The notes under the pieces: generated by a model
Databases searched by the model: none
What the model was told of the DNA's origin: nothing
Seen by the model: the letters and a program-made list of their open reading frames with translations, nothing else
Part shown: in pieces, positions 1 to 64,000 of the stretch
Layout: the number at the start of each line of letters is the position of its first letter
Position numbering within the stretch: position 1 is the first letter of the stretch
From: Mycoplana dimorpha
GTDB taxonomy: Bacteria > Pseudomonadota > Alphaproteobacteria > Rhizobiales > Rhizobiaceae
Assembly: GCF_003046475.1 (NCBI RefSeq)
Contig: NZ_PZZZ01000003.1
Coordinates: 558,001-622,000, forward strand
Reading direction: 5' to 3'
Length of the DNA stretch: 64,000 bases
Program-made: the position numbers and the translations under genes

Positions 1-80
1 GGCCGCTGGGTCGCAGAACGGGGCAAGCTGCAGCGCTTCTTTTTAGAAACGGCAGCGTGCCTATGAGGGGGCCGAAAATC

Positions 81-302
81 ATGGGGTCCACTTCAGAGGC
101 AGGGCTGGCCGAGCTTTCGGCGGACGAACACGAACACTCCGTCATCATTGAGCAGGCCGCCATGTGGCTTGCCGACCAAAACCCGTCACCGCGCCCGACC
201 GCTCCCAAACTGCGCCAGCGGTTCGGCCTGGCGGCGCTCCAAGCCTGCGAAGCAATCGCGATGGTTGATCGGTTCCGAATCTATCGAAAGACGCACGGAT
301 GA
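81..302 (+). CDS. small phage-type hypothetical protein
   Basis: A 73-residue protein of unknown function. Its centre has the pattern APKLRQRFGLAALQACEAI, resembling short helix-turn-helix-like proteins that precede replication genes in alphaproteobacterial prophages; that resemblance is from memory and is an inference. Its stop overlaps the start of the next gene (ATGA), so the two are translationally coupled. In-frame GTG (57) and ATG (63) codons lie upstream; I chose ATG 81 because a G-rich stretch about 11 bases ahead could serve as a ribosome site. Confidence 0.5.
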   Translation: MGSTSEAGLAELSADEHEHSVIIEQAAMWLADQNPSPRPTAPKLRQRFGLAALQACEAIAMVDRFRIYRKTHG

Positions 303-1078
303 GAGCATTTGCAGCTGTCCCGCCGACCATCTGGCAGGCGGAGGTGAAGATGCTCAGAGGCGACGGCGAAGCCATCGCGATTTTCTTCCACCTTCTGACC
401 AGTCAACACTCGACAATGATCGGCGTCTACCCGCTTGCCATCGGCTACATGGCCCATGACTTGGGGATACCCTTCGAAGGGGCTTCGAAGGGGCTTCGAA
501 GGGTCTGCCATAGTGGTTTGGCCTCCTACGACGAGGACCGCGAGCTGGTGTGGGTGCACGACATGGCGTCATCTCAGATCGCTCCTCGCCTAGCCCCCAA
601 GGACAACAGGGTGACGGCTGTCGCGAAGCAGTTGGAGCTCTTGCCTATCTGCCCGATAACGTTGGCTTTCTATGAGAAATATCGGGACCGCTACCATCTT
701 AAAGACCACCCGCTTCTGGCAGACTTCGAAAGGGCCTTCCGAGGGGCTTCGGAGCCCCTTCGAAGCAAGGAGAAGGATAAGGATCAGGACCTAGGACCAG
801 AAGAAGGAAAATTCGGCTCTGGAGATGAAGAGGGTACGTATACGCACGCGCGAGCGAACGATGAGCCGGAATTGCCATACGATCCTCCCGCCACGCTTGA
901 AGAAGGCAGGGCGACGATCCGGTCCCTTGGTGTTCCATCGAGCTTTTTCGAGCCGGCACTGACCCGCTTGATGATGCAAGCGCTGTTTCCTTGCGATGTG
1001 GAGAGGTGGAAAGCCGAAGCCGGCGAGCCGCAGCATGACGCAACCGAACCCGTTCGACTGGGCCGAGGCAAAGTCTGA
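299..1078 (+). CDS. phage/plasmid replication-type protein
   Basis: A 259-residue protein opening with MRAFAAVPPTIW and a PFEGASKGLRRV segment (about residues 58-69). Rhizobial prophage proteins of the replication module share this layout: an N-terminal DNA-binding-like domain, a charged KEKDKDQD linker (about 158-165) and a variable C-terminal domain. The start overlaps the upstream stop as ATGA. The coding sequence itself carries tandem TTCGAA repeats and a perfect hairpin, as in phage initiator genes that contain their own origin. The family resemblance is recalled rather than searched. Initiator function is an inference; a host-derived regulator is possible. Confidence 0.55.
   Translation: MRAFAAVPPTIWQAEVKMLRGDGEAIAIFFHLLTSQHSTMIGVYPLAIGYMAHDLGIPFEGASKGLRRVCHSGLASYDEDRELVWVHDMASSQIAPRLAPKDNRVTAVAKQLELLPICPITLAFYEKYRDRYHLKDHPLLADFERAFRGASEPLRSKEKDKDQDLGPEEGKFGSGDEEGTYTHARANDEPELPYDPPATLEEGRATIRSLGVPSSFFEPALTRLMMQALFPCDVERWKAEAGEPQHDATEPVRLGRGKV
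471..505 (+). repeat. tandem TTCGAA iteron-like repeat inside the replication gene
   Basis: TTCGAA occurs at 473-478, 484-489 and 495-500, exactly 11 bases apart, within the unit GGGGCTTCGAA. The 11-base period is not a multiple of three, so the protein reads the repeat in all three phases. A helical-turn period is typical of protein-binding iterons. Further TTCGAA sites lie at 725-730 and 759-764. Confidence 0.6.
743..758. other. perfect hairpin GGGGCT-TCGG-AGCCCC
   Basis: A six-base-pair perfect stem with a four-base TCGG loop lies between two TTCGAA sites (725 and 759) in the replication gene. It is inside coding sequence with no T-run, so it is not a terminator. It may be part of an origin or a chance result of GC-rich repeats. 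Confidence 0.4.
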
Positions 1079-1181
1079 CGACGTGATCGACGTGATGCCG
1101 GCACTTTTCCGCAAAGCGGCGATGGAGGCGATCTGCAACATCCGAAGACCTAAGGGCGGCCTTCGCCGACATCAACTCTAG
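1035..1181 (+). CDS. short prophage hypothetical protein
   Basis: A 48-residue protein (MTQPNPFDWAEAKSDDVID...) whose start lies 44 bases inside the end of the preceding gene, as is usual in compact phage modules. No domain is recognisable. The upstream in-frame ATG at 996 would lie deeper in the neighbour and is less likely. It could be a truncated version of a longer protein because the C-terminus is basic and abrupt. Confidence 0.35.
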   Translation: MTQPNPFDWAEAKSDDVIDVMPALFRKAAMEAICNIRRPKGGLRRHQL

Positions 1182-1242
1182 ACAATCCGCCATGTCAGGC
1201 GGCCGGCAGTAGCTGGAGCGGGCTTTCCGAAAAGCAGCCCAA

Positions 1243-1860
1243 ATGGACGCCACTCACATTGATTTCGACGAGGCATTTCAAATCGGCAATGCCGGAGCCG
1301 CAGATCCGGTTGTTGAAAGGACGATCACCATGAGCACAGATCTTGAAATCCGGGGACTTCGCCCTGACGCAAGGGTTGGCGAGGAGTTCCATGTCCGACG
1401 ACAGGGAAGTTGGTCTGCTTTGACCGAATGCATATTCGAACTGGCTCCTGCGGAAGCCGGTGATCTCATGCTCTGGGGGGACTGCGATTCTGATGTCCTG
1501 GGCGCCGAGGGTGGTATGAGGCTCGCAGATCGTTCTGAGGACCTGCTGCAAGACGGTTCCGTCTTCGGTGACGTTGCCAAACGAAATGTCTGCCTGGCGC
1601 GGCATCCAAGCATCGAATGCACGCAATGCGACGGATGTGAGATCGACCCCGTAACTGATCAGGTCTGCTTCCGGTGCCAGGGGACGGGGACTATTCAAAA
1701 CCCACAAACTTACCGTGATCTGTACGAAAGCGACGTGTCCGAGTTTTGTGAATTCTTGCGTCACGCCGGCGGTTTTTCCGTCTGGGACTCGGCAGAATTC
1801 TTTCGCTCGTCGCAATCGATCCCGGCCCTTGCGGCGGCTCAAGCTCGTCGAATGAGATAG
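1243..1860 (+). CDS. hypothetical protein with cysteine-rich zinc-finger-like segment
   Basis: A 205-residue acidic protein. Around residues 127-149 it has CxxCxxC then CxxCxGTGT, a spacing like the CxxCxGxG zinc motifs of DnaJ-type and phage proteins. The rest matches nothing I recognise. A second in-frame ATG lies at 1330. It sits between the replication-type gene and the terminase remnant, so a phage accessory role is plausible. A 215-codon frame on the opposite strand uses the same codon phase, and base composition does not clearly separate the two. I prefer the plus frame for its cysteine motif, its acidic composition and its orientation with its neighbours. Confidence 0.4.
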   Translation: MDATHIDFDEAFQIGNAGAADPVVERTITMSTDLEIRGLRPDARVGEEFHVRRQGSWSALTECIFELAPAEAGDLMLWGDCDSDVLGAEGGMRLADRSEDLLQDGSVFGDVAKRNVCLARHPSIECTQCDGCEIDPVTDQVCFRCQGTGTIQNPQTYRDLYESDVSEFCEFLRHAGGFSVWDSAEFFRSSQSIPALAAAQARRMR

Positions 1861-1880
1861 GATGGGGTATTCTGTAGTTC

Positions 1881-2440
1881 ATGCCAGCGCTGTCAAACCT
1901 TAAGTGGGAGGCGTTCGCTCGGGCCGTCGTACGAGGGCGACCGGCGTCACAGGCCTATGCGAGCGTCTACCACGTCAGCGGCAATGTGGCGGAGGCCGCC
2001 GCCGCTCGCCTGTTAAGGAACGTTAAGGTGGCCAATCGCGTGGCGGAATAAAAGGACAAGCGGCAAGACGGACTGAAAAGTCCGTCGCGTCGCTGGTCGA
2101 AGACCTCGATGCCGTCATTGTTTTTGCAAGACAATGCAACAACCCTTCCGCCATGGTCGCTGCCATCGCGCAGCAGGCAAAACTCCTCGGGCTTGAAGCC
2201 CCACGGCAGCTTGAAATCATGCATAAGCCCGCACCACTGCCGACACGCGTGCTTGAGCTGACCGAAGAGGAGTGGACCGCGCAGTTTGCCAACCCGCCCC
2301 GTCTCGTAAACACTGCAAAACCCCTTAAGCAAATCCGCGCGGAGAAGCGCCCAAAAACTACGGCGATCCCCGAACCGGTCGCCGAGGGTTCACCCATGCC
2401 GGGCGCCCTGTGGCTCGATCTAGACGAGGAGTTGGAGTGA
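1881..2440 (+). pseudogene. phage terminase small subunit, frameshifted
   Basis: Terminase small subunits recognise phage DNA and start packaging. The frame from ATG 1881 reads MPALSNLKWEAFARAVVRG, then SQAYASVYHVSGNVAEAAAA and RLLRNVKVANRVAE, the typical N-terminal helix-turn-helix of the Terminase_2-like family, and hits TAA at about 2049. The reading then continues one base out of phase as GQAARRTEKSVASLVEDLD, LLGLEAPRQLEIM and an acidic tail ending at 2440. One lost base near 2047-2055 explains the break. No large terminase subunit follows, so packaging functions are gone. A sequencing error is possible, but the missing neighbour argues for genuine decay. Confidence 0.7.
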
Positions 2441-2835
2441 TGCACCGGCCGACGACAGTGCGTGCCTACCCGGCCACGAAAGCCGAGCTTGTATCTGAGT
2501 TAATCGCAGTGGCAGCAGAGGCAGGGAAGCATGGCGACTGGAAAGTGGCTCATCAGGCGCTGGAACTTGCTTCCCTGATCGAGCGCCAGCGGTGGCGTGT
2601 TCCGGATCGCCGCACCAAACTCGACAACTTCATCGCGATCACCGAGGCGGTCGTCCTTTGGGCGCGCTGCTTTACTCCGGACGACGTCGAGCAGATCAAA
2701 AACACCCTTGCCGGTCTGCATCACCTTCGTTCCGACCTCGCTCTACAGAGCGGCAACACCACAGCCTTGGCTGATATTCGTCAAGATCTCTTTGGCATTT
2801 ACCTGCCCTACTGTATCATTTGCTCAAGGAAATGA
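2440..2835 (+). CDS. phage-associated hypothetical protein
   Basis: A 131-residue protein starting at an ATG that overlaps the terminase remnant stop (TGATG). It contains a mostly helical middle (AELVSELIAVAAEAGKHGDW, LDNFIAITEAVVLWARCF). No family is recognised. The C-terminus (YLPYCIICSRK) looks foreign to the rest, and the frame ends just before the recombinase gene, so it may be truncated at the junction where the recombinase was joined. Confidence 0.45.
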   Translation: MHRPTTVRAYPATKAELVSELIAVAAEAGKHGDWKVAHQALELASLIERQRWRVPDRRTKLDNFIAITEAVVLWARCFTPDDVEQIKNTLAGLHHLRSDLALQSGNTTALADIRQDLFGIYLPYCIICSRK

Positions 2836-2848
2836 TACGCCGTACAGG

Positions 2849-3562
2849 ATGAACGCATTGAGCAGCAAGGAATGGATCAAGGCGGTGGCCTATCTCCGCA
2901 CCTCCAGCTCAACGAACGTCGGGCAGGACAAGGATAGCGAGAGGCGCCAACTGGAGGCCATCGAGGCCTACGCCAAGACAGTGGGCTACGAGATCATTGA
3001 CAGCTACTACGACGCCGCCATCAGCGGTGCCGATGCCGTGAACGAGCGACCCGGCTTCTCCTCAATGCTCGAGCGGCTACTATCGAACGGCGTGCGCACG
3101 ATCCTTGTCGAGACCGCCAGCCGCTTTGCCCGCGACCTAATCGTGCAGGAAACTGGCCACGAGATACTGAAGGCGCGGGGCATCGATCTGATAGCGGTCG
3201 ACAGCCCAGATAGCTTCGTCGCCGATACGCCTACCGCCACCTTGATCAGGCAGGTGCTCGGTGCGGTTTCCGAATTTGAGAAGGCGATGTTGGTGGAGAA
3301 GTTGCGCGGGGCACGGGAGCGCAAGCGCCGCGAGACGGGGACGAAGGTCGGAGGGCGGAAGAACTATTCCGAGATCGAGGGCGGCCCCGAGATGATCAGC
3401 CTTGCGAGGAAGTTGCATCGCTATCCGGTCAACGGCAAGCGCCGCTCGCTCAACGAGGTCGCCCACGCGCTGGCGGAGGCTGGCTATGTGTCCAGCGCTG
3501 GAACCCGTTACACGCGAACAGCCGTCTCCCGCATGCTCCAACGGAAGCCCGAGGCCAAGTAG
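2849..3562 (+). CDS. serine recombinase (resolvase/invertase family)
   Basis: A 237-residue site-specific recombinase that cuts and rejoins DNA through a catalytic serine. The N-terminal resolvase domain starts KAVAYLRTSSSTN (about 11-23), the place of the nucleophilic serine. It then has the arginine-bearing ERRQLEAIEAYAK, ETASRFARDL and the GAVSEFEKAMLVEKLRGARE helix. A short C-terminal helix-turn-helix (SLNEVAHALAEAGY...TAVSRMLQR) binds DNA. The length fits resolvases or invertases rather than large serine integrases. An in-frame opening extends upstream to 2597, but ATG 2849 matches the family start. It closes the prophage remnant and may have mobilised it. Confidence 0.85.
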   Translation: MNALSSKEWIKAVAYLRTSSSTNVGQDKDSERRQLEAIEAYAKTVGYEIIDSYYDAAISGADAVNERPGFSSMLERLLSNGVRTILVETASRFARDLIVQETGHEILKARGIDLIAVDSPDSFVADTPTATLIRQVLGAVSEFEKAMLVEKLRGARERKRRETGTKVGGRKNYSEIEGGPEMISLARKLHRYPVNGKRRSLNEVAHALAEAGYVSSAGTRYTRTAVSRMLQRKPEAK

Positions 3563-4203
3563 GGAGGGGTGGCTGCCGCCCCCGGGGCTTTGCCGGTGGC
3601 GGGGGTGGGGTGGCAAAAAGGGTCCCCTCATACACTCGTTTTCCAGTTCCGACCGGCGGCTTGGCCTGCCCGGTTGCATCGCCTGCATTTCGGGCACAGA
3701 AGCCCAACAGCGTGATAGTGCGACTAGATCAGGTCTTGGCTAATGTGGCGGCACAACGAGCCCATGATGCCAACGGGATCCTTTTCAGTGAAATGTGTTC
3801 GCATGGCCGCCCTCGGCCCAAAGCGGACAATGGTCGTTCTCGGAGAGTATGGCTGCTTTGCGCCCGCATGTCGGTCATTGAGGCCGAAATCGGGTCTGCC
3901 TGAAAGCAGACATCGCGCCGGCGGCGAAGTCAGTCCGCCTGTGCGCCTCCATTGCGGCCATCCTTTACATTGAACTCTAATCCCAGAAGCGGCCGCTCTT
4001 CGCATTAAAGTGCTCATCTCCGAGCGGTACTTCGCCGATCCCATCCTGTCTCAGCGGCTTCTGTCGTGCTCGCGGTACGCTGCGCAACATCCAATTTGAG
4101 ATTGGCCCATCAAACGCCCTACAGGCGGACAGACTTTCCCATACTCACTCACCCAGCTTCAGTGCCGAACCCGCACTCTTTGGAACGATTCCGGCATGTC
4201 GCG
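3563..4203. other. gene-free stretch after the recombinase
   Basis: About 640 bases with no convincing coding sequence. The first 60 are very GC-rich. From about 3740 to 3960 there is AAGCGGAC/GCAGAC-type sequence resembling the decayed intergenic sequence often seen in rhizobial accessory DNA; a similar run (AATGACCGC...GAAGCGGAC) lies at about 32295-32325. I see no RNA gene and no clear attachment site. Confidence 0.4.
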
Positions 4204-6448
4204 TTATGGGTCCGCCTCGCGGTCCACGACAGCCTTCTTCCGCCGCTGCAGATGTGCTTCCGCGGCCGCGGCCTCGATTTCCGGGCCGATCGACAACGCC
4301 CCCGCCGGCTGGCCCTGCACTTGGACCGTCGGGACCGGCAGCTCTATTCCGTTCTGCTTGAACACCTCGCGCACGCGCATATAGAACTTGCGCTTCATGC
4401 CGAAGGCGCCGCCGGGCCTCGTGGTCACCTTCATCCGGATCACGATGCCGTATTCGCCGAATTCCTGCACGCCCTGCATCTTGATCGGCTCTAATGATCC
4501 AGGGCTTATACTCCGGATCCTCGGCCAGCTCGAGGCCGATGCGCTTGATCAGCTTGCGCGCCAAGTCGATATCGGTGTCGAAGCCGACCATGATGTTGAA
4601 CTTGTCGGTCGACCAGTCGCGGCTGCCATTGCGCACGGCACCGAGTTCACCGAAGGGAATGGTGTAGATCGGGCCGCGATGGTGACGCAGCTTCACCGAG
4701 CGAAGCGAAAAGCTCTCGACCGTCCCGCTGTACTTGCCGGCCGTGATGTATTCCCCAACGCGGAAAGCATCATCGAGCAGATAGAACACGCCCGCGATGA
4801 CATCCTTCACGATGGTCTGCGCGCCGAAGCCGACCGCGACGCCGACGACGCCGGCACCCGCGATCAGCGGCCCGATCTGGATTCCGACCGACGAAAGCAC
4901 CATCAAGACCGCCATGACGATAATGATGGCGAGCATGATGTTTTGAAGGATCGGCAGCAATGTGCGCAAACGGGCCTGCTGCGGGTCGAGCACCGGAACG
5001 GCCTCGCCGTCCGTGGCAGTGACCGGTCCCTGAACACCGAGCTTTCGCTGGATGACCGCCTTGATGATCGACCAGGCGAAGTCGGCACCGAGTACAACGA
5101 TCGCCGCATTGAGCAGGCCGCGCAGGAAGAGCGTCATAATCGGGCTGGTCGCAGCCATGCTCGTCATATCGAGACCCCAGACGTTCGCCAGGAGATAGGC
5201 GGCGAGAACAATCAGCATCAGGCGGATGGCGCGATCCACGACCGCGACGATGACTGCGGGGGGCGGAGCAGCGCCGTCTTCGCCTTCAGGCGGCCGCAGT
5301 ACATAGTTCACCGCCCGCGTCACCATGACGATCGCGAAGGGAACAGCAAAGGCCGCGACGACGGACCAGAAGGCCACATTGGCGCCGCTGACCCGAATTA
5401 GGAACAGGAGTACGAAATAGACCGTCAGCAGCCAGGATGTGGCCTTGTGACTGAAGAAACGGGGGCGTTCAAGATCTTCGGGCCGCGTGACGGGTCGCCG
5501 CCACACGGCGCAAAGCGCGATGATCAGGAGAGCAACCTCAATCGGAGCGGCGAGCGCCAGCACATCGTCCGGGGTAAAGCCGAAACGCGGCAGCAGCGAC
5601 AGTGCCGCGGCGGCGACCGCGACCACCGAGGCAAAAGCCAAGATCCAGCGATACCAGTGATCGGCACGCGCATCGCTGATGTCGAAAGCACGGACTTCCC
5701 GCGCGTGGGCGACGCCCATGAACGACGGCAGGAGCACGACCTGAAAGGCGATCCGGACACCCCAAATGGCGATGGCCGCTGTCAGAAAGGCCAGCACGAT
5801 CTCGCGCAACAGCGGCGGCCACTCGAAGAGGAGAAAGATACCGGCACTGCCGACCATAAACGAACCCAGCATGACGAACCCGACGAGGAAGCGCCCGCCA
5901 AACTTGCCCACTCTGCCCTGCGGGGTTCCCTTGTCCTGCGCGATCGTCCACAGCCGCAACGGCCGCACCAAGCGGAAGGCGATATAGGACAGGATCGCCC
6001 CGACACCGACGAAAAGGACGATCAGCGCCGCGACGCCGAGCCCGCCCTTGTCGCCCACTTCCTGCATCGCGTTATGACGCAAGGTCTCGAAGCGCTGTGG
6101 CAGCATGGGCCAGGAGTGAAACAGGCGTGTCAGGTGCGCCTGCACTCGGTCGAGCGCCGACGACATCATCCCCTGGTCGACTCCCTCTGCTGGCGCGGCA
6201 GCCGGCGTCGTGACCGGAGACCGCGTCGGCTTGGAGGCGAGCCACTCCTTGACCGACGGATCGTCAAGCAGCTTGAGCAGCTGATCGACCTTGTCGGAGG
6301 TAGGCGCCGGCGTTTGAGCCAGCACGAGCTGCGCTGCGAACTGAAATGCCAACAGGGTCGCGAGTAGGACGAGAAGCGCTCTCACTGGAAGCTCCGTTTT
6401 GCGAGGCTTGACGCCGGCCGAAGGCTTACGCTCAAGCCGCTTCTCCAT
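4204..6448 (-). pseudogene. MscS-family mechanosensitive channel, C-terminal frameshift
   Basis: A large (about 745-residue) MscS-type channel that would release solutes on hypo-osmotic shock. It has a signal-like N-terminus (RALLVLLATLLAFQFAAQL), several membrane segments and the pore helix and beta-domain signature (IGPLIAGAGVVGVAVGFGAQ, DVIAGVFYLLDDAFRVGEYI). Near 4493 an extra base (ATCATTAGAGCC where the family reads ATC ATT GAG CCG) throws the frame. The genuine C-terminus (IKMQGVQEFGEYGIVIRMKV, MKRKFYMRVREVFKQNGIEL) continues in another phase to a stop at 4204. Without correction the frame runs into unrelated sequence to 4145. ATG 6448 is chosen over TTG 6469. One-base insertion or sequencing error. 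Confidence 0.8.
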
Positions 6449-6634
6449 CCTTATTTGAAGACCGTTCAAACTTGGCTTCTGATGAAGTTAATTTGCGCAC
6501 AGGCATGTTTCGGTCCTTCTGTTTGCTGATGAACAGTTGATGCCATATCTGGTTTTTCACAGCCCCTGGCATTACCTTCATGACATCCTTTGCCAGTTAT
6601 TTTGCCGTCATCTCGCGTTCCTGCTGTTCCGATT

Positions 6635-7375
6635 CTACGCGTTCGCGCCTCCGTCCACTGCAACTATGCTGCCGGTGACCATGCTTGCAGCAGGGCTCGC
6701 AAGAAACACGACCACATCGGCAATTTCGCGGGGCTCCGCGAAACGCCCAAGTGACGAGAGGCTCCGCTGGAAAGCAGCACTCTCGCCATCCGCCGGGTTT
6801 GACTCGGTATCGGTTGATCCGGGCGAGACGAGATTTACCGTGATGCCTTGCGGGCCGAGTTCACGCGACAAGCCGCGAGTGAAAGACAGTAGGGCCGACT
6901 TCGAAATCGCGTAAGCCGTCACACCCGGAAACGGTACGCGATCTCCGAGGGCCGATCCGATCGAGATGATACGGCCACCTTTAGGCAGGTGCCGTATAGC
7001 AGCCTGTGCAAAGGCTAATGGACCGCGCACGTTGACGTCCATCATCGTCCGGAATTCTTCGAGATCGAGGTCCGCGATCGATCCAGCAAGCCCAACGGCC
7101 GCACTATTGACCAGAATATCTAGGCCGCCGAGCGTTTCTACGGTTTCGTTGACCGCCCGCTTAATAGCTTCCGGATCGGCACTATCGGCCCGGACGGCCA
7201 ATCCACGGCGGCCCAGCTTTTTGATCGAGGATACGACGCTGTCCGCGCGCTCGACCGAGTTCTGATACGTAATCGCGACGTCCGCCCCGTTTTCGGCCAA
7301 AGCCTGCGCAATCGCGGCACCGATGCCCCGGGATCCGCCTGTTACGAGAGCGCACTTGTCCTTGAGATCAATCAT
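6635..7375 (-). CDS. SDR-family NAD(P)-dependent oxidoreductase
   Basis: A 246-residue classical short-chain dehydrogenase/reductase. It has the cofactor motif TGGSRGIG (residues 12-19), an NSAA variant of NNAG (90-93), a serine at about 141 and the catalytic pair Tyr155-x-x-x-Lys159 (YAISK), then the PGSTDTE loop and a C-terminal GGANA. Such enzymes oxidise or reduce alcohols, ketones or sugars; the substrate cannot be read from sequence. It stands alone on the minus strand upstream of the AraC regulator region. Confidence 0.9.
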   Translation of the reverse strand: MIDLKDKCALVTGGSRGIGAAIAQALAENGADVAITYQNSVERADSVVSSIKKLGRRGLAVRADSADPEAIKRAVNETVETLGGLDILVNSAAVGLAGSIADLDLEEFRTMMDVNVRGPLAFAQAAIRHLPKGGRIISIGSALGDRVPFPGVTAYAISKSALLSFTRGLSRELGPQGITVNLVSPGSTDTESNPADGESAAFQRSLSSLGRFAEPREIADVVVFLASPAASMVTGSIVAVDGGANA

Positions 7376-7726
7376 ATATCATCCATTTCTTACGATGGGT
7401 GTCGAGGGCCCGCGTGGTTAAGAAATACTGTCTTCATATTCCGGCGAGGAAGGCGATCAGGGCATTATTCACGTCCTCAGCGGCTTCGTTCTTGCGGTGT
7501 CAACAGCGTCATTGTTCAGTCCTCGAACCTGGTTCCAGAGTGATGATCCTAGCGAATGGAAGAGCATGTTGCGGCGCAGAAGCTGCTATTCAGGGGGCAA
7601 TCTTGCGGCCAATCACCGCCAGATGAAAATGAACCAGGTGAGACCGAGGTCGAACCGCATTCGCTTGTGCCCCGACTGACTCGTCGCGAAGAAATCTGCA
7701 ACGCGCAGCTCCATTGGAAGTCACTG
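7376..7726. other. gene-free stretch between SDR and AraC genes
   Basis: About 350 bases without an intact gene. On the minus strand at 7434-7499 a short frame reads HRKNEAAEDVNNALIAFLAG and then stops, which looks like the last helix of an alpha/beta-hydrolase. A stop codon precedes it, so at most it is a remnant. The 3' end of this stretch (from 7711) belongs to a 76-bp direct repeat. Confidence 0.35.
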
Positions 7727-7786
7727 CTACGCGACCAAGCGAACCGGATCACGAACGGACCGGCGGTAGTCGGAAGGGCTCATGTG
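7711..7786. repeat. 76-bp direct repeat, copy 1 (tail of araC-type gene)
   Basis: This segment, covering the last 20 codons of the AraC gene and 16 bases beyond, recurs in the same orientation at 24401-24476 with three mismatches (73 of 76 identical). The two copies bracket 16.6 kb. Confidence 0.9.
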
Positions 7787-8632
7787 CCGATGCTTGACGA
7801 ATACCCGCGCGAGTACCTGGTTCGACGAGTATCCGACCTCGTGGGCGATCTCCGTGACAGGAAGGTCGGTCATCTCGAGAAGCTCGCAGGCTCTCTCCAC
7901 TCTCAGTTGCGTCAGGTGGACCCGTGGCGGCACGCCGACGCTCTGCTTGAACATGCGTGCGAAATGGAAGGGCGAGAGCCGCGCCTCGGCGGCCAGTTCG
8001 TCGAGGCTGACGTCTTCCGAAAGCCTCGCCCGCATGAGCTCCAGACAGCGTCGCTCCGCCCACGTTGCAAGGCCGCCCTTTGCCGGCGTGAACGGTGCCC
8101 CGCTCAACCGGCACAGTTCGGCCAGGATCTCGCAGCCTGCTGCCTGCGCCAGCAGCCGCGACGGCGCCCCCTCCTCGTCACACAAACCCCAAAGACGTTG
8201 TAGCGCTGATCGGATGGACGGCGAGGCGAACGTCCCGCCGTAGACCACCAAGCGGTCAAACGAGAACCGGCCGTCGGCGGCTTCATCAAGCACGGTCTGC
8301 CACTGTGCAATGGGAAACGACAAGCTGCGAAGCTGATGACTGGTGTCGACCATGACCTTATTAGCGAAGTTCGGAGCAGCGAGAAAGAAGCCGCCTTTCT
8401 CGCTCATCACATCGAAATTACCCCCTCCGATGTCGCCACTGACGCGGCTGCCGCCGAGCAGATCCTGATACAGGATAAGATCCGGTACGGCAGGGTCGGA
8501 CATGTCCCCAGCGGGTTGCGCTGCCTCAAGCATATTGAGGGTTCCACCGGGGGATTTCATCGAGCGCACATAAGACGCGAGATGACCTTCACTGTACCAT
8601 TGGGTGAAAGACGAATAGACAGGCGCGGTCAT
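7727..8632 (-). CDS. AraC-family transcriptional regulator
   Basis: A 301-residue regulator. The C-terminal third has the two helix-turn-helix motifs of AraC/XylS proteins: SLDELAAEARLSPFHFARMF (about 212-231) and PVTEIAHEVGYSSNQVLARV (about 263-282), followed by HMSPSDYRRS. The N-terminal part is a sensor domain with no strong match. It lies next to a stand-alone receiver and a two-component pair on the same strand and may respond to the same stress as the divergent redox operon, which is an inference. Its last 20 codons are repeated at 24401-24476. Confidence 0.9.
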   Translation of the reverse strand: MTAPVYSSFTQWYSEGHLASYVRSMKSPGGTLNMLEAAQPAGDMSDPAVPDLILYQDLLGGSRVSGDIGGGNFDVMSEKGGFFLAAPNFANKVMVDTSHQLRSLSFPIAQWQTVLDEAADGRFSFDRLVVYGGTFASPSIRSALQRLWGLCDEEGAPSRLLAQAAGCEILAELCRLSGAPFTPAKGGLATWAERRCLELMRARLSEDVSLDELAAEARLSPFHFARMFKQSVGVPPRVHLTQLRVERACELLEMTDLPVTEIAHEVGYSSNQVLARVFVKHRHMSPSDYRRSVRDPVRLVA

Positions 8633-8765
8633 TGCTGTGTCTCCAATGAAATGGCTACTTGCTGGTGCCGGTCAGTGCGGCAGAGCATGTGCTCATCCGG
8701 GCCGTCGACTGGCTCAGCTATGCTGTCCTTATCGAGACAGCCCGATCCGGTTGTTGGGTTCCATC

Positions 8766-9155
8766 TCATATGCGTCCCTCTGTCGGGTTGACGAGGGCCG
8801 AACGGATGCAGCCCAGCAGAGCGTCGGGCTCGAGCGGCTTCGCCAGATAGCAACGGACTCCCGCACTCAAGGCGAATGCGCGAACCGCCTCGTCGGGATA
8901 GGCGGTGACAAGGATGGTTGGGATTGATTGGCCCGCAGCGACGAGGTGACGGTAGAGTTGGAATCCCGTCATGCCGGGCATCTGCATGTCCGCGATCAAA
9001 CAGTCCGTCCGCAGCAAACAATCGGAATTCAGAAACTCGGCGGCGCCTCGGAACGCTGCAGCGGTGAATCCCAATGCCCTGACGAGGCCGACAACCGCCT
9101 CACGAGCCACCTCATCATCGTCGACAATAGAAATCAGGTTCGCAGACATTCCCAC
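8766..9155 (-). CDS. single-domain response regulator (receiver only)
   Basis: A 129-residue receiver domain without an output domain. It shows the acidic pocket (SIVDDDEVA, residues 9-17), the phosphoacceptor aspartate in CLIADMQMPGMTG, the conserved threonine in ILVTAYPDE and the lysine in CYLAKPLEPD. Such proteins relay phosphate or sequester a kinase. It is transcribed with the FixJ-like regulator and the kinase upstream, about 120 bases after the regulator stop, so it is likely a second target of the same kinase. Confidence 0.85.
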   Translation of the reverse strand: MGMSANLISIVDDDEVAREAVVGLVRALGFTAAAFRGAAEFLNSDCLLRTDCLIADMQMPGMTGFQLYRHLVAAGQSIPTILVTAYPDEAVRAFALSAGVRCYLAKPLEPDALLGCIRSALVNPTEGRI

Positions 9156-9272
9156 GTTTTCCTTAGCCTCGGCTGCTGCGCCGCTGCCGTGGTCACGCGC
9201 AGGAGCCTCCTGCGCTGCGAAAGGAATGGGAAATTAGATTGATGGATACAATTATACTGTGGTTTCGGCCAC

Positions 9273-9899
9273 CTAGAGCTTTGTGATATCGATGGCCAAC
9301 TTGTCGGCGAACCGCACAAGATCGGGCAGCGATTTTGCCTGCATCTTGCGCATTACCTGAGCTCGGTGAACCTTGATGGTGATTTCGCTGAGCTCGAGTT
9401 CCGCGGCAATCTGCTTGTTCAGTTGACCGGCGGCTACCAGCACCATGATTTCCCGCTCGCGTGACGTTAACGAGCCGAAGCGTTCCCTCAGATCCGCGAG
9501 AACTGCCGTGTTTGTTCGGCGATCCCGGTCGAGATCAATACCCCTGTGGACCGCATCGAGGAAATCCTGATCGCGGAGCGGCTTAGTGAGAAACTCGATA
9601 GCCCCCGCTTTCATCGCCGTCACAGACATCGGGATGTCGCCATGGCCGGTGATGAAGACGATCGGAAGCTCAATGTCCAAACGCGTCAACTCACGTTGAA
9701 ATTCGAGCCCACTTTGTCCCGGCAGTCTGACATCGAGCACCAGGCAGCCGGGCACATCGGGTCGCTCGCTGAGCAGAAACTCCTGAGTCGTCGCAAATGC
9801 CTGTACTTCATGGCAGATGGAGCGAAGCAAACTCTCGAGGGACTCGCGCATGGAGGGGTCGTCGTCGATGACGAAGACGACGGATTGCTCCGAGTTCAT
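9273..9899 (-). CDS. FixJ/NarL-type response regulator
   Basis: About 208 residues: an N-terminal receiver (VVFVIDDDPSMRESLESLLR, phosphoacceptor in LVLDVRLPGQSG, lysine in EFLTKPLRDQDF) and a C-terminal LuxR-type helix-turn-helix (LTSREREIMVLVAAGQLNKQ, IAAELELSEITIKVHRAQVM). This is the FixJ/TodT class, which binds DNA when phosphorylated. The start at 9899 overlaps the kinase stop as ATGA, so expression is coupled; an upstream ATG at 9911 adds four residues. The likely targets are its own operon and the divergent hydrolase operon; this is inferred from layout. Confidence 0.9.
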   Translation of the reverse strand: MNSEQSVVFVIDDDPSMRESLESLLRSICHEVQAFATTQEFLLSERPDVPGCLVLDVRLPGQSGLEFQRELTRLDIELPIVFITGHGDIPMSVTAMKAGAIEFLTKPLRDQDFLDAVHRGIDLDRDRRTNTAVLADLRERFGSLTSREREIMVLVAAGQLNKQIAAELELSEITIKVHRAQVMRKMQAKSLPDLVRFADKLAIDITKL

Positions 9900-11518
9900 G
9901 GCAGTTTCCACTTGTTTGGCAATGCACTGTCCTCGTTGTGTGGGAGGATGAACTGGAAGATGGCGCCATGCGGAACGTTATCCGTCGCCCATAGCCGTCC
10001 GCCGTGCGCCTCGACGATCGACCGGCAAAACATCAGGCCCATGCCCATCCCATCGCGATTGGTCGTAAAAAATGGCTCGAAGATCTGGTCCTTGTGTTCC
10101 GGATCCAGCCCGATTCCCGTATCTCCTACGGACACCACAACACTGCCAGGAGCGTGTCGTTCGGATCTGACACCCAGGACTCGTGGCCGGTCGGTCACGG
10201 AATTCATGGCCTCGATTGCGTTCGAGATCAGGTTCAACAGGACCTGCTGGAGCTGGATCGGATTGCCGGTTGTGAGCGGCAACTGCTCATCGAAGCCGGT
10301 TTCAACGGATACGCGGCCAAGCTGCACCTCGCCCTGGCTGCGCCTGAGGACATCGCTTATGAGTTGGTTCAAGTTCAGCGGAACGCGTTCCTGCGCGCTT
10401 TTCTTGAACATCGTTTTAATCCCTTCAATCACATTGCCGGCGCGATGGCCGTCGTTCACAATTCGCTTCAGCGCCGCACGCGTCTCTTCGAGTTCAGGGC
10501 TCTTCCTTCCAAGCCATCGCAAGCCCGCATCAGCATTTGTAACCATACTTGCCAATGGCTGGTTGACCTCGTGCGCGATCAAGGCAGACAGAGCCTCCAT
10601 GGTCACTAGTCGGTCCTCCCGCGCACGGCGCTCCGCCGAAACCGAACGAGCGAGTCGAGCGTAGAGCGTTGTGGTCTGCGAAAGCAGGACGAGCAGGACC
10701 AGGCTTGCGGAGATGAGTCCATAAAGTCGTCCTGCCCACCAGCCAACGCTAAGGCGAATACCAGCGCTGAGATATGAGAGATGAATAAGCTCAATGAGCA
10801 GCGTGCAAAGCACAATGATCAGCCAAAAATCGAGCATCGAGCGCTGACGGCGCCAGAGGACGGTGAGACCGATTAGGTAGAGAAACACTGCCGTAGCTGG
10901 AACGTACTGCCATGGCTCGGAAACATTCCGGGTATCGCTCATAAACCGCGGCAGCGCGTCGTCACCCGTGACGATGAGCCAGGTGAAACCGCATGCGATT
11001 GCAACTACCCCGGCAACACTTCGAAGAATCGTCCCCCGTACCGGAGCGTGCGAATTTCGGACAGAAGAATCCGAATTCTTAAGCAGCGCATAGGCGAGCA
11101 CAAAGAGCGGGAAGCCGAGGCGACGCAGCGCGGCAATGGAAGCTGTGCTTTGCAGTCCCGGATCCGGGAGGCCGAGAGATGCGAACACGCCGGGGAAAGT
11201 GAGCGCCCATGGCACGACCATCAGTCCGGAGAAGAGATAGCCGATCGAAAGGACAAGAACGGCGCGCGAACGCTGCACCGAAAACAGTGCAAGCAGCAGG
11301 ACTGCGGTGATCAGTTCGTTGAGGAAAATTGCGGCGGCATAAGCCGGCAGAAAGATTTCGGTATTCGCCAGCGAAACGCGGGCAACCGGTGCGGTGACCA
11401 ATACGGCGCCAGCCACTGCCACCAGCATGCAAACCGCCAGTCGCCGCTGTCTCCGGCTGGGCGGGGATGTCGTCACCAGGAGCGGATGGTCGTCCGGTGT
11501 ATCGCGCGTTAACGTCAC
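9896..11518 (-). CDS. membrane sensor histidine kinase with MASE4-like sensor
   Basis: About 540 residues. The N-terminal half has seven or so hydrophobic segments resembling the MASE4 integral-membrane sensor domain. A HisKA dimerisation helix carries the phosphoacceptor histidine in LSALIAHEVNQPLASM, and the HATPase domain has LLNLISNAIEAM (N box), VGDTGIGLDPEH (G1) and DGMGMGLMFCRSIVEAHGG (G2). GTG 11518 is preceded by GGAGG seven bases upstream. The longer frame to ATG 11659 adds 47 arginine-rich residues and is less likely. It phosphorylates the overlapping FixJ-like regulator. It is divergent from the isochorismatase operon, and the shared intergenic region probably holds both promoters. 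Confidence 0.9.
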   Translation of the reverse strand: MTLTRDTPDDHPLLVTTSPPSRRQRRLAVCMLVAVAGAVLVTAPVARVSLANTEIFLPAYAAAIFLNELITAVLLLALFSVQRSRAVLVLSIGYLFSGLMVVPWALTFPGVFASLGLPDPGLQSTASIAALRRLGFPLFVLAYALLKNSDSSVRNSHAPVRGTILRSVAGVVAIACGFTWLIVTGDDALPRFMSDTRNVSEPWQYVPATAVFLYLIGLTVLWRRQRSMLDFWLIIVLCTLLIELIHLSYLSAGIRLSVGWWAGRLYGLISASLVLLVLLSQTTTLYARLARSVSAERRAREDRLVTMEALSALIAHEVNQPLASMVTNADAGLRWLGRKSPELEETRAALKRIVNDGHRAGNVIEGIKTMFKKSAQERVPLNLNQLISDVLRRSQGEVQLGRVSVETGFDEQLPLTTGNPIQLQQVLLNLISNAIEAMNSVTDRPRVLGVRSERHAPGSVVVSVGDTGIGLDPEHKDQIFEPFFTTNRDGMGMGLMFCRSIVEAHGGRLWATDNVPHGAIFQFILPHNEDSALPNKWKLP

Positions 11519-11692
11519 ATTGTTTCCTCCGACAAGACCGTCGCGACCGAAAGAGACCGCAAGATCGGCAACTCCGCGGCAGCTTCTGCGCCGCCTTTCA
11601 CAAAAGCAACCGTTAGAGTTCAGCAACCATTGAGGCGTCAGAGGCAGTGCGCCTTGCAATCACGCCCTCTAACCTCAGCAAAGGATAATTTA

Positions 11693-12346
11693 ATGACCTT
11701 TCGTAACGGTCTTGCTTCCCTACTTCGTCCCGAAGACTCGGTGCTCGTCCTGATCGACCACCAGCCCTTCCAGCTCGCCAACCTGAACAGCCATGATCCT
11801 CACATCGTGGTCAACAATGCAACAGCGCTGGCAAAGGCCGCCAAAGCCTTCGGCGTCCCAACCATCTTGACGAGCGTGTTGGCTGCTCGCGGCGGAGACA
11901 TCTTCCCTCAGATCACCGATGTGTTCCCCGGACAGGAAGTCATTGACCGTACACTCATCAACACCTGGGAAGATCCAAAGGTGGTTGACGTGGCCAAGGC
12001 GACAGGCCGGAAGCAACTGGTCATTGCAGGTCTTTGGACCGAAATCTGTGTGGCGATGCCGGCGATTCAGGCTGCTGGAGAAGGCTGGGATGTGACGGTG
12101 ATCACCGATGCATCTGGCGCCGTTTCGGTCGAGGCGCACGAAGTTGCCCTCCAGCGCATGACCGCCGCCGGCGTGAATCTGATGACCTGGTTGGCGTTGG
12201 CGGCTGAATGGCAGCGCGACTGGGCACGGGCCGACACCGCCGCCGCGCTGACCGAGTTGTTGATCCAGCACTCTGCCGGAAGCGGCATTGCGTATCTGTG
12301 GGAGCAACAATTGCTCAACACGCCGGTGCCGAGCAACGCAGGCTGA
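11693..12346 (+). CDS. isochorismatase-family hydrolase (YcaC-like), copy A
   Basis: A 217-residue cysteine hydrolase of the isochorismatase superfamily, YcaC subgroup. The catalytic triad is suggested by Asp22 (VLVLIDHQP) and Cys119 (LWTEICVAM), with the conserved AGLWTE loop. YcaC-like enzymes have unknown natural substrates; amides or imides are likely. It is the first gene of the plus-strand run that starts opposite the sensor kinase. The start ATG 11693 sits where family members begin; the frame is open further upstream without a family match. A paralogue follows 207 bases downstream. Confidence 0.88.
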   Translation: MTFRNGLASLLRPEDSVLVLIDHQPFQLANLNSHDPHIVVNNATALAKAAKAFGVPTILTSVLAARGGDIFPQITDVFPGQEVIDRTLINTWEDPKVVDVAKATGRKQLVIAGLWTEICVAMPAIQAAGEGWDVTVITDASGAVSVEAHEVALQRMTAAGVNLMTWLALAAEWQRDWARADTAAALTELLIQHSAGSGIAYLWEQQLLNTPVPSNAG

Positions 12347-12553
12347 TCCGCGCAGGTCAACACTCTTGGAAAAAGCGTCGCCATAGAGCGAGGGCTTTTC
12401 CAGCATCGTCATCCTCACTCACGAGATAGCTCGCCAGCTTTGGATGCGCTTGGTGTTCGCGCTGGCGGGTTGCGCCACCGCTCTTCATGCCGACGAGGCA
12501 GTGAAGCGACGCCGACCAGGAGGCGTCTCGTTTTCCCAGACAGGAGATTTCCC

Positions 12554-13243
12554 ATGTCCAGCAAACTCGAACTACTCACCCCGCAGAACAGCCAAGTGAT
12601 CTTCATCGACCAGCAGCCGCAGATGGCTTTTGGCGTGCAGTCGATTGACCGCCAGGTGCTGAAGAACAATGTCGTCGGGTTGGCGAAATCGGCCAAGGCC
12701 TTTGGCGTGCCCACGACCATAACCACGGTCGAGACGCTCGGCTTCTCGGGCCACACCTATCCGGAACTGCTGGCGGTCTTCCCGGAGAACAAGCTGCTCG
12801 AACGCAGCTCGATGAACTCTTGGGACGACCGGAACGTGCGCGATGCGCTGGCGGAGCATGCCGCGCAGGGTCGCAAGAAGGTGGTCGTCTCCGGTCTGTG
12901 GACCGAGGTCTGCAACCTGACCTTCGCGCTCTCCTGCCTGCAGGACACCGACTACGAGATCTACATGGTGGGTGACGCCTCGGGCGGCACCTCCGTGGAG
13001 GCGCATGCATATGCGATGGAAAGGATGGCGCAGGTCGGAGTGGTGCCGGTGACCTGGCAGCAGGTGCTGCTGGAGTGGCAGCGCGATTGGGCTCGCAAGG
13101 AGACCTATGACGCCACGCTTGCCATCGTGAAGGAGCACTCGGGCGCATACGGCATCGGTGTCGATTACGCCTACACCATGGTCCACAAGGGGCCCGAGCG
13201 CGCGGCGCACGGCGAGACCATCGGCCCGAATCCGGCGGTCTGA
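12554..13243 (+). CDS. isochorismatase-family hydrolase (YcaC-like), copy B
   Basis: A 229-residue paralogue of the preceding gene, sharing NNxxxLAKxAKAFGVPT and GLWTEVC. Catalytic Asp19 (VIFIDQQPQ) and Cys120 are present. ATG 12554 has CAGGAG eight bases upstream. A QVLLEWQRDWAR motif near the C-terminus is shared with copy A (AAEWQRDWAR). Two YcaC-type hydrolases in one operon suggest one pathway with two related substrates, or duplication followed by divergence; the proteins are too different for a recent duplication. Confidence 0.88.
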   Translation: MSSKLELLTPQNSQVIFIDQQPQMAFGVQSIDRQVLKNNVVGLAKSAKAFGVPTTITTVETLGFSGHTYPELLAVFPENKLLERSSMNSWDDRNVRDALAEHAAQGRKKVVVSGLWTEVCNLTFALSCLQDTDYEIYMVGDASGGTSVEAHAYAMERMAQVGVVPVTWQQVLLEWQRDWARKETYDATLAIVKEHSGAYGIGVDYAYTMVHKGPERAAHGETIGPNPAV

Positions 13244-13299
13244 GCCAGTTCCGCTGCGGTCTGGGCAGATCGGGCCGCAGCCACCCACTCTTTCATATC

Positions 13300-13617
13300 A
13301 TGGTGATTGAGATGACGGAGAAATCCGCCGTTCAAATTTCTTATGAGGACCAGGGGCACAAGGGCCGCTTTGTCGCCCGCATTGGCGGATTCGAGGGCGA
13401 AGGCGAACTGACCATCTCGAAGGTCTCGGATGCGCTGGTCATCGCCGATCACACCCTTGTTCCCGACACGTTGCGCGGCACGGGCGCCGCTTCGGCGCTG
13501 GTAGGGGCGCTGATCACCGATGCTCGAGCCAAGAGTTATCGCATCGTGCCGCTCTGCCCCTTCGTACGCGCACAGTCACAGAAACATCCGGAGTGGTCTG
13601 ATGTCATTCAACATTGA
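13300..13617 (+). CDS. GNAT-type N-acetyltransferase domain protein
   Basis: A 105-residue member of the small YjdJ/NATD1 group of acetyltransferase-fold proteins (DUF4440-free, one domain). The acetyl-CoA loop region is LVPDTLRGTGAASALVGALI and the end has RIVPLCPFVRAQSQKHPEW, a family signature. The acceptor is unknown. ATG 13312 (MTEKSAVQ) is an alternative start. Its 3' end overlaps the DoxX gene by 17 bases, showing tight operon organisation. Confidence 0.85.
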   Translation: MVIEMTEKSAVQISYEDQGHKGRFVARIGGFEGEGELTISKVSDALVIADHTLVPDTLRGTGAASALVGALITDARAKSYRIVPLCPFVRAQSQKHPEWSDVIQH

Positions 13618-14023
13618 TGCAGGCGGCGCACTCTCGATAGCAATACTGTTCCTCGCGCATCTCGGGCTCTGCGCGGCCTATATCCAGGGCGGCCTTGTCA
13701 AGCTAACCGATTTCCCCGGTGCAGTCGCCGAGATGGCTCACTTCCGGCTGGCCCCGCCCGCCCTGTTCGCCGTTTTGGTGATCGCGCTGGAACTGATCGC
13801 CTCGGCGATGGTGATGACGGGCTTCCTGCGCTGGCTGGGTGCACTGGCGCTTGCCGGGTTCACGCTGATGTCCACCCTGATCGCGCTGCGGTTCTGGGAG
13901 CAGCCCGCAGGCGAGGCGCGGCACGCGGACGCGAATGCCTTTTTCGAACATCTCGGTCTGGCCGGAGGATTCCTGCTTGTCGCGTGGCTGGATCTTGTCC
14001 GGACCGCGACCCTCGACCTGTGA
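13601..14023 (+). CDS. DoxX-family membrane protein
   Basis: A 140-residue inner-membrane protein with four hydrophobic segments (SIAILFLAHLGLCAAYIQGG, LFAVLVIALELIASAMVM, LGALALAGFTLMSTLIAL, GLAGGFLLVAWL). The pattern GGLVKLTDF after the first helix is typical of DoxX proteins, which are linked to quinone- or thiol-based redox functions. ATG 13601 lies within the end of the GNAT gene. A longer in-frame opening from 13520 would double the overlap and is unlikely. Confidence 0.85.
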   Translation: MSFNIDAGGALSIAILFLAHLGLCAAYIQGGLVKLTDFPGAVAEMAHFRLAPPALFAVLVIALELIASAMVMTGFLRWLGALALAGFTLMSTLIALRFWEQPAGEARHADANAFFEHLGLAGGFLLVAWLDLVRTATLDL

Positions 14024-14058
14024 CGAAAGCAAACACAGCACCCGCAAGGAGAACAGCA

Positions 14059-15909
14059 ATGTCCGCGGAAGACCTAATCATCGTCAATGCCAAGATCACG
14101 ACGCTCGACCGGCAGAACCCCTCGGCCGAGGCCGTGACGATCCGCGACGGTAAGTTCCTCGCAGTCGGCTCCGAGGCCGAGGCGCGCACGGCCGCGCCTG
14201 AGGCGACCGTGATCGACGCGAAGGGCCGTCGACTGATCCCCGGCCTAATCGATAGCCACATCCATCTGATCCGCGGCGGGCTGAACTACAATATGGAGCT
14301 TCGCTGGGACGGCGTACCGTCGCTTTCCGAAGCGATGGCGATGCTGAAGCGCCAGGTGGATCGTACTCCTGCCCCACAATGGGTGCGCGTGGTGGGCGGT
14401 TTCACCGAGCACCAGTTTGCCGAAAAGCGCCTGCCGACGCTGGAAGAGCTGAACGCCGTCGCACCCGATACGCCGGTCTTTATTCTGCATCTCTACGACC
14501 GGGCGCTGCTGAACGCCGCAGCGCTGCGGGTCGTCGGTTATACAAAGAACACGCCGAACCCGCCGGGCGGAGAGATCGTGCGCGATGCGAGAGGCAACCC
14601 CACAGGCCTGCTGCTGGCGCAGCCCAATGCGACGATCCTTTATTCGACGCTGGCCAAGGGGCCGAAACTCGACCCCGATTATCAGATCAACTCTACGCGG
14701 CATTTCATGCGCGAGTTGAACAGTCTCGGCGTCACCTCGGCCATCGACTCGGGCGGTGGATTCCAGAACTATCCCGATGACTACGCCATCATCGAAAAGC
14801 TGCATGCCGATGGTCAACTGACCGTGCGGATTAGCTACAACCTCTTCACCCAGAAGCCCAAGGACGAACTGTCCGATTTCGCCTCCTGGGCGAAGCAGGT
14901 CAGCCCCGGTCAGGGCGACGATACCTATCGCCATAACGGCGCGGGCGAGATGCTGGTCTATTCCGCCGCGGATTTCGAGGATTTTCGTATCGAACGACCC
15001 GAGATGCCGGCGGACATGGAGGCCGATCTGGAGCCGGTGATCCGCCTGCTTGCCGAGAACCGATGGCCTTGGCGCCTGCATGCCTCCTACGACGAGACAA
15101 TTTCGCGCGCGCTCGACGTCTTCGAGAAGGTGAACCGGGACGTACCCCTGGAAGGCATCAACTGGTTCTTCGACCACGCGGAGACGATCAGCGACCGGTC
15201 GATCGATCGGGTCGCCGCGCTTGGCGGCGGGATTGCCGTTCAGCACCGGATGATGTTTCAGGGCGAGTATTTTATTGAACGTCACGGCGCCAAGGCCGCG
15301 GAGAATACCCCGCCGATCCGACGGATGCTGGAAGCGGGCCTGCCAGTTGGCGCGGGCACCGATGCCACGCGGGTAGCCAGCTACAACCCCTGGGTTTCGC
15401 TGTCCTGGCTGGTGACCTCGCAGACGCTGGGCGGCACGCGGCTTTATCCGGCCGCCAATCGGCTGGACCGGGAAACCGCGCTGCGGCTCTGGACCGAGGC
15501 GAATACGTGGTTTTCCAGCGAAGAGGGCAAGAAAGGGCAGATCAAGAACGGTCAGCTTGCCGACCTTGCCGTGCTCTCGGACGATTATTTCGCTGTGCCC
15601 GAGGCCGAGATCGTGCACCTGCGCTCGGTTCTGACGGTTCTGGGCGGCAAGGTCGTGCATGGGGAGGGCGATTACGGCCCACTCGCTCCTGCACTGCCCG
15701 CGCCAATGCCCGACTGGTCTCCCGTCGCGACTTTCGGAGGTTACTACAGGACGCCAGAGACGCAGGCGAAGCTGGCGATGAGCTGCGGTTGTTCGCAAAG
15801 TTGCGGAGTGCATGGGCACGATCATGCAGCGGCACTAGGCGCGAATGTCCCCACTTCAGACGCCCGCAGCTTTTGGGGCGCCTTTGGCTGCGGCTGCTGG
15901 GCCGTGTAG
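14059..15909 (+). CDS. YtcJ-like amidohydrolase with Cys/His-rich tail
   Basis: A 616-residue metal-dependent hydrolase of the amidohydrolase superfamily (Amidohydro_3, YtcJ-like). It has the metal-binding HxH in LIPGLIDSHIHLIRGG, a histidine in FFDHAETISD, another in VQHRMMFQGE and the late aspartate in GAGTDATRVASYNPW. ATG 14059 follows AAGGAG. The last 50 residues are unusual: CGCSQSCGVHGHDH and GCGCW give six cysteines and three histidines in a short tail, perhaps a metal-binding appendage. The substrate is unknown; operon partners suggest small amides or cyclic compounds. Confidence 0.88.
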   Translation: MSAEDLIIVNAKITTLDRQNPSAEAVTIRDGKFLAVGSEAEARTAAPEATVIDAKGRRLIPGLIDSHIHLIRGGLNYNMELRWDGVPSLSEAMAMLKRQVDRTPAPQWVRVVGGFTEHQFAEKRLPTLEELNAVAPDTPVFILHLYDRALLNAAALRVVGYTKNTPNPPGGEIVRDARGNPTGLLLAQPNATILYSTLAKGPKLDPDYQINSTRHFMRELNSLGVTSAIDSGGGFQNYPDDYAIIEKLHADGQLTVRISYNLFTQKPKDELSDFASWAKQVSPGQGDDTYRHNGAGEMLVYSAADFEDFRIERPEMPADMEADLEPVIRLLAENRWPWRLHASYDETISRALDVFEKVNRDVPLEGINWFFDHAETISDRSIDRVAALGGGIAVQHRMMFQGEYFIERHGAKAAENTPPIRRMLEAGLPVGAGTDATRVASYNPWVSLSWLVTSQTLGGTRLYPAANRLDRETALRLWTEANTWFSSEEGKKGQIKNGQLADLAVLSDDYFAVPEAEIVHLRSVLTVLGGKVVHGEGDYGPLAPALPAPMPDWSPVATFGGYYRTPETQAKLAMSCGCSQSCGVHGHDHAAALGANVPTSDARSFWGAFGCGCWAV

Positions 15910-16012
15910 CGCCGTCAGCATTGTCGACCTGGGTATGAGCGGCAAGGGCGCCTCACCCGCCTTCACAACATGCAGACGGTGCGAACCCATTTTCCGCCGG
16001 AAAGGAGCCGAG

Positions 16013-17599
16013 ATGTCTCTCCAGGATACACCGCCGCCCGCCAAGGGCCCGCTGAATTTCCCGGTCTTCCGGGCACTCTGGATTGCCACGATCATATCGA
16101 ACATAGGCACCTGGATGCATGATGTCGGCGCTGCCTGGCTGATGATCTCGTTGTCGCCCAGCCCGCTTTTCGTGGCGCTGGTGCAGGCGGCGACGACCCT
16201 GCCGATGTTCCTGCTGGCGCTGCCCGCCGGGGCCATGGCCGACATCGTAGACCGGCGGAAAATGCTGCTGGCGGCGCAGATCCTCGGCCTTGCGGCGGCT
16301 GCGGTCCTCGCCTTTCTGACCTTCCGAGAACTGACCACCCCCTGGGTGCTGCTTGGCGCCACCTTCGTGCTGGGCCTCGCAGCAGCGCTCAGCGCGCCGG
16401 TGTTCCAAGCCATCGTCCCGGAACTGGTGGACAAGCCCGCCCTGCCTGACGCAGTGGCGCTGAACAGCCTCGGCGTGAACATCTCGCGCGCCATCGGTCC
16501 GGCGCTTGGCGGGGTGATCGTGGCGGTTGCTGGCATTCCGGCAGTTTTCGCGCTCAACGCCCTGTCGGTTCTGGCGGTGCTGATCGTACTCGTCACATGG
16601 CAACGCGCGCATACCGCTCGCAATTTGCCACCCGAACATTTCTTCGGCGCGCTTCGAGCGGGCTATCGCTATGCGCGGCATTCGTCGGCGATGAGGTTGG
16701 TTCTGGTCCGCACCCTGGGCTTCTTTCTGTTCGGCAGCGCGCTCTGGGCGATGCTCCCGCTGGTAGGTCGACGTGAACTTGGGCTGGATGCGGCGGGCTA
16801 TGGCGCGCTTCTGGGCTGCATGGGCGCCGGTGCCATTGTCGGCGCACTGCTTCTGAAGCGACTGCGCAAGAAGGTTGCAGCGAACACGACCTCGATCTGG
16901 GCGACGCTGCTGTTCGCGTCTTCGACGCTTGCACTGGCGCTGGCGCCGAATGGCTGGCTAGCTGGGGCGGTGATGTTTGTCGCAGGTCTCGCCTGGATCG
17001 GCATGTTGACCTCGCTGAATGTGGCGGCGCAGATGGCCTCGCCCGGTTGGGTCAAGGCCCGCGCGCTCGCGGTCTACCTACTGGTGTTTCAGGGCGCGAT
17101 GACGGGCGGCAGCATTCTCTGGGGGGCGATTGCGAGCCGCTCCAGCGTGACCGGCGCCCTGACGATTGCCGCTGCAGGCCTGATGCTGACGATCCTGCTG
17201 GCGCTGCGCTGGCGGCTGCCAAAGGATACGGTGACCGATCTCGCGCCTTCGAACCACTGGGCCGAGCCTGTAGTCGCGATTCCGCTTGCCGATGACCGCG
17301 GCCCCGTGCTGGTCGAGATCGAATACCGCATCGCCCCGGAGCGACAGGCTGATTTCACCGCCGCGCTGCGTCGCTTCCGCTCAGTGCGGCAGCGCGACGG
17401 CGCAATCCGCTGGGACATCTGGGAGGATGTGGCCGAACCGGGACGAGTGGTCGAGAGCTTCGTCGTGGAAAGCTGGATCGAGCATCAGCGCCAGCATGCG
17501 CGCGTCACCCGTACCGACGCGCTGGATCAGGAACTGCTGAACGCCTTCCACATCGGCGGCCAATCCCCTGCCGTCCGCCACCTGCTGCGGCCGCTGTGA
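16013..17599 (+). CDS. MFS_3-family exporter with C-terminal ABM-like domain
   Basis: A 528-residue transporter. Residues 1-410 form about 11-12 membrane helices of the MFS_3 (EntS-like) efflux group, with FRALWIATIISNIGTWMHDV near the start and DRRKMLLAAQILGL in the helix 2-3 loop. The last 100 residues (PVLVEIEYRIAPERQADF, RWDIWEDVAEPGRVVESFVV) form a soluble domain resembling antibiotic-biosynthesis-monooxygenase folds, common in this family. ATG 16013 has AAAGGAG upstream; a longer frame adds an implausible cysteine-rich stretch. It likely exports a product or toxic substrate of the operon. Confidence 0.88.
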   Translation: MSLQDTPPPAKGPLNFPVFRALWIATIISNIGTWMHDVGAAWLMISLSPSPLFVALVQAATTLPMFLLALPAGAMADIVDRRKMLLAAQILGLAAAAVLAFLTFRELTTPWVLLGATFVLGLAAALSAPVFQAIVPELVDKPALPDAVALNSLGVNISRAIGPALGGVIVAVAGIPAVFALNALSVLAVLIVLVTWQRAHTARNLPPEHFFGALRAGYRYARHSSAMRLVLVRTLGFFLFGSALWAMLPLVGRRELGLDAAGYGALLGCMGAGAIVGALLLKRLRKKVAANTTSIWATLLFASSTLALALAPNGWLAGAVMFVAGLAWIGMLTSLNVAAQMASPGWVKARALAVYLLVFQGAMTGGSILWGAIASRSSVTGALTIAAAGLMLTILLALRWRLPKDTVTDLAPSNHWAEPVVAIPLADDRGPVLVEIEYRIAPERQADFTAALRRFRSVRQRDGAIRWDIWEDVAEPGRVVESFVVESWIEHQRQHARVTRTDALDQELLNAFHIGGQSPAVRHLLRPL

Positions 17600-17622
17600 A
17601 CGTTTGAGCGAAGGAGAGCACC

Positions 17623-18558
17623 ATGAGCTGGAACCCCACGCAAACCCCTTATTGCCCCGAGGCCAGCGGCCTCGATGCGATCGAGACCCTCATCATCCCG
17701 CGCAGCCGCGATCTCGGCGGTTTCGAAGTGCGCCGTGCGCTGCCCGCCCCAAAACGGCAAATGGTCGGCCCTTTCATCTTCTTCGACCAGATGGGGCCGG
17801 CAGAGTTTCTGACCGGCGGCGGCATCGACGTGCGGCCGCATCCTCATATCGGTCTTGCCACCGTGACCTATCTTTACGAGGGTGCGTTTCACCACCGCGA
17901 CAGCACGGGGGCCGACCAGATGGTCTACCCCGGCGAGGTGAACTGGATGATCGCCGGCACTGGCGTCACCCATTCCGAACGCACCAGCGAGGAGATGCGC
18001 CGCCGGCCCGGCACTGCTTTCGGAATCCAGACCTGGGTTGCATTGCCGGACCACGCGGAAGACACCACGGCGAGTTTCGAGCATCACGGCCGCGAGGCTC
18101 TGCCCTTCCTCGAAGACGAGGGCAAACAGGTCCGCCTGATCCTGGGCGCAGCCTGGGGCGCACGCGCGCCGGTCAAGACCTTCACCGAGACCTTCTATGC
18201 CGACGTGGCTCTGGCTGCGGGCGCAAAATTGCCATTGCCCGACGATCACGAAGATCGCGGCGTCTATGTCGTCGAGGGCAGTATTCTTGTCGCCGGGACC
18301 AGTTTCGCTGCAGGGCAGATGATGGTGTTCCGCCCTGGTGACCGGATCAGCCTGACCGCCGGTGAACGCGGCGCGCGGCTGATGGTTCTGGGCGGCGAAA
18401 CGATGAACGGGCCACGCTATATTTCGTGGAATTTCGTCGCATCGTCGCAAGAGAAGATCGATGCCGCGAAAGAGGCCTGGCGCCAGGGCGACTTTGAGCA
18501 TGGTCGCTTCCGCCTGCCTCCCGGCGATGAGGCGGAGTTCATTCCGCTACCCGAATAG
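17623..18558 (+). CDS. pirin-family protein
   Basis: A 311-residue bicupin pirin. The N-terminal domain has the metal ligands RPHPHIGLATVTYLYEGAF and later HSERTSEE. Bacterial pirins include quercetinase-type dioxygenases and redox-responsive partners; which applies here is unknown. GGAG lies ahead of ATG 17623, 23 bases after the MFS stop. Its last 33 codons and the following sequence are duplicated near 19.7 kb, so this operon end has been rearranged. Confidence 0.92.
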   Translation: MSWNPTQTPYCPEASGLDAIETLIIPRSRDLGGFEVRRALPAPKRQMVGPFIFFDQMGPAEFLTGGGIDVRPHPHIGLATVTYLYEGAFHHRDSTGADQMVYPGEVNWMIAGTGVTHSERTSEEMRRRPGTAFGIQTWVALPDHAEDTTASFEHHGREALPFLEDEGKQVRLILGAAWGARAPVKTFTETFYADVALAAGAKLPLPDDHEDRGVYVVEGSILVAGTSFAAGQMMVFRPGDRISLTAGERGARLMVLGGETMNGPRYISWNFVASSQEKIDAAKEAWRQGDFEHGRFRLPPGDEAEFIPLPE

Positions 18559-18695
18559 CTGAAGTGTTCAAAGCACAGGTTCCGGCTGGTGCTCTGTGAG
18601 GCCAATTTCCCCATCGCGCGACGCCAGTGCGGGCCGGGCTGTCGAACAATGTTCGTCGACATATCCATCCACAACTACGACAAGAGGACGAGAAA
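18461..18695. repeat. ~230-bp imperfect direct repeat, copy 1
   Basis: This copy spans the last 33 codons of the pirin gene and the spacer up to the first base of the RidA start codon. It recurs at 19667-19894 with scattered substitutions and small indels. It contains ATTCCGCTACCCGAATAG, GGTTCCGGCTGGTGCTCTGTG and GTCGAACAATGTTCGTCGAC in both copies. Confidence 0.92.
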
Positions 18696-19093
18696 TGACT
18701 AAACGCCAAGCAATCTTTCCCGCAAACAGGCATGCTCTTTACGAAGAACATGGCTATTCCGCAGCGATCCGATCAGGCGATTTGCTTTTTGTTTCGGGGC
18801 AAGTCGGCAGCCTTAACGATGGCACACCCGAACCCGATTTGGAACGCCAGGTCCAACTGGCCTTCGACAACCTCAAGGCTACACTCGACGCCGCAGGCTG
18901 TACCTTCGACGATGTCGTGGACGTCACGACGTTCCACACGGACCCGGAAAACCAGTTCGCTGCTGTCATGGCGGTCAGGCAAAGGAACTTCACCCAAGCG
19001 CCTTACGCGAACTGGACAGCCATTGGGGTGAACTGGCTTGCCGGTTTCGATTTCGAGATCAAGGTCATCGCACGCATACCAGAGAGCAAGTAG
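18695..19093 (+). CDS. RidA-family protein (YjgF/YER057c/UK114)
   Basis: A 132-residue Rid-superfamily protein with the trimeric fold signature (SGDLLFVSGQVG, DLERQVQLAFDNLKATLDAA, VVDVTTFHTD). Canonical RidA hydrolyses reactive enamine/imine intermediates using an arginine in a late RS/RT motif; here that position reads PYANWTAIGV, so the usual arginine seems absent and canonical deaminase activity is doubtful. It may belong to another Rid subgroup. The start follows AGAGGACGAGAA, where the upstream repeat ends. Confidence 0.88.
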   Translation: MTKRQAIFPANRHALYEEHGYSAAIRSGDLLFVSGQVGSLNDGTPEPDLERQVQLAFDNLKATLDAAGCTFDDVVDVTTFHTDPENQFAAVMAVRQRNFTQAPYANWTAIGVNWLAGFDFEIKVIARIPESK

Positions 19094-19293
19094 TCATAAG
19101 GCTCTCACTGATCCGGTGGCATAGCCAATCCACCGCCGAAGCGCATGATTTTCGGTCCCGGACGGGCGGATCGGCCACCGGTTGCCTCAAGGACTGACGC
19201 GCGGGTTCCGAGATTCGATCGGGCGTTCCACGTTCACCGCCACAGCTTCGCCACGCTCCAATATCCACAGCCAATAATGAAGGAGACAGTCCT

Positions 19294-19644
19294 TTGACCA
19301 TTCACAAGTTTGCCATTGCCGACGCTCCGCTGGAACGCTCGCCGGGGCAGGTGGGCGACATCTTCGTCGGCAACGTCCTCGACCAGCGTCACGGCGGGCC
19401 AGTGACGATCGGCTTCGGGCGCTATGGGCCGAGCCAGATCTTGGAGGAGACCATGGCCGTGCACGACACGATGGTGATCCTGGAAGGAAAGATCACCGTC
19501 GCCGACGACCAAGGATCGGTGACGGCCGGACCCGGGGAGGTCATCGCCATGCAGAAAGGCGATAAGGTGACGATCCGTTCCCACGAGGATGGTGCTGTGA
19601 CGGCTTATGTCACCTACCCTCATTGGCAAGAGCCGGACGCTTGA
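19294..19644 (+). CDS. EutQ-like cupin protein
   Basis: A 116-residue single-domain cupin. The barrel shows GRYGPSQILEETMAVHDTMV and VILEGKITVADDQGSVTAGP GEVI-type turns, as in EutQ-like proteins. The start is TTG 19294 with AGGAG eight bases upstream; no ATG fits. It may bind a metal or a small ligand. It is the last gene of the redox run and lies between the two copies of the pirin-tail repeat. Confidence 0.82.
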   Translation: MTIHKFAIADAPLERSPGQVGDIFVGNVLDQRHGGPVTIGFGRYGPSQILEETMAVHDTMVILEGKITVADDQGSVTAGPGEVIAMQKGDKVTIRSHEDGAVTAYVTYPHWQEPDA

Positions 19645-19666
19645 GCGCCCAAGGTGGCGGTGGGGC

Positions 19667-19894
19667 ATGCCGCGAAAGAGGCCCTGGCGCAATGGCGACT
19701 TTGAACATGGTCGCTTACGCCTGCCTCCCGGCGATGAGGCGGAGTTCATTCCGCTACCCGAATAGCTGGAGTGATCACAGGTTCCGGCTGGTGCTCTGTG
19801 ATGCCCATATCCCCATCGCGCGACGCCAGTGCGGCCGGGCTGTCGAACAATGTTCGTCGACATCCATCCACAACTACGAAAAGAGGACGAGAAA
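19667..19894. repeat. ~230-bp imperfect direct repeat, copy 2 (pirin tail remnant)
   Basis: Second copy of the sequence at 18461-18695. Here the pirin codons are not attached to a gene, and the sequence after the repeat differs (ACACAGG in place of the RidA start). It is therefore a scar of a duplication or insertion that placed ridA and the cupin gene between the copies. Confidence 0.92.
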
Positions 19895-19954
19895 CACAGG
19901 ACAATTCAGAGCCGGAATTATTTTACCCATCGGCCATACGATGGTGGTGATCCG

Positions 19955-21157
19955 ATGACACGACGCCTGAAAGACGCCCGGATCCTGATGTACAGCCATG
20001 ACACGTTCGGCCTGGGCCACCTGCGGCGTTGCCGCACCATCGCCCATTCGCTGGTCGAGGATTTCCGCGGCCTCAACGTGCTGATCATCTCCGGCTCGCC
20101 GATCGCCGGCGCCTTCGATTATCGTGCCCGCGTCGATTTCGTGAAGATCCCGAGCGTCATCAAGCTGCGCAACGGCGAATACACCTCGATGGAGCAGCAC
20201 ATCGACCTGCACCAGACACTGAAGATGCGGCAGTCGATCATCCGGCATACCGCCGAAAGCTTTCAGCCGGACATCTTCATCGTCGACAAGGAGCCGATGG
20301 GCCTCCGCGGCGAGGTCGAGGACACGCTCGCCTATCTCAAGGCCCGCGGCACGACGCTGGTTCTCGGCCTGCGTGACGTCATGGATGCGCCCCACCTGCT
20401 CGACGCCGAATGGAAGCGCCACGATGTCATGGGCAAGATCGCCAGGTATTACGACAAGGTCTGGGTTTACGGGCCCCCGGATTTCTACGATCCGCTGATC
20501 GGCCTCGACGTGCCGCCCGTCGTCCGCGCCCGCATGAACTTTGTCGGTTTCCTGCAGCGCCGCGTCTCGGAGGAGCACGAGTCGGGACATCGTCCGAAGG
20601 GGAATTATATCCTGGTCACCACCGGCGGCGGCGGCGACGGGGCTGCCCTCATCCATGACGTCGTCCACGCCTACAAGGAAGACCCCGAACTGACGCACAA
20701 GGCGCTGATCGTGCTCGGCCCCTACATGCCGGCGGCGCAGCGCCAGAAGCTCGTGCGCAAGGCTTCGAAGATCCCCCACGTCGAGGTGATCGAGTTCGAC
20801 AATCGCATGGAGGAACTGATCGCCGGCTCGATCGCGGTCGTCGCCATGGGCGGCTACAACACCTACTGCGAGATCCTGTCGTTCGACAAGCCGGCGCTGG
20901 TCGTTCCCCGCGTCAACCCGCGCGAGGAGCAGTTGATCCGGGCGCGCCGGGCCTCGAAACTCGGGCTGGTTCAGATGCTGTCGCCGGAGGTGTCGCGCCA
21001 ACCGAAGGTGCTGGCCGAGGTGCTGAAGGCCCTGCCCGACCGCGCGCCGCCGTCCCAGACCTCACAGGCACTGAGACTTGAAGGGCTGCCGCACATCTCC
21101 CAGATCGTCGGCGACCTGCTTGAGACCCGGGACAACATGCGGCTTGCCGTCGTATAA
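19955..21157 (+). CDS. GT28/MurG-like glycosyltransferase A
   Basis: A 400-residue GT-B-fold glycosyltransferase. The N-terminal motif MYSHDTFGLGHLRRCRTIA (11-29) is the GxGHLRR nucleotide-sugar/acceptor loop, and the C-terminal domain has TTGGGGDGAALI, AVVAMGGYNTYCEIL and PRVNPREEQ, as in MurG/GT28 relatives. ATG 19955 is preferred to an upstream in-frame start inside repeat copy 2. It begins a three-gene glycosyltransferase set; a surface polysaccharide or glycolipid is the likely product, but no acceptor can be named. Confidence 0.85.
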   Translation: MTRRLKDARILMYSHDTFGLGHLRRCRTIAHSLVEDFRGLNVLIISGSPIAGAFDYRARVDFVKIPSVIKLRNGEYTSMEQHIDLHQTLKMRQSIIRHTAESFQPDIFIVDKEPMGLRGEVEDTLAYLKARGTTLVLGLRDVMDAPHLLDAEWKRHDVMGKIARYYDKVWVYGPPDFYDPLIGLDVPPVVRARMNFVGFLQRRVSEEHESGHRPKGNYILVTTGGGGDGAALIHDVVHAYKEDPELTHKALIVLGPYMPAAQRQKLVRKASKIPHVEVIEFDNRMEELIAGSIAVVAMGGYNTYCEILSFDKPALVVPRVNPREEQLIRARRASKLGLVQMLSPEVSRQPKVLAEVLKALPDRAPPSQTSQALRLEGLPHISQIVGDLLETRDNMRLAVV

Positions 21158-21169
21158 GGCTGAACCAAA

Positions 21170-22414
21170 GTGACATCACGGAAGAAAATCGCGGTTATCC
21201 TGAAGGGCTATCCGCGGCTGTCGGAAACCTTCATCGCCCAGGAACTCCTGGGGCTGGAAAGGGCCGGCTTCGACCTGACGCTCATTTCCATGCGTCATCC
21301 GACCGACACCAAGCGCCATCCCGTCCATGGCGAGATCCGTGCGCCCGTGCACTATCTGCCGGAATACCTGTATCAGGAGCCGTTGCGCGTCATTCGCGGT
21401 CTCGTCAAAAGCGCCCGCCTGCCCGGCTTCAAGGCCGCCTTCCGCGCCTTCCTCAAGGACCTCCGCCGTGACCTGACGCCGAACCGCTTCCGGCGCTTCG
21501 GCCAGGCCGCGGTGCTTTGCGCCGAATGGCCGGCGGGAGTGGGCTGGCTGCACGCCCACTTCATCCACACGCCCGCCTCCGTGACGCGCTACACGAGCCT
21601 GATAAACGGCATCCCCTGGTCCTGCTCGGCGCACGCCAAGGACATCTGGACCTCGCCCGACTGGGAACTCGAAGGCAAGCTTTCCCATACCCGCTGGACG
21701 GTGACCTGCAACCAGACCGGTTTCGACCGCCTGCGCGGGCTGGCGAACGGTAAAAACCACGTCCACCTCAGCTATCACGGTCTCGATCTCGACCGTTTCG
21801 GCCGCTTCGACGGCGCGCATTCGATGCGCGACGGATCGAACCCTGACGAGCCGGTGACGGTCGTCAGTGTCGGCCGCGCGGTCGACAAGAAGGGCTACGA
21901 CGTCCTGCTCAAGGCACTGTCGCTGCTGCCCGCCAATCTTTCCTGGCGGTTCGTCCATATCGGCGGCGGACCGAATCTTGCGGCGATGAAGCAGTTCGCC
22001 GAGACCCTCGGCATCGCCGGCCGGATCACCTGGAACGGCGCGCTCGACCAGCAGGAGGTGCTCGACCACTACCGCCGCTGTGATCTGTTTGCGCTGGCCT
22101 GCCGCATCACCCCGGACGGCGACCGCGACGGCCTGCCGAACGTGCTGGTGGAGGCGTCGAGCCAGCGGCTCGTATGCGTTTCGACCAACATTTCCGGCAT
22201 TCCGGAGCTTCTGCAGGACGGCGAGAACGGCTTGGTCGTGCCCCCGGAGGACCCGAAGGCGCTGGCGGCGGCGCTCGAAACACTGATCCGCGATCCGGCG
22301 CTGCGCACGCGCCTGGGTGAAGCGGCTGAACAGCGCGTTCGCGCCGAGTTCGACCACCACACCAGCATCCGGCAGCTGAAGACGCTGTTCGAAACCGAGT
22401 GGCAGGCAGCCTGA
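21170..22414 (+). CDS. GT4-family glycosyltransferase
   Basis: A 414-residue GT-B glycosyltransferase. It opens KKIAVILKGYPRLSETFIAQ, has HAHFIHTPASVTRY, and a GT4 C-terminal domain with VVSVGRAVDKKGYDVLLKAL and the catalytic-type DGDRDGLPNVLVEASSQ (Ex7E region), then ISGIPELLQDGENGLVVPPED. The start is GTG 21170, 12 bases after the previous stop. Its own stop overlaps the next start (TGATG). Confidence 0.9.
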   Translation: MTSRKKIAVILKGYPRLSETFIAQELLGLERAGFDLTLISMRHPTDTKRHPVHGEIRAPVHYLPEYLYQEPLRVIRGLVKSARLPGFKAAFRAFLKDLRRDLTPNRFRRFGQAAVLCAEWPAGVGWLHAHFIHTPASVTRYTSLINGIPWSCSAHAKDIWTSPDWELEGKLSHTRWTVTCNQTGFDRLRGLANGKNHVHLSYHGLDLDRFGRFDGAHSMRDGSNPDEPVTVVSVGRAVDKKGYDVLLKALSLLPANLSWRFVHIGGGPNLAAMKQFAETLGIAGRITWNGALDQQEVLDHYRRCDLFALACRITPDGDRDGLPNVLVEASSQRLVCVSTNISGIPELLQDGENGLVVPPEDPKALAAALETLIRDPALRTRLGEAAEQRVRAEFDHHTSIRQLKTLFETEWQAA

Positions 22415-23610
22415 TGAGCGACGTCGAAAAGCCTGCCCCGCGCGTCTTCTTCTACGTCCAGCATCTGCTCGGAATCGGTCATCTCGCCCGCGCCAGCCGC
22501 ATCGCCCGCGCCCTCGTCGAGGACGGCTTCGACGTGACCATGGTCACGGGGGGAACGCCGGTGCAGGGTTTTCCGGGTCCCGGAATACGGCATGTCGAAC
22601 TGCCGCCGGTGGCCGCAGGCGATGCCGGGTTCTCGGGCCTCGTCGATCTCGCCGGCAATCCGGTCGACGACGCCTTCCGGGATCATCGCCGCCGCCGCCT
22701 GCTGGCCGCTTTTCGCGAAACCACGCCGGACGTCGTCATCATCGAGGCCTTTCCGTTCGGTCGCCGCCAGGTGCGCGTCGAGCTGCTGCCGCTGCTCGAC
22801 GAAATCGCCGCAATGCAGGAGCGGCCGATCGTGCTGTCGTCGCTGCGTGACATCCTGCAGGAGCGAAGCAAGCCCGGCCGGGACGAAGAAAGCGTTGCGC
22901 TTGCGACCAGCCGGTTCGACGGCATCCTCGTCCATGGCGATCCCTCCTTCGCAAGGCTGGAGGACAGCTTCTCGCTGGCGGGCGCGATTGCCGATCGGGT
23001 CATTTATACCGGCCTTGTCGCCGCTCCGCCGCCCGCCCCGACGTCCGAGCGCTTCGACATCCTTGTCTCGGCTGGCGGCGGAGCCGTCGGCGCAACGGTG
23101 AACGAGGCGGCCATCGCCGCCGCCCGCGCCCTACCGCAAGCGCTCCGCTGGTGCCTGATCGCAGGGCCCAACCTGCCGCAAGCCGCCTTTGACACCGCCG
23201 TCGCAACGACGCCGGACAATGTCCACGTCACGCGATTCCGTCCCGATTTTCCGGGCCTTCTTGCAGCCGCGCGGCTCTCCGTTTCGCAGTCCGGATACAA
23301 CACCGTGTGCGACATTCTTCGCGCCGGCTGCCGGGCCGTCTTCGTGCCGTTCACGGCCGGGGGGGAAACCGAGCAGACCGCCCGCGCCTTGCGCCTGGAA
23401 AGGCTCGGGCTCGCCACGGTGGTTTCGGGAAGCACGCTCTCGCCGGAAAGCCTGACCCGGGCGATCGCGACAGCAATGGAGCGGCCGATGCGACCCATCC
23501 CGCCGCTCGACCTCGATGGCGCGGCGAAGACCTCGACAATCCTGCGCCGCCTGCTGGCCGGAACCCGCGTATCGGACCTCGCGCGCGAAAGCGCTGCGCC
23601 CCAAGTATGA
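22414..23610 (+). CDS. GT28/MurG-like glycosyltransferase B
   Basis: A 398-residue paralogue of the gene at 19955: the start RVFFYVQHLLGIGHLARASR and the C-terminal LSVSQSGYNTVCDILRAGCR mirror GLGHLRRCR and MGGYNTYCEIL. DILVSAGGGAVGATVNEAAI is the glycine-rich donor loop. The start overlaps the GT4 stop, so the last two genes are translationally coupled. Two related GT28-like enzymes flanking one GT4 enzyme suggest sequential addition of similar sugars. Confidence 0.87.
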   Translation: MSDVEKPAPRVFFYVQHLLGIGHLARASRIARALVEDGFDVTMVTGGTPVQGFPGPGIRHVELPPVAAGDAGFSGLVDLAGNPVDDAFRDHRRRRLLAAFRETTPDVVIIEAFPFGRRQVRVELLPLLDEIAAMQERPIVLSSLRDILQERSKPGRDEESVALATSRFDGILVHGDPSFARLEDSFSLAGAIADRVIYTGLVAAPPPAPTSERFDILVSAGGGAVGATVNEAAIAAARALPQALRWCLIAGPNLPQAAFDTAVATTPDNVHVTRFRPDFPGLLAAARLSVSQSGYNTVCDILRAGCRAVFVPFTAGGETEQTARALRLERLGLATVVSGSTLSPESLTRAIATAMERPMRPIPPLDLDGAAKTSTILRRLLAGTRVSDLARESAAPQV

Positions 23611-23810
23611 ACTGTCGCGATTGGCTGCTATCGTGGCCAGCACCCTGCAATCAATTCGAAAACGCATTTCACTGCGTAATGACGAGGCTCAGGGCTGCGT
23701 TTCGATGGCGCGCCTTTTCCGGAGCGTTTGAGATGCTATCGTGATCGCGCAACCGTCACGCCGCGCGGATAGCGACGAGGCCCGCTCGCCATAGACGCGC
23801 GTGCAGTAAC

Positions 23811-23867
23811 TTAATTGGCGAACTTATAGATCGTCTCGTGGCTGATCGACACTGGATGGCGCTCCAG
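23811..23867 (-). pseudogene. IS30-type transposase fragment
   Basis: The minus strand reads LERHPVSISHETIYKFAN before a stop. SHETIY is the highly characteristic motif of IS30-family transposases, where it precedes the catalytic core. Only about 18 residues remain, so the element is inactive. Confidence 0.5.
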
Positions 23868-23890
23868 CCGCATCCGTCGCTCGCGCCGGT

Positions 23891-23989
23891 GCGCTTGGCC
23901 TTCCGCTCATGGTCGCGATCATCGGCGGCAGCTTCGGACGGTTCCGCCCGCTTGTCGACCTTTACCGTGAAGCCGGCGGACGCACAGCA
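23891..23989 (+). pseudogene. LLM-class flavin-dependent oxidoreductase fragment
   Basis: The plus frame reads ALGLPLMVAIIGGSFGRF and RPLVDLYREAGGR, matching a late segment of luciferase-like monooxygenases, where an IIGG...FRPLVDLYR pattern is usual. Nothing of the flavin-binding N-terminus survives. Confidence 0.6.
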
Positions 23990-24008
23990 GTGGCCGCAAT
24001 TTGATCCT

Positions 24009-24400
24009 CGACTGGCTCCCCGACTACGCGCAATCGTGCGCGGCTGGTCTGGCCATCCGGACGAAATGATGGTCGGTATCGACGCCGGCTTCGCGGCCGC
24101 AATCGATACCGGCTACCATTCCAAGGCAGGCACGGAGTCAATCCGCTCGCCCACACTTCCAATCTGCGCATCTCGCGGCTGCGGCCGGCTACGGCGTGCC
24201 TTCGGTCTTCCTCGCTGGCGACGAAGGAATCTGTGCGGAGGCGCGGGCCATGGCGGGGGGCCTTGCGACGGTGGAAACGCTGGACGGAAAGGGGCTTGCA
24301 TCGACGTCCATCTCGCCCGCCTGATCCGGCGTCTCATCCGAAGTGGTCATCGAGTTCAACACGCCAAGCGAAGCCTATCGCGCAAGCTGGACACAATGCG
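24009..24400 (+). pseudogene. M55 D-aminopeptidase (DppA-like) remnant
   Basis: Three pieces in shifting frames match M55 peptidases, which cut D-amino-acid peptides: MMVGIDAGFAAAIDTGYHSK, then YGVPSVFLAGDEGICAEARA (with GLATVETLDGKGLASTSISP), then IEFNTPSEAYRASW. The zinc-site GYH and the GDEGIC loop are visible. Frameshifts and a stop at 24322 show it is dead. It ends at the second copy of the AraC-tail repeat. Confidence 0.7.
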
Positions 24401-24476
24401 CCATTGAAAGTCACTGCTACGCGACCAAGCGCACCGGATCACGAACGGCCCGGCGGTAGTCGGAAGGGCTCATGTG
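24401..24476. repeat. 76-bp direct repeat, copy 2 (orphan araC tail)
   Basis: Same sequence and orientation as 7711-7786 (three mismatches). Here it is not attached to an AraC gene; it ends at the start codon of the next gene, where sequence similarity stops abruptly. Confidence 0.9.
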
Positions 24477-24863
24477 AGTGGCGGCGTGAGCGCGGCCTTT
24501 CAGCATATCTCAGCGGTCCTCGTGGACTATTTTGACGCTCTGTACTTCTGTGACGTCGAGAAGCTTCAGCGGGTCTTTCACCCGAAGGCGATCTACGCAA
24601 CCGCTGATGAATCGCCGCTCCTCCATCGCACGATGCAGGAGTACGTACCGGTAGTCGCAGCGCGGCAGTCACCCGCCTCGCGCGGTGAGCCGCGACGTGA
24701 TCACATCGACGCTATCGATCTAGCCGGTGAGAATACGGCTGTCGCTCGCGTCCGCTGTTCGATCGGCACACGCGACTTCGTCGACATCCTCACGCTGGTG
24801 CGAACAGAGGGCGGGTGGAGGATCATCGCGAAAATATTCCAGATCATCGAACGCGAAACCTGA
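24474..24863 (+). CDS. NTF2-like / lumazine-binding-type protein
   Basis: A 129-residue single-domain protein of the SnoaL/NTF2-like fold, closest in pattern to Lumazine_bd_2: VLVDYFDALYFCDVEKLQRV, FHPKAIYATA, a central TAVARVRCSIGTRDFVDILT and an end GGWRIIAKIFQIIERE. Function is unknown; related proteins are small-molecule isomerases or binding proteins. The listed GTG start lies in the AraC-tail repeat, so the original start may have been lost and translation may now use this fused start. Confidence 0.75.
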   Translation: MSGGVSAAFQHISAVLVDYFDALYFCDVEKLQRVFHPKAIYATADESPLLHRTMQEYVPVVAARQSPASRGEPRRDHIDAIDLAGENTAVARVRCSIGTRDFVDILTLVRTEGGWRIIAKIFQIIERET

Positions 24864-24874
24864 GGAGCGCGATC

Positions 24875-25084
24875 ATGCCTTACGTGAACATCAAGATCAC
24901 CCACGAGGGCGCGACGCGCGAGCAGAAAGCGGCCCTCATCAAGGGCGTCACGGATCTGCTTGTCGAAGTTCTCGACAAGACTCCAGCGACTACCTTTGTC
25001 GTCATCGACGAGGTCGAGTTGGAGGACTGGGGGGTCGGCGGACTTCCAGTCGAACTCTACCGACAGTCGCTCCGCGAGTCGTGA
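24875..25084 (+). CDS. 4-oxalocrotonate tautomerase family protein
   Basis: A 69-residue tautomerase. After removal of Met the N-terminal proline (MPYVNIKIT) is the catalytic base; the KAALIKGVTDLLVEVLDK helix and the VVIDEVELEDWGVGG segment are standard for the family. It is 11 bases after the NTF2-like gene and so probably co-transcribed. It likely isomerises an unsaturated keto acid in an aromatic or related catabolic pathway whose other genes here are decayed. Confidence 0.88.
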   Translation: MPYVNIKITHEGATREQKAALIKGVTDLLVEVLDKTPATTFVVIDEVELEDWGVGGLPVELYRQSLRES

Positions 25085-25091
25085 GATTCTC

Positions 25092-25254
25092 ATGGGTTTC
25101 ACCACTGCGCTTTCACGACAGCTCCCGCTCGCCGTGCCGATTCTATCGGCCATGGCCGGCATTGCCGGAAACGCGCTGGCCTCGGCAGTCAGTCGAGCCG
25201 GTGGCCTCGGTCTGATCGGCGGCAGTTACGGCGACCGGGAATGGCTCACGCGGG
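25092..25254 (+). pseudogene. nitronate monooxygenase N-terminal fragment
   Basis: From ATG 25092 the frame reads MGFTTALSRQLPLAVPILSA, MAGIAGNALASAVSRAGGLG and LIGGSYGDREWLTRE, the N-terminus of nitronate monooxygenases (FMN-dependent). The match stops at about 25250, where an integrase tail begins in another frame, so the gene was cut by insertion or deletion. Confidence 0.75.
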
Positions 25255-25338
25255 AGCACCAAGATCGAAAATACTGTTCGGCATTTGGGCGTGGACATCG
25301 AGGATGCGCTGGAACTGGCGGAGCATACGGAGATTTGA
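25255..25338 (+). pseudogene. tyrosine recombinase (integrase) C-terminal fragment
   Basis: The frame reads STKIENTVRHLGVDIEDALE then LAEHTEI and stop. This is the characteristic end of a group of rhizobial tyrosine integrases (HTKIENTVRYLGVDVEDAL type), including the region just around the catalytic tyrosine, here replaced by histidine. It is fused to the nitronate monooxygenase fragment. Confidence 0.6.
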
Positions 25339-25867
25339 AAATGTGCGGCCCCGCATCAAGCGGGGTCGTGCGTCTCGGCACAAGCGGCTATGCGCCCTCA
25401 TTTCAGTCATTGACGCGGCCTTGGCGAGTACCGAAAGCAGACCTTTTGCTTTGGTCGGCGCTATGACCGAAATGGGTGTTTTCCGACTGCCCGAATTGGT
25501 GGGTTGCTGATAGAGCGCGCGCTGGTACCGGCCAGTCGTCATCGGCGTCGCCCGAAGCAGCGGCCGCTTTGCCCATGCCATGGCGTCCGGAATGCTCGGT
25601 TTTGGCAAGCTTCGCCTCCCCGCGGCAGCTTCGGTCGCGCCGCGGTCAGGGTTAGCATGGACGCCTTCTGGACGATCAGACGCCGGGCCATCGCGCCGGG
25701 CCCCTCAAGGATGTACCGGTTGCCATGGAACTTCACGCTGCACTTGGTCGCGACAGCGACCTTCCCCTCTTCGGCGGCAGGCTTTGCCTTGGGATTCGGC
25801 ATTGGGGACCGCCTTTCCTGTCGACACTATTCGATGGTCCGGGGCCGGCGGAGAGAAGGAGAAGCCA
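25339..25867. other. gene-poor stretch between integrase scrap and two-gene unit
   Basis: About 530 bases. The first 170 resemble degenerate sequence often found downstream of rhizobial integrases. On the minus strand 25539-25802 an 87-codon frame (MPNPKAKPAAEEGKVAVATK...) begins after an AAGG-like site and could encode a small protein, but no family is recognised. Confidence 0.35.
25539..25802 (-). CDS. possible small hypothetical protein
   Basis: An 87-codon frame whose first 50 residues look protein-like (CSVKFHGNRYILEGPGAMAR, RLIVQKASMLTL) while the end is arginine-rich and may be run-through. No domain is recognised. It lies in a decayed region and may be a truncated gene. Confidence 0.25.
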   Translation of the reverse strand: MPNPKAKPAAEEGKVAVATKCSVKFHGNRYILEGPGAMARRLIVQKASMLTLTAARPKLPRGGEACQNRAFRTPWHGQSGRCFGRRR

Positions 25868-26842
25868 TTGCAAAGAGTCGCGAAGCGGTTAGGGTTCAGC
25901 CGGGACGGGGGGAGCAACGCCTTGAGAGCATCCAAGATTACCGCAGTCGATTTTTTCGATGACCTAACGTCGAGCTACGCGAGGAAGAGGTTCTTCGGCG
26001 GATTTAGTGTCCTGATCGCCGTCTGCATACTGCTTACTTGGGTCGCCGAGGCGAACTTCACTTGGCCTATCGCGAAGGAGATCGTGGTCGCAGTCCTCAT
26101 CGAAATCGTTGCAGGTTCCCTGATTATCCTCGCCTTTTACGCGCTCTACGTTTACTTCATCGGTGCGAACAAGGCGGTGCGCGAAGTGAACGTGACTAGG
26201 CCGCAGGACATTGGCGAACGCATGCGAGCGCTACCGCTAGACGTGCGGTACTACATGTTCTGGGGCAGATCCGGATCGTTCTTCCGCGCGTATCCTTTGC
26301 TGGAGCTGGACAGGCAGGCTCGCGAGAACAAGCGTAACATCGCGGTTGACGTCCTTCTGCCCGATCCCGACGACGAGCGCTTGGTCAAGTCCTACAGGGA
26401 CATTATGAAGTCGCTCGGCGAGGATCCGGGCGACAATCCGCTCCTGCCGAACGTTCTGGCGACCTGCATGACCTGCGCGATCCTGGCCTCGAACAACAAG
26501 CACCTCGAGATCAAGGTCCACCTGTCGCAGTTCCTTCCAGCCTTCCGCGTCGACCTTTCTGACAACGGCGCGATCCTGACGCAGGACGACAAGAAGAAAT
26601 CGGCGCTCTATTTCGACTACGGCTCTGAGTTCTGGGACATGTTCCGGAGCACGGTTGCCAACGAGCGGGACGTGTCCCGCGCGGTCGCCTGGGACAAGGA
26701 AGCATTCGCGGGCCTGAAGCTCGAAGAGAAGAGCTGCAATGCGCAGACCCTCAACTCGTTCGGGATCAAGGTCGACAACGTCGACGCTATCCAGCAGGAG
26801 GTGGCGCGGTTGATCACAAAACGCCCGCACCGCTACGGATGA
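25868..26842 (+). CDS. two-TM protein with PLD-like (DUF5919-like) cytosolic domain
   Basis: About 324 residues. TTG 25868 follows AAGGAG; a TTG at 25922 is an alternative and no ATG fits. Two membrane helices lie at about 44-62 and 72-98, followed by a soluble domain with FWGRSGSFFRAYP (131-143), a beta strand IAVDVLLPDPDDE and a later LPAFRVDLSDNGAILTQDD. This arrangement resembles inactive phospholipase-D-fold proteins annotated as DUF5919-like; that is recalled, not searched. The stop overlaps the next start as ATGA. Lower GC than the core genes and the position in a defence-type cluster suggest a membrane effector or sensor of a conflict system, which is inference. Confidence 0.65.
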   Translation: MQRVAKRLGFSRDGGSNALRASKITAVDFFDDLTSSYARKRFFGGFSVLIAVCILLTWVAEANFTWPIAKEIVVAVLIEIVAGSLIILAFYALYVYFIGANKAVREVNVTRPQDIGERMRALPLDVRYYMFWGRSGSFFRAYPLLELDRQARENKRNIAVDVLLPDPDDERLVKSYRDIMKSLGEDPGDNPLLPNVLATCMTCAILASNNKHLEIKVHLSQFLPAFRVDLSDNGAILTQDDKKKSALYFDYGSEFWDMFRSTVANERDVSRAVAWDKEAFAGLKLEEKSCNAQTLNSFGIKVDNVDAIQQEVARLITKRPHRYG

Positions 26843-27390
26843 AGGCGCTGATCGAGGCGGCGGACAGGGTTCGCGAATTCCGCCTGCATCCATTGGGCTT
26901 CTTTTACCTTCAGGACGGCGTCGGCGAAGGGCGGGCGCAGCGCGTCCACGTCTGGCTTCCCGGTGGGCCGGACCGGCCAGAGAACGACCGCCACCAGCAC
27001 TCCTTCGATATCGAATCCTTGGTGGCCGTCGGACGCATGCGCAGCGAACTATTCAGCTTCGAGGAGGAGGAAGGCGGCCGCGAGGTCGAATTCGCGGTCA
27101 CCTACGATGGGAAGGCTTCGATCCTGTCGCCTTCGGGAAGAAGGGGGTGGCTGCTTCCAATCGCGTCGTTCGAGACGATTACAGGCGCCACCTATCGGCT
27201 CGAGGCAGGCGTTATCCACCGGGTATCGGTGACTGAGAGGCCTTGCATCACTCTGGTACAGACACAGGAACGGCACATCCCGATCTTCTCCTACGGTCAC
27301 GAGGACGAGGCCGCCTTCGACCGGCGGCTATGTACCGAGAGCGAGGCCGAACGAATCCGGTGTCAACTAATGGATACGGCGGGACGATAA
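26839..27390 (+). CDS. cupin-like protein coupled to the two-TM protein
   Basis: A 183-residue beta-rich protein. Possible metal ligands are HQH (52-54) and His127 (AGVIHRVSV), spaced as in cupin or cysteine-dioxygenase-like folds. Its ATG overlaps the stop of the preceding gene, so the two are made together. A function is not known. Co-translation suggests a ligand-binding or regulatory partner of the membrane protein. Confidence 0.6.
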   Translation: MKALIEAADRVREFRLHPLGFFYLQDGVGEGRAQRVHVWLPGGPDRPENDRHQHSFDIESLVAVGRMRSELFSFEEEEGGREVEFAVTYDGKASILSPSGRRGWLLPIASFETITGATYRLEAGVIHRVSVTERPCITLVQTQERHIPIFSYGHEDEAAFDRRLCTESEAERIRCQLMDTAGR

Positions 27391-27516
27391 TCGAGACGCA
27401 GATCACTGGAAATCGTCATTCCAGGAGTGGAGCTTTGCGGTCTTTCTGTCGCATGTTACCGAGGACCAACTCGAAACTGCGCCTTACGTAAGCTTTTCTG
27501 AAAATGGGAGATTATA

Positions 27517-28244
27517 GTGCGCACGATTGGCGATACTGCAGCCGAGGGCAACGAGACGTTATGGAAATACTTTCGTTTTGAGCGCTTCCTCTCAACGCTC
27601 GCGGAGAGCCGGATCTATTTTGCATCGGCTAACAGTTCATCGATCCGTTCGAAGGCGCCGTCGCCGTCCAATTGAACGTTCCGCCGCCTGATCCGCGCTA
27701 CGCCGAAATGGAGAGCGTGGAGCACGCCTTCTTCCAACTCAAACGGTTGACCAAGATAAGCTGCTGGCACCGTGCAGCCTATGAGAGTGACGCGATGTGG
27801 AAGCTCTACGCCGGAGAGCACAAGGGCATTGCGATCTGCACGACGCCCGATCGCATGCGCGCCGCCTTCAAACCCTTCCGTCTCAAACCGGATTATGGTG
27901 TCGAAGATCTGTGGGGTGGTCCGGTCCAATATGTCGACCTGACCCAAGTCCGCATGCGCGACGTCGCCATGCTCGACCGGTTCTTCTTCAAACACAGGGC
28001 TTTTGAATGGGAGCGGGAGTATCGGCTCGCAATCTCCGTTCGAACGGCCGAGGAATTCGGCGTCCGGGCCCCTGAGCACGGCATCCTTGTCGACGTCGAT
28101 CTTCCCACCTTGGTTGAACGCATCGTGCTCGGCTCAACCACAACCGAAGCGGAGCGCGCCACCGTCGCTCAACATGTGGCAGCAGCCGGGCTAAGCGATC
28201 GCCTTAAGCTTTCCACCCTTCTCGGCCAACCGCGCTATGTCTGA
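27517..28244 (+). pseudogene. DUF2971 protein, frameshifted
   Basis: GTG 27517 follows GGGAG and starts MRTIGDTAAEGNETLWKYFR and FERFLSTLAESRIYFASA, the usual DUF2971 opening (LWKY...FxxLL...L.F). Near 27635 one base is missing (GCTAACAG for something like GCTGACCAG). The other frame continues QFIDPFEGAVAVQLNVPPPD, SCWHRAAYESDAMWKLYAGE, FFKHRAFEWEREYRLAI to 28244. The two halves add up to a normal-length protein. DUF2971 proteins are of unknown function and frequent near defence genes. Either genuine inactivation or a sequencing error. Confidence 0.8.
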
Positions 28245-28554
28245 GACACAGCAAGTAGGGACCAGAGCATGCCGAGGCCCACCAGAATGATATCTTACTC
28301 GGACACCGCACTCGCGCGGCTGTTGCTGGCCATGATTGTGACATTCCGTAGTGCCGGCTTTCGGACAGCAAAACCGGACATCCAGCATACGGCCATCGTG
28401 CAGATCGAATCCGAGCAAGTCTTCGCGGCCCTTTGAATTTTAGCTTTGTCTGTCGGCAGCTATCGGTCTTGCAATGTGAGTTGCGCTTGACTTTCATGAA
28501 CTAATCTTTTGATTCAACCTTGGGGAGTAGTCGGCATAGACCGGGAGGGGTTGA
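28245..28554. other. intergenic region ahead of the ABC-3C operon
   Basis: About 310 bases, with AT content rising toward the 3' end. TTGACT at about 28486 could be a -35 element for the ABC-3C operon, but I see no convincing -10 at the right distance. No gene or RNA is recognised. Confidence 0.35.
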
Positions 28555-29724
28555 ATGAATGCCAAAGTCAAGCCAGCCAAACATAGTGCCGCTGGGCCTT
28601 ACCTCGGTTTTGCTCTTCAGCCGGTGCGGGCCTTTCATCACCTTCTGACAAGCCCGCGCGGATCATCGGTATCTTTGGAGTTCCAGGACGATGTTGCAGT
28701 CCATTATCCAAACGGGTCTCTCCGTCTCGAACAGACGAAAAGTGCGCTCAAACAGAATCCGATCGCGGATTGGGCGCCGGATCTCTGGAACACATTCCAC
28801 AACTGGTTGAAGATGCTTCAGTCCGACGCGATCAAGGCGGATGCGACCGAATACCGCCTCTATGTAGCGCCGCCGAAAGCTGGAGCCTTCGTAGAAGCAC
28901 TCACCGCTGCTACCGATGCTGCCGCCGCCAAGTCCATCACCGCAATCATACGCTCGAAGCTGGCGAAGCTGAGAAAAGACCCGGCTTGCCTAGAAAAGCT
29001 GCAATCCTTCCTCAATGCCACGGAGGAACAGCAGACAGCGATCATCACCAATTTTGCGCTGGAACCTTCCGCGGCTGATCCGCTCGAAGCGATCCGGGAT
29101 ATCCTGCGGCCAAGCGTCGCTGACATTCATCTCGACATCCTAATCAAATCGGGAATTGGCCAAGCCAAGCAGGCCTATGACCGCCTCATTCAGCGCGGCG
29201 AAATACCAATCCTTGGCGTGGACGCATTCCGGAAAGAGTTTCATGCGTTCGTCCGGCAGAACAACATGCCCGGCCTCTTGACATCGCTGGCCGCGGCGCC
29301 AGACGACACGCTGGTCGCGGATTTTGCCTCCACACGGCCGTTTTTCATCCGACAACTGGAGCTAGTCGAGGCGACCAATGATGACCTTCTGCGTGCGGTA
29401 AGCGACTATCTGCGAACTTCAGCGGACAAGGCCGATTGGGCTGATCGCGGGCTGATCTTTACAGGAAGCCTCGACACCTGGGACGATGACCTCGTACGGC
29501 GGCATCGTATGATTCGCGGGGACATCGCCGATCTACATGGCGACAAGTCGGCGACGACCCGGGGACGGCTTGTCTATCGCCAATGCGCGCAACATCAAGC
29601 CCCTCTCGAAGGCCGGGCCGTGCCCGGGCATTTTGTGCACGGCAGCTTCAACGACCTTGCCGACCGTCGGTGGATCGGGTGGCATGGCGACTTCGAGGCG
29701 CTGCTCGACGGTGACGTCCAATGA
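28555..29724 (+). CDS. ABC-3C effector: Cap4-like dsDNA nuclease domain
   Basis: A 389-residue protein. Residues 20-65 carry the restriction-endonuclease-fold core of the Cap4-like nuclease domain: Glu42, Asp45/Asp46 (LEFQDDVAVH) and QTK with Lys62. The C-terminal part has RGRLVYRQCAQHQAPLEG, VPGHFVHGSFNDLADRRWIG, WH, the pattern of the C-terminal domain of ABC-3C effectors. ATG 28555 follows GGAGGGG. Its stop overlaps the next start (ATG 29721). In the ABC-three-component systems described by Aravind and co-workers such effectors are unleashed by the SMC-like ATPase on foreign DNA. Assignment is from motifs and gene order. Confidence 0.8.
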   Translation: MNAKVKPAKHSAAGPYLGFALQPVRAFHHLLTSPRGSSVSLEFQDDVAVHYPNGSLRLEQTKSALKQNPIADWAPDLWNTFHNWLKMLQSDAIKADATEYRLYVAPPKAGAFVEALTAATDAAAAKSITAIIRSKLAKLRKDPACLEKLQSFLNATEEQQTAIITNFALEPSAADPLEAIRDILRPSVADIHLDILIKSGIGQAKQAYDRLIQRGEIPILGVDAFRKEFHAFVRQNNMPGLLTSLAAAPDDTLVADFASTRPFFIRQLELVEATNDDLLRAVSDYLRTSADKADWADRGLIFTGSLDTWDDDLVRRHRMIRGDIADLHGDKSATTRGRLVYRQCAQHQAPLEGRAVPGHFVHGSFNDLADRRWIGWHGDFEALLDGDVQ

Positions 29725-30233
29725 CCCTGGCTGCTGTGCGTGCGGACCTAACAGAACTCGAGATAGTCCAGAATCCAGCCATCGGCGCCTATCTGATCTG
29801 GAACTTCGCGCTCGGGTACCAGGAGGACGGAACCGCTTCCGTCTCTTTCTCGCTTGCCTTTCTTGTGCTTCCGATGCTGTTGCATCGCCCAACATTCGAC
29901 GAGGTGGCCGCAACGCGCAAAGCGTCTGGTCTCCCGCTCTTCGCAGCCAAATTCGACAAGGAGCGCGAGGCCCTGATGGAGTTGCACGGTCGCGCGTTAC
30001 AACTCCGCGCGCTCAGCCTCCAGTCTATCGGAGTGGCGGCCACCTCGCGGATCATCAGGATTGACTATGAGCACGCGACGCTGCGCGCCCATTCCCTCGA
30101 TCTGCTCGGCGTGAAAAAACCGAAAATCCCAGAGCGATTGAATGGCTTTTCGAGCGCCGCCGACAAGCTCGGTGCCTGGTTCTCCAAGCTTGCCATCCCC
30201 CAGATCGCATCAACACTCAGGATCGACTTCTAA
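29721..30233 (+). CDS. ABC-3C middle component
   Basis: A 170-residue protein with the middle-component opening (EIVQNPAIGAYLIWNFALGY, residues 13-32), in which NPxxGAxLLWxF is conserved, and a helical remainder (LPMLLHRPTFDEVAATRKAS, FDKEREALMELHGRALQLRA). It bridges effector and ATPase in ABC-3C systems; the exact role is not established. Overlaps the effector stop by four bases and its own stop ends exactly one base into the ATPase start. Confidence 0.8.
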   Translation: MTLAAVRADLTELEIVQNPAIGAYLIWNFALGYQEDGTASVSFSLAFLVLPMLLHRPTFDEVAATRKASGLPLFAAKFDKEREALMELHGRALQLRALSLQSIGVAATSRIIRIDYEHATLRAHSLDLLGVKKPKIPERLNGFSSAADKLGAWFSKLAIPQIASTLRIDF

Positions 30234-32191
30234 TGTATTTCCAATTGAGAAAACTGATCCTGTGGCCGCGGCACGATGGAGCGCCGCGGATCGTTGAGTT
30301 TCACCCGGGTGTCGTGAACGTTATCAGCGGCGCGTCGAAGACCGGCAAGTCTGCAGTTATCCCTATCATCGACTATTGTCTCGCTGCGGACAAATGCGCC
30401 ATCCCCGTCGGCGTCATCCGCGAGAACTGCAACTGGTTCGGCGTACTGATCGACACGATCGAAGGGCAAAAGCTTCTTGCGCGCCGCGAGCCAGGAGATC
30501 AGCAAAGCACCAGTGACATGGTGATGATTGAGGGTGACAAGATCGAGATCCCGAACCGCATCAAGGAGAAGACCCATACTGCGGCAACGGTCAAGGCGAT
30601 GCTCAATCGTCTCGCGGGCCTTACCAGTCTCGACTTCGAGCCCGATTCCGAATCGAACTTCAAGTCGCGGCCGAGCTTTCGCGACTTAATGGCGTTCACC
30701 TTTCAGCCGCAGAACATCGTCGCGAATCCCGACGTCATGTTCTTCAAGGCGGACACGACCGAGCATCGCGAAAAGCTGAAGACAATTTTCCCGTATATTT
30801 TACAAGCGGTTACAGGCGATGTCCTGCAGTCCCGTTTCGAACTCGACCGACTGAGCCGGCTCTTGCGCCGCAAGGAGAATGAACTCCGTGCGCTGATGTC
30901 AGCCGGCAATGCCTGGCGGCTCGAGGCGCAGTCCTGGCTGAGGCAGGCGGTCGAGTTCGGCCTCCTGCCTTCTGAGGGAGGGATTCCAACTGAATGGGCC
31001 GACATCGTCGATCTCCTCCGCGCCGTCGTCGAGGCCAATAGCGAAGCGGCGCATCCCAAGCTTGCCGGGATCGATGCCGCCCTCACCAGACTACAGGAAC
31101 TGCGGACCAACGAGACGGCGGTTGCGGCTGAACTCACGCAGCTCAGGCAACGGCTGAGCGAGCTAAGGCGTTTGATCGATAGCAGCGACGCCTATGGCAG
31201 TGCGCTGCGCATTCAGCGTGACCGCCTCGCCCTTTCCGATTGGCTCAAACAACTTTCTTCCGCTGATGGTCCGCAGGACCCAGTCGCACTGCTTGCAGAT
31301 GGAGATCGCAGCAAGATCGAGCAATTGAGCGACGCGTTGGCGGCGCTTGAGGTAAGGCTTCGGACACACCCGAGCATCTCCGATACGCTCGACAAGGAGG
31401 TCCTACGGCTCCGGGGCGCGGCAGAGAACGTGCTCGTTCGCCTAAACGAGATCCGCCAGGAAATCGGTATGCTTGAACGCAATTCGGTGCAAGCCAAGCA
31501 GGCGATTGACCGGTTCGATCGGATGGAGCGCTTTCTCGGCCGCCTTGAGCAGGCGCTCCTGCTCTATGACCGCACTGACCAGTCTGCAGGGCTGCGTCAG
31601 GATATCGACGGCATCAAGCAGCAGATCGAGGAACTGCAGAGGCGTGTCTCTGAGACCGAGATCGCCCGAAAGTTGCGCAACGCTCTTGACAGTATCGAAC
31701 TAACCACTGGCCGCCTCATTCCTCAGCTTGACGCTGAATGGCCGGATGCACCGGTGCGGCTGATGATCGCCGATCTGACCGTGAAGGTCATTCGAGGTAC
31801 GCGCGACGACTTTCTATGGGAGATCGGCAGCGGGGCCAATTGGCTTGCTTACCATGTTGCATTGACGCTCGCGCTCCAGCGGTTCTTCCTTGATCTGCCG
31901 CACCACCCGGTCCCGGGTCTGCTAATCTACGACCAGCCAAGCCAAGTCTATTTCCCTCGCCGCACGGCGGGTGAGGAGGCGTCCGATCCCGTCTCCTGGC
32001 GCGACGAGGATGTGGTCGCGGTGCGCAAAGTGTTCTCGTTGCTCGGACAGCAAGCAATTGCCGCTAGGAGGCGCCTCCAGATCATCGTGCTCGATCATGC
32101 TGATGAAGAGGTCTGGGGCGACCTGGAAGGCGTCGTCCTCGCGGAACAATGGCGGGATCAGGCTCTCGTACCCTATGATTGGCTGGGCTGA
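30233..32191 (+). CDS. ABC-3C SMC-like ATPase (DUF3732)
   Basis: A 652-residue SMC/RecN-like ATPase. The Walker A is GASKTGKS (33-40). A long coiled-coil middle (about 200-490) separates it from the C-terminal ATPase half: GSGANWLAYHVAL (signature-like), Walker B with LLIYDQPSQ where Asp567 is followed by Gln568 rather than the usual Glu, and an H-loop LDHAD (His622). ATG 30233 begins at the last base of the preceding stop. In ABC-3C systems this subunit is thought to sense DNA and gate the nuclease. The Gln after Walker B is seen in the DUF3732 family, so it is probably not a defect. Confidence 0.88.
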   Translation: MYFQLRKLILWPRHDGAPRIVEFHPGVVNVISGASKTGKSAVIPIIDYCLAADKCAIPVGVIRENCNWFGVLIDTIEGQKLLARREPGDQQSTSDMVMIEGDKIEIPNRIKEKTHTAATVKAMLNRLAGLTSLDFEPDSESNFKSRPSFRDLMAFTFQPQNIVANPDVMFFKADTTEHREKLKTIFPYILQAVTGDVLQSRFELDRLSRLLRRKENELRALMSAGNAWRLEAQSWLRQAVEFGLLPSEGGIPTEWADIVDLLRAVVEANSEAAHPKLAGIDAALTRLQELRTNETAVAAELTQLRQRLSELRRLIDSSDAYGSALRIQRDRLALSDWLKQLSSADGPQDPVALLADGDRSKIEQLSDALAALEVRLRTHPSISDTLDKEVLRLRGAAENVLVRLNEIRQEIGMLERNSVQAKQAIDRFDRMERFLGRLEQALLLYDRTDQSAGLRQDIDGIKQQIEELQRRVSETEIARKLRNALDSIELTTGRLIPQLDAEWPDAPVRLMIADLTVKVIRGTRDDFLWEIGSGANWLAYHVALTLALQRFFLDLPHHPVPGLLIYDQPSQVYFPRRTAGEEASDPVSWRDEDVVAVRKVFSLLGQQAIAARRRLQIIVLDHADEEVWGDLEGVVLAEQWRDQALVPYDWLG

Positions 32192-32489
32192 CGAGAGACC
32201 CCATTTGCCTACCGAATGTCCGCTATTCGAGTTTCCTTCCCGAAAGTTGCCTGTGGGCTTTCGGCCCAAATCGGCCTTTCATGCAAGCCGAGCCAATGAC
32301 CGCAAATGGCACGAAGCGGACAACGCCCGATCGCCAATTCGCCAGCCCCTCTTATAACACAGCATGTTGCATTGCATGTTGCATGGAGCAGCCGTCATCT
32401 TGTTGAAATGCCTGAAAATCAATGGAAGCATGTTGCAGCGGAATGCGACACGCTGCGAAACAAATTAACGGCTAAGCGCCTGATTTTAA
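32192..32489. other. gene-free stretch between ABC-3C operon and tRNA-Arg
   Basis: About 300 bases with no gene. It contains AATGACCGCAAATGGCACGA, a type of degenerate sequence common in rhizobial accessory DNA, and three copies of GCATGTTGCA, listed separately. Confidence 0.5.
32362..32437. repeat. three direct copies of GCATGTTGCA
   Basis: Exact copies lie at 32362-32371, 32374-32383 and 32428-32437; the first two are 12 bases apart. They sit 53 bases from the tRNA gene, where integrase/excisionase arm sites are commonly found in tRNA-integrated elements. Confidence 0.65.
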
Positions 32490-32566
32490 TGGTGATCCCG
32501 CCGCGATTCGAACGCGGGACCCCCAGATTAGGAATCTGGTGCTCTATCCTGCTGAGCTACGGGACC
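32490..32566 (-). tRNA. tRNA-Arg (anticodon CCT)
   Basis: Read on the minus strand the 77 bases form a complete cloverleaf: acceptor GGTCCCG paired with CGGGATC, D-arm GCTCAGC...GAGC, anticodon stem CCAGA/TCTGG around loop TTCCTAA (anticodon CCT), T-arm GCG TTCGAAT CGC, and an encoded CCA at the 3' end. The 3' end points toward the accessory region at lower coordinates, the usual orientation for an integration site. Confidence 0.95.
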
Positions 32567-32693
32567 ACTGACAGCACCCATACAAAAGCTGGGGGCTCAA
32601 GCCAAGTGTTTTTGGCCCGGCCGCCCGGCAATTCGCCACGTCGCAGCCGGGCGCCGGCGACGGGCGACTGGTCGGCCGTCCGCCGCGGAGATT

Positions 32694-33854
32694 TTACGCC
32701 GCCAGGCGGGACTCGGCCAGCCTGACCCAGTAGCTGACGCCGTGCGGGATCGCCTCGTCGTTGAAGTCGTAGGCCGGGTGGTGCAGGCCGGCGGTGTCGC
32801 CGTTGCCGACGAAGATGAAGGCGCCGGGGCGGGCCTGCAACATGTAGGCGAAATCCTCGCCGCCCATCATCGGGTCGAGCGCGGCGTCGACGTTGCCGCT
32901 GCCGGCGATCTCCGAGGCGATCGCCACAGCGTGGCCGGTCTCGTCGTCGTGGTTGACGACGACCGGATAGTTGCGCTGGTAGCGGACGGCGATTTCCGCG
33001 CCGTTCGCCGCAGCAATGCCGGCGCAGAGCTGGCGCATGCGGGCTTCCGCCTCCTCGCGCAGCGCCGGGTTCAGGGTGCGTACCGTGCCCGCGATGTTGG
33101 CGGTCTCCGGGATGACGTTGTGGGCGAAGCCGGCATTGAACTTCGTCACCGAGACGACCAGCGAGGCGATCGGATCGGTGCTCCGGGAGACCAGCGTCTG
33201 CAGGGCGGTGACCAGCTGCGCGCCGATGACGATGGGATCGATCGTGCGGTGCGGCTGGGCGGCGTGGCCGCCGCGGCCGGTGACGGTGATGTCGAACTCG
33301 TCGGTGGCGGCCATGATCGGACCGGGGCGGGTGCCGAACTGGCCGACCGGCATGCCCGGCATGTTGTGCATGCCGTAGACCTCGTCGATGGCAAAGCGCT
33401 CCATCATGCCGTCCTTGACCATTTCGTTGCCGCCGCCGCCGCCTTCCTCGGCCGGCTGGAAGATGACGGCGACATTGCCGTCGAAGTTGCGGGTCTCGGC
33501 CAGGTATTTCGCCGCGCCGAGCAGCATTGCCGTGTGGCCGTCATGGCCGCAGGCATGCATCTTGCCGGGTACCGTCGAGGCCCAGGGCTTGCCGCTTGTC
33601 TCGGTGACCGGCAGCGCGTCCATGTCGGCGCGAAGCCCGATCGTGCGGCCCGGGCCGCGGCCGCGGATCAGCCCGACGACGCCGGTGCGGCCGATGCCGG
33701 GCACCACCTCGTCGACGCCGAATTCGCGCAGCTTGTCGGCCACGAAGCTGGCGGTCTTCTCCACGTCGTACATCGTCTCCGGATGCCGGTGGATGTGGCG
33801 GCGCCATCCGGCGATCTCGTCCTGCATCTCGGCAGCGCGGTTCAATATGGGCAT
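32694..33854 (-). CDS. M20-family amidohydrolase (hippurate/N-acyl amino acid hydrolase)
   Basis: A 386-residue zinc-dependent amidohydrolase. It shows HRHPE near the start, CGHDGHT (102-108) with metal-binding residues, the catalytic pair Glu136-Glu137 (QPAEEGGGG), a dimerisation-domain segment GRGGHAAQPH and the C-terminal MGGEDFAYML. It removes acyl groups from N-acyl amino acids such as N-acetyl or hippuryl forms. It is the first core gene right of the tRNA and is divergent from the carboxypeptidase. Confidence 0.92.
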   Translation of the reverse strand: MPILNRAAEMQDEIAGWRRHIHRHPETMYDVEKTASFVADKLREFGVDEVVPGIGRTGVVGLIRGRGPGRTIGLRADMDALPVTETSGKPWASTVPGKMHACGHDGHTAMLLGAAKYLAETRNFDGNVAVIFQPAEEGGGGGNEMVKDGMMERFAIDEVYGMHNMPGMPVGQFGTRPGPIMAATDEFDITVTGRGGHAAQPHRTIDPIVIGAQLVTALQTLVSRSTDPIASLVVSVTKFNAGFAHNVIPETANIAGTVRTLNPALREEAEARMRQLCAGIAAANGAEIAVRYQRNYPVVVNHDDETGHAVAIASEIAGSGNVDAALDPMMGGEDFAYMLQARPGAFIFVGNGDTAGLHHPAYDFNDEAIPHGVSYWVRLAESRLAA

Positions 33855-33982
33855 GCGCGTTTCCTGTCACCGTTGCGGCCGAAATCGGCCTGGATTGCAT
33901 CGAGGGCCTTTGCCATCAGCCTGCCATATAGGCTAAATAGGCGGATCGATCGAGACAACTCCCGACATCCGAGGACAGGCAC

Positions 33983-35107
33983 TTGCAGATTACCGGACGA
34001 TTGATTCGCCGCAAGACGGCACGCATGGGGGTAGCCGTCGCGCTCGTCTCCGCGTTCCTGGCAACTGCGGCGATGGCCGAAGGCGGGCCGCGCCTTCTGG
34101 TCGACGTCAACTCGCTGAAGGTGATCGAGCATCGGGATGCCTTCCGGAAGTGGTATCCGGCCTCGCTGACCAAGCTGATGACGGCCTATACGGTGTTTCG
34201 CGCCATCAAGGCCGGCGAGATCACGCTCGAGACGCCGGTGGTGATGAGCAAGACCGCCGCCGCCGAGCCGCCGAGCAAGATGTATTTCAAGCCGGGGCAG
34301 GCGCTAACCCTCGACAGCGCGCTGAAAATCATGCTGGTCAAGTCGGCCAACGACGTCACGGTGGCGATCGCCGAGGCCGTCGGCGGCTCCAAGCAGGCCT
34401 TCGTCAACCGGATGAACGCCGAGGCCGCCCGCATCGGCATGACCTCGACGCACTTCGTCAATCCGCACGGCCTGCCCGGCAAGGGCCAGTACACGACCGC
34501 CCGCGACCTTGCGGTGCTGGCCGTGATGCTCAAGCGCGAGTTCCCGCAATACGCGCCCTATTTCGCGCTGGAAGGTTTTACCACCGGCAAGAAGCAGTAC
34601 CCGAACTTCAACATGCTGATCGGCCGGTTCGACGGCGCCGACGGGATGAAGACCGGCTTCATCTGCGCGTCGGGCTTCAACCAGGTCTCGTCCGCCACCC
34701 GCAACGGCCGCAGCGTCATCTCTGTCGTCCTCGGCGAGGAGAGCCTCGGGGCGCGCGCCGACGAATCGGCGCGGATGCTGCAAAAGGGCCTGACGGAACG
34801 CGGCGGCGGGCCGACGCTCACCGGTCTGGTGCCCTATGGCGAGACGGCCGAGGTGACCGACATCTCCCAGGAGATCTGCAACAAGCATGCCGCCAAGGTG
34901 CGCAGCGAAGGCCGCGACGAGGCGGGCCGGCAGAAGCTCTTGTCGCCCTTTATCACCGAGATGAACCGTCCGCCGCGCTTCGTCTTCGCCGGGCTGATCT
35001 CGGGCGGCGCCACGAAGGCAGGCGCCAGCGAGCAGGCTTCGGTCGGGGACGGCGGCGAGGCCACTGCCGCCAACATCCCGATTCCCGTCCCGCGCCCAAC
35101 CTTCTGA
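33983..35107 (+). CDS. D-alanyl-D-alanine carboxypeptidase (PBP5/DacF-like)
   Basis: A 374-residue penicillin-binding protein that trims the terminal D-Ala of peptidoglycan stem peptides in the periplasm. It has a signal peptide (VAVALVSAFLATAAMA), the SLTK active-site motif (Ser61), SAN (121-123) and KTG (223-225). A proline/alanine-rich tail replaces the amphipathic anchor seen in E. coli PBP5. The start is TTG 33983 with GAGG eight bases upstream; no closer ATG exists except one at residue 15, inside the signal peptide. Confidence 0.92.
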   Translation: MQITGRLIRRKTARMGVAVALVSAFLATAAMAEGGPRLLVDVNSLKVIEHRDAFRKWYPASLTKLMTAYTVFRAIKAGEITLETPVVMSKTAAAEPPSKMYFKPGQALTLDSALKIMLVKSANDVTVAIAEAVGGSKQAFVNRMNAEAARIGMTSTHFVNPHGLPGKGQYTTARDLAVLAVMLKREFPQYAPYFALEGFTTGKKQYPNFNMLIGRFDGADGMKTGFICASGFNQVSSATRNGRSVISVVLGEESLGARADESARMLQKGLTERGGGPTLTGLVPYGETAEVTDISQEICNKHAAKVRSEGRDEAGRQKLLSPFITEMNRPPRFVFAGLISGGATKAGASEQASVGDGGEATAANIPIPVPRPTF

Positions 35108-35120
35108 GCAGGAAGCGACC

Positions 35121-36290
35121 ATGTCTTCGGCCGATCGCACCGTGCCGGTCTCGATCCTGACCGGCTTTCTAGGCGCTGGAAAAACGACCCTTCTCAACCG
35201 GCTGCTCAAGCATCCGGACCTGACCGACACCGCCGTCATCATCAACGAGTTCGGCGAAGTCGGGATCGATCACCTGCTGGTGGAGCGGTCCGGCGACGGC
35301 ATCGTCGAGCTTTCCGACGGCTGCCTGTGCTGCACCATCCGCGGCGAACTGGTCGATACGCTGGCCGACCTGATGGATCGCATGCAGACCGGCCGCATCC
35401 GGCCGCTGAAGCGCATCGTCGTCGAGACGACCGGGCTTGCCGATCCGGCCCCGGTCATCCAGGCGGTCATCGGCAATCCGGTGATCGCGCATTCCTTCCG
35501 GCTCGATGGCGTCATCACGCTCGTCGATGCGGTGAACGGCCTATCGACGCTCGCCGCCCATCCCGAATCGGTCAAGCAGGCGGCCGTCGCCGACCGTCTC
35601 GTGCTGACCAAGGCGTCGCTCGCCGACGAACGTGCGGTCACGGCGCTGCGGCAGGCGCTGGTCGAGCTGAACCCGAGGGCCAGGATGATCGACGGCGACG
35701 ATCCGGCCGAAACCGGTCCGTCGCTGCTGGCCTGCGGCCTCTACGATCCCGCCTCGAAGATCGCCGACGTCGGGCGCTGGCTGAACGAGGAAGCAAACCT
35801 CGAGGCGCACGACCACGCCGCTCATGGGCACGATCATGACCACGACCACGGCCACGCCCATCATGACGGGCACCATGCCCATGCGCATGCGCACGACGTG
35901 ACACGGCACAGCGCGGCGATCCGCTCCTATGCGATCGTGCACGACCGGCCGATCGATCCGATGGCGCTCGACATGTTTGTCGATCTGCTGCGCTCCGCCC
36001 ACGGCGAGAAGCTGTTGCGCATGAAGGCGATCGTGGCGCTGTCGGACAATCCCGAGCGGCCGCTGATCCTGCATGGCGTGCAGGCGGTGTTCCATCCGCC
36101 CGAGCGGCTCGCCGCCTGGCCGGACCCGTCCGACCGGCGCACGCGCATGGTGCTGATCACCAAGGACCTTCCGGAAGCCTTCGTGCGCGATCTGTTCGAT
36201 GCCTTTGTCGGCACGCCGCGCATCGACCGGCCGGACCGGGCGGCGCTCGAGGACAACCCGCTGGCGGTGCCGGGCCTGCGAATGCGCTGA
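35121..36290 (+). CDS. CobW-family GTP-binding metallochaperone
   Basis: A 389-residue COG0523 GTPase. The Walker A is GFLGAGKTT (15-23), and the metal-binding CxCC motif is GCLCC (67-71). An extreme His-rich loop (230-263, 16 histidines) separates the GTPase from the CobW C-terminal domain. Such proteins deliver zinc or cobalt to enzymes. It follows the carboxypeptidase by 14 bases and is likely co-transcribed. It is near neither cob genes nor a visible Zur site, so the metal is not determined; a cobalamin role is possible because cobST are in the window. Confidence 0.9.
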   Translation: MSSADRTVPVSILTGFLGAGKTTLLNRLLKHPDLTDTAVIINEFGEVGIDHLLVERSGDGIVELSDGCLCCTIRGELVDTLADLMDRMQTGRIRPLKRIVVETTGLADPAPVIQAVIGNPVIAHSFRLDGVITLVDAVNGLSTLAAHPESVKQAAVADRLVLTKASLADERAVTALRQALVELNPRARMIDGDDPAETGPSLLACGLYDPASKIADVGRWLNEEANLEAHDHAAHGHDHDHDHGHAHHDGHHAHAHAHDVTRHSAAIRSYAIVHDRPIDPMALDMFVDLLRSAHGEKLLRMKAIVALSDNPERPLILHGVQAVFHPPERLAAWPDPSDRRTRMVLITKDLPEAFVRDLFDAFVGTPRIDRPDRAALEDNPLAVPGLRMR

Positions 36291-36308
36291 GGCGGCCGGA
36301 GGGCCAGA

Positions 36309-36332
36309 CAGGGCGGCCCGTTCGCCGCCCTG
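36309..36332. terminator. bidirectional hairpin between convergent genes
   Basis: A nine-base-pair perfect stem (CAGGGCGGC / GCCGCCCTG, loop CCGTTC) lies between the stops of the CobW and GNAT genes. No T-run follows on either strand, so intrinsic termination is only plausible. Confidence 0.5.
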
Positions 36333-36340
36333 CCGAACGC

Positions 36341-36793
36341 TCAGGCCGTGAGGCGCATCCGGGCGTTTTCGAACGGCAGCTCCTGGTCATCCATCGCGCG
36401 CCTTGAGAGCTCCTCGAATCCGAGGCGCCTGTAGAAGCCGTACGCCTGCGCGTTGGCGGTGTAGACCTCCAGGTCCAGCTCGCCCTTCAGCTTCAGGGCA
36501 TGGTGCACCAGCGCCCGGCCTGCGCCGAGCCCCTGCCGTTCCGGGGCGACGAACAGTCCGCCGATGAACGTGCCCAGCAGGCTGATGAAGCCGACAGCCT
36601 CCTGCCGGTGGCAGGCGACCCACGTCTCGGCCATCGGGAGGTAGATCGTCTCGACCTCGACCCGCTGCTCCCGCAAGCGCTTCTCACCGATGAAGGGATG
36701 GGCGCGAAGGGAGGCATCGAACCAGATGGCCGAAAGTGTTTGAAGGTCCGCCGCCTCGTCATAGGCGCGGATGGAAAGCTCCACGTTTTTCAT
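36341..36793 (-). CDS. GNAT-family N-acetyltransferase
   Basis: A 150-residue acetyltransferase. The acetyl-CoA loop is APERQGLGAGRALVHHALK (V/I-x-x-x-x-Q-x-x-G-x-A), and the NAQAYGFYRRLGFEE segment is the typical motif B. The substrate is unknown. I chose ATG 36793 because the frame upstream adds 21 unconserved residues. Convergent with the CobW gene. Confidence 0.88.
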   Translation of the reverse strand: MKNVELSIRAYDEAADLQTLSAIWFDASLRAHPFIGEKRLREQRVEVETIYLPMAETWVACHRQEAVGFISLLGTFIGGLFVAPERQGLGAGRALVHHALKLKGELDLEVYTANAQAYGFYRRLGFEELSRRAMDDQELPFENARMRLTA

Positions 36794-36805
36794 GATTTTT
36801 CCGTT

Positions 36806-36890
36806 AGATTGAATGCACAGATCAGCGCCCACGGGCGCTTGGCGACACCGCGACAAAGCGGGCTCAGTTGGGGCTTCTGTGCATCAATCT
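36806..36890. repeat. inverted-repeat element with internal palindrome
   Basis: AGATTGAATGCACAGA (36806-36821) pairs with TCTGTGCATCAATCT (36876-36890) with one bulged A, giving a 15-base-pair stem around about 54 bases. The loop holds a second palindrome, GCGCCCACGGGCGC. It lies between the GNAT and TusA genes and could be a small repeat element or a structured RNA. Confidence 0.55.
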
Positions 36891-36959
36891 CCTTCTGTCG
36901 GAGCAGGCGCCATAGCGCCTGCGATAGCAATAGTCCAGGCCGGCAGCGAACCTGTCGCG

Positions 36960-37205
36960 CTAGGCTCCCTTGCGGATCAGGAAGCGATGGCCGGTCTCGA
37001 CCTTTTCGGTGGTGACCAGGGTGTGCCCCTCCTCGCGGCAGAAATGCGGAATGTCGATGACCGCCAAGGGATCGGTCGTCTCGATCCACAGCGCGGCGCC
37101 GGCCGGCAATGCGGCCAGCCGCTTGCGGGTCTTCAGTACCGGCAGGGGGCATTTCAGCCCCTTGAGATCGTAGACCTCGACCGCGTCTGGTCCGTCGGGG
37201 CTCAT
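36960..37205 (-). CDS. TusA/SirA-like sulfurtransferase
   Basis: An 81-residue TusA-family protein. The cysteine of the CPxP motif (GLKCPLPVLKT, Cys19) accepts persulfide sulfur for tRNA thiolation or other sulfur transfer. Its start overlaps the stop of the L,D-transpeptidase gene (ATGA), so expression is coupled. Confidence 0.92.
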   Translation of the reverse strand: MSPDGPDAVEVYDLKGLKCPLPVLKTRKRLAALPAGAALWIETTDPLAVIDIPHFCREEGHTLVTTEKVETGHRFLIRKGA

Positions 37206-38734
37206 TGTTTCTTCCAGAATTTCCAGAACGGCGCCTTCCCGGTCGTGCTGGCATCGGCGGTCGCCTGCGATGATGTCGGGACAGAGATAGCTTCGGCGCT
37301 TGCCGCGTCCGCCGGCGCGTCCTGCCGAACCGGCTGCTGCGCCTGCTGCTGGCCGGCGTTCGCGGCCGCGCCGCTGGCCGTTGCCTCGGGCTGGGTTGCG
37401 GCCTGCACCGGCTGGTTGGCTGCCGTTGTGGTGGTGGCGGTCGCCGTACCTGATGCGCCGGAGGCGGCGGTGCTCTTGCTCGACCAGAGCCGCCAGAGCG
37501 GTTTTCTCGCCGCCTCGGCCTCGGCCTGGGCTGCAGCGAAGCCGGGATTGCTGGAGGGCACCGCCACGCCGCCGGTCGCGCCCGCCGCGGCCTGGCTGGC
37601 CTTCTGGGCGGCCACGTCGTCGGCCAGCTTCTGCAGTTCGGCGGCCTTGCGGGCTTCCTCGTCCTGCTTCGCCCTCTCGGCCATCTCGATCTTGCGCTGC
37701 GCTTCCTCCTCGGCCCGTCTCTTTTCCGCCTCGATGTCGCGCAGGCTCATCAGCTTGCCGGCGTCGATCGAGTTGCCGGTCGGCGCATAGGCGAGATCAC
37801 GACCCTTGCGCTTGTCGGCCACGATCGCCTTGCGCTGCGCCTCCGACGGCTCAAGCCAGACCGTGCCTTCGTACTTCTTCATCGCCTTGGCGTATTCGGC
37901 GGCATAGGTCTTTTCGTGGGCGTTCAGCGCCACCTGCAGCGAAGCGGGCGTGGAGATCGCCGGGCACTGGGCCGCGCCGGTGAAGATGTCGCCGTCGGCG
38001 GTCTGCTGGTTGAAGACGTATTTCTGGTCGCAGACCGCGACTTCCGGCGGGCGCTTGGTCACCTGGAAGTGGTCGTAGCCGACCTTCAGCATCTTCCAGA
38101 ATTCGATGTTCGGGTTGTCGCGGTGGCGCGCCATGTTCTCGGCGGTCATGCGGAACGGAAAGGCCTGGAGCTGGATCGTCTTCTGGCCGCCCTTGAAGGC
38201 GTCGCGGGCGAAGGCGAAGATCTCGATCATCTGCTCGTCGGTCATCGAGTAGCAGCCCGACGACGAGCAGGCGCCATGGATCATCAGGTTGGTGCCCGAG
38301 CGGGCGTTCGCCTGGTCGTAGCGGTTCGGAAAGCCGGTATTGATCGCCAGGTAGTACTGCGAATTCGGGTTCATGTGCTGGGGGCCGAGCGGGTAGAAGC
38401 CCTCCGGCGCCTGCCGGTCGCCTTCCTTCACCTTGGGGCCGAGCTTCCCGGACCAGGCGCAGATCTGGTAGCTCTTGACCATCTGGAAGCGGTTGGAACG
38501 GTCGGCCTTCCAGACCTCGAGCGTGCCTTCCTCCTTGAAGATCCGCAGCATCACCGGCGCGCTGCGATCGATGTTCAGCGACGCCATCTTGGCGACGACC
38601 TGGCCGGACAGCTGGTACTGCGTCTTGTTGGAGACCTTCCGCACGTCGACGCCGACGGTATCCAGCGTGTCGTTCGTGCAGCCGGCGGCGGCCACGGCGA
38701 TCAGGGAAACAGCGGCGATAACCTTAAGGCGCAT
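37202..38734 (-). CDS. L,D-transpeptidase family lipoprotein
   Basis: A 510-residue envelope enzyme. The N-terminus is a lipoprotein signal (LIAVAAAGC, Cys19). The YkuD-type catalytic motif is HGACSSSGCYSM (His153, Cys161). Following it is a charged coiled-coil segment (about 320-370) and a low-complexity Ala/Thr/Gln tail ending FWKFWKKQ. The domain cross-links peptidoglycan or attaches proteins to it through 3-3 or related bonds. It is the first gene of a unit with tusA. An unusual long linker and basic aromatic tail may anchor it to the wall or membrane. Confidence 0.9.
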   Translation of the reverse strand: MRLKVIAAVSLIAVAAAGCTNDTLDTVGVDVRKVSNKTQYQLSGQVVAKMASLNIDRSAPVMLRIFKEEGTLEVWKADRSNRFQMVKSYQICAWSGKLGPKVKEGDRQAPEGFYPLGPQHMNPNSQYYLAINTGFPNRYDQANARSGTNLMIHGACSSSGCYSMTDEQMIEIFAFARDAFKGGQKTIQLQAFPFRMTAENMARHRDNPNIEFWKMLKVGYDHFQVTKRPPEVAVCDQKYVFNQQTADGDIFTGAAQCPAISTPASLQVALNAHEKTYAAEYAKAMKKYEGTVWLEPSEAQRKAIVADKRKGRDLAYAPTGNSIDAGKLMSLRDIEAEKRRAEEEAQRKIEMAERAKQDEEARKAAELQKLADDVAAQKASQAAAGATGGVAVPSSNPGFAAAQAEAEAARKPLWRLWSSKSTAASGASGTATATTTTAANQPVQAATQPEATASGAAANAGQQQAQQPVRQDAPADAASAEAISVPTSSQATADASTTGKAPFWKFWKKQ

Positions 38735-38867
38735 GGCGTCGGGTCCATTCTTCCGTGCACTTCATCCGCACCAGCGGGCGGACGCGGAATCATACCCGTT
38801 TATACTTAACCAAGCGTTATCCGGGAATCTTCGCGCTGCTTTCGAACTGTGGATACGCCTGAGACCA

Positions 38868-38900
38868 CGGGAATATGTCCAAGATTTGGCCATATTCCCG
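38868..38900. other. long palindrome downstream of accA
   Basis: CGGGAATATG (38868-38877) pairs with CATATTCCCG (38891-38900). Inside, CCAA pairs with TTGG, leaving loop GAT, so 14 pairs with one mismatch form across 33 bases. It lies between the accA stop and the transpeptidase start. There is no T-run on the minus strand, so it may be a regulator site or a Rho-independent-like hairpin of unusual form. Confidence 0.55.
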
Positions 38901-38940
38901 CACCCCTGTGCAAAACCGGTGTATCGATGCGAAATTCGGC

Positions 38941-39894
38941 CTAGAGTTGCCGGCCGATGTTGAGGTAGCGCTGGCGCCGGTCGCGGCGCAGCTGGTCGCC
39001 GGGCTTGGCGGAGAGGTCGCGCAGTGCCTCGGCAACCACGTTGCCGGTAGCCGAGATCACCGCCTCCGGGTCGCGATGGGCGCCGCCGATGGGCTCGGGG
39101 ATGATGCCGTCGATGATGCCGAGCGCCTTCAGGTCATCGGCGGTGATCTTCATGTTGCTGGCCGCTTCCTTGGCGCGGGTCGAGTCGCGCCACAGGATCG
39201 AGGCCGCACCCTCCGGCGAGATCACGCTGTAGATCGCGTGCTGCAGCATGTAGACGCGGTCGCCGGTGGCGATCGCGATTGCGCCGCCCGAGCCGCCTTC
39301 GCCGAGCACGACGGAGACGATCGGCACGCGCACGTTCAGGCACATCTCGGTCGACCGCGCGATCGCCTCGGCCTGGCCGCGCTCTTCGGCGCCGATGCCC
39401 GGATAGGCGCCGGCGGTATCGACCAGCGTGATGATCGGCAGGCCGAAGCGGTCGGCCATCTCCATGACGCGGATCGCCTTGCGATAGCCTTCCGGCCGGG
39501 CGCTGCCGAAATTGTGCTTCAGGCGCGACTTGGTGTCGTTGCCCTTCTCCTGGCCGATGATGGCGACCGACTGGCCGCGAAAGCGGCCGAGGCCGGCCTG
39601 GATCGCCTCGTCCTCTGCGAACTTGCGGTCGCCGGCCAGCGGCGTGAATTCGTCGAACAGCTTGGCCGCGTAGTCGAGAAAGTGCGGGCGCTGCGGATGG
39701 CGGGCGACCTGCGTCTTCTGCCAGGGCGTCAGCTTGGCGTAGATCTCGACCATCGCTTCGCGCGCCCGTGCCTCGAGCCGGCCCACCTCGTCGGACGTGT
39801 CGATGCTCTGGTCCTCTTCGGCCAGCTTGCGCAGCTCATGGATCTTGCCTTCGAGGTCGGAGATGGGTTTTTCGAAGTCGAGGTAATTATGCAT
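38941..39894 (-). CDS. accA: acetyl-CoA carboxylase carboxyltransferase subunit alpha
   Basis: A 317-residue subunit that, with AccD, transfers CO2 from biotin to acetyl-CoA, the first committed step of fatty-acid synthesis. The N-terminal helix ([18 protein letters not shown]), the [18 protein letters not shown] segment and the [10 protein letters not shown] oxyanion region are family standard, and the length is usual for AccA. It is on the minus strand next to xerD, an arrangement seen in many Rhizobiaceae. Confidence 0.97.
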
Positions 39895-39968
39895 GAGATG
39901 CGTTTCCGATCGTTTGCTCCAACGGGTCCGCCACCCGTTTGCCGGGCGACGGCGGCGGAATGGTGGCT

Positions 39969-40922
39969 CTAATCCGGCTTTTTTGCCTGTTTGGCAAGGG
40001 GGTGATGGTCCTGCACAAGCCGGTGCAGGCGTTCTTCGAGCACATGCGTGTAGATCTGCGTGGTCGCGATGTCCGAGTGGCCGAGCAGTTCCTGCACCGC
40101 CCGCAGGTCGGCGCCGTTCTGCAGCAGATGGCTCGCAAAGGCATGGCGCAGCACGTGCGGAGACAGTGTTGCCGCACGAATCCCCGCCCGCGAGGCGAGC
40201 GCCTTCAGGTCGCGGGCGAACACCTGACGCGGCAGGTATCCCTGCTTGCCGGCGGAGGGAAAGAGATAGGGGCTTTCCTCCGCATCCTCCTGTGCCGCGA
40301 CGTGGTCGGCAAGGGCGGCGCCGTAGGCCTGCAACGCCGTGACTGCCGTCCGCGACAGCGGCACCAGCCGCTCCTTGTTGCCCTTGCCCTTGATGACGAG
40401 GAACCGTCCGTCCTGCGAAAGCACGGTCGCCGGCAGCGACACGAGTTCGCTGACGCGCATGCCCGTGGCGTAGAGCAGTTCGACCAGGGCATGCATGCGC
40501 AGCCGCGGCAGGCGATCGGCGCCCGCGGCCCTTGCCTCCTCTTCCGCAAGCGCCAGCAGGCGCGTCACGTCGTCGACGGAGAGGGTCTTCGGCAGCGAAC
40601 GCTCCTTCTTCGGCGCGTCGAGGATTCCCGTCGGATCGTCGCCGCGCAGGCCCTCGGCGTAGAGGAACTTGTAGAACTGCCGGAGCGCCGAGAGCCGGCG
40701 GGCCTGCGAGGAGGCCTTGAGGCCCTGCCGCGCCAGGTTTCCGAGATAGGCGCGCAGGTCGTCCGCGGTCGCCTCGGTCATCTGCACCTGCCGCTGCAAG
40801 AGGAATGAGCGCGCATCTTCGAGGTCGCGCTCGTAGGAGGAGAGCGTATTTGCCGCAGCACCGCGCTCGGCGCTCATCATCTCAAGAAAGGCCTCGATCC
40901 GGCTCGCCGAACGGTCGGTCAT
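39969..40922 (-). CDS. xerD: tyrosine recombinase XerD
   Basis: A 317-residue site-specific recombinase that resolves chromosome dimers at dif with XerC. An N-terminal SAM-like domain ([20 protein letters not shown]) is followed by the catalytic residues: Arg in [13 protein letters not shown], HxxR in [14 protein letters not shown], His in [11 protein letters not shown] and Tyr in IYTHV. The start at 40922 overlaps the stop of a small membrane-protein gene. A longer in-frame opening reads across that gene and is not used. Confidence 0.95.
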
Positions 40923-41068
40923 GGTTGCGGGTTCACCCGCTCGGAGGGAATGCGGATGGTGACGTCCCGTTCGCGCGGCTCGACGAAGGTGACGAGCGCG
41001 ACCATGATCCCGTAGATCGTTGCGGCGACCACCGCACAGAAGAACAGGAAGCGGAAGAGGGTGGGCAT
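40919..41068 (-). CDS. 49-residue single-pass membrane protein ahead of xerD
   Basis: The frame [43 protein letters not shown]... is 49 residues, with one membrane helix (5-29) and a short charged end. Its stop overlaps the XerD ATG, so the pair is coupled. Small proteins of this kind precede xerD in rhizobia, by recollection. The function is unknown. Confidence 0.75.
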
Positions 41069-41192
41069 CGAGCACTCCGTGGAAGCTGCGCTCTATATCG
41101 CGCCCCGGCGCCGCCAGCGCAAGGCGCAGCCGACACTTGACGCTTCATCCGCTTTTGCAGATACGGAAGAGAACAGCAACCGGAACGCCCCG

Positions 41193-41771
41193 ATGAACGG
41201 CCTGATGGAAATATCCTCACCGGAACTCGTGAGACAAGCACGGGCGGCGCTCGGCTCGCGCAATCTCGTGCTGGTCGGGCTGATGGGGGCCGGCAAGTCG
41301 GCGATCGGCCGGCTGGTGGCGCAGGCGCTCTCCGTGCCGTTCGTCGATGCCGACCACGAGATCGAACGGGTCTCGCGCATGTCGATCTCCGATCTGTTCG
41401 CACGCTATGGCGAAGACGAGTTCCGGGCGCTCGAGGCGCGCGTCATGAAGCGCCTGCTCAGAAGCGGGCCGCGGGTCATTTCCACCGGCGGCGGCGCCTA
41501 TATCAACGAGCGCACCCGCCGGCACATCAAGCGCGGCGGGCTGACCGTCTGGCTCAAGGCGGATCTGGACGTGCTATGGGAAAGGGTCAACAAGCGCGAC
41601 ACGCGGCCGCTGCTGAAGACCGAAAACCCGAAGCAGACGCTCGAAAACCTGATGAACGCGCGCTATCCGATCTATGCGGAGGCGGACCTGACGGTTCTAT
41701 CCCGCGACGTGAGGAAGGAAGAGGTGGTCGAGGACGTCCTGGCCGCCATCGCCAGCACAATCGGAAAGTGA
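41193..41771 (+). CDS. aroK: shikimate kinase
   Basis: A 192-residue kinase that phosphorylates shikimate at O3 in aromatic amino acid synthesis. It has the Walker A GLMGAGKS (29-36), shikimate-binding DADHEIERVS, RYGEDEFRALE and the STGGGAY loop, with the lid DTRPLLKTENP. I chose ATG 41193; an upstream ATG at 41061 reads across the promoter region. The aroB start follows five bases after its stop, so the two are one operon. Confidence 0.96.
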   Translation: MNGLMEISSPELVRQARAALGSRNLVLVGLMGAGKSAIGRLVAQALSVPFVDADHEIERVSRMSISDLFARYGEDEFRALEARVMKRLLRSGPRVISTGGGAYINERTRRHIKRGGLTVWLKADLDVLWERVNKRDTRPLLKTENPKQTLENLMNARYPIYAEADLTVLSRDVRKEEVVEDVLAAIASTIGK

Positions 41772-41776
41772 CCCGC

Positions 41777-42907
41777 ATGACCAGTCCTGCTTCCGCCGCC
41801 CGGCGCACCGTCCGTGTCGATCTCGGCGAGCGCTCCTACGACATCCTGATCGGCCCGGGCCTGATCGCCTCGGCAGGCGCCGAGATCGGCGCGCGCCTCA
41901 AGGGCTGCCGCATCGCCGTCGTGACCGACGAGCATGTCGCTCCCCTCTATCTCGAGCCCTTCCTGAGCTCGCTCGCTGACGCCGGCATCGAGGCGGTGTC
42001 GCAGGTCCTGCCGGCCGGCGAAAAGACCAAGAGCTTCGAGCACCTGATGACGGTGTGCGACGCCGTGCTCGGCGCGCGCATCGAGCGGGGCGATGCCGTC
42101 GTGGCGCTCGGCGGCGGCGTGATCGGCGATCTCACCGGCTTTGCGGCGGGGATCGTCCGGCGCGGCTCCCGCTTTATCCAGGTGCCGACCTCGCTCCTCG
42201 CCCAGGTCGATTCGTCTGTCGGCGGCAAGACCGGCATCAATTCCCGCCATGGCAAGAACCTCATCGGCGTGTTCCACCAGCCCGACCTGGTGCTGGCCGA
42301 TACCGGCGTGCTGGACACGCTGTCGCCGCGCGAGTTCCGCGCCGGCTATGCGGAAGTGGCGAAATACGGGCTGATCGACAAGCCGGACTTCTTTGCCTGG
42401 CTGGAGAAGAACTGGCGCGACATCTTTTCGGGCGGCGAGGCCCGGATCGAGGCGATCGCCACCAGTTGCCAGGCCAAGGCTGACGTCGTTGCGGCCGACG
42501 AGCGCGAGACCGGGCTGCGCGCGCTCCTCAACCTCGGCCACACCTTCGGCCACGCGCTGGAGGCGGCGACCGAATACGACAGCGCCCGCCTCGTCCATGG
42601 CGAGGGCGTCGCCATCGGCATGGTGCTGGCGCACCAGTTCTCGGCCCGCATGAACCTCGCCAGCCCCGACGACGCACGCCGCGTCGAGGCGCATCTGAAG
42701 GACGTCGGCCTGCCGGTGTCGATGGATGCCATCCCGGGCGGCCTGCCGCCCGTCGAGGTGCTGATGGAGGCGATCGCGCAGGACAAGAAGGTGAAGTCCG
42801 GCCGGCTGACCTTCATTCTCACCCGCGGCATCGGCCAGTCGTTCGTCGCCGACGATGTGCCGGCCTCGGAAGTGCTGTCGTTTCTGAAGGAAAAGCATCC
42901 GCGATGA
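41777..42907 (+). CDS. aroB: 3-dehydroquinate synthase
   Basis: A 376-residue enzyme that converts DAHP to 3-dehydroquinate, the second step of the shikimate pathway, with NAD and zinc. Signatures are GEKTKSFEHL, the GGGVIGDLTGF NAD site, TSLLAQVDSSVGGKTGINSR and LNLGHTFGHALE with zinc histidines, and HGEGVAIGM. The next gene overlaps its stop (ATGA). Confidence 0.97.
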   Translation: MTSPASAARRTVRVDLGERSYDILIGPGLIASAGAEIGARLKGCRIAVVTDEHVAPLYLEPFLSSLADAGIEAVSQVLPAGEKTKSFEHLMTVCDAVLGARIERGDAVVALGGGVIGDLTGFAAGIVRRGSRFIQVPTSLLAQVDSSVGGKTGINSRHGKNLIGVFHQPDLVLADTGVLDTLSPREFRAGYAEVAKYGLIDKPDFFAWLEKNWRDIFSGGEARIEAIATSCQAKADVVAADERETGLRALLNLGHTFGHALEAATEYDSARLVHGEGVAIGMVLAHQFSARMNLASPDDARRVEAHLKDVGLPVSMDAIPGGLPPVEVLMEAIAQDKKVKSGRLTFILTRGIGQSFVADDVPASEVLSFLKEKHPR

Positions 42908-43767
42908 GTTCGGGCAGGGACATGCTGCGGCGGCTTTGCGGGCTCCTCGGCCTTACGCCCGCTCGCAATGTCATGCTTCTGCCGCCTCCCGGAGAGGGGC
43001 GTGCGCCCAACGAGCCGGCCGGCCGCGACGGTGCCGCGCAGCGCTCCGACCGGGACCGATCCAACGGGATCTCCGAGCTCCACGAGCTGGAGGTCTCCGA
43101 CGTGATGGTGCATCGCACCGCCATGCGCGGCATCAATGCCGACGAGGCGCCGGAGGCGATCGTGCGCGCCGTGCTCGACAGCCCCTTTACCCGCATGCCG
43201 CTGTGGCGCGGCTCGACCGACAACATCATCGGCGTCGTCCATGCCAAGGACGTGCTCAGGGCACTCGCCGAGCCTGGCATCGCGCCGGCGACGGTCGAAA
43301 TCGCCAGGGTGGCGCAAAAGCCCTGGTTCGTTCCCGATACGACCAGCCTGAAAGAGCAGCTCAAGGCCTTCCTGCGCCGCAAGCAGCATTTCGCCATCGT
43401 CGTCGACGAGTATGGCGAGGTGCAGGGGCTGGTGACGCTCGAGGACATTCTCGAGGAGATCGTCGGCGACATCTCGGACGAGCACGACATCGACCTGCAG
43501 GGCGTCCGCCAGGAGGCGGACGGCTCGATCGTCGTCGACGGCAGCGTGCCGATCCGCGACCTCAATCGGGCGCTCGACTGGGCACTCCCCGACGAGGAGG
43601 CGACGACGATTGCCGGCCTCGTAATCCATGAGTCGAAATCAATTCCCGAGGAGCGCCAGGCCTTCACCTTCCACGGCAAGCGCTTCATCGTCATGAAGCG
43701 GGTGAAGAACCGCATCACCAAGCTGCGCATCCGCCCGGCCGAGCCGCCACCCGCAGCAAGGTCCTGA
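42904..43767 (+). CDS. HlyC/CorC-family CBS-domain protein
   Basis: A 287-residue protein with two CBS domains (about 55-175) and a CorC_HlyC C-terminal domain (about 200-280, with VDGSVPIRDLNRALDW). CorC-type proteins aid magnesium/cobalt efflux or membrane transport. It lacks the DUF21 membrane domain of larger paralogues. Translationally coupled to aroB, as is common in Rhizobiaceae. Confidence 0.92.
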   Translation: MSSGRDMLRRLCGLLGLTPARNVMLLPPPGEGRAPNEPAGRDGAAQRSDRDRSNGISELHELEVSDVMVHRTAMRGINADEAPEAIVRAVLDSPFTRMPLWRGSTDNIIGVVHAKDVLRALAEPGIAPATVEIARVAQKPWFVPDTTSLKEQLKAFLRRKQHFAIVVDEYGEVQGLVTLEDILEEIVGDISDEHDIDLQGVRQEADGSIVVDGSVPIRDLNRALDWALPDEEATTIAGLVIHESKSIPEERQAFTFHGKRFIVMKRVKNRITKLRIRPAEPPPAARS

Positions 43768-43960
43768 GCCTGGTTCGGCTTTCAGGGCGTCCGATTGGGG
43801 GCACAACGCAGGAGATCTGGATGCCGTAGGGCGCAGCCCCGGCAGGACTTCCGAATCGCACGGCAAATGACAAGCCACCCACGGGCGCTTTGGCGTTCTA
43901 CGCCCCGTCCGAATGCGTCCGGCCGGCATAACCCCGATTATCGGCCCCGGTCCGGGAGGA

Positions 43961-44242
43961 CTACCAGCGAACCGGCTCGCCCGGTGCTGCGGCCTCGATC
44001 GCCAGCGCGTGCAGCCCGGCCTCGAACTCGTCCTTCACCAGCTCGTTCACCATGCGGTGGCGGGCCACGCGGGTTTCTCCGGCAAAGCGGGCGGAGACGA
44101 CGCGGATGCGCAGATGCGTCTCGCCCGCGCCGGTGAAGCCCCGCTGGTGGCCGGCGTGCAGGTGGCTCTCGTTGATAACCTCGAGCCGCTCTGGCGACAG
44201 CGCCTCGGTCAACCTATATTCGATCCGGGATTTCACAGACAT
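43961..44242 (-). CDS. BolA-family protein
   Basis: A 93-residue BolA-like protein. It has the family helix and FVD-like segment (IEYRLTEALSPERLEVINES, HAGHQRGFTGAGETHLRIRV) and the RHRMVNELVKDEFEAGLHAL helix. Such proteins work with monothiol glutaredoxins in iron-sulfur trafficking and stress. ATG 44242 is used; an upstream frame adds 15 basic residues. It is divergent from the J-domain gene. Confidence 0.93.
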   Translation of the reverse strand: MSVKSRIEYRLTEALSPERLEVINESHLHAGHQRGFTGAGETHLRIRVVSARFAGETRVARHRMVNELVKDEFEAGLHALAIEAAAPGEPVRW

Positions 44243-44364
44243 CCGACGCCCTGAACGTTGCGCTTTGGCGCGGCGCTTGCGCGCCAAAATGAGCCCACAA
44301 AGCCAGCAACAATCGGCTTTGTCAATTCTTGTTGTGCTCCCCTCGGAGCCCCATAATTGGACCC

Positions 44365-44988
44365 ATGAAGCTCGATTCCAAATACTTCGACCGGATCCGG
44401 ACGCGCCGGCGCGTGGAGCGTCCGGAACCCGTCGCGCCGACCTGCCAGTGGGACGGTTGCGACCAGCCCGGCGTCCATCGCGCGCCGGTCGGCCGCAATG
44501 CCGAAGGCCAGTTCTTCCTGTTCTGCTTCGAGCACGTCAAGGAGTACAACAAGGGCTACAACTACTTCTCCGGGCTCTCGGACACGGAGATCTCCCGATA
44601 TCAGAAGGAGGCCATCACCGGCCACCGGCCGACCTGGACGATCGGCGTCAACAAGTCGGCGAAGAACGGGCCGGCGCACGGGCATGTCCGGTCCGGCACC
44701 GCCGGTGCCCAGCAGCGCATCCGCGACCCGTTCGGCTTCGTCAACGAGGGGCGGGGGCGCGGCCCGCGCATGGAGCCGCGGGCGCGGAAGCTGAAGACGC
44801 TGGAGGCGAAGGCCTTCGACACGCTCGGCTTGCATGCCAATGCGACTGCCGAGGACATCAAGACGGCCTACAAGGCGCTCGTAAAAAAGCACCATCCTGA
44901 CGCAAATGGCGGAGACAGGGGATCGGAAGACCGTTTTCGCGCGGTCATCCAAGCATATCAATTGTTAAAGCAGGCCGGGTTCTGCTAG
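44365..44988 (+). CDS. J-domain protein (DnaJ-like)
   Basis: A 207-residue protein with the J domain at the C-terminus: FDTLGLHANATAEDIKTAYK and the HPD tripeptide in KKHHPDANGGD. The N-terminal 130 residues have a CQWDGCDQPGVHRAP metal-site-like motif and FFLFCFEHVKEYNKGYNYF. It would stimulate Hsp70 ATPase. The cobS-cobT genes follow in the same direction, a conserved order in rhizobia. Confidence 0.92.
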   Translation: MKLDSKYFDRIRTRRRVERPEPVAPTCQWDGCDQPGVHRAPVGRNAEGQFFLFCFEHVKEYNKGYNYFSGLSDTEISRYQKEAITGHRPTWTIGVNKSAKNGPAHGHVRSGTAGAQQRIRDPFGFVNEGRGRGPRMEPRARKLKTLEAKAFDTLGLHANATAEDIKTAYKALVKKHHPDANGGDRGSEDRFRAVIQAYQLLKQAGFC

Positions 44989-45048
44989 AGCAAGTCGGCA
45001 GCAACAGGACATAGGGCGGATGCGAGCGGCGTCTGCTGCGGAGACATT

Positions 45049-46047
45049 ATGAGCAAGATGGATCTTGATATTTCCAACCTCCCCGATACCACGGTTTCGG
45101 TACGGGAGGTCTTCGGCATTGACACGGATATCCGCGTCCCGGCCTATTCGAAGGCGGACGCCTACGTGCCGGATCTCGATCCCGACTACCTGTTCGACCG
45201 CCAGACCACGCTCGCCATCCTGGCCGGCTTCGCCCACAACCGCCGCGTCATGGTCTCCGGCTATCACGGCACCGGCAAGTCCACCCATATCGAGCAGGTC
45301 GCCGCCCGCCTCAACTGGCCCTGCGTGCGCGTCAACCTCGACAGCCACGTCAGCCGTATCGACCTCGTCGGCAAGGACGCGATCGTCGTCAAGGACGGCC
45401 TGCAGGTCACCGAATTCAAGGACGGCATCCTGCCCTGGGCCTACCAGCACAACGTCGCGCTCGTCTTCGACGAGTACGATGCCGGCCGTCCGGACGTGAT
45501 GTTCGTCATCCAGCGGGTGCTGGAATCCTCGGGCCGCCTGACCCTGCTCGACCAGAGCCGCGTCATCCGCCCGCATCCGGCCTTCCGGCTGTTCGCCACC
45601 GCCAACACCGTCGGCCTCGGCGACACCACCGGCCTCTACCACGGCACCCAGCAGATCAATCAGGCGCAGATGGACCGCTGGTCGATCGTCACGACGCTGA
45701 ACTACCTGCCGCACGACAACGAGGTCGACATCGTCGCCGCCAAGGTGAAGTCGCTCGCCGAGCGCAAGGACGGCCGCGAGACGATCTCGCGCATGGTGCG
45801 CGTCGCCGATCTGACGCGCGCCGCCTTCATGAACGGCGACCTTTCCACCGTCATGAGCCCGCGCACGGTCATCACCTGGGCCGAAAACGCCGAGATCTTC
45901 GGCGACATCGCCTTTGCCTTCCGGGTGACCTTCCTCAACAAGTGCGACGAGCTGGAGCGGGCGCTGGTCGCCGAGCACTACCAGCGCGCCTTCGGTGTCG
46001 AGCTCAAGGAGAGCGCCGCCAACATCGTGCTGGAGGCGACGGCCTGA
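45049..46047 (+). CDS. cobS: cobaltochelatase subunit CobS
   Basis: A 332-residue AAA+ ATPase of aerobic cobaltochelatase. It has [14 protein letters not shown] (Walker A), [16 protein letters not shown] (Walker B) and an arginine-finger-type end. With CobT it forms the chaperone that powers CobN insertion of cobalt into hydrogenobyrinate a,c-diamide. ATG 45049 lies 60 bases after the J-domain gene. Confidence 0.97.
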
Positions 46048-46066
46048 TCGGCCGCACAGGTGACAC

Positions 46067-47968
46067 ATGGCTGCGCGCGGTGACAATTCCAGGCCGAGAC
46101 CCGGTGCTCCGGTCGATGTCGAGCCCTTCCGGCGGGCGCTGACCGGCTGTATCCGTTCGGTCGCCGGCGATGCCGAGATCGAAGTGGTGTTTGCCAACGA
46201 GCGGCCCGGGCTGACCGGCGAGCGCATGCGCCTGCCGGAGCTGTCGAAGCGACCGACCCGCGACGAGCTTGCCGTCACGCGTGGCCTCGGCGACTCGATG
46301 GCGCTGCGCAAGGCCTGCCACGATGCGCGCATCCACGCCACCATGTCGCCGCCGGGCACCGACGCGCGTGCCGTCTTCGATGCGGTCGAGCAGGCCCGCG
46401 TCGAGGCGATCGGCACCAACCGCATGCCCGGCATGGCCGCCAACATCGGCTCGATGCTGTCGGAAAAATACGCAAGGGCCAATTTCGGCGCCATCACCCG
46501 CCAGGCCGACGCGCCGCTCGAAGAGGCGGTGGCGCTGCTGGTGCGCGAGAAGCTGACCGGCGAGAAGCCGCCGGCCTCCGCCGGCAAGGTGCTTGATCTC
46601 TGGCGCGGCTTCATCGAGGACAAGGCCGGCGGCGATCTGGCCGATCTCGCCGCCGCGATCTACGATCAGCAGGCCTTTGCCAAGGTCGTCCGCCACATGC
46701 TCGCCTCGATGAACGTCGCCGAGGATATCGGCGACGACGAAACGGAGCCCGAAGACCAGGACAGCGAGACCGACGAGGACCAGCCGCGCAGCCAGGAAGA
46801 GGACGAGAGCGACGCGCAGGAGGAGGCCGGCGACGAGGCCGCGCCCGCCGACGAGAACCAGTCTGCCGAGGAGCAGATGGACGAAGGCGAGATGGACGGC
46901 GCGGAGATTTCCGACGACGATCTCGCCGACGAGGAAAACGAAGACAGCGAGACGCCCGGCGAGGTCCGCCACCCCGGCATCTTCGGCGACTTCAACGAGA
47001 AGGTCGACTATGCGGTCTTCACCGAGGAGTTCGACGAGACCATCGCGGCCGAGGAGCTGTGCGAGGAGGCGGAACTCGACCGCCTGCGCGCCTTCCTCGA
47101 CAAGCAGCTCGCACACCTGCAGGGCGCCGTCGGCCGCCTCGCCAACCGCCTGCAGCGCCGGCTGATGGCGCAGCAGAACCGCTCCTGGGAGTTCGACCTC
47201 GAGGAGGGCTACCTCGACTCGGCGAGGCTGCAGCGCATCATCATCGATCCTCTGCAGCCGCTCTCCTTCAAGCGCGAGAAGGACACGACCTTCCGCGATA
47301 CGGTGGTGACGCTCCTGATCGACAATTCCGGCTCGATGCGCGGCCGGCCGATCACGGTGGCGGCCACCTGCGCCGACATCCTCGCCCGCACGCTGGAGCG
47401 CTGCGGCGTCAAGGTCGAGATCCTTGGCTTCACCACCAAGGCCTGGAAGGGCGGGCAATCGCGCGAAAAATGGCTCGCCGCCGGCAAGCCGCAGGCCCCC
47501 GGCCGCCTGAATGACCTTCGCCACATCATCTACAAGTCGGCGGATGCGCCCTGGCGGCGTGCCCGGCGCAATCTCGGCCTGATGATGCGCGAGGGGCTGC
47601 TGAAGGAGAACATCGACGGCGAGGCGCTGATCTGGGCGCACAACCGGCTGCTCGGCCGGCCCGAACAACGCCGCATTCTGATGATGATCTCCGATGGCGC
47701 GCCGGTTGACGATTCAACCCTGTCGGTCAATCCCGGCAACTACCTCGAGCGCCACCTGCGCGCCGTCATCGAGCAGATCGAGACGCGCTCGCCGGTCGAG
47801 CTGTTGGCGATCGGCATCGGCCATGACGTGACGCGCTACTACCGCCGCGCGGTGACGATCGTCGACGCGGACGAGCTTGCCGGCGCGATGACCGAACAGC
47901 TTGCCTCGCTGTTCGCCGACGAGGCCACGAGCCGCAGACGGCCGGGTGGCTTGCGCCGCGCCGGCTGA
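46067..47968 (+). CDS. cobT: cobaltochelatase subunit CobT
   Basis: A 633-residue partner of CobS. Residues about 225-300 are a very acidic stretch ([11 protein letters not shown] and similar), and the C-terminal vWA domain has the MIDAS motif in [11 protein letters not shown]. This is the normal CobT layout. The start 46067 is 19 bases after the CobS stop. Confidence 0.97.
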
Positions 47969-48016
47969 CCAGCAAATCCGACGGCGCAGCGCAGCGCACG
48001 CCTGCAAGGGGAGCCG

Positions 48017-49027
48017 ATGATGCGACTGTCCGCCCTGTTTGCCGCCGCGCTCGCCGCCGGCGTCCTTGTCTGGCCGCTCGCGGCCACCAGCGCCGGCCTT
48101 CAGGTCGATAGCAGCACGATTTCCCATTTCGGCGTCGGCTCCATGGAGCGCGCCTTCGGCCGGCTCGAATTCGTCGGTGGCATCAGCTATTCCTCGCCCG
48201 ACCGGCTCGTCGGTGCGGTCTCGGCGATCCGGTTTCGACCGGACGGGACGCACTTCGTCGCCGTGCTGGACACCGGCCATTGGATGACCGGAGCGATCCG
48301 CCGCAACGAGGAGGGCGCGCTTTCCGGGCTTGCGGAAGTGCAGGTCAGTTCGATGCTGAACGCGGAGGGCAGGGACGAGAACGCCAAGTGGATGATGGAC
48401 GCCGAAGGGCTGGCGCTCGCGCCCGGGGTCGCCATCGTCAGCTACGAGCAGCGCCACCGGGTCGATGTCTATCCCGATCCGGGTTTTGAGAGGTCGGCCC
48501 CGAAGGGCAGCTACCCTATCCCGTTTCCGCGCTCCGAACTCAGCACGAACCGGGGCTTCGAAACGCTGGTGGTCGCCCCCGCCGACGGGCCGCTGGCGGG
48601 CGCGCCACTGATCGTCGCCGAGCGCAGCCTCGACGCGCACGGCAACCTGCTCGCAGCCATCCTCGACGGTCCGATGAGAGGTAGCTTCACTGTTGTGCGC
48701 AACGATCCCTGGGACGCCACCGACGGCGCCTTCCTGCCGAACGGCGACCTGCTGCTGCTGGAGCGCCGTTTCCGGCTTGCCGACGGGATCGGCATGCGCA
48801 TCCGCCGGATCAAGGGCGCCGACATCAGGCCGGGCGCCGTCGTCGACGGCGAGGTGCTGATCGACGCGGACATGAGCCACCAGATCGACAACATGGAAGG
48901 TATCGACGTGTTGCAGATGCCGGACGGCGACATCCGCATCATCATCGTTTCCGATGACAATCATTCGATCCTGCAGCGCGACCTCATGCTCGAATTCCGC
49001 CTGATCGGCGGCCAGCACCCCTCGTGA
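48017..49027 (+). CDS. esterase-like activity of phytase family protein
   Basis: A 336-residue secreted protein with signal peptide (LFAAALAAGVLVWPLAA) and a beta-propeller-like body matching the phytase-esterase family (PF13449): FRPDGTHFVAVLDTGHW, WMMDAEGLALAPG, NRGFETLVVAP, DNMEGIDVLQM. It probably hydrolyses an ester in the periplasm; the substrate is unknown. It follows cobT by 48 bases in the same direction. Confidence 0.88.
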   Translation: MMRLSALFAAALAAGVLVWPLAATSAGLQVDSSTISHFGVGSMERAFGRLEFVGGISYSSPDRLVGAVSAIRFRPDGTHFVAVLDTGHWMTGAIRRNEEGALSGLAEVQVSSMLNAEGRDENAKWMMDAEGLALAPGVAIVSYEQRHRVDVYPDPGFERSAPKGSYPIPFPRSELSTNRGFETLVVAPADGPLAGAPLIVAERSLDAHGNLLAAILDGPMRGSFTVVRNDPWDATDGAFLPNGDLLLLERRFRLADGIGMRIRRIKGADIRPGAVVDGEVLIDADMSHQIDNMEGIDVLQMPDGDIRIIIVSDDNHSILQRDLMLEFRLIGGQHPS

Positions 49028-49186
49028 TTCTGGCCGGGATTGGTGTCGGCTTTGCGCTGCAAATACTGGACATGGCTCTATGACCGGAAGCGAGCCATGA
49101 GCGGAAAAAATAAAAGCGCCGGCGAATAATTCGTAAGCCGCAGGTGTCTATTCCCGACAGCTTGAACGCTTTCGGGAGATCGCATC

Positions 49187-49489
49187 ATGAAACATCTCGG
49201 CACGCTGACAGTGCTAGGCGCCTCCATTTTCCTAGCGTCCACCGGACTGGCTTCGGCCGGCAATGTTCATGCGGTAACGGGAACGACCGGTCAGCCCAAC
49301 CAAACGATTGGCAGCGCTCAGACGGGGAGTGCCACGCCGGGCCACGCCAGCACTGCCCGGGGTTCGGCCTTCAACCCGAATGGGATCGCCGGAACACACT
49401 ACGCCGGCCAGCAGCCGCAGAACTCGAAGAATCCGAAGAGCGTATCCCAGTACGACGTTGGCGGCTTCCAGCAGTCCCATAATCATTAG
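49187..49489 (+). CDS. small secreted protein
   Basis: A 100-residue protein with signal peptide (LTVLGASIFLASTGLASA) and a low-complexity Gly/Ser/Asn body (SAFNPNGIAGTHYAGQQPQN). Rhizobial proteins with SAFNPNG...HYAG segments are common and uncharacterised. GGGAG lies ten bases ahead of ATG 49187. No function is known. Confidence 0.75.
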   Translation: MKHLGTLTVLGASIFLASTGLASAGNVHAVTGTTGQPNQTIGSAQTGSATPGHASTARGSAFNPNGIAGTHYAGQQPQNSKNPKSVSQYDVGGFQQSHNH

Positions 49490-49692
49490 GTAAATCATCA
49501 GGTGACGGGATTGCGCATGGCAGGGCCGTCCCCGGTGACTGTTTCGCTGCGGCCTCCAGCCTGAGGCCGCAGCCCGCCGCGGCCGACGAGATGCGCCGCC
49601 GAACGCCAGGCATGATGGACGATCCGGTCGAGCCGGCGGGCGGCGTCGATCCGCGCGAAAGCATGCTCGTCACCATCTTGAAACGCCAGCCG

Positions 49693-50334
49693 TCAGGCCG
49701 CCGCCTTCTCGACCCCCGGCATGGGCTTCAGCGTGCTCATCAGCGCGCCGTAGGGAAGCAGCATCACCAGCCCCATGAGCAGCTTCACGCCGAAATCGGT
49801 GAGCGCCCAGGAAACCCAGCGCTGCGTCTCGGCGGCGAAGACACCGAGGACCGGAGCGTTCTCGATCGCAAAGGGTTCGTTCGGACCGATCATGACGAAG
49901 AACGGAGCGAAGGCGAGGGAGAAGAAGACCAGCGTGTCGAGCGCCGAGCCGAAAAGCGAACCGACCAGCGGCGCCCGCCACCAGGTCTGGCGGCGCAGCG
50001 TGTTGAACACCGAGATGTCGAGCAGCTGGCCGAGCAGGAAGGCCGAGCCGGAGGCGATCGCAATGCGTGGCGAGGCGACGGCGAAGGAGAAGACGATCGC
50101 GACGGCAAAGCCGGCGATCACCACCTTGCGCGCCACCCTCGGCCCGAACTGGCGATTGGTCAGATCGGTGACGAGGAAGGCCACCGGATAGCTGAAGGCG
50201 CCGAAGGTGAGGATATCCCCGAGATTGATCCCAAAGAGGGTCCAAGGCAGCGGGTACTGCACGAGGATATTGGAGGCGATGACGACGAGCGTCATCATCA
50301 GCACGTAGATCAGGGTAATGCGGTTCGCTTGCAT
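49693..50334 (-). CDS. queuosine precursor transporter (YhhQ/VUT family)
   Basis: A 213-residue inner-membrane protein with six helices (LIYVLMMTLVVIASNILVQY near the N-terminus) and the DUF165/YhhQ signature SGSAFLLGQLLDISVFN. It imports queuosine precursors such as preQ0/preQ1. ATG 50334 is preceded by a hairpin that may be a preQ1 riboswitch, and the likely ribosome site (AGGA) is inside its stem. An upstream frame adding 27 residues would read through that element. Confidence 0.92.
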   Translation of the reverse strand: MQANRITLIYVLMMTLVVIASNILVQYPLPWTLFGINLGDILTFGAFSYPVAFLVTDLTNRQFGPRVARKVVIAGFAVAIVFSFAVASPRIAIASGSAFLLGQLLDISVFNTLRRQTWWRAPLVGSLFGSALDTLVFFSLAFAPFFVMIGPNEPFAIENAPVLGVFAAETQRWVSWALTDFGVKLLMGLVMLLPYGALMSTLKPMPGVEKAAA

Positions 50335-50362
50335 TTTTTTATCCTGGGTGATGCCACCAGTT
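50333..50362 (-). promoter_or_regulatory. candidate preQ1-I riboswitch
   Basis: On the minus strand the leader reads CTGGTGGCATCACCCAGG followed by ATAAAAAAATG. CTGG pairs with CCAG, and an A-rich tail follows, as in the small preQ1-I aptamer, whose Thermoanaerobacter form begins CUGGG and ends CCAG. The AGGA ribosome site overlaps the stem end, so ligand binding could block translation. The gene it precedes imports queuosine precursors. The loop is two or three bases shorter than the well-studied examples, so this is a candidate only. Confidence 0.45.
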
Positions 50363-50390
50363 GGAGGAACGGCGATGTTATCAATGAAAT

Positions 50391-50420
50391 GAGGCCTGGC
50401 CGGCAATCCGGCCAAGCCTC
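50391..50420 (-). terminator. hairpin downstream of rpmB
   Basis: GAGGCCTGGCCGG and CCGGCCAAGCCTC form 12 of 13 pairs around a CAAT loop, 33 bases past the rpmB stop. The T-run on the minus strand is imperfect (CATTTCATT). It likely ends rpmB transcription ahead of the transporter gene. Confidence 0.65.
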
Positions 50421-50452
50421 ATCAAATCAGTCGCTGAAGGTCGCGCCAAAAA

Positions 50453-50737
50453 TCAGGCGGCGGTCTTCTTGGCGATCTGGCGGCGCAGCAGGCGGGCGCG
50501 CATCGACAGTTCGTTCTCGTCCGCCTTCAGCAGGAAGGCGTCGAGGCCGCCGCGGTGCTCGACCGAGCGGAGCGCCGCTGCGGAAACGCGCAGACGGAAG
50601 CGCTGGCCAAGGCTGTCGGAGATCAACGTGACGTTGCACAGGTTCGGCAGGAACTTGCGCTTGGTCTTGTTGTTGGCATGGCTCACATTGTGGCCCGACT
50701 GGACGCCCTTGCCGGTCAATTCGCAACTACGGGACAT
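50453..50737 (-). CDS. rpmB: 50S ribosomal protein L28
   Basis: A 94-residue ribosomal protein. [20 protein letters not shown] and [13 protein letters not shown] are the L28 signature, and the length is normal for Alphaproteobacteria. It lies alone with a strong hairpin behind it and about 270 bases of divergent intergenic DNA in front. Confidence 0.98.
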
Positions 50738-51010
50738 GGATGCACCTATTCTTCTTTGGGTTCGGACAATACGATTCCGGCGCCGTGTCCGGCCGCAGTC
50801 CGTCTGGCCTTATTGGAAAGTCGCGGTTCTATAGTCACCCACGGCGCTGGCGTCAAGCCAAACCTTGGCGCATTCGGGGAAAACGGTTGCAAACCGCCGC
50901 GGTTTTCGGCCAATAGCCGGTCCGCAACTGCCGTGGCCGACGCAGATGGCAACGGCGTAGAATCGCCGCAAAGAAACGTATAGTCGATCCGACAAGGAGC
51001 GGTTGGGCGG

Positions 51011-51778
51011 ATGAACTGGCGCAGATGCATTGCAGCGATGGGCTTGGCGGCGGTGACGGCTGTCCCTGCGGCGGCCGACGAGGTAAGGCATCTCACGGAT
51101 TACAGCATCCGCCTGGCCGGCTTCCCGGTTGCGACCGCGAGCTTCCGCTCGCAGTTCGACGGCAGCCGCTATGTCATTTCCGGGCGGATGGATTCCGCCG
51201 GCCTGGCCGAAATCCTCGCCAGCACGCATGGCACGACCTCGGTGACCGGAACCGTTTCCGGCGGCAAACTGCGTGCTGCCAGGTACTCCATGTCCTATCG
51301 CAGCGGCAAGAAGGCGCGGGCGATCGACGTGACCTTCAACAACGGCAATGTCGTCAGCGCCTCGCTGCGGCCGGAACGCCGCCAGCCGGACAACTGGGTT
51401 CCGGTCCGGCCCGCCGACATGCGTTCCGTCATCGACCCGATCTCGGGGCTGATCATTCCGGCCAACTCCAACGTCTGCTCCAAGACACTGCCGATCTTCG
51501 ACGGCGAGTCGCGGATGGACATCAGGCTGGTGGACAAGGGAACCCGATCCTTCTCCACGGACGGGTTCAACGGCGAGGTGAAGGTTTGCGGCGTCCGCTT
51601 CGTGCCGCGCTCCGGCTATCGCAAGGGCCGCCGCGACGTCGAATACCTGCGGAGCCTGACGACGATGGAAATCTGGTTTGCCAAGGCGCAAAGCGTTGAT
51701 ATGTATGCGCCCGTCTATGTCCGGATCCCGACGAGCCTCGGTCCGGTGACAGTGTCGGCCACCCGCTTCGGCGGCTGA
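51011..51778 (+). CDS. DUF3108 domain secreted protein
   Basis: A 255-residue periplasmic protein: signal peptide (AAMGLAAVTAVPAAADE), beta-rich body with DYSIRLAGFPVATASFRSQF, and two cysteines (SNVCSKTLPIFDG, VCGVRFVP) that may form a disulfide. DUF3108 proteins are of unknown function. It is divergent from rpmB, a conserved arrangement in rhizobia. Confidence 0.85.
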   Translation: MNWRRCIAAMGLAAVTAVPAAADEVRHLTDYSIRLAGFPVATASFRSQFDGSRYVISGRMDSAGLAEILASTHGTTSVTGTVSGGKLRAARYSMSYRSGKKARAIDVTFNNGNVVSASLRPERRQPDNWVPVRPADMRSVIDPISGLIIPANSNVCSKTLPIFDGESRMDIRLVDKGTRSFSTDGFNGEVKVCGVRFVPRSGYRKGRRDVEYLRSLTTMEIWFAKAQSVDMYAPVYVRIPTSLGPVTVSATRFGG

Positions 51779-51806
51779 TGCATCCAGCATATACGGGGGA
51801 GTTATC

Positions 51807-52697
51807 TTGAAGGCGACGTTCATCGGTTTTACGGCGATCCTCATGTGGTCGCTGCTGGCTCTCTTTACGGCCGCATCGGGCAAGATGCCGCCGTTCCAGC
51901 TCTCGGCCATCTGCTTCCTGATCGGCTCTCTTCCGGGCATCGCCGTCCTCGTCGCGCGGCCGGATCGGCTGAAGCTGCTGCGTCAGCCTGCCAAGGTCTG
52001 GATCGTCGGCATCGCCGGCCTGTTCGGCTATCATTTCCTCTATTTCACGGCACTGCGAAATGCGCCGGCGGTCGAGGCCGGGCTGATCGCCTATCTCTGG
52101 CCGCTCCTGATCGTCGTCGGCTCGGCGATGCTGCCGGGCGAGCGGCTGCGCTGGTATCACGTCGTCGGCGCGCTGGCGGGACTGTCCGGTACGGCGCTGA
52201 TCGTCGCCCGCAACGGCATCGCCTTCGACGGCGCCTATACGCTCGGCTACGGCGCCGCGTTGCTCTGCGCCTTCACCTGGTCGGGCTACTCGCTGCTGAC
52301 GCGCCGGTTCGAAGCCGTATCGACCGATGTTGTGACCGGCTTCTGCCTCGCCACCTCGGCCCTGTCCTTTGTCTGCCATCTGGCACTGGAGACCACCGTC
52401 TGGCCGTCGACCGGCTTCGAATGGTTCGCCATCCTCGGCCTCGGCCTTCTGCCGGTCGGCGCCGCCTTCTATGCCTGGGACTACGGTGTCAAGAACGGCG
52501 ACATCCAGATCCTCGGCGCTGCAAGCTACGCCGCCCCGGTCCTGTCGACGCTGGTGCTGATCGTCACCGGCTTCGCCGAGCCCTCCTGGCGGATCGCCGC
52601 CGCCTGCGCACTCGTCACCGGCGGCGCGGTGCTGGCGGCCAAGGACATGATCTTCCGCGGCAAGCCGGGCGTCGCCGCAGAAGGCGCCGGAGCCTAG
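51807..52697 (+). CDS. EamA/DMT-family transporter (YddG-like)
   Basis: A 296-residue ten-helix exporter of the drug/metabolite transporter family, closest in pattern to aromatic-amino-acid exporter YddG (YHFLYFTALRNAPAVEAGLI, YLWPLLIVVGSAML). The start is TTG 51807 with GGGGGAG upstream. Its stop overlaps the stop of the convergent cupin gene. Confidence 0.87.
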   Translation: MKATFIGFTAILMWSLLALFTAASGKMPPFQLSAICFLIGSLPGIAVLVARPDRLKLLRQPAKVWIVGIAGLFGYHFLYFTALRNAPAVEAGLIAYLWPLLIVVGSAMLPGERLRWYHVVGALAGLSGTALIVARNGIAFDGAYTLGYGAALLCAFTWSGYSLLTRRFEAVSTDVVTGFCLATSALSFVCHLALETTVWPSTGFEWFAILGLGLLPVGAAFYAWDYGVKNGDIQILGAASYAAPVLSTLVLIVTGFAEPSWRIAAACALVTGGAVLAAKDMIFRGKPGVAAEGAGA

Positions 52698-53116
52698 CCC
52701 TCAGGGCGCCAGCCGGGCGGCGCCATTTCGAAGGCGTCGAAGGAGAAGCCCGGCGCGACGGTGCAGCCGACCAGCGTCCAGTCCCCGAGCGGCTCGGCCG
52801 ATTGCCACCAGCCGGCCGGGACGATCACCTGCGGGCGCTCGCCCCTTGCCAGATCCGCCCCGAGCACCTGCGTGTTGTGGCTCTTTCCATCGCCTGACAG
52901 CGACAGCGCCAGCGGCCCGCCGGCATGGTAGTGCCAGATCTCGGCGGCGTCGCGCACCCGATGCCAGTGCGATCGCTCGCCCTTTTCCAGGAGATAGTAG
53001 ATCGCGGTCGAATGGCCGCGCGCTCCGCCTTCGGTGTCGCGAAAGGTCTCCACATACCAGCCGCCCTCGGGGTGGCGCTCCATGCTGAGGGTGGCGATGA
53101 TCTCGGCGGGCGTCAT
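52694..53116 (-). CDS. DUF985/Cupin_5 protein
   Basis: A 140-residue cupin of the Cupin_5 (DUF985) family: HPEGGWYVETFRD, SHWHRVRDAAEIWHYHAG GP-like turn with metal-ligand histidines, and VPAGWWQSAEP. Function unknown. It is coupled to gloB: its ATG overlaps the gloB stop (TGATG). Confidence 0.9.
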   Translation of the reverse strand: MTPAEIIATLSMERHPEGGWYVETFRDTEGGARGHSTAIYYLLEKGERSHWHRVRDAAEIWHYHAGGPLALSLSGDGKSHNTQVLGADLARGERPQVIVPAGWWQSAEPLGDWTLVGCTVAPGFSFDAFEMAPPGWRPEG

Positions 53117-53886
53117 CAGAAGTGGTCCTTACGGGCGCGGATCTCGGCAAACACCTCCGCATCGCTGGCGCCTTGCATGCCGAGATGGGCGCGGATTGCC
53201 GGATCGGCGGCGCGCAGGAACGGGTTTGTCTCCTTTTCCAGGCCGATCGTCGTCGGCGCCGTGAAGCGGCCGGCGGCGCGCATCTGCTCGATCTCCGCGG
53301 CGCGGGCCTTCAGGGCGGCATTGTCCGGATCGACGCTCCGCGCGAAGCGGGCATTGGAGAGCGTGTATTCGTGGCCGAAATAGACGGTGGTGTCGGCCGG
53401 CAACGCAGCGAGCTTCGACAGCGATTGCCACATCTGCGCGGCCGTGCCCTCGAACACCCGGCCGCAGCCGAGCGCAAACAGCGTGTCGGCGGCAAAGAGC
53501 AGTTTGTCCTTCGGCAGGTTGTAGCAGACGTGCCCGAGCGTGTGTCCGGGCGTTGCGATCACCTCGACCGGATGGCCGGCGAAATCGAAGCGGTCGCCGT
53601 CGTCGACGCGCCGCTCGATGCCGGGAATGCGGTCCGCCTCGCGGGCCGGGCCGATGATCGTTGCGCCGAACTGCGCCTTGAGCGCTGCGTTCGCCTCGAC
53701 GTGATCGCCATGGTGGTGGGTCGTGAAGATATGGGTTAGCCGCCAGCCGCGCCGTGCCAGCGCCTCCAGGATCGGCTGTTCCTCCGGCGCGTCGATGCTG
53801 GCGGTCGTACCTGTCGCGGGATCGTGCAGGAGAACGCCGAAATTGTCGCTCCGGCAGCCGAAAAGTTCGATATCGAGCGGATTCAT
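53116..53886 (-). CDS. gloB: hydroxyacylglutathione hydrolase (glyoxalase II)
   Basis: A 256-residue metallo-beta-lactamase-fold hydrolase that releases D-lactate and glutathione from S-lactoylglutathione. The metal site is THHHGDH (56-62), and [23 protein letters not shown] and [12 protein letters not shown] are the glyoxalase II signature. It is divergent from the methyltransferase gene. Confidence 0.96.
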
Positions 53887-53975
53887 CGGTCGTCCTCCTG
53901 AAGGCTCGTCAATGAGGGCAGGAATGTAGCGGGCTGGGCCTTGAAGTCCACCGCCCGGTCGGTAACATCCCGCCC

Positions 53976-54755
53976 ATGCACGCTGATATTGTCGATCTTC
54001 GCGAATTTTACCACTCTCCCCTCGGTCACCTCGCGGAGCACTCGATCACCATGGCGCTCGCCTCGATCTGGGCCCGGCTGCCGGAGGAGCGGCTGGTCGG
54101 GCTTGGATATGCCGTGCCCTACCTCGAGCGGTTCCGTGCCGATACCGAGCGCACCTTCGCCTTCATGCCGGCGGGGCAGGGGGCGGTGAACTGGCCGGTT
54201 GGCGAGGCGTCCGCCACCGCCCTTGTCTTCGACGAGGAACTGCCGCTGCCCGATTCCTCCATCGACCGCATCCTGATGGTGCACTCGCTGGAATTCGCCG
54301 AGAACCCGCGCGAGACGATGATGGAGCTCTGGCGGGTGCTGGCGCCGGGCGGGCGGCTGATCATCGTCGTGCCGAACCGCCGCGGCGTCTGGGCGCGCAT
54401 GGAGCACACCCCGTTCGGGTCCGGGCGTCCCTATTCGCGCCGTCAGCTGACGAGCCTGCTGCGCGAGACGAACTTCACGCCGGGCGCCACTGCCGAGGCG
54501 CTGTTCTTCCCGCCCTCAAAGCACCGGGCCATCCAGGGGCTGCGCAGCGCCTTCGAACGGCTCGGCCGCACCCTGTGGCCGATGTTCTCCGGCGTGCTGG
54601 TCGTCGAAGCGCAGAAGCGCCTCTACCAAGGCCTTCCTGTCGCGGCGCGCGCCTCCCGGCGCGTCTTCGTGCCGGTGCTGGCGCCTTCCGGCGTGCCCTC
54701 GACGCGCGCAATGCTGAAGCGCGGCCCCCTCGACAATCGCCCGCCGCGCCGGTAA
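53976..54755 (+). CDS. class I SAM-dependent methyltransferase
   Basis: A 259-residue methyltransferase. The SAM domain has a loose motif I ([14 protein letters not shown]), [20 protein letters not shown] and [20 protein letters not shown]. The C-terminal 80 residues are basic. The gene next to gloB in rhizobia is of this type and often annotated by fold only; the substrate is unknown. Confidence 0.85.
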
Positions 54756-54808
54756 TTGCTGGCGCAGCCGGGCGCGGAGCGGCGTCCATCGCGGGAAGGG
54801 CGGCAAGC

Positions 54809-55738
54809 ATGTCGGAGCAACAGTTTGGCAGGATCGCGCTGATCGGCATCGGGCTCATCGGCTCGTCGATCGCCCGCGCGGTCAAGGAGAAGGGTCTGGC
54901 AGGGTCGGTGGCGATCGCCACCCGTAGTCCCGAGACGCTGCAGCGGGCGCGCGAACTCGAGCTCGGCACCGAATACCATCTCGACGCCGCCGAGGCGGTC
55001 CGCGACGCCGATCTGATCATCGTCTCCGTTCCCGTCGGCGCCTCCGGCAGCGTCGCAAAGGAGATCGCCCCCAACCTCAAACCCGGCGCCATCGTCACCG
55101 ATGTCGGCTCCACCAAGGGGTCGGTGGTGGCGCAGATGCTGCCGCACATCCCGAAGGGCGTGCACTTCATCCCTGGCCATCCGCTCGCCGGCACCGAGCA
55201 TTCCGGCCCCGACGCCGGCTTCGCCGAGCTGTTCCGCGGCCGCTGGTGCATCCTCACCCCGGTCCACGGCACCGACAAGCTCGCCAAGAAGCGGCTGGCG
55301 ACCTTCTGGGAGACGCTCGGCTCCAAGGTGGACGAGATGGACACCGAGCACCACGACAAGGTGCTGGCCATCGTCTCCCACCTGCCGCACATCATTGCCT
55401 ACAACATCGTCGGCACGGCGGACGACCTGGAGACGGTGACCGAATCGGAGGTCATCAAGTACTCGGCCTCGGGTTTCCGCGACTTCACCCGCCTTGCCGC
55501 CTCCGACCCGACCATGTGGCGCGACGTCTGCCTGCACAACAAGGACGCCATCCTGGAAATGCTGGCGCGCTTCTCCGAGGACCTTGCCTATCTGCAGCGG
55601 GCGATCCGCTGGGGCGATGGCGAGAAGCTTTTTGACCTCTTCACCCGCACCCGCGCGATCCGCCGCTCGATCATCGATGCCGGACAGGATACGGCTGCGG
55701 CAAACTTCGGCCGGCCGGGAGACTCGCCGGCCGAATAG
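54809..55738 (+). CDS. tyrC: prephenate/arogenate dehydrogenase (TyrC-like)
   Basis: A 309-residue NAD-dependent dehydrogenase that decarboxylates prephenate or arogenate in tyrosine synthesis. It has GIGLIGSSIARAVKEKG (Rossmann loop), DVGSTKGSVV, GHPLAGTEHSGP and the HHDKVLAIVSHLPHIIAY segment. ATG 54809 is used; a longer frame adds 78 unconserved residues. The hisC-type aminotransferase often found beside it is absent here; a methyltransferase gene takes that place. Confidence 0.93.
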   Translation: MSEQQFGRIALIGIGLIGSSIARAVKEKGLAGSVAIATRSPETLQRARELELGTEYHLDAAEAVRDADLIIVSVPVGASGSVAKEIAPNLKPGAIVTDVGSTKGSVVAQMLPHIPKGVHFIPGHPLAGTEHSGPDAGFAELFRGRWCILTPVHGTDKLAKKRLATFWETLGSKVDEMDTEHHDKVLAIVSHLPHIIAYNIVGTADDLETVTESEVIKYSASGFRDFTRLAASDPTMWRDVCLHNKDAILEMLARFSEDLAYLQRAIRWGDGEKLFDLFTRTRAIRRSIIDAGQDTAAANFGRPGDSPAE

Positions 55739-55759
55739 GACAGTTGGCCGCCGGGCGGG

Positions 55760-56752
55760 TCAAAGCGCCGCGATGGTGGCGATCGGAATGAGGCCGAGAT
55801 AGAGCACGCCGTCATTCGCCCGCAGCTTGACGCGGGCGTTCTTGCCGCCGGAAAGACCGCGGATCGTATCGGCGATGCTGGAGGCGGTGTCGGCGATTTC
55901 CGGAAACGCCTGCGCCACGGCATCGCGCAGCGCGTCGATGCCGCTAATCTCGAGCTGGAACTTGCCGGAGAGAAGTCCCTCGTCGTCGATCGCGAAATTG
56001 CCGGAGACGGCGGCCGAGTTACCGTTGCCGAAATCGACGCGGAGGTTGCGAATGTCGCCCTTCGTGCGGCGCGGCGCATTTATCGGCGGTCCGTCCTGCA
56101 GCCAGCCGGCGGCGTCGGCAATCGTCATGTCCACGATGACGTCGGCCTTCGGAACCACGGTGTCGGCGGCCGTCAGCTCGAGACCGTCCAGGGACAGGGC
56201 GGCATCCAGCGCCTCGCCGTTGGCGCGCAGATGGGTTTCGCCGTGGCGGGCAAGGAAGGCGAGCTTCGTTTCGCCCATGTCGGCGGTGAAGGTTCCCTTC
56301 AGCCCGTTGGAGGCGATCGAGGCGCGCTCCAGCCCGACGGTGCCCGCCACCGCGCTCGCCTGCATGAGGTTCCAGTCGGCTGTGAGCGCGATATCGGGCG
56401 AGACCCGCACCAGTGCCGGGCCGTCGAGCTCCATCACGGCGTGGCCCGGCCGATAGACCTGTGCCGCCGAGCGCAGGGCGCCGAAGCTCGCCGAGGTGCC
56501 GGTGCGCTTGTCGTCAATGCCGACGGCGTCGCAGAAGACGCCGATCCGGAATGGAAAGCCACGTACCTCGAGCCCGGTGCAGGCGACGGCGACGGACGCG
56601 TCGGAGAGGCGGTGGCGGACATAGCCCTTCAGCCGGTCCGCACCGAAGAACCACGCCACCGTGTAGAGGGCGAGGAAGGCAGCGATGGCAAGAGCGAGAA
56701 TCCATACCTTGCGCGCGCTGGTGCCGCCGGTGGCGCCATTCATCGGTGTCAT
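55760..56752 (-). CDS. DUF2125 domain protein
   Basis: A 330-residue membrane-anchored protein: a helix near the N-terminus (VWILALAIAAFLALYTVAWF) and a long AsmA-like beta-rich domain with the family's CTGLEVRGFPFRIGVFCD segment. Function unknown; a periplasmic lipid-related role is possible for AsmA-like folds. ATG 56752 has GGAG six bases upstream; a frame from 56812 adds 20 residues without a ribosome site. Confidence 0.88.
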   Translation of the reverse strand: MTPMNGATGGTSARKVWILALAIAAFLALYTVAWFFGADRLKGYVRHRLSDASVAVACTGLEVRGFPFRIGVFCDAVGIDDKRTGTSASFGALRSAAQVYRPGHAVMELDGPALVRVSPDIALTADWNLMQASAVAGTVGLERASIASNGLKGTFTADMGETKLAFLARHGETHLRANGEALDAALSLDGLELTAADTVVPKADVIVDMTIADAAGWLQDGPPINAPRRTKGDIRNLRVDFGNGNSAAVSGNFAIDDEGLLSGKFQLEISGIDALRDAVAQAFPEIADTASSIADTIRGLSGGKNARVKLRANDGVLYLGLIPIATIAAL

Positions 56753-56923
56753 GCCATTCTCCATTGCGGTGGAAGCGATTCGCGCTGCCTGCTTGCTCTT
56801 GCTCTTATGCACGAGGTCGGCGCAAATCCGCAGCGCACTTTCACGCGACTTGCATTAGATTGCGTCGACGACGGGAGAAAGTCCCTAATTGCGGCGGCAT
56901 TCGGGTAGATTCGGGAACCAACA

Positions 56924-57463
56924 GTGGACAGGGATGAGTTTTGGGTCTTCGGCTATGGTTCCCTGATGTGGAATCCGGGCTTCGAGGTCGAGGAGAGCCG
57001 CCCCGCGCATCTGCACGGCTTTCGACGCGCGCTCTGCGTCCGCTCCTGGGTACATCGCGGCACGCAGGAACATCCGGGCCTCGTGCTCGGCCTCGATCGC
57101 GGCGGTTCCTGCCGCGGCATGGCCTTCCGGGTGGCGCCGCAACGCTGGCATGCCGTCGTCGACTACCTGCGCGAGCGCGAGCTCGTCACCCATGTCTACA
57201 AGGAACGCACCCTTCCGATCCGCCTTGACGGAGGCGTGCGCAAGGGGGCGCTCGTCTATGTCATCGACCGCGCGCACCATCAGTATGCCGGCGCGCTGAC
57301 GGTCGAGGAGGCGGCAGCCACTGTCCGCGCAGCCAGGGGCAAGTCCGGCCCGAACGTCGAATACGTCGCCAACACGCTGGCGCATCTGCAGCAGATGGGC
57401 ATCCGTGACCATTGGCTGGAAGAGGTCGGGCGTGCCGCCGGCCTGCTGGCGAGTGGCGACTGA
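56924..57463 (+). CDS. glutathione-specific gamma-glutamylcyclotransferase (ChaC)
   Basis: A 179-residue ChaC-like enzyme that splits glutathione into 5-oxoproline and Cys-Gly. The substrate loop is FGYGSLMWNPGFE (9-21), and YVANTLAHLQQMGIRDHWLE is characteristic. The start is GTG 56924. Divergent from the DUF2125 gene and convergent with plsC. Confidence 0.93.
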   Translation: MDRDEFWVFGYGSLMWNPGFEVEESRPAHLHGFRRALCVRSWVHRGTQEHPGLVLGLDRGGSCRGMAFRVAPQRWHAVVDYLRERELVTHVYKERTLPIRLDGGVRKGALVYVIDRAHHQYAGALTVEEAAATVRAARGKSGPNVEYVANTLAHLQQMGIRDHWLEEVGRAAGLLASGD

Positions 57464-57475
57464 GGGGGCGGCTTC

Positions 57476-58288
57476 TCAGACGCCGCGCGCCCGCAGCTCC
57501 GCCACCCGCGCCGCCGCCGTCGGCGGAAGCGGCAGGTGGGGATTTGCGTCCACCGTTTCGAGCAGCAGCTTGTCGCTCGCCGTCTCCATCACGTCGACGA
57601 GATGGGCGAGGAAATCATCCGGGTCCATGCCGGGCGGGATCGCCGGCAGGATGCGGACCTTGAAGTGGCCCGGATAGCGCAGGAATTTGCGACGCGGCCA
57701 GAACAGGCCCGGATGCATGACGACCGGCAGGACCGGCACCTTGAGGTCGCGGTAGAGCCGGGCGATGCCGTACTTGTATTCCGGCGGCGCTCCCGGCGGG
57801 CGGCGGGTGCCCTCGGGATAGATGATCAGCTGCCGGCCGCTGCGCATCTCCGCCTTGGCGCGTTCCATGACCGCCGCCATCACCTTGCCGCGCGCGCCGC
57901 GGTCGACCGGCACCATCCGCTGCTTGAGCAGGTACCAGCCGAAGAGCGGGATCCAGGTGAGCTCGCGCTTGAGGATGTAGAACGGGTCGTCCTGCCAGGG
58001 CAGAAGCGCATAGGTGTCCCAGAGCGACTGGTGCTTGGGCGCGAAGATGTAGCCCTGGCCCTTCGGGATGTTTTCCAGGCCCTCGACCTCGAAGGTGGTG
58101 CCGACGATCTTCGCAAACAGCCAGTGATTGCTGCGCGCCCAGTTCTTCGGGACCACCAGGGCCTTCTTGCGCGGCAGGAGGAAATAGGCCGGCGATAGCA
58201 CGATCATCTGGCCGATCAGGTTGAGGTAGAAGACCAGGTTGAACAGGATGGACCGCAGGACGATCATCAGGCGAAGCTCTCCTATCAT
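57476..58288 (-). CDS. plsC: 1-acyl-sn-glycerol-3-phosphate acyltransferase
   Basis: A 270-residue enzyme that adds the second acyl chain to lysophosphatidic acid. It has an N-terminal membrane segment (SILFNLVFYLNLIGQMIVLS), the HxxxxD motif as KHQSLWDTY and the acyl-acceptor motif IYPEGTRRPPG. The start ATG 58288 or 58267 cannot be told apart. It lies with the YdcF gene upstream on the same strand. Confidence 0.93.
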   Translation of the reverse strand: MIGELRLMIVLRSILFNLVFYLNLIGQMIVLSPAYFLLPRKKALVVPKNWARSNHWLFAKIVGTTFEVEGLENIPKGQGYIFAPKHQSLWDTYALLPWQDDPFYILKRELTWIPLFGWYLLKQRMVPVDRGARGKVMAAVMERAKAEMRSGRQLIIYPEGTRRPPGAPPEYKYGIARLYRDLKVPVLPVVMHPGLFWPRRKFLRYPGHFKVRILPAIPPGMDPDDFLAHLVDVMETASDKLLLETVDANPHLPLPPTAAARVAELRARGV

Positions 58289-58371
58289 GTCCGGTCGGAC
58301 AGGCTGCGCGGTGAAGGGTGAGCTTGCCTACACGATATTTCGCCTGGCGGAAACCGGCTTGCGACGCGGAC

Positions 58372-59091
58372 TCAGTCCGTCTGGGCGAAGGAGGCCTGCG
58401 CCGTCTCGTCGCGCCGAAGCCCGCTTGCCGTCCCCGCACCGATCACCTCGCGAGCGACCGCGACGGAATATTTCAGGTATTCCGACAGGATCGCCCGCAT
58501 CACCCGCTGCTCGCCGAGCCAGCTGCCGTTCTTCAGGTCGGTGTTGATGACGGGATAGGACAGGAACTCGGTCTGCCGGTCGCTGCGGCGCAACTCGAGA
58601 AGACTGCGCGGCATGTGGTAGTTGTTGGTGACGACCAGCACCCGGCGGTAGCCGTGGTCGCGAATCCACTGCGCCGTTTCGTTGGCATTGCCGATCGTGT
58701 CCATGGCGTCGTAGCCGATGTCGACGCAACAGTCGAACAGGGTGGAGGAGCTCTGCGTGAAACTGCGGATCTGCCTGCGACTGGTGGTCGGATTAACGCC
58801 GGAGATCAGCAGGCGCTCGCCCGCTCCCTGTTTCAGGAGATCGATCGCCTGGTCGATTCGCTGGAAGCCGCCGGTCAGCACGACGATGCCGTCCGCCTGC
58901 GGATTGCGCGGCGGCTCCATGCCGGCGACCGTTTCGGCAAAGTAGAGGAAACCCGTGACCAGCAGGCCGCAGGCCAGAAGCAAAAGGAGCAGGAACAGCC
59001 GCACGAAGCGCCGGATCGGGCGGATCCGCCAGCGCCGGGCTGGCGGTCGATCCTGCGTCACCGTGTCTGTCGTGTCGTCCGTCGCGGCCAT
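58372..59091 (-). CDS. YdcF-family protein (DUF218)
   Basis: A 239-residue protein with one N-terminal membrane helix (LFLLLLLLACGLLVTGFLYF) and a DUF218 domain: DGIVVLTGGFQRIDQA, RLLISGVNPTT, GYRRVLVVTNNYHMPRSL. This fold suggests an envelope carbohydrate or peptidoglycan role. It follows ftsX by 40 bases on the same strand. Confidence 0.9.
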   Translation of the reverse strand: MAATDDTTDTVTQDRPPARRWRIRPIRRFVRLFLLLLLLACGLLVTGFLYFAETVAGMEPPRNPQADGIVVLTGGFQRIDQAIDLLKQGAGERLLISGVNPTTSRRQIRSFTQSSSTLFDCCVDIGYDAMDTIGNANETAQWIRDHGYRRVLVVTNNYHMPRSLLELRRSDRQTEFLSYPVINTDLKNGSWLGEQRVMRAILSEYLKYSVAVAREVIGAGTASGLRRDETAQASFAQTD

Positions 59092-59131
59092 GATTCTCTT
59101 ACATAACTGGTGATTGCGGCAAGCACGAGTC

Positions 59132-60139
59132 TCAGCTGTCCGGCAGCCCGTCGGTGCGCGCCGGATCGGAGCGGATGCGGTCGATCTCGAAGATCGTCCG
59201 CATCACCGTGAAGCGCGCCGTCAGCGTCGTCAGAAGGGCAATGACGATCATCGTCGCGGCGATGCCGAGATAGCCGCCGACCCCGACCGAGAAGGTGCCG
59301 AACAGCGCGGTCGCCTGGTCGCTTTGCGGGGTGGCCAGCGAGCGGGTCTGCCAGAAGCCTGCCGCGGCGAAGACGATCGCCGCCAGTGCGCCGCCGGCGA
59401 ACGAGCCCTTCAGGCTGATCTTCAGGAAATGCTTCTGGAATTCCGAAGCGACGAATCCCGCCTCGGCGCCGACGAAGTGCAGCACCTCGATGATGTGCCG
59501 GTTGCCAGACAGCGTGCCGCGCGTGGCAAACACCACCGTCAGCACCATCGCCGAGAAGACGAGCACCAGCACGGCCGTGCCGATCCACGCCGTGGTCTGC
59601 GCCATCGCCACGAGCCGGTTCACCCAGGTCCGGTGGTCGTCGAGGACGGCCTGCGGGATCGTCTGCGCCAGCGCCTCGCGCATTCCGGCGAAATCCGGCG
59701 GATCGCGCTCGTCGATGGTGATCACGACAAGCCGCGGCACCGGCAGTTCGTCGAGGTCGAGGCCCTCGCCGAGCCACGGCTCCAAGAGCCTCGCGGTGGC
59801 GGCGCGGTCGATGATCTGCCCGTCCTTCGTGCCGGAGAACGTCATCGCGAGGTCGCGCGCGTCGCGCAGCGCCGCCTCCATGTCCAGCTTTTCGTCCGGC
59901 TTGATCTGGATGGTGATCTCGCGCGAGATCTGGCTCTGCCAGCTCGCCGCCGTCGCCCGCACCATGCTGACGGCGCCGTAGGTCAGGCAGGCGAGGAAGG
60001 CCATGATGGCGATGACGCACATCAGCGCGTTGCCGGCGACGTTGGCCGGCGGCACGATCGGCGCCGTCGGCCGCACGCGCATCTCCGGCCGCTTCGGCGG
60101 TGCGGGCTGCTGCGGCTGCTGTTTTGCGCCCTCACTCAT
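59132..60139 (-). CDS. ftsX: cell division ABC transporter permease FtsX
   Basis: A 335-residue membrane protein with four helices and a large periplasmic domain. With FtsE it activates peptidoglycan hydrolases at the septum. The pattern EVLHFVGAEAGFVASEFQKH and the C-terminal LTARFTVMRTIFEIDRI are typical. Its start overlaps the end of ftsE by eight bases. Confidence 0.95.
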   Translation of the reverse strand: MSEGAKQQPQQPAPPKRPEMRVRPTAPIVPPANVAGNALMCVIAIMAFLACLTYGAVSMVRATAASWQSQISREITIQIKPDEKLDMEAALRDARDLAMTFSGTKDGQIIDRAATARLLEPWLGEGLDLDELPVPRLVVITIDERDPPDFAGMREALAQTIPQAVLDDHRTWVNRLVAMAQTTAWIGTAVLVLVFSAMVLTVVFATRGTLSGNRHIIEVLHFVGAEAGFVASEFQKHFLKISLKGSFAGGALAAIVFAAAGFWQTRSLATPQSDQATALFGTFSVGVGGYLGIAATMIVIALLTTLTARFTVMRTIFEIDRIRSDPARTDGLPDS

Positions 60140-60791
60140 AGATGTCGAGCCGCCCTTGCGAGAGGATCATGCGCCGCGCGTCGACCTGGTCCATCAGCGA
60201 CAGGTCGTGGGTGGCGATCACCACGGCGGTGCCGAGCCGGTTGAGTTCGAGGAACAGGCTGAGCAGGCGCCGCGCCATCGGCGGGTCGACGTTGCCGGTC
60301 GGCTCGTCGGCGAGCAGCAGTTCGGGCCGGTCGATCAGCGCGCGGGCGATCGCCACGCGCTGTTTCTCGCCGCCCGAGAGCACCGGCGGCAGCACGTTGA
60401 TGCGCTCGCCGAGCCCCACCCATTTCAGCAGGTCGAGCACGTCGGCGCGATAGGAGGCTTCCTCCTTGCCCCGCACCCGCAGCGGCAGCGCGACGTTCTC
60501 GTAGGTGGTCAGGTGCTCGAGCAGGCGGAAATCCTGGAAGACGATGCCGATGCGGCGCCGGAGCATCGGCAATTCGTCGCGAGGGATCGTCGCGATGTCC
60601 CGGTCGAAGGTCCGCACCAGCCCGCGCGTCGGCTGCAGCGACAGGAACAGCAGGCGCAGCAGCGTCGACTTGCCGGCGCCCGAAGGGCCGGTCAGGAACT
60701 GAAAGGATCGGCGCGGAATGTCGAAGGTGAGATCGCGCAGGATCTCCGGTCCCATGCCGTATCGCAGTCCGACATTTTCGAAATGTATCAA
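60132..60791 (-). CDS. ftsE: cell division ATP-binding protein FtsE
   Basis: A 219-residue ABC ATPase partner of FtsX: Walker A GPSGAGKST, signature LSGGEKQRVAIARAL, Walker B LLLADEPTGNVDP and H-loop ATHDL. The family start IHFENVGLRYG is read from TTG 60791. An in-frame ATG at 60881 would add 30 unconserved residues. Confidence 0.95.
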   Translation of the reverse strand: MIHFENVGLRYGMGPEILRDLTFDIPRRSFQFLTGPSGAGKSTLLRLLFLSLQPTRGLVRTFDRDIATIPRDELPMLRRRIGIVFQDFRLLEHLTTYENVALPLRVRGKEEASYRADVLDLLKWVGLGERINVLPPVLSGGEKQRVAIARALIDRPELLLADEPTGNVDPPMARRLLSLFLELNRLGTAVVIATHDLSLMDQVDARRMILSQGRLDIYE

Positions 60792-60964
60792 ACCGGTTCT
60801 CGTCGTTGCGCGCAGGCTTCGGCCTCGCGGATTGCACGGAATCAAGGCCCATCCAAGGCCGGTTTCCGAAGCATTAACCAATATGGTTTACGTTTCGTAA
60901 GAATCCGTTTCAATGCCCGACTTTTTGCGGGCGACACGGTTTGCGACCGACAGGGAGCCCTGCC

Positions 60965-61669
60965 ATGAGCGCATCCGGCGCACGGCGCGACAGAAGCGTC
61001 CGCATCGATCTCCTGCCGCCGGAGCCCGGCACGCGGCGGCGAAGCCCCGCGGCGGCGCGGCCGAAGCCCGGCGTCGTCGATGCCGAGTTCGTCGTCCTTC
61101 CGGCCGCCCCGGCCGCCCCGGCCGCACCGGCCGCCACTGCCGCACGGGCTCGGGGCGATCGCCACCGCGGCTCGTCCACCACCGCGATCGTCTCGCAGGC
61201 AGGCAGCTTGATCGCCGCAGGTCTCGTCCTCGCGGCACGCCTTGTCGAGCGGCTGTTGCAGTTCCTGCCGGCCCGTGCCTTCGGGGCTCTTGTCGCCGCT
61301 GCGGTCGCAGCAAGCTTCTTCTTCGCCGGTGGCCTTTCCGCGCTCGCAACCGTTCTTTCGGGGGGTGTGCAGGACCGCGGCGTGCGGATCGAGGCCGTTT
61401 CCACCTCGCTCGACGATCGCGACGGCCTGAAGGTGCTTTCCGTCTACGGCACGGTTGCGAACCGCTCCCCGCAGGCACGGCCGGTGCCGGCCATCGTCGT
61501 CGACGTCATCGCCGGCGGGCGCTCGGTGGCGCGACATCGCATCGATCCGGAGCAGGACAGCCTGCCGGCCGGCGCGACGAACCCGTTCCGGCTGCGCATC
61601 CCCCATGGCGGCGCAAACATGCCGAAAGTGGCCGTTTCCTTCGTCCCGGCGGGTGCACCGTCGCCGTGA
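60965..61669 (+). CDS. single-pass membrane protein near ftsE
   Basis: A 234-residue protein with a proline/alanine-rich N-terminal region, one or two membrane segments (LIAAGLVLAARLV, AFGALVAAAVAASFFFAGGL) and a C-terminal beta-rich domain (VLSVYGTVANRSPQARPVPA, ATNPFRLRIPHGG) resembling the outer part of MJ0042/FxLYD-type rhizobial proteins. The usual N-terminal zinc ribbon of such proteins is absent here. Divergent from ftsE. Confidence 0.75.
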   Translation: MSASGARRDRSVRIDLLPPEPGTRRRSPAAARPKPGVVDAEFVVLPAAPAAPAAPAATAARARGDRHRGSSTTAIVSQAGSLIAAGLVLAARLVERLLQFLPARAFGALVAAAVAASFFFAGGLSALATVLSGGVQDRGVRIEAVSTSLDDRDGLKVLSVYGTVANRSPQARPVPAIVVDVIAGGRSVARHRIDPEQDSLPAGATNPFRLRIPHGGANMPKVAVSFVPAGAPSP

Positions 61670-61729
61670 GTGTGCTATGCGGCTGGCTGATGCGGCAGGG
61701 CGCCGCGACAGTCACGGAGCCAGGTCGCC

Positions 61730-62278
61730 ATGCAGATGGTAGTGCGCGGAAAGAAGATCGAAACCCTCTACAGCGCCGAGGAGATCGCCCGGCGCAACAT
61801 TGATATGGCTGCGCAGATCAAGGCCGGTCCGACCGAGGACCTGCTGGTGATCTCGATCCTGAAGGGCTCCTTCATCTTCGCAGCCGACCTCATTCGCGCC
61901 ATGCATGCGACCGGACTGGCGCCCGAGGTCGAGTTCATCACGCTCTCCAGCTACGGCAAGGGCACGACGTCACAGGGCGTCAAGATCGTCAAGGATATCG
62001 ATAGCGACGTCCATGGCCGCGACGTGCTTTTGATCGACGACATCCTCGAATCCGGCCGCACGCTGCGCTTCGCCAAGGAGCTGCTGCTGGAGCGCGGCGC
62101 CCGGCACGTCACCATCGCCGTGCTGCTGGACAAGCGGGTCAAGCGCGAGACGGATCTCGAGGCCGACTACGTCGGTTTCGAGTGCCCCGACCACTTCGTC
62201 GTCGGCTACGGCATGGACGTCGCCTATGCCTTCCGCGAGCTGCCCTTTGTCGGCGTCGTCACTGGCGACGCAGAATAG
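61730..62278 (+). CDS. hpt: hypoxanthine phosphoribosyltransferase
   Basis: A 182-residue purine salvage enzyme that converts hypoxanthine (and usually guanine) to nucleotides with PRPP. The PRPP loop is VLLIDDILESGRTL and the purine region is FECPDHFVVGYGMD. The start ATG 61730 is favoured over an alternative three codons earlier region without ribosome site. Confidence 0.95.
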   Translation: MQMVVRGKKIETLYSAEEIARRNIDMAAQIKAGPTEDLLVISILKGSFIFAADLIRAMHATGLAPEVEFITLSSYGKGTTSQGVKIVKDIDSDVHGRDVLLIDDILESGRTLRFAKELLLERGARHVTIAVLLDKRVKRETDLEADYVGFECPDHFVVGYGMDVAYAFRELPFVGVVTGDAE

Positions 62279-62419
62279 AACACAGCCGCCGCTAATCCCC
62301 TCGGCGTTTACCGATCGCAAACGAAACTCTGGTCTTTTCGGGCCCGAAGCAGCGATAGGCATGGCGCGCATGCGCGCCGCACGGACAGGGCCGGATGAGA
62401 TAGGCCCGGAGGGAACACC

Positions 62420-62779
62420 ATGGCGAGAATTCTGATCACCGAGGACGAGGATGCGCTTCGTCGCTTCGTGGCGCGGGCGCTCCGGCTCGATGGACATGAA
62501 ACGGTCGAGGCGGCGGACGGCGCGCAAGGCCTCGAAACCCTCGCCGAGGGCGAATTCGACCTGCTGCTCTCTGATATCCGCATGCCGGTGATGGACGGCA
62601 TCGAGCTTGCACACAAGGCTGCCGAGGCGTGTCCCGACCTCAAGATCCTGCTGATGACCGGCTATGCCGAGCAGCGGGAGCGCGCCGAGGACCTCGCCTT
62701 GAAGATCGTCGACGTGGTGGCCAAGCCCTTCAGCCTGCCCGATATCCGCACCGCCGTCGCCCGCGCGCTGGCGGCCTGA
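62420..62779 (+). CDS. cpdR: response regulator CpdR
   Basis: A 119-residue single-domain receiver: ILITEDEDALRRF (acidic pocket), LLLSDIRMPVMDG (phosphoacceptor), LLMTGYAEQRERAED and DVVAKPFSLPDI, ending ALAA. CpdR steers ClpXP proteolysis of CtrA and other cell-cycle factors; the ALAA end and the sequence are close to the Rhizobiales version. It follows hpt by 140 bases, as in related genomes. Confidence 0.93.
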   Translation: MARILITEDEDALRRFVARALRLDGHETVEAADGAQGLETLAEGEFDLLLSDIRMPVMDGIELAHKAAEACPDLKILLMTGYAEQRERAEDLALKIVDVVAKPFSLPDIRTAVARALAA

Positions 62780-63088
62780 GGACTGGCGCCCGACAAGAGA
62801 CACTTTGCGGACGCAGGCAAGCCAACTGAGGCACGGCCAACAATCTGGATGATCGCGCCGTGCTTCAAGGCTTTTGCAAACTAAATTGAAAGCTTCTACC
62901 GAAGCCGGCTATAGGGCAGGGGCGCGCTGGGCGAAGAGTATTCCGTCTAGGCGAGCGCTTTTGATCCTTGCGGCAAAATCCCCGGCGTTGGGCCTGGCTG
63001 CCGGCCGGGTCGACCGGCGGGCTTGCCCGTAAAGAACGGAACGCGCAGGCAATTTCATCTCCACCCCCATCGGACGACGGCTGGCCCC
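62780..63088. other. gene-free stretch after cpdR
   Basis: About 310 bases between cpdR and the DUF4175 stop. I see no coding frame of interest, no tRNA and no clear terminator. Confidence 0.5.
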
Positions 63089-64000
63089 TCAATCGATCCC
63101 TAGCAGCCGCTCCAGGTAATTGCGTTCCATTACCGGCGGGTCGCCGATGCCCAGCCGACGGCGGATCTCTTCCAGGATTTCGCGCGCCCGCTGGATGTCG
63201 ATCTGCTCCGGCACACGGGTGCGGCCGTCATAGTCCGGGCCCTGCGCGCTCGTCGGGCGTTCGCGTCCAAGCGGGTCGCGGCCGTCGCGGCCCATCTGCG
63301 GCTGGCCCTCGCCGACGCCGCCCTGGCCCATGGCCTGCATCTGGTTCATCATGTCCTGGGCGCCCTGCCGCAGCGCTTCCAGCGCCCGGCCCTGGCTGCC
63401 AACGGCGGGTTCGCCCTCGCCCTCGCCGAGCGCCTTCGAGGCGCCCTTCATCTCGCGCCCGGCCTCGCCAAAGCCCTTGCCGGGCTTGATGCCCATCTCC
63501 GACAGCCCCTTCTGCAACTCGCCGAGCTGCTTGCCTAGCCCGTCCTGCTGCCCCTTCAGGTCCTTCAGGGCCTGGCGTAGCTGCTCCTCGGTCATCTGAT
63601 CGGTCGGCGACTGGCCCTGACCCTGCTGCTGACCCTGCTGCTGCTGCTGCTGCTCGCGGCCATTGTCGCCGGGATTGCCGAACATTTCGTCCTCGCCCGG
63701 CAGGGGAACGCCATTGTCCATGCGATCGCGCAAGGCCTGGTCGAGGTTGAAGGTCTGGTCCATCAGCTTCTGCTGCTCCTGCATCAGCCGGCCGAGCTTG
63801 TCCATCTGCTGGCGCATGGCGTTGGACTGCTCGTTCTGCTGCGGCGAGCGGCGGCCGGCCTGCAGGTTGTTGAGCATGCGCTGCATTTCCGACAGCAACT
63901 GCTGGGCCTGGTCCTTGGCGCCGGATCGGGCCAGGTTCTCGATCTGGTCCATCATCCGCTCCAGGTCCTGCTGGCGGAGGATCTGCCCCTGTTGCTGCGC
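63089..64000 (-). CDS. TIGR02302/DUF4175 protein, partial
   Basis: The C-terminal 300 residues of a large rhizobial protein that continues past the window edge. The visible part is glutamine/methionine-rich with coiled-coil features (MMDQIENLARSGAKDQAQQL, MRQQMDKLGRLMQEQQKLMD), a GREQQQQQQGQQQGQGQ low-complexity run and an end RAREILEEIRRRLGIGDPPV. DUF4175 proteins are long membrane proteins of unknown function. In this strand the start is outside. Confidence 0.85.
   Translation of the reverse strand, partial: AQQQGQILRQQDLERMMDQIENLARSGAKDQAQQLLSEMQRMLNNLQAGRRSPQQNEQSNAMRQQMDKLGRLMQEQQKLMDQTFNLDQALRDRMDNGVPLPGEDEMFGNPGDNGREQQQQQQGQQQGQGQSPTDQMTEEQLRQALKDLKGQQDGLGKQLGELQKGLSEMGIKPGKGFGEAGREMKGASKALGEGEGEPAVGSQGRALEALRQGAQDMMNQMQAMGQGGVGEGQPQMGRDGRDPLGRERPTSAQGPDYDGRTRVPEQIDIQRAREILEEIRRRLGIGDPPVMERNYLERLLGID

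Follow-up and report, generated by a model that had tools for sequence, protein, structure and literature searches.

The question raised by this locus is what was inserted beside a lone tRNA gene and whether it can still leave. We analysed a 64-kb stretch of DNA from Mycoplana dimorpha (the window, G000:C3:558001-622000, where G000 is its own genome and a window coordinate equals the C3 position minus 558000), in which ARAGORN called a single tRNA, tRNA-Arg(CCT), close to three copies of GCATGTTGCA. An earlier note on this DNA had proposed that the tRNA and the repeats mark the border of a mobile island, with the repeats placed where integrase or excisionase arm sites are common. On the evidence given here and in Table 1, we consider it very likely that the island is a grounded phage-derived element sitting in tRNA-Arg(CCT), with the GCATGTTGCA repeats as arm-type sites of its integrase.

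The tRNA lies on the minus strand, so its 3′ end faces left, towards the accessory block, as the earlier note had read it. When the genome was searched with window positions 32362-32566, the second copy of the tRNA 3′ end that the note had suggested looking for was found left of the window (attL): the 3′ half of the tRNA, identical at 45 of 45 bp and in the same orientation, 34.2 kb from the tRNA and 1.8 kb beyond the left edge of the window. Three weaker matches (72-83% identity) were returned by the same search. The two 45-bp copies diverge at the anticodon loop, and no tRNA was called at the attL locus. The element is thus bracketed by a direct repeat of the tRNA 3′ end, as is required of a tRNA-targeted element, and it carries an integrase gene beside one att site, the int stop codon lying 60 bp inside attL.

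Table 1. Features of the island and its borders. Coordinates are those of the window unless prefixed with C3.
Feature	Coordinates	Strand	Remarks
attL	C3:556238-556282 (window -1762 to -1718)		left of window; 45-bp direct repeat
Near arm, two worn sites	C3:556321-556340		outside window; one mismatch each
Tyrosine integrase gene (int)	C3:556342-557466	-	60 residues missing; outside window
Arc-like regulator	C3:557417-557734	-	left of window
Island, right 32.5 kb of 34.2-kb total	1-32489		left end outside window
64-aa protein gene beside int, 3′ part	1-66 (whole gene C3:557872-558066)	+	candidate excisionase or early regulator
Phage-type protein	299-1078	+	DnaD-like helicase loader among PHROG matches
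Serine recombinase (resolvase/invertase type)	2597-3562	+	
Cargo	4145-25084		MscS-type channel, SDR, AraC regulator, two-component genes, isochorismatases, amidohydrolase, MFS, pirin, glycosyltransferases, others
Lamassu-type genes	lmuA 28555-29724, lmuC 29721-30233, lmuB 30233-32191	+	
Far arm, outer pair, 12 bp apart (two of three GCATGTTGCA copies)	32363-32383	-	predicted arm-type
Third GCATGTTGCA copy	32428-32437	-	fits site consensus; off the family's standard place and orientation
Worn inner far-arm site	32444-32452	+	one mismatch
attR, core within intact tRNA	32490-32534	-	45-bp direct repeat
tRNA-Arg(CCT)	32490-32566	-	ARAGORN call

We then compared the site with relatives, as had also been suggested. 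The island was absent at the tRNA-Arg(CCT) site in all six congeners, and the core genes on both sides were kept in all six. The right flank, from the tRNA into an M20 peptidase gene, matched at 82-85% in each of them, which bears out the assignment of core genes to the right of the tRNA, and the left flank was present in each up to about L006:14270. Between the left flank and the tRNA lie about 240 bp in G003, 615 bp in both G004 and G006, 1.4 kb in G001 and 2.9 kb in G005, and in G002 the flank is 5.4 kb away from a tRNA remnant; in the island's own genome an extra 2.0 kb with a caspase-like gene separates the left flank from attL. These differing lengths among the seven genomes indicate that the insertion spot is variable. 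A 20-kb piece of the island (window 4001-24000) gave only partial matches elsewhere in the congeners. Altogether, the borders, the direct repeat and the absence of the island from the site in congeners can be read from the DNA itself, and they support tRNA-Arg(CCT) as the right border of the island.

Two observations concern the surroundings of the site. The caspase-like peptidase gene (L006:14412-15995, C3:554412-555995) lies just outside attL, between the island and a core gene, and the left-flank matches of all six congeners end before it. At the corresponding locus of G002 (L264, G002:C3:539001-546500) no tRNA was called and two pieces of the tRNA-Arg(CCT) 5′ half were found, so the gene seems to be broken there.

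The GCATGTTGCA repeats, which read TGCAACATGC on the other strand, lie 53-128 bases from the tRNA end, as previously noted. Exact copies were identified at 32362, 32374 and 32428 and nowhere else in the window, with 0.09 expected; none of 100 shuffles contained three exact copies, which ruled out chance repeats. When one mismatch was allowed, 10 matches were found in the window against 4.8 expected, and 4 of 100 shuffles also reached 10, indicating that degenerate copies elsewhere are uninformative.

Relatives of the integrase carry a site with the consensus (C/T)GC(A/G)ACATG, the reverse complement of the repeat. In 10 of 11 integrases, including the one studied here, a pair of these sites, spaced by 11 bp and with no more than one mismatch per site, follows or overlaps the int stop codon, and a tRNA 3′ fragment of varying identity follows the pair. 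In the eleventh (L015) the pair has two mismatches per site; a twelfth and more distant integrase (L016) was without the pair and was excluded from the arm-site comparison. Among 29 further genome loci, one of which (L162) repeats the L015 locus, a pair with at most two mismatches in total was found near the int stop in 11, with the 11-bp spacing in 10. The 18 loci without it mostly belong to more distant integrases, and also include the close L156, L157 and L166. We also used the best 80 of 111 confirmed viral-contig loci; 46 end too soon and one is without an ORF, and the pair was present in 22 of the 33 testable ones and in none of 3,300 shuffles. The flank of L261 is identical to that of L014, so this set is not wholly independent, and the shuffles in this and the 29-locus set preserve base counts only.

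On the tRNA side, 26 sites corresponded to 24 tRNA genes, which represent ten isoacceptors (Phe, Met, His, Thr, Cys, Gln, Arg-CCT, Arg-CCG, Arg-ACG and Arg-TCT). An outer forward pair, sought within offsets 81-150, starts 105-109 bp after the tRNA in eight genes, 128-132 bp after it in 15 and 121 bp after it in one, read in the tRNA sense, so that two distances account for 23 of the 24 far arms. The best inner reverse pair, sought within offsets 21-90, lies 68-70 bp before the outer pair in 19 of the 24 (0-4 mismatches of 18). In the island studied here, the outer pair starts at 107 and 119 without mismatch, and the inner part is reduced to one site at 38 with a mismatch and none at 49, with an extra copy in the opposite orientation at 53. 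Two of the four expected far-arm sites are thus not in standard form, and this far arm is one of five exceptions to the inner-outer spacing. As a separate observation, far arms beside tRNA-Arg(CCT) start at 107 in L107, L117 and L143 and at 132 in L139; the same tRNA occurs with either distance, which shows that the tRNA target does not set it.

Sequence motifs of arm type therefore stand on both sides of the core, partly worn in this island, and they are kept in register beside homologous integrases and tRNAs. This pattern indicates that the GCATGTTGCA repeats are almost certainly integrase arm-type sites, in keeping with the earlier note, except that the copy at 32428 is off the usual place and orientation of the family. 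The IHF consensus was matched perfectly in 5 of 24 far arms and not in this one, so a site for this bending protein next to the core remains a suggestion.

To see how far the motif reaches, we searched the pattern CATGTYGCR-N2/3-CATGTYGCR, with the pattern read backwards as the control. In 11 genomes selected for carrying the integrase it was found 23 times, and among 397 genomes sampled from the order 38 times, in 24 of them; the control gave 0 in both sets, so that a repeat common to these genomes at large was ruled out. The integrase (E up to 1e-40, at most four candidates scored per genome) was found in 33 of the 397. With its own genome set aside, 12 of 396 genomes carried both, 11 the motif only, 20 the integrase only and 353 neither (Fisher p=6.7e-9, from hand-counted lists, with G064 also in the first set). 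The paired motif goes with the integrase, though the association is incomplete. The two sets hold 56 distinct signature sites (23 + 38 less 5 shared), 51 of them with classified loci: 26 lie within 150 bp of an intact tRNA 3′ end, one of them close to integrase sequence as well, a further 9 lie at the 3′ end of an integrase, and 16 have neither beside them.

Further paired motifs were noticed in the same genome. One (L108, G000:C2:566271) is a second, complete far arm beside tRNA-Phe. The tRNA-Phe core has no second copy within 3 mismatches in this genome, nor is there a second member of the integrase family (family profile at 1e-5), so L108 is probably a relic of an earlier element. Two others (L122, G000:C5:374436; L124, G000:C8:26023) lie more than 1.5 kb from any tRNA, at loci that contain no sequence of a family integrase.

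We next turned to the integrase itself. Aligned to eight full-length relatives, it is without 60 contiguous residues, corresponding to residues 161-220 of L071; its Phage_integrase match spans profile positions 42-169 of 172, and the relatives match in two blocks. L012 and L068 were left out of these alignments, L070 is apparently the same record as L011, and ten distant loci (L072-L081) of the 15 integrase loci were unused. The missing block contains the box-I arginine (R215 in L071 numbering), which is invariant in all eight relatives, and in a profile of the eight it aligns with R225 of the Tn1549 Int (Lys in 6emz). The authors of PMC5871717 treat the R225K form as a catalytic, inactive mutant. 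The later motifs HxLRH, GH and Y are retained, but the complete set of catalytic residues expected of an active integrative element is broken by the missing arginine. The alignment suggests that the integrase is probably dead, and with 60 residues including the box-I arginine gone the island is probably grounded. The gap could also be an assembly error. The locus would thus qualify, from its sequence, as a tRNA-targeted integrative element whose integrase falls short of an active one; the border that had been proposed stands, on the 45-bp repeat, the integrase and the absence from all six congeners, and its mobility probably does not.

Amino-acid changes on this integrase were not in excess (25 vs 22, silent 35 vs 52, p=0.20), leaving a changed selection unsupported and indicating that the integrase may be recently lost or still of use. 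Structure models from shallow alignments had a mean pLDDT of 57 for this integrase and 66 for an intact relative; the catalytic part was poorer in the former but only moderate in the latter, so that the models lend weak support, and the N-terminus was modelled as three strands and a helix, as in an arm-binding domain. Two other family integrases, L012 (internal stop) and L068 (frameshift), are interrupted as well, so integrase loss may be common in the group. In the phage collection, all 1007 records matching the integrase were below 60% identity, and the best plasmid match, from Pseudochrobactrum, reached 58.5%. The named genera with relatives of the integrase are Pseudaminobacter, Jiella, Aliihoeflea and Shinella, all of the Hyphomicrobiales, and Mangrovicella, which was checked to belong there; the int flank of Mangrovicella recurs in G048, a genome of the same family.

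Based on these results, we propose that a temperate phage or phage-like element gave rise to the 34.2-kb island. Its lambda-type (arm-binding) tyrosine integrase would have recombined at some point within the 45-bp core, which spans the tRNA from its anticodon loop through its 3′ end. After insertion, a complete tRNA would have remained at the right border and part of a tRNA at the left one. In the circular form, the GCATGTTGCA repeats would be the far arm of attP, bound by the N-terminal domain of the integrase, and the pair at the int 3′ end would be the near arm on the other side of the core. Later, a 60-residue stretch that includes the box-I arginine would have disappeared from the integrase, and both the near arm and the inner far arm would have become worn, so that the island probably cannot excise by itself and may persist with its cargo and its Lamassu system.

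Alternatively, the island could still be mobile if another element, already resident in the cell or newly arriving, supplied an intact integrase of this family that acted on the island's arms and cores in trans. The arm motifs and the core are present; congener G001 carries an intact member of the family, as does Shinella sumterensis, where it adjoins the same tRNA-Arg(CCT) fragment. Against this, the near arm and the inner far arm are worn, and its own genome holds no second family member, none of its six other PF00589 matches (one of them in the core region, window 40032-40586) being matched by the family profile at 1e-5. We regard mobility in trans as unlikely.

The gene content bears on the origin of the island. 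Phage-type early genes stand beside int, as expected of a prophage. The 64-aa protein had no Pfam match and one weak PHROG of unknown function. Across 85 related integrase loci (80 of them the best 80 of 111 IMG/VR viral contigs), the 64-aa protein was found in 75, the Arc-like regulator in 43 and the DnaD-like protein in 5, which links the island to phages; these loci reach about 10 kb from int, so zeros for deeper genes mean little. The earlier note had placed phage, defence and degenerate genes left of the tRNA. Phage-like genes were indeed found at the extreme left and defence genes at the right end, but the middle is mostly metabolic and regulatory cargo, and the island consists mostly of cargo and not of degenerate genes. 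Lamassu systems are defined by adjacent lmuA and lmuB, with or without lmuC. Here lmuA (E 6e-39) and lmuB (3e-124) stand in one block of three adjacent genes with lmuC between them, and ABC-3C domains were matched in Pfam; the block resembles Lamassu, differing in its weak lmuC match (5e-8).

The large non-phage cargo would also suit an integrative conjugative or mobilizable element in place of a phage relic, and neither the Pfam scan of 38 island ORFs nor the PHROG scan of 10 ORFs revealed a phage structural gene. However, no relaxase, secretion or conjugation gene was found among the same 38 ORFs in Pfam (ORFs under 80 aa fell mostly outside the scan), and the neighbours of int are common to loci on viral contigs, which makes this reading improbable. 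We give similarly little credence to the repeats being operators of a regulator kept beside this integrase type: the small DNA-binding-type protein that so often accompanies the integrase would fit such a role, as would the overlap of one pair with the int stop region, but the sites flank the core at set distances from the end of the tRNA, which is where arm sites are expected, and the integrase N-terminus is modelled as a domain that would bind them. It is highly improbable that the layout (two-site near arm; four-site far arm with an inner reverse pair and an outer forward pair 68-70 bp away, at one of two tRNA distances) is a fixed docking code, constant while the tRNA core swaps among at least ten isoacceptors, on which an in-frame, catalytically dead integrase with an intact arm-binding part acts as a trans lock on the arms of its own island and on those of incoming relatives, irrespective of the tRNA that they target, as integration-level immunity beside Lamassu.

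Read as a grounded phage-derived element with arm-type sites, the island resembles several known systems. Lambda-type systems (PMC8138268) share with it the N-terminal arm-binding, core-binding and catalytic parts and accessory arm sites that flank a tRNA core, whereas here the catalytic part is interrupted and the arrangement of a near pair at the int stop, an inner reverse pair and an outer forward pair 68-70 bp away is specific to this integrase group. In Cluster K mycobacteriophages, according to PMC3203893, 11-bp arm-type repeat pairs, direct and inverted, flank the attP core, which is like the pairs in both orientations described here. There, Pixie and Tweety have the same core and do not share arm sequences, whereas here the arm motif is constant and the tRNA core varies among ten isoacceptors. 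Prophages and islands of Sinorhizobium meliloti are likewise alphaproteobacterial and inserted in tRNA 3′ ends, with a similar core length (46-bp attP at one hot spot) and an integrase type tied to the tRNA target; the sections of PMC11476347 and PMC12429752 at hand describe cores and not arm sites, and 'arm-type' and 'tRNA-Arg' have no occurrence in the former. Grounded prophages are also integrated phage-derived DNA unable to leave, but here seemingly only the early end is left. No description of the arm-site layout of this integrase group was found in the literature searched, which mostly lay outside subscription papers, and among the matches listed for the nine-letter motif in literature text all were apparently unrelated.

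For this genome, the analysis establishes where the island begins and ends, what it carries and why it is probably stuck. More widely, the arm layout makes it possible to locate both ends of many prophages and islands of Hyphomicrobiales from sequence alone, including those with a disrupted or missing integrase, and to predict which elements could recognise one another. Constant arms combined with changing tRNA cores offer a natural data set on how integrases switch target.

The cargo gave some minor observations. A cluster of three glycosyltransferase genes (window 19950-23585) is present elsewhere in all seven genus genomes. Identity with the island copy is 85.7% for the cluster of G002, 82.6% for the chromosomal copy in the same genome and 80.1-80.9% for those of G001, G005 and G006, and the chromosomal copy is 81.3% identical to that of G002, with G003 and G004 outside this comparison; these values fit, without proving, a transfer within the genus. 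Direct repeats of about 230 bp (18461-18695 and 19667-19894, 92%) were found in the cargo, as well as a 79-bp pair (7708-7786 and 24398-24476, 95%) whose members enclose 16.7 kb, possibly as the ends of a nested insertion.
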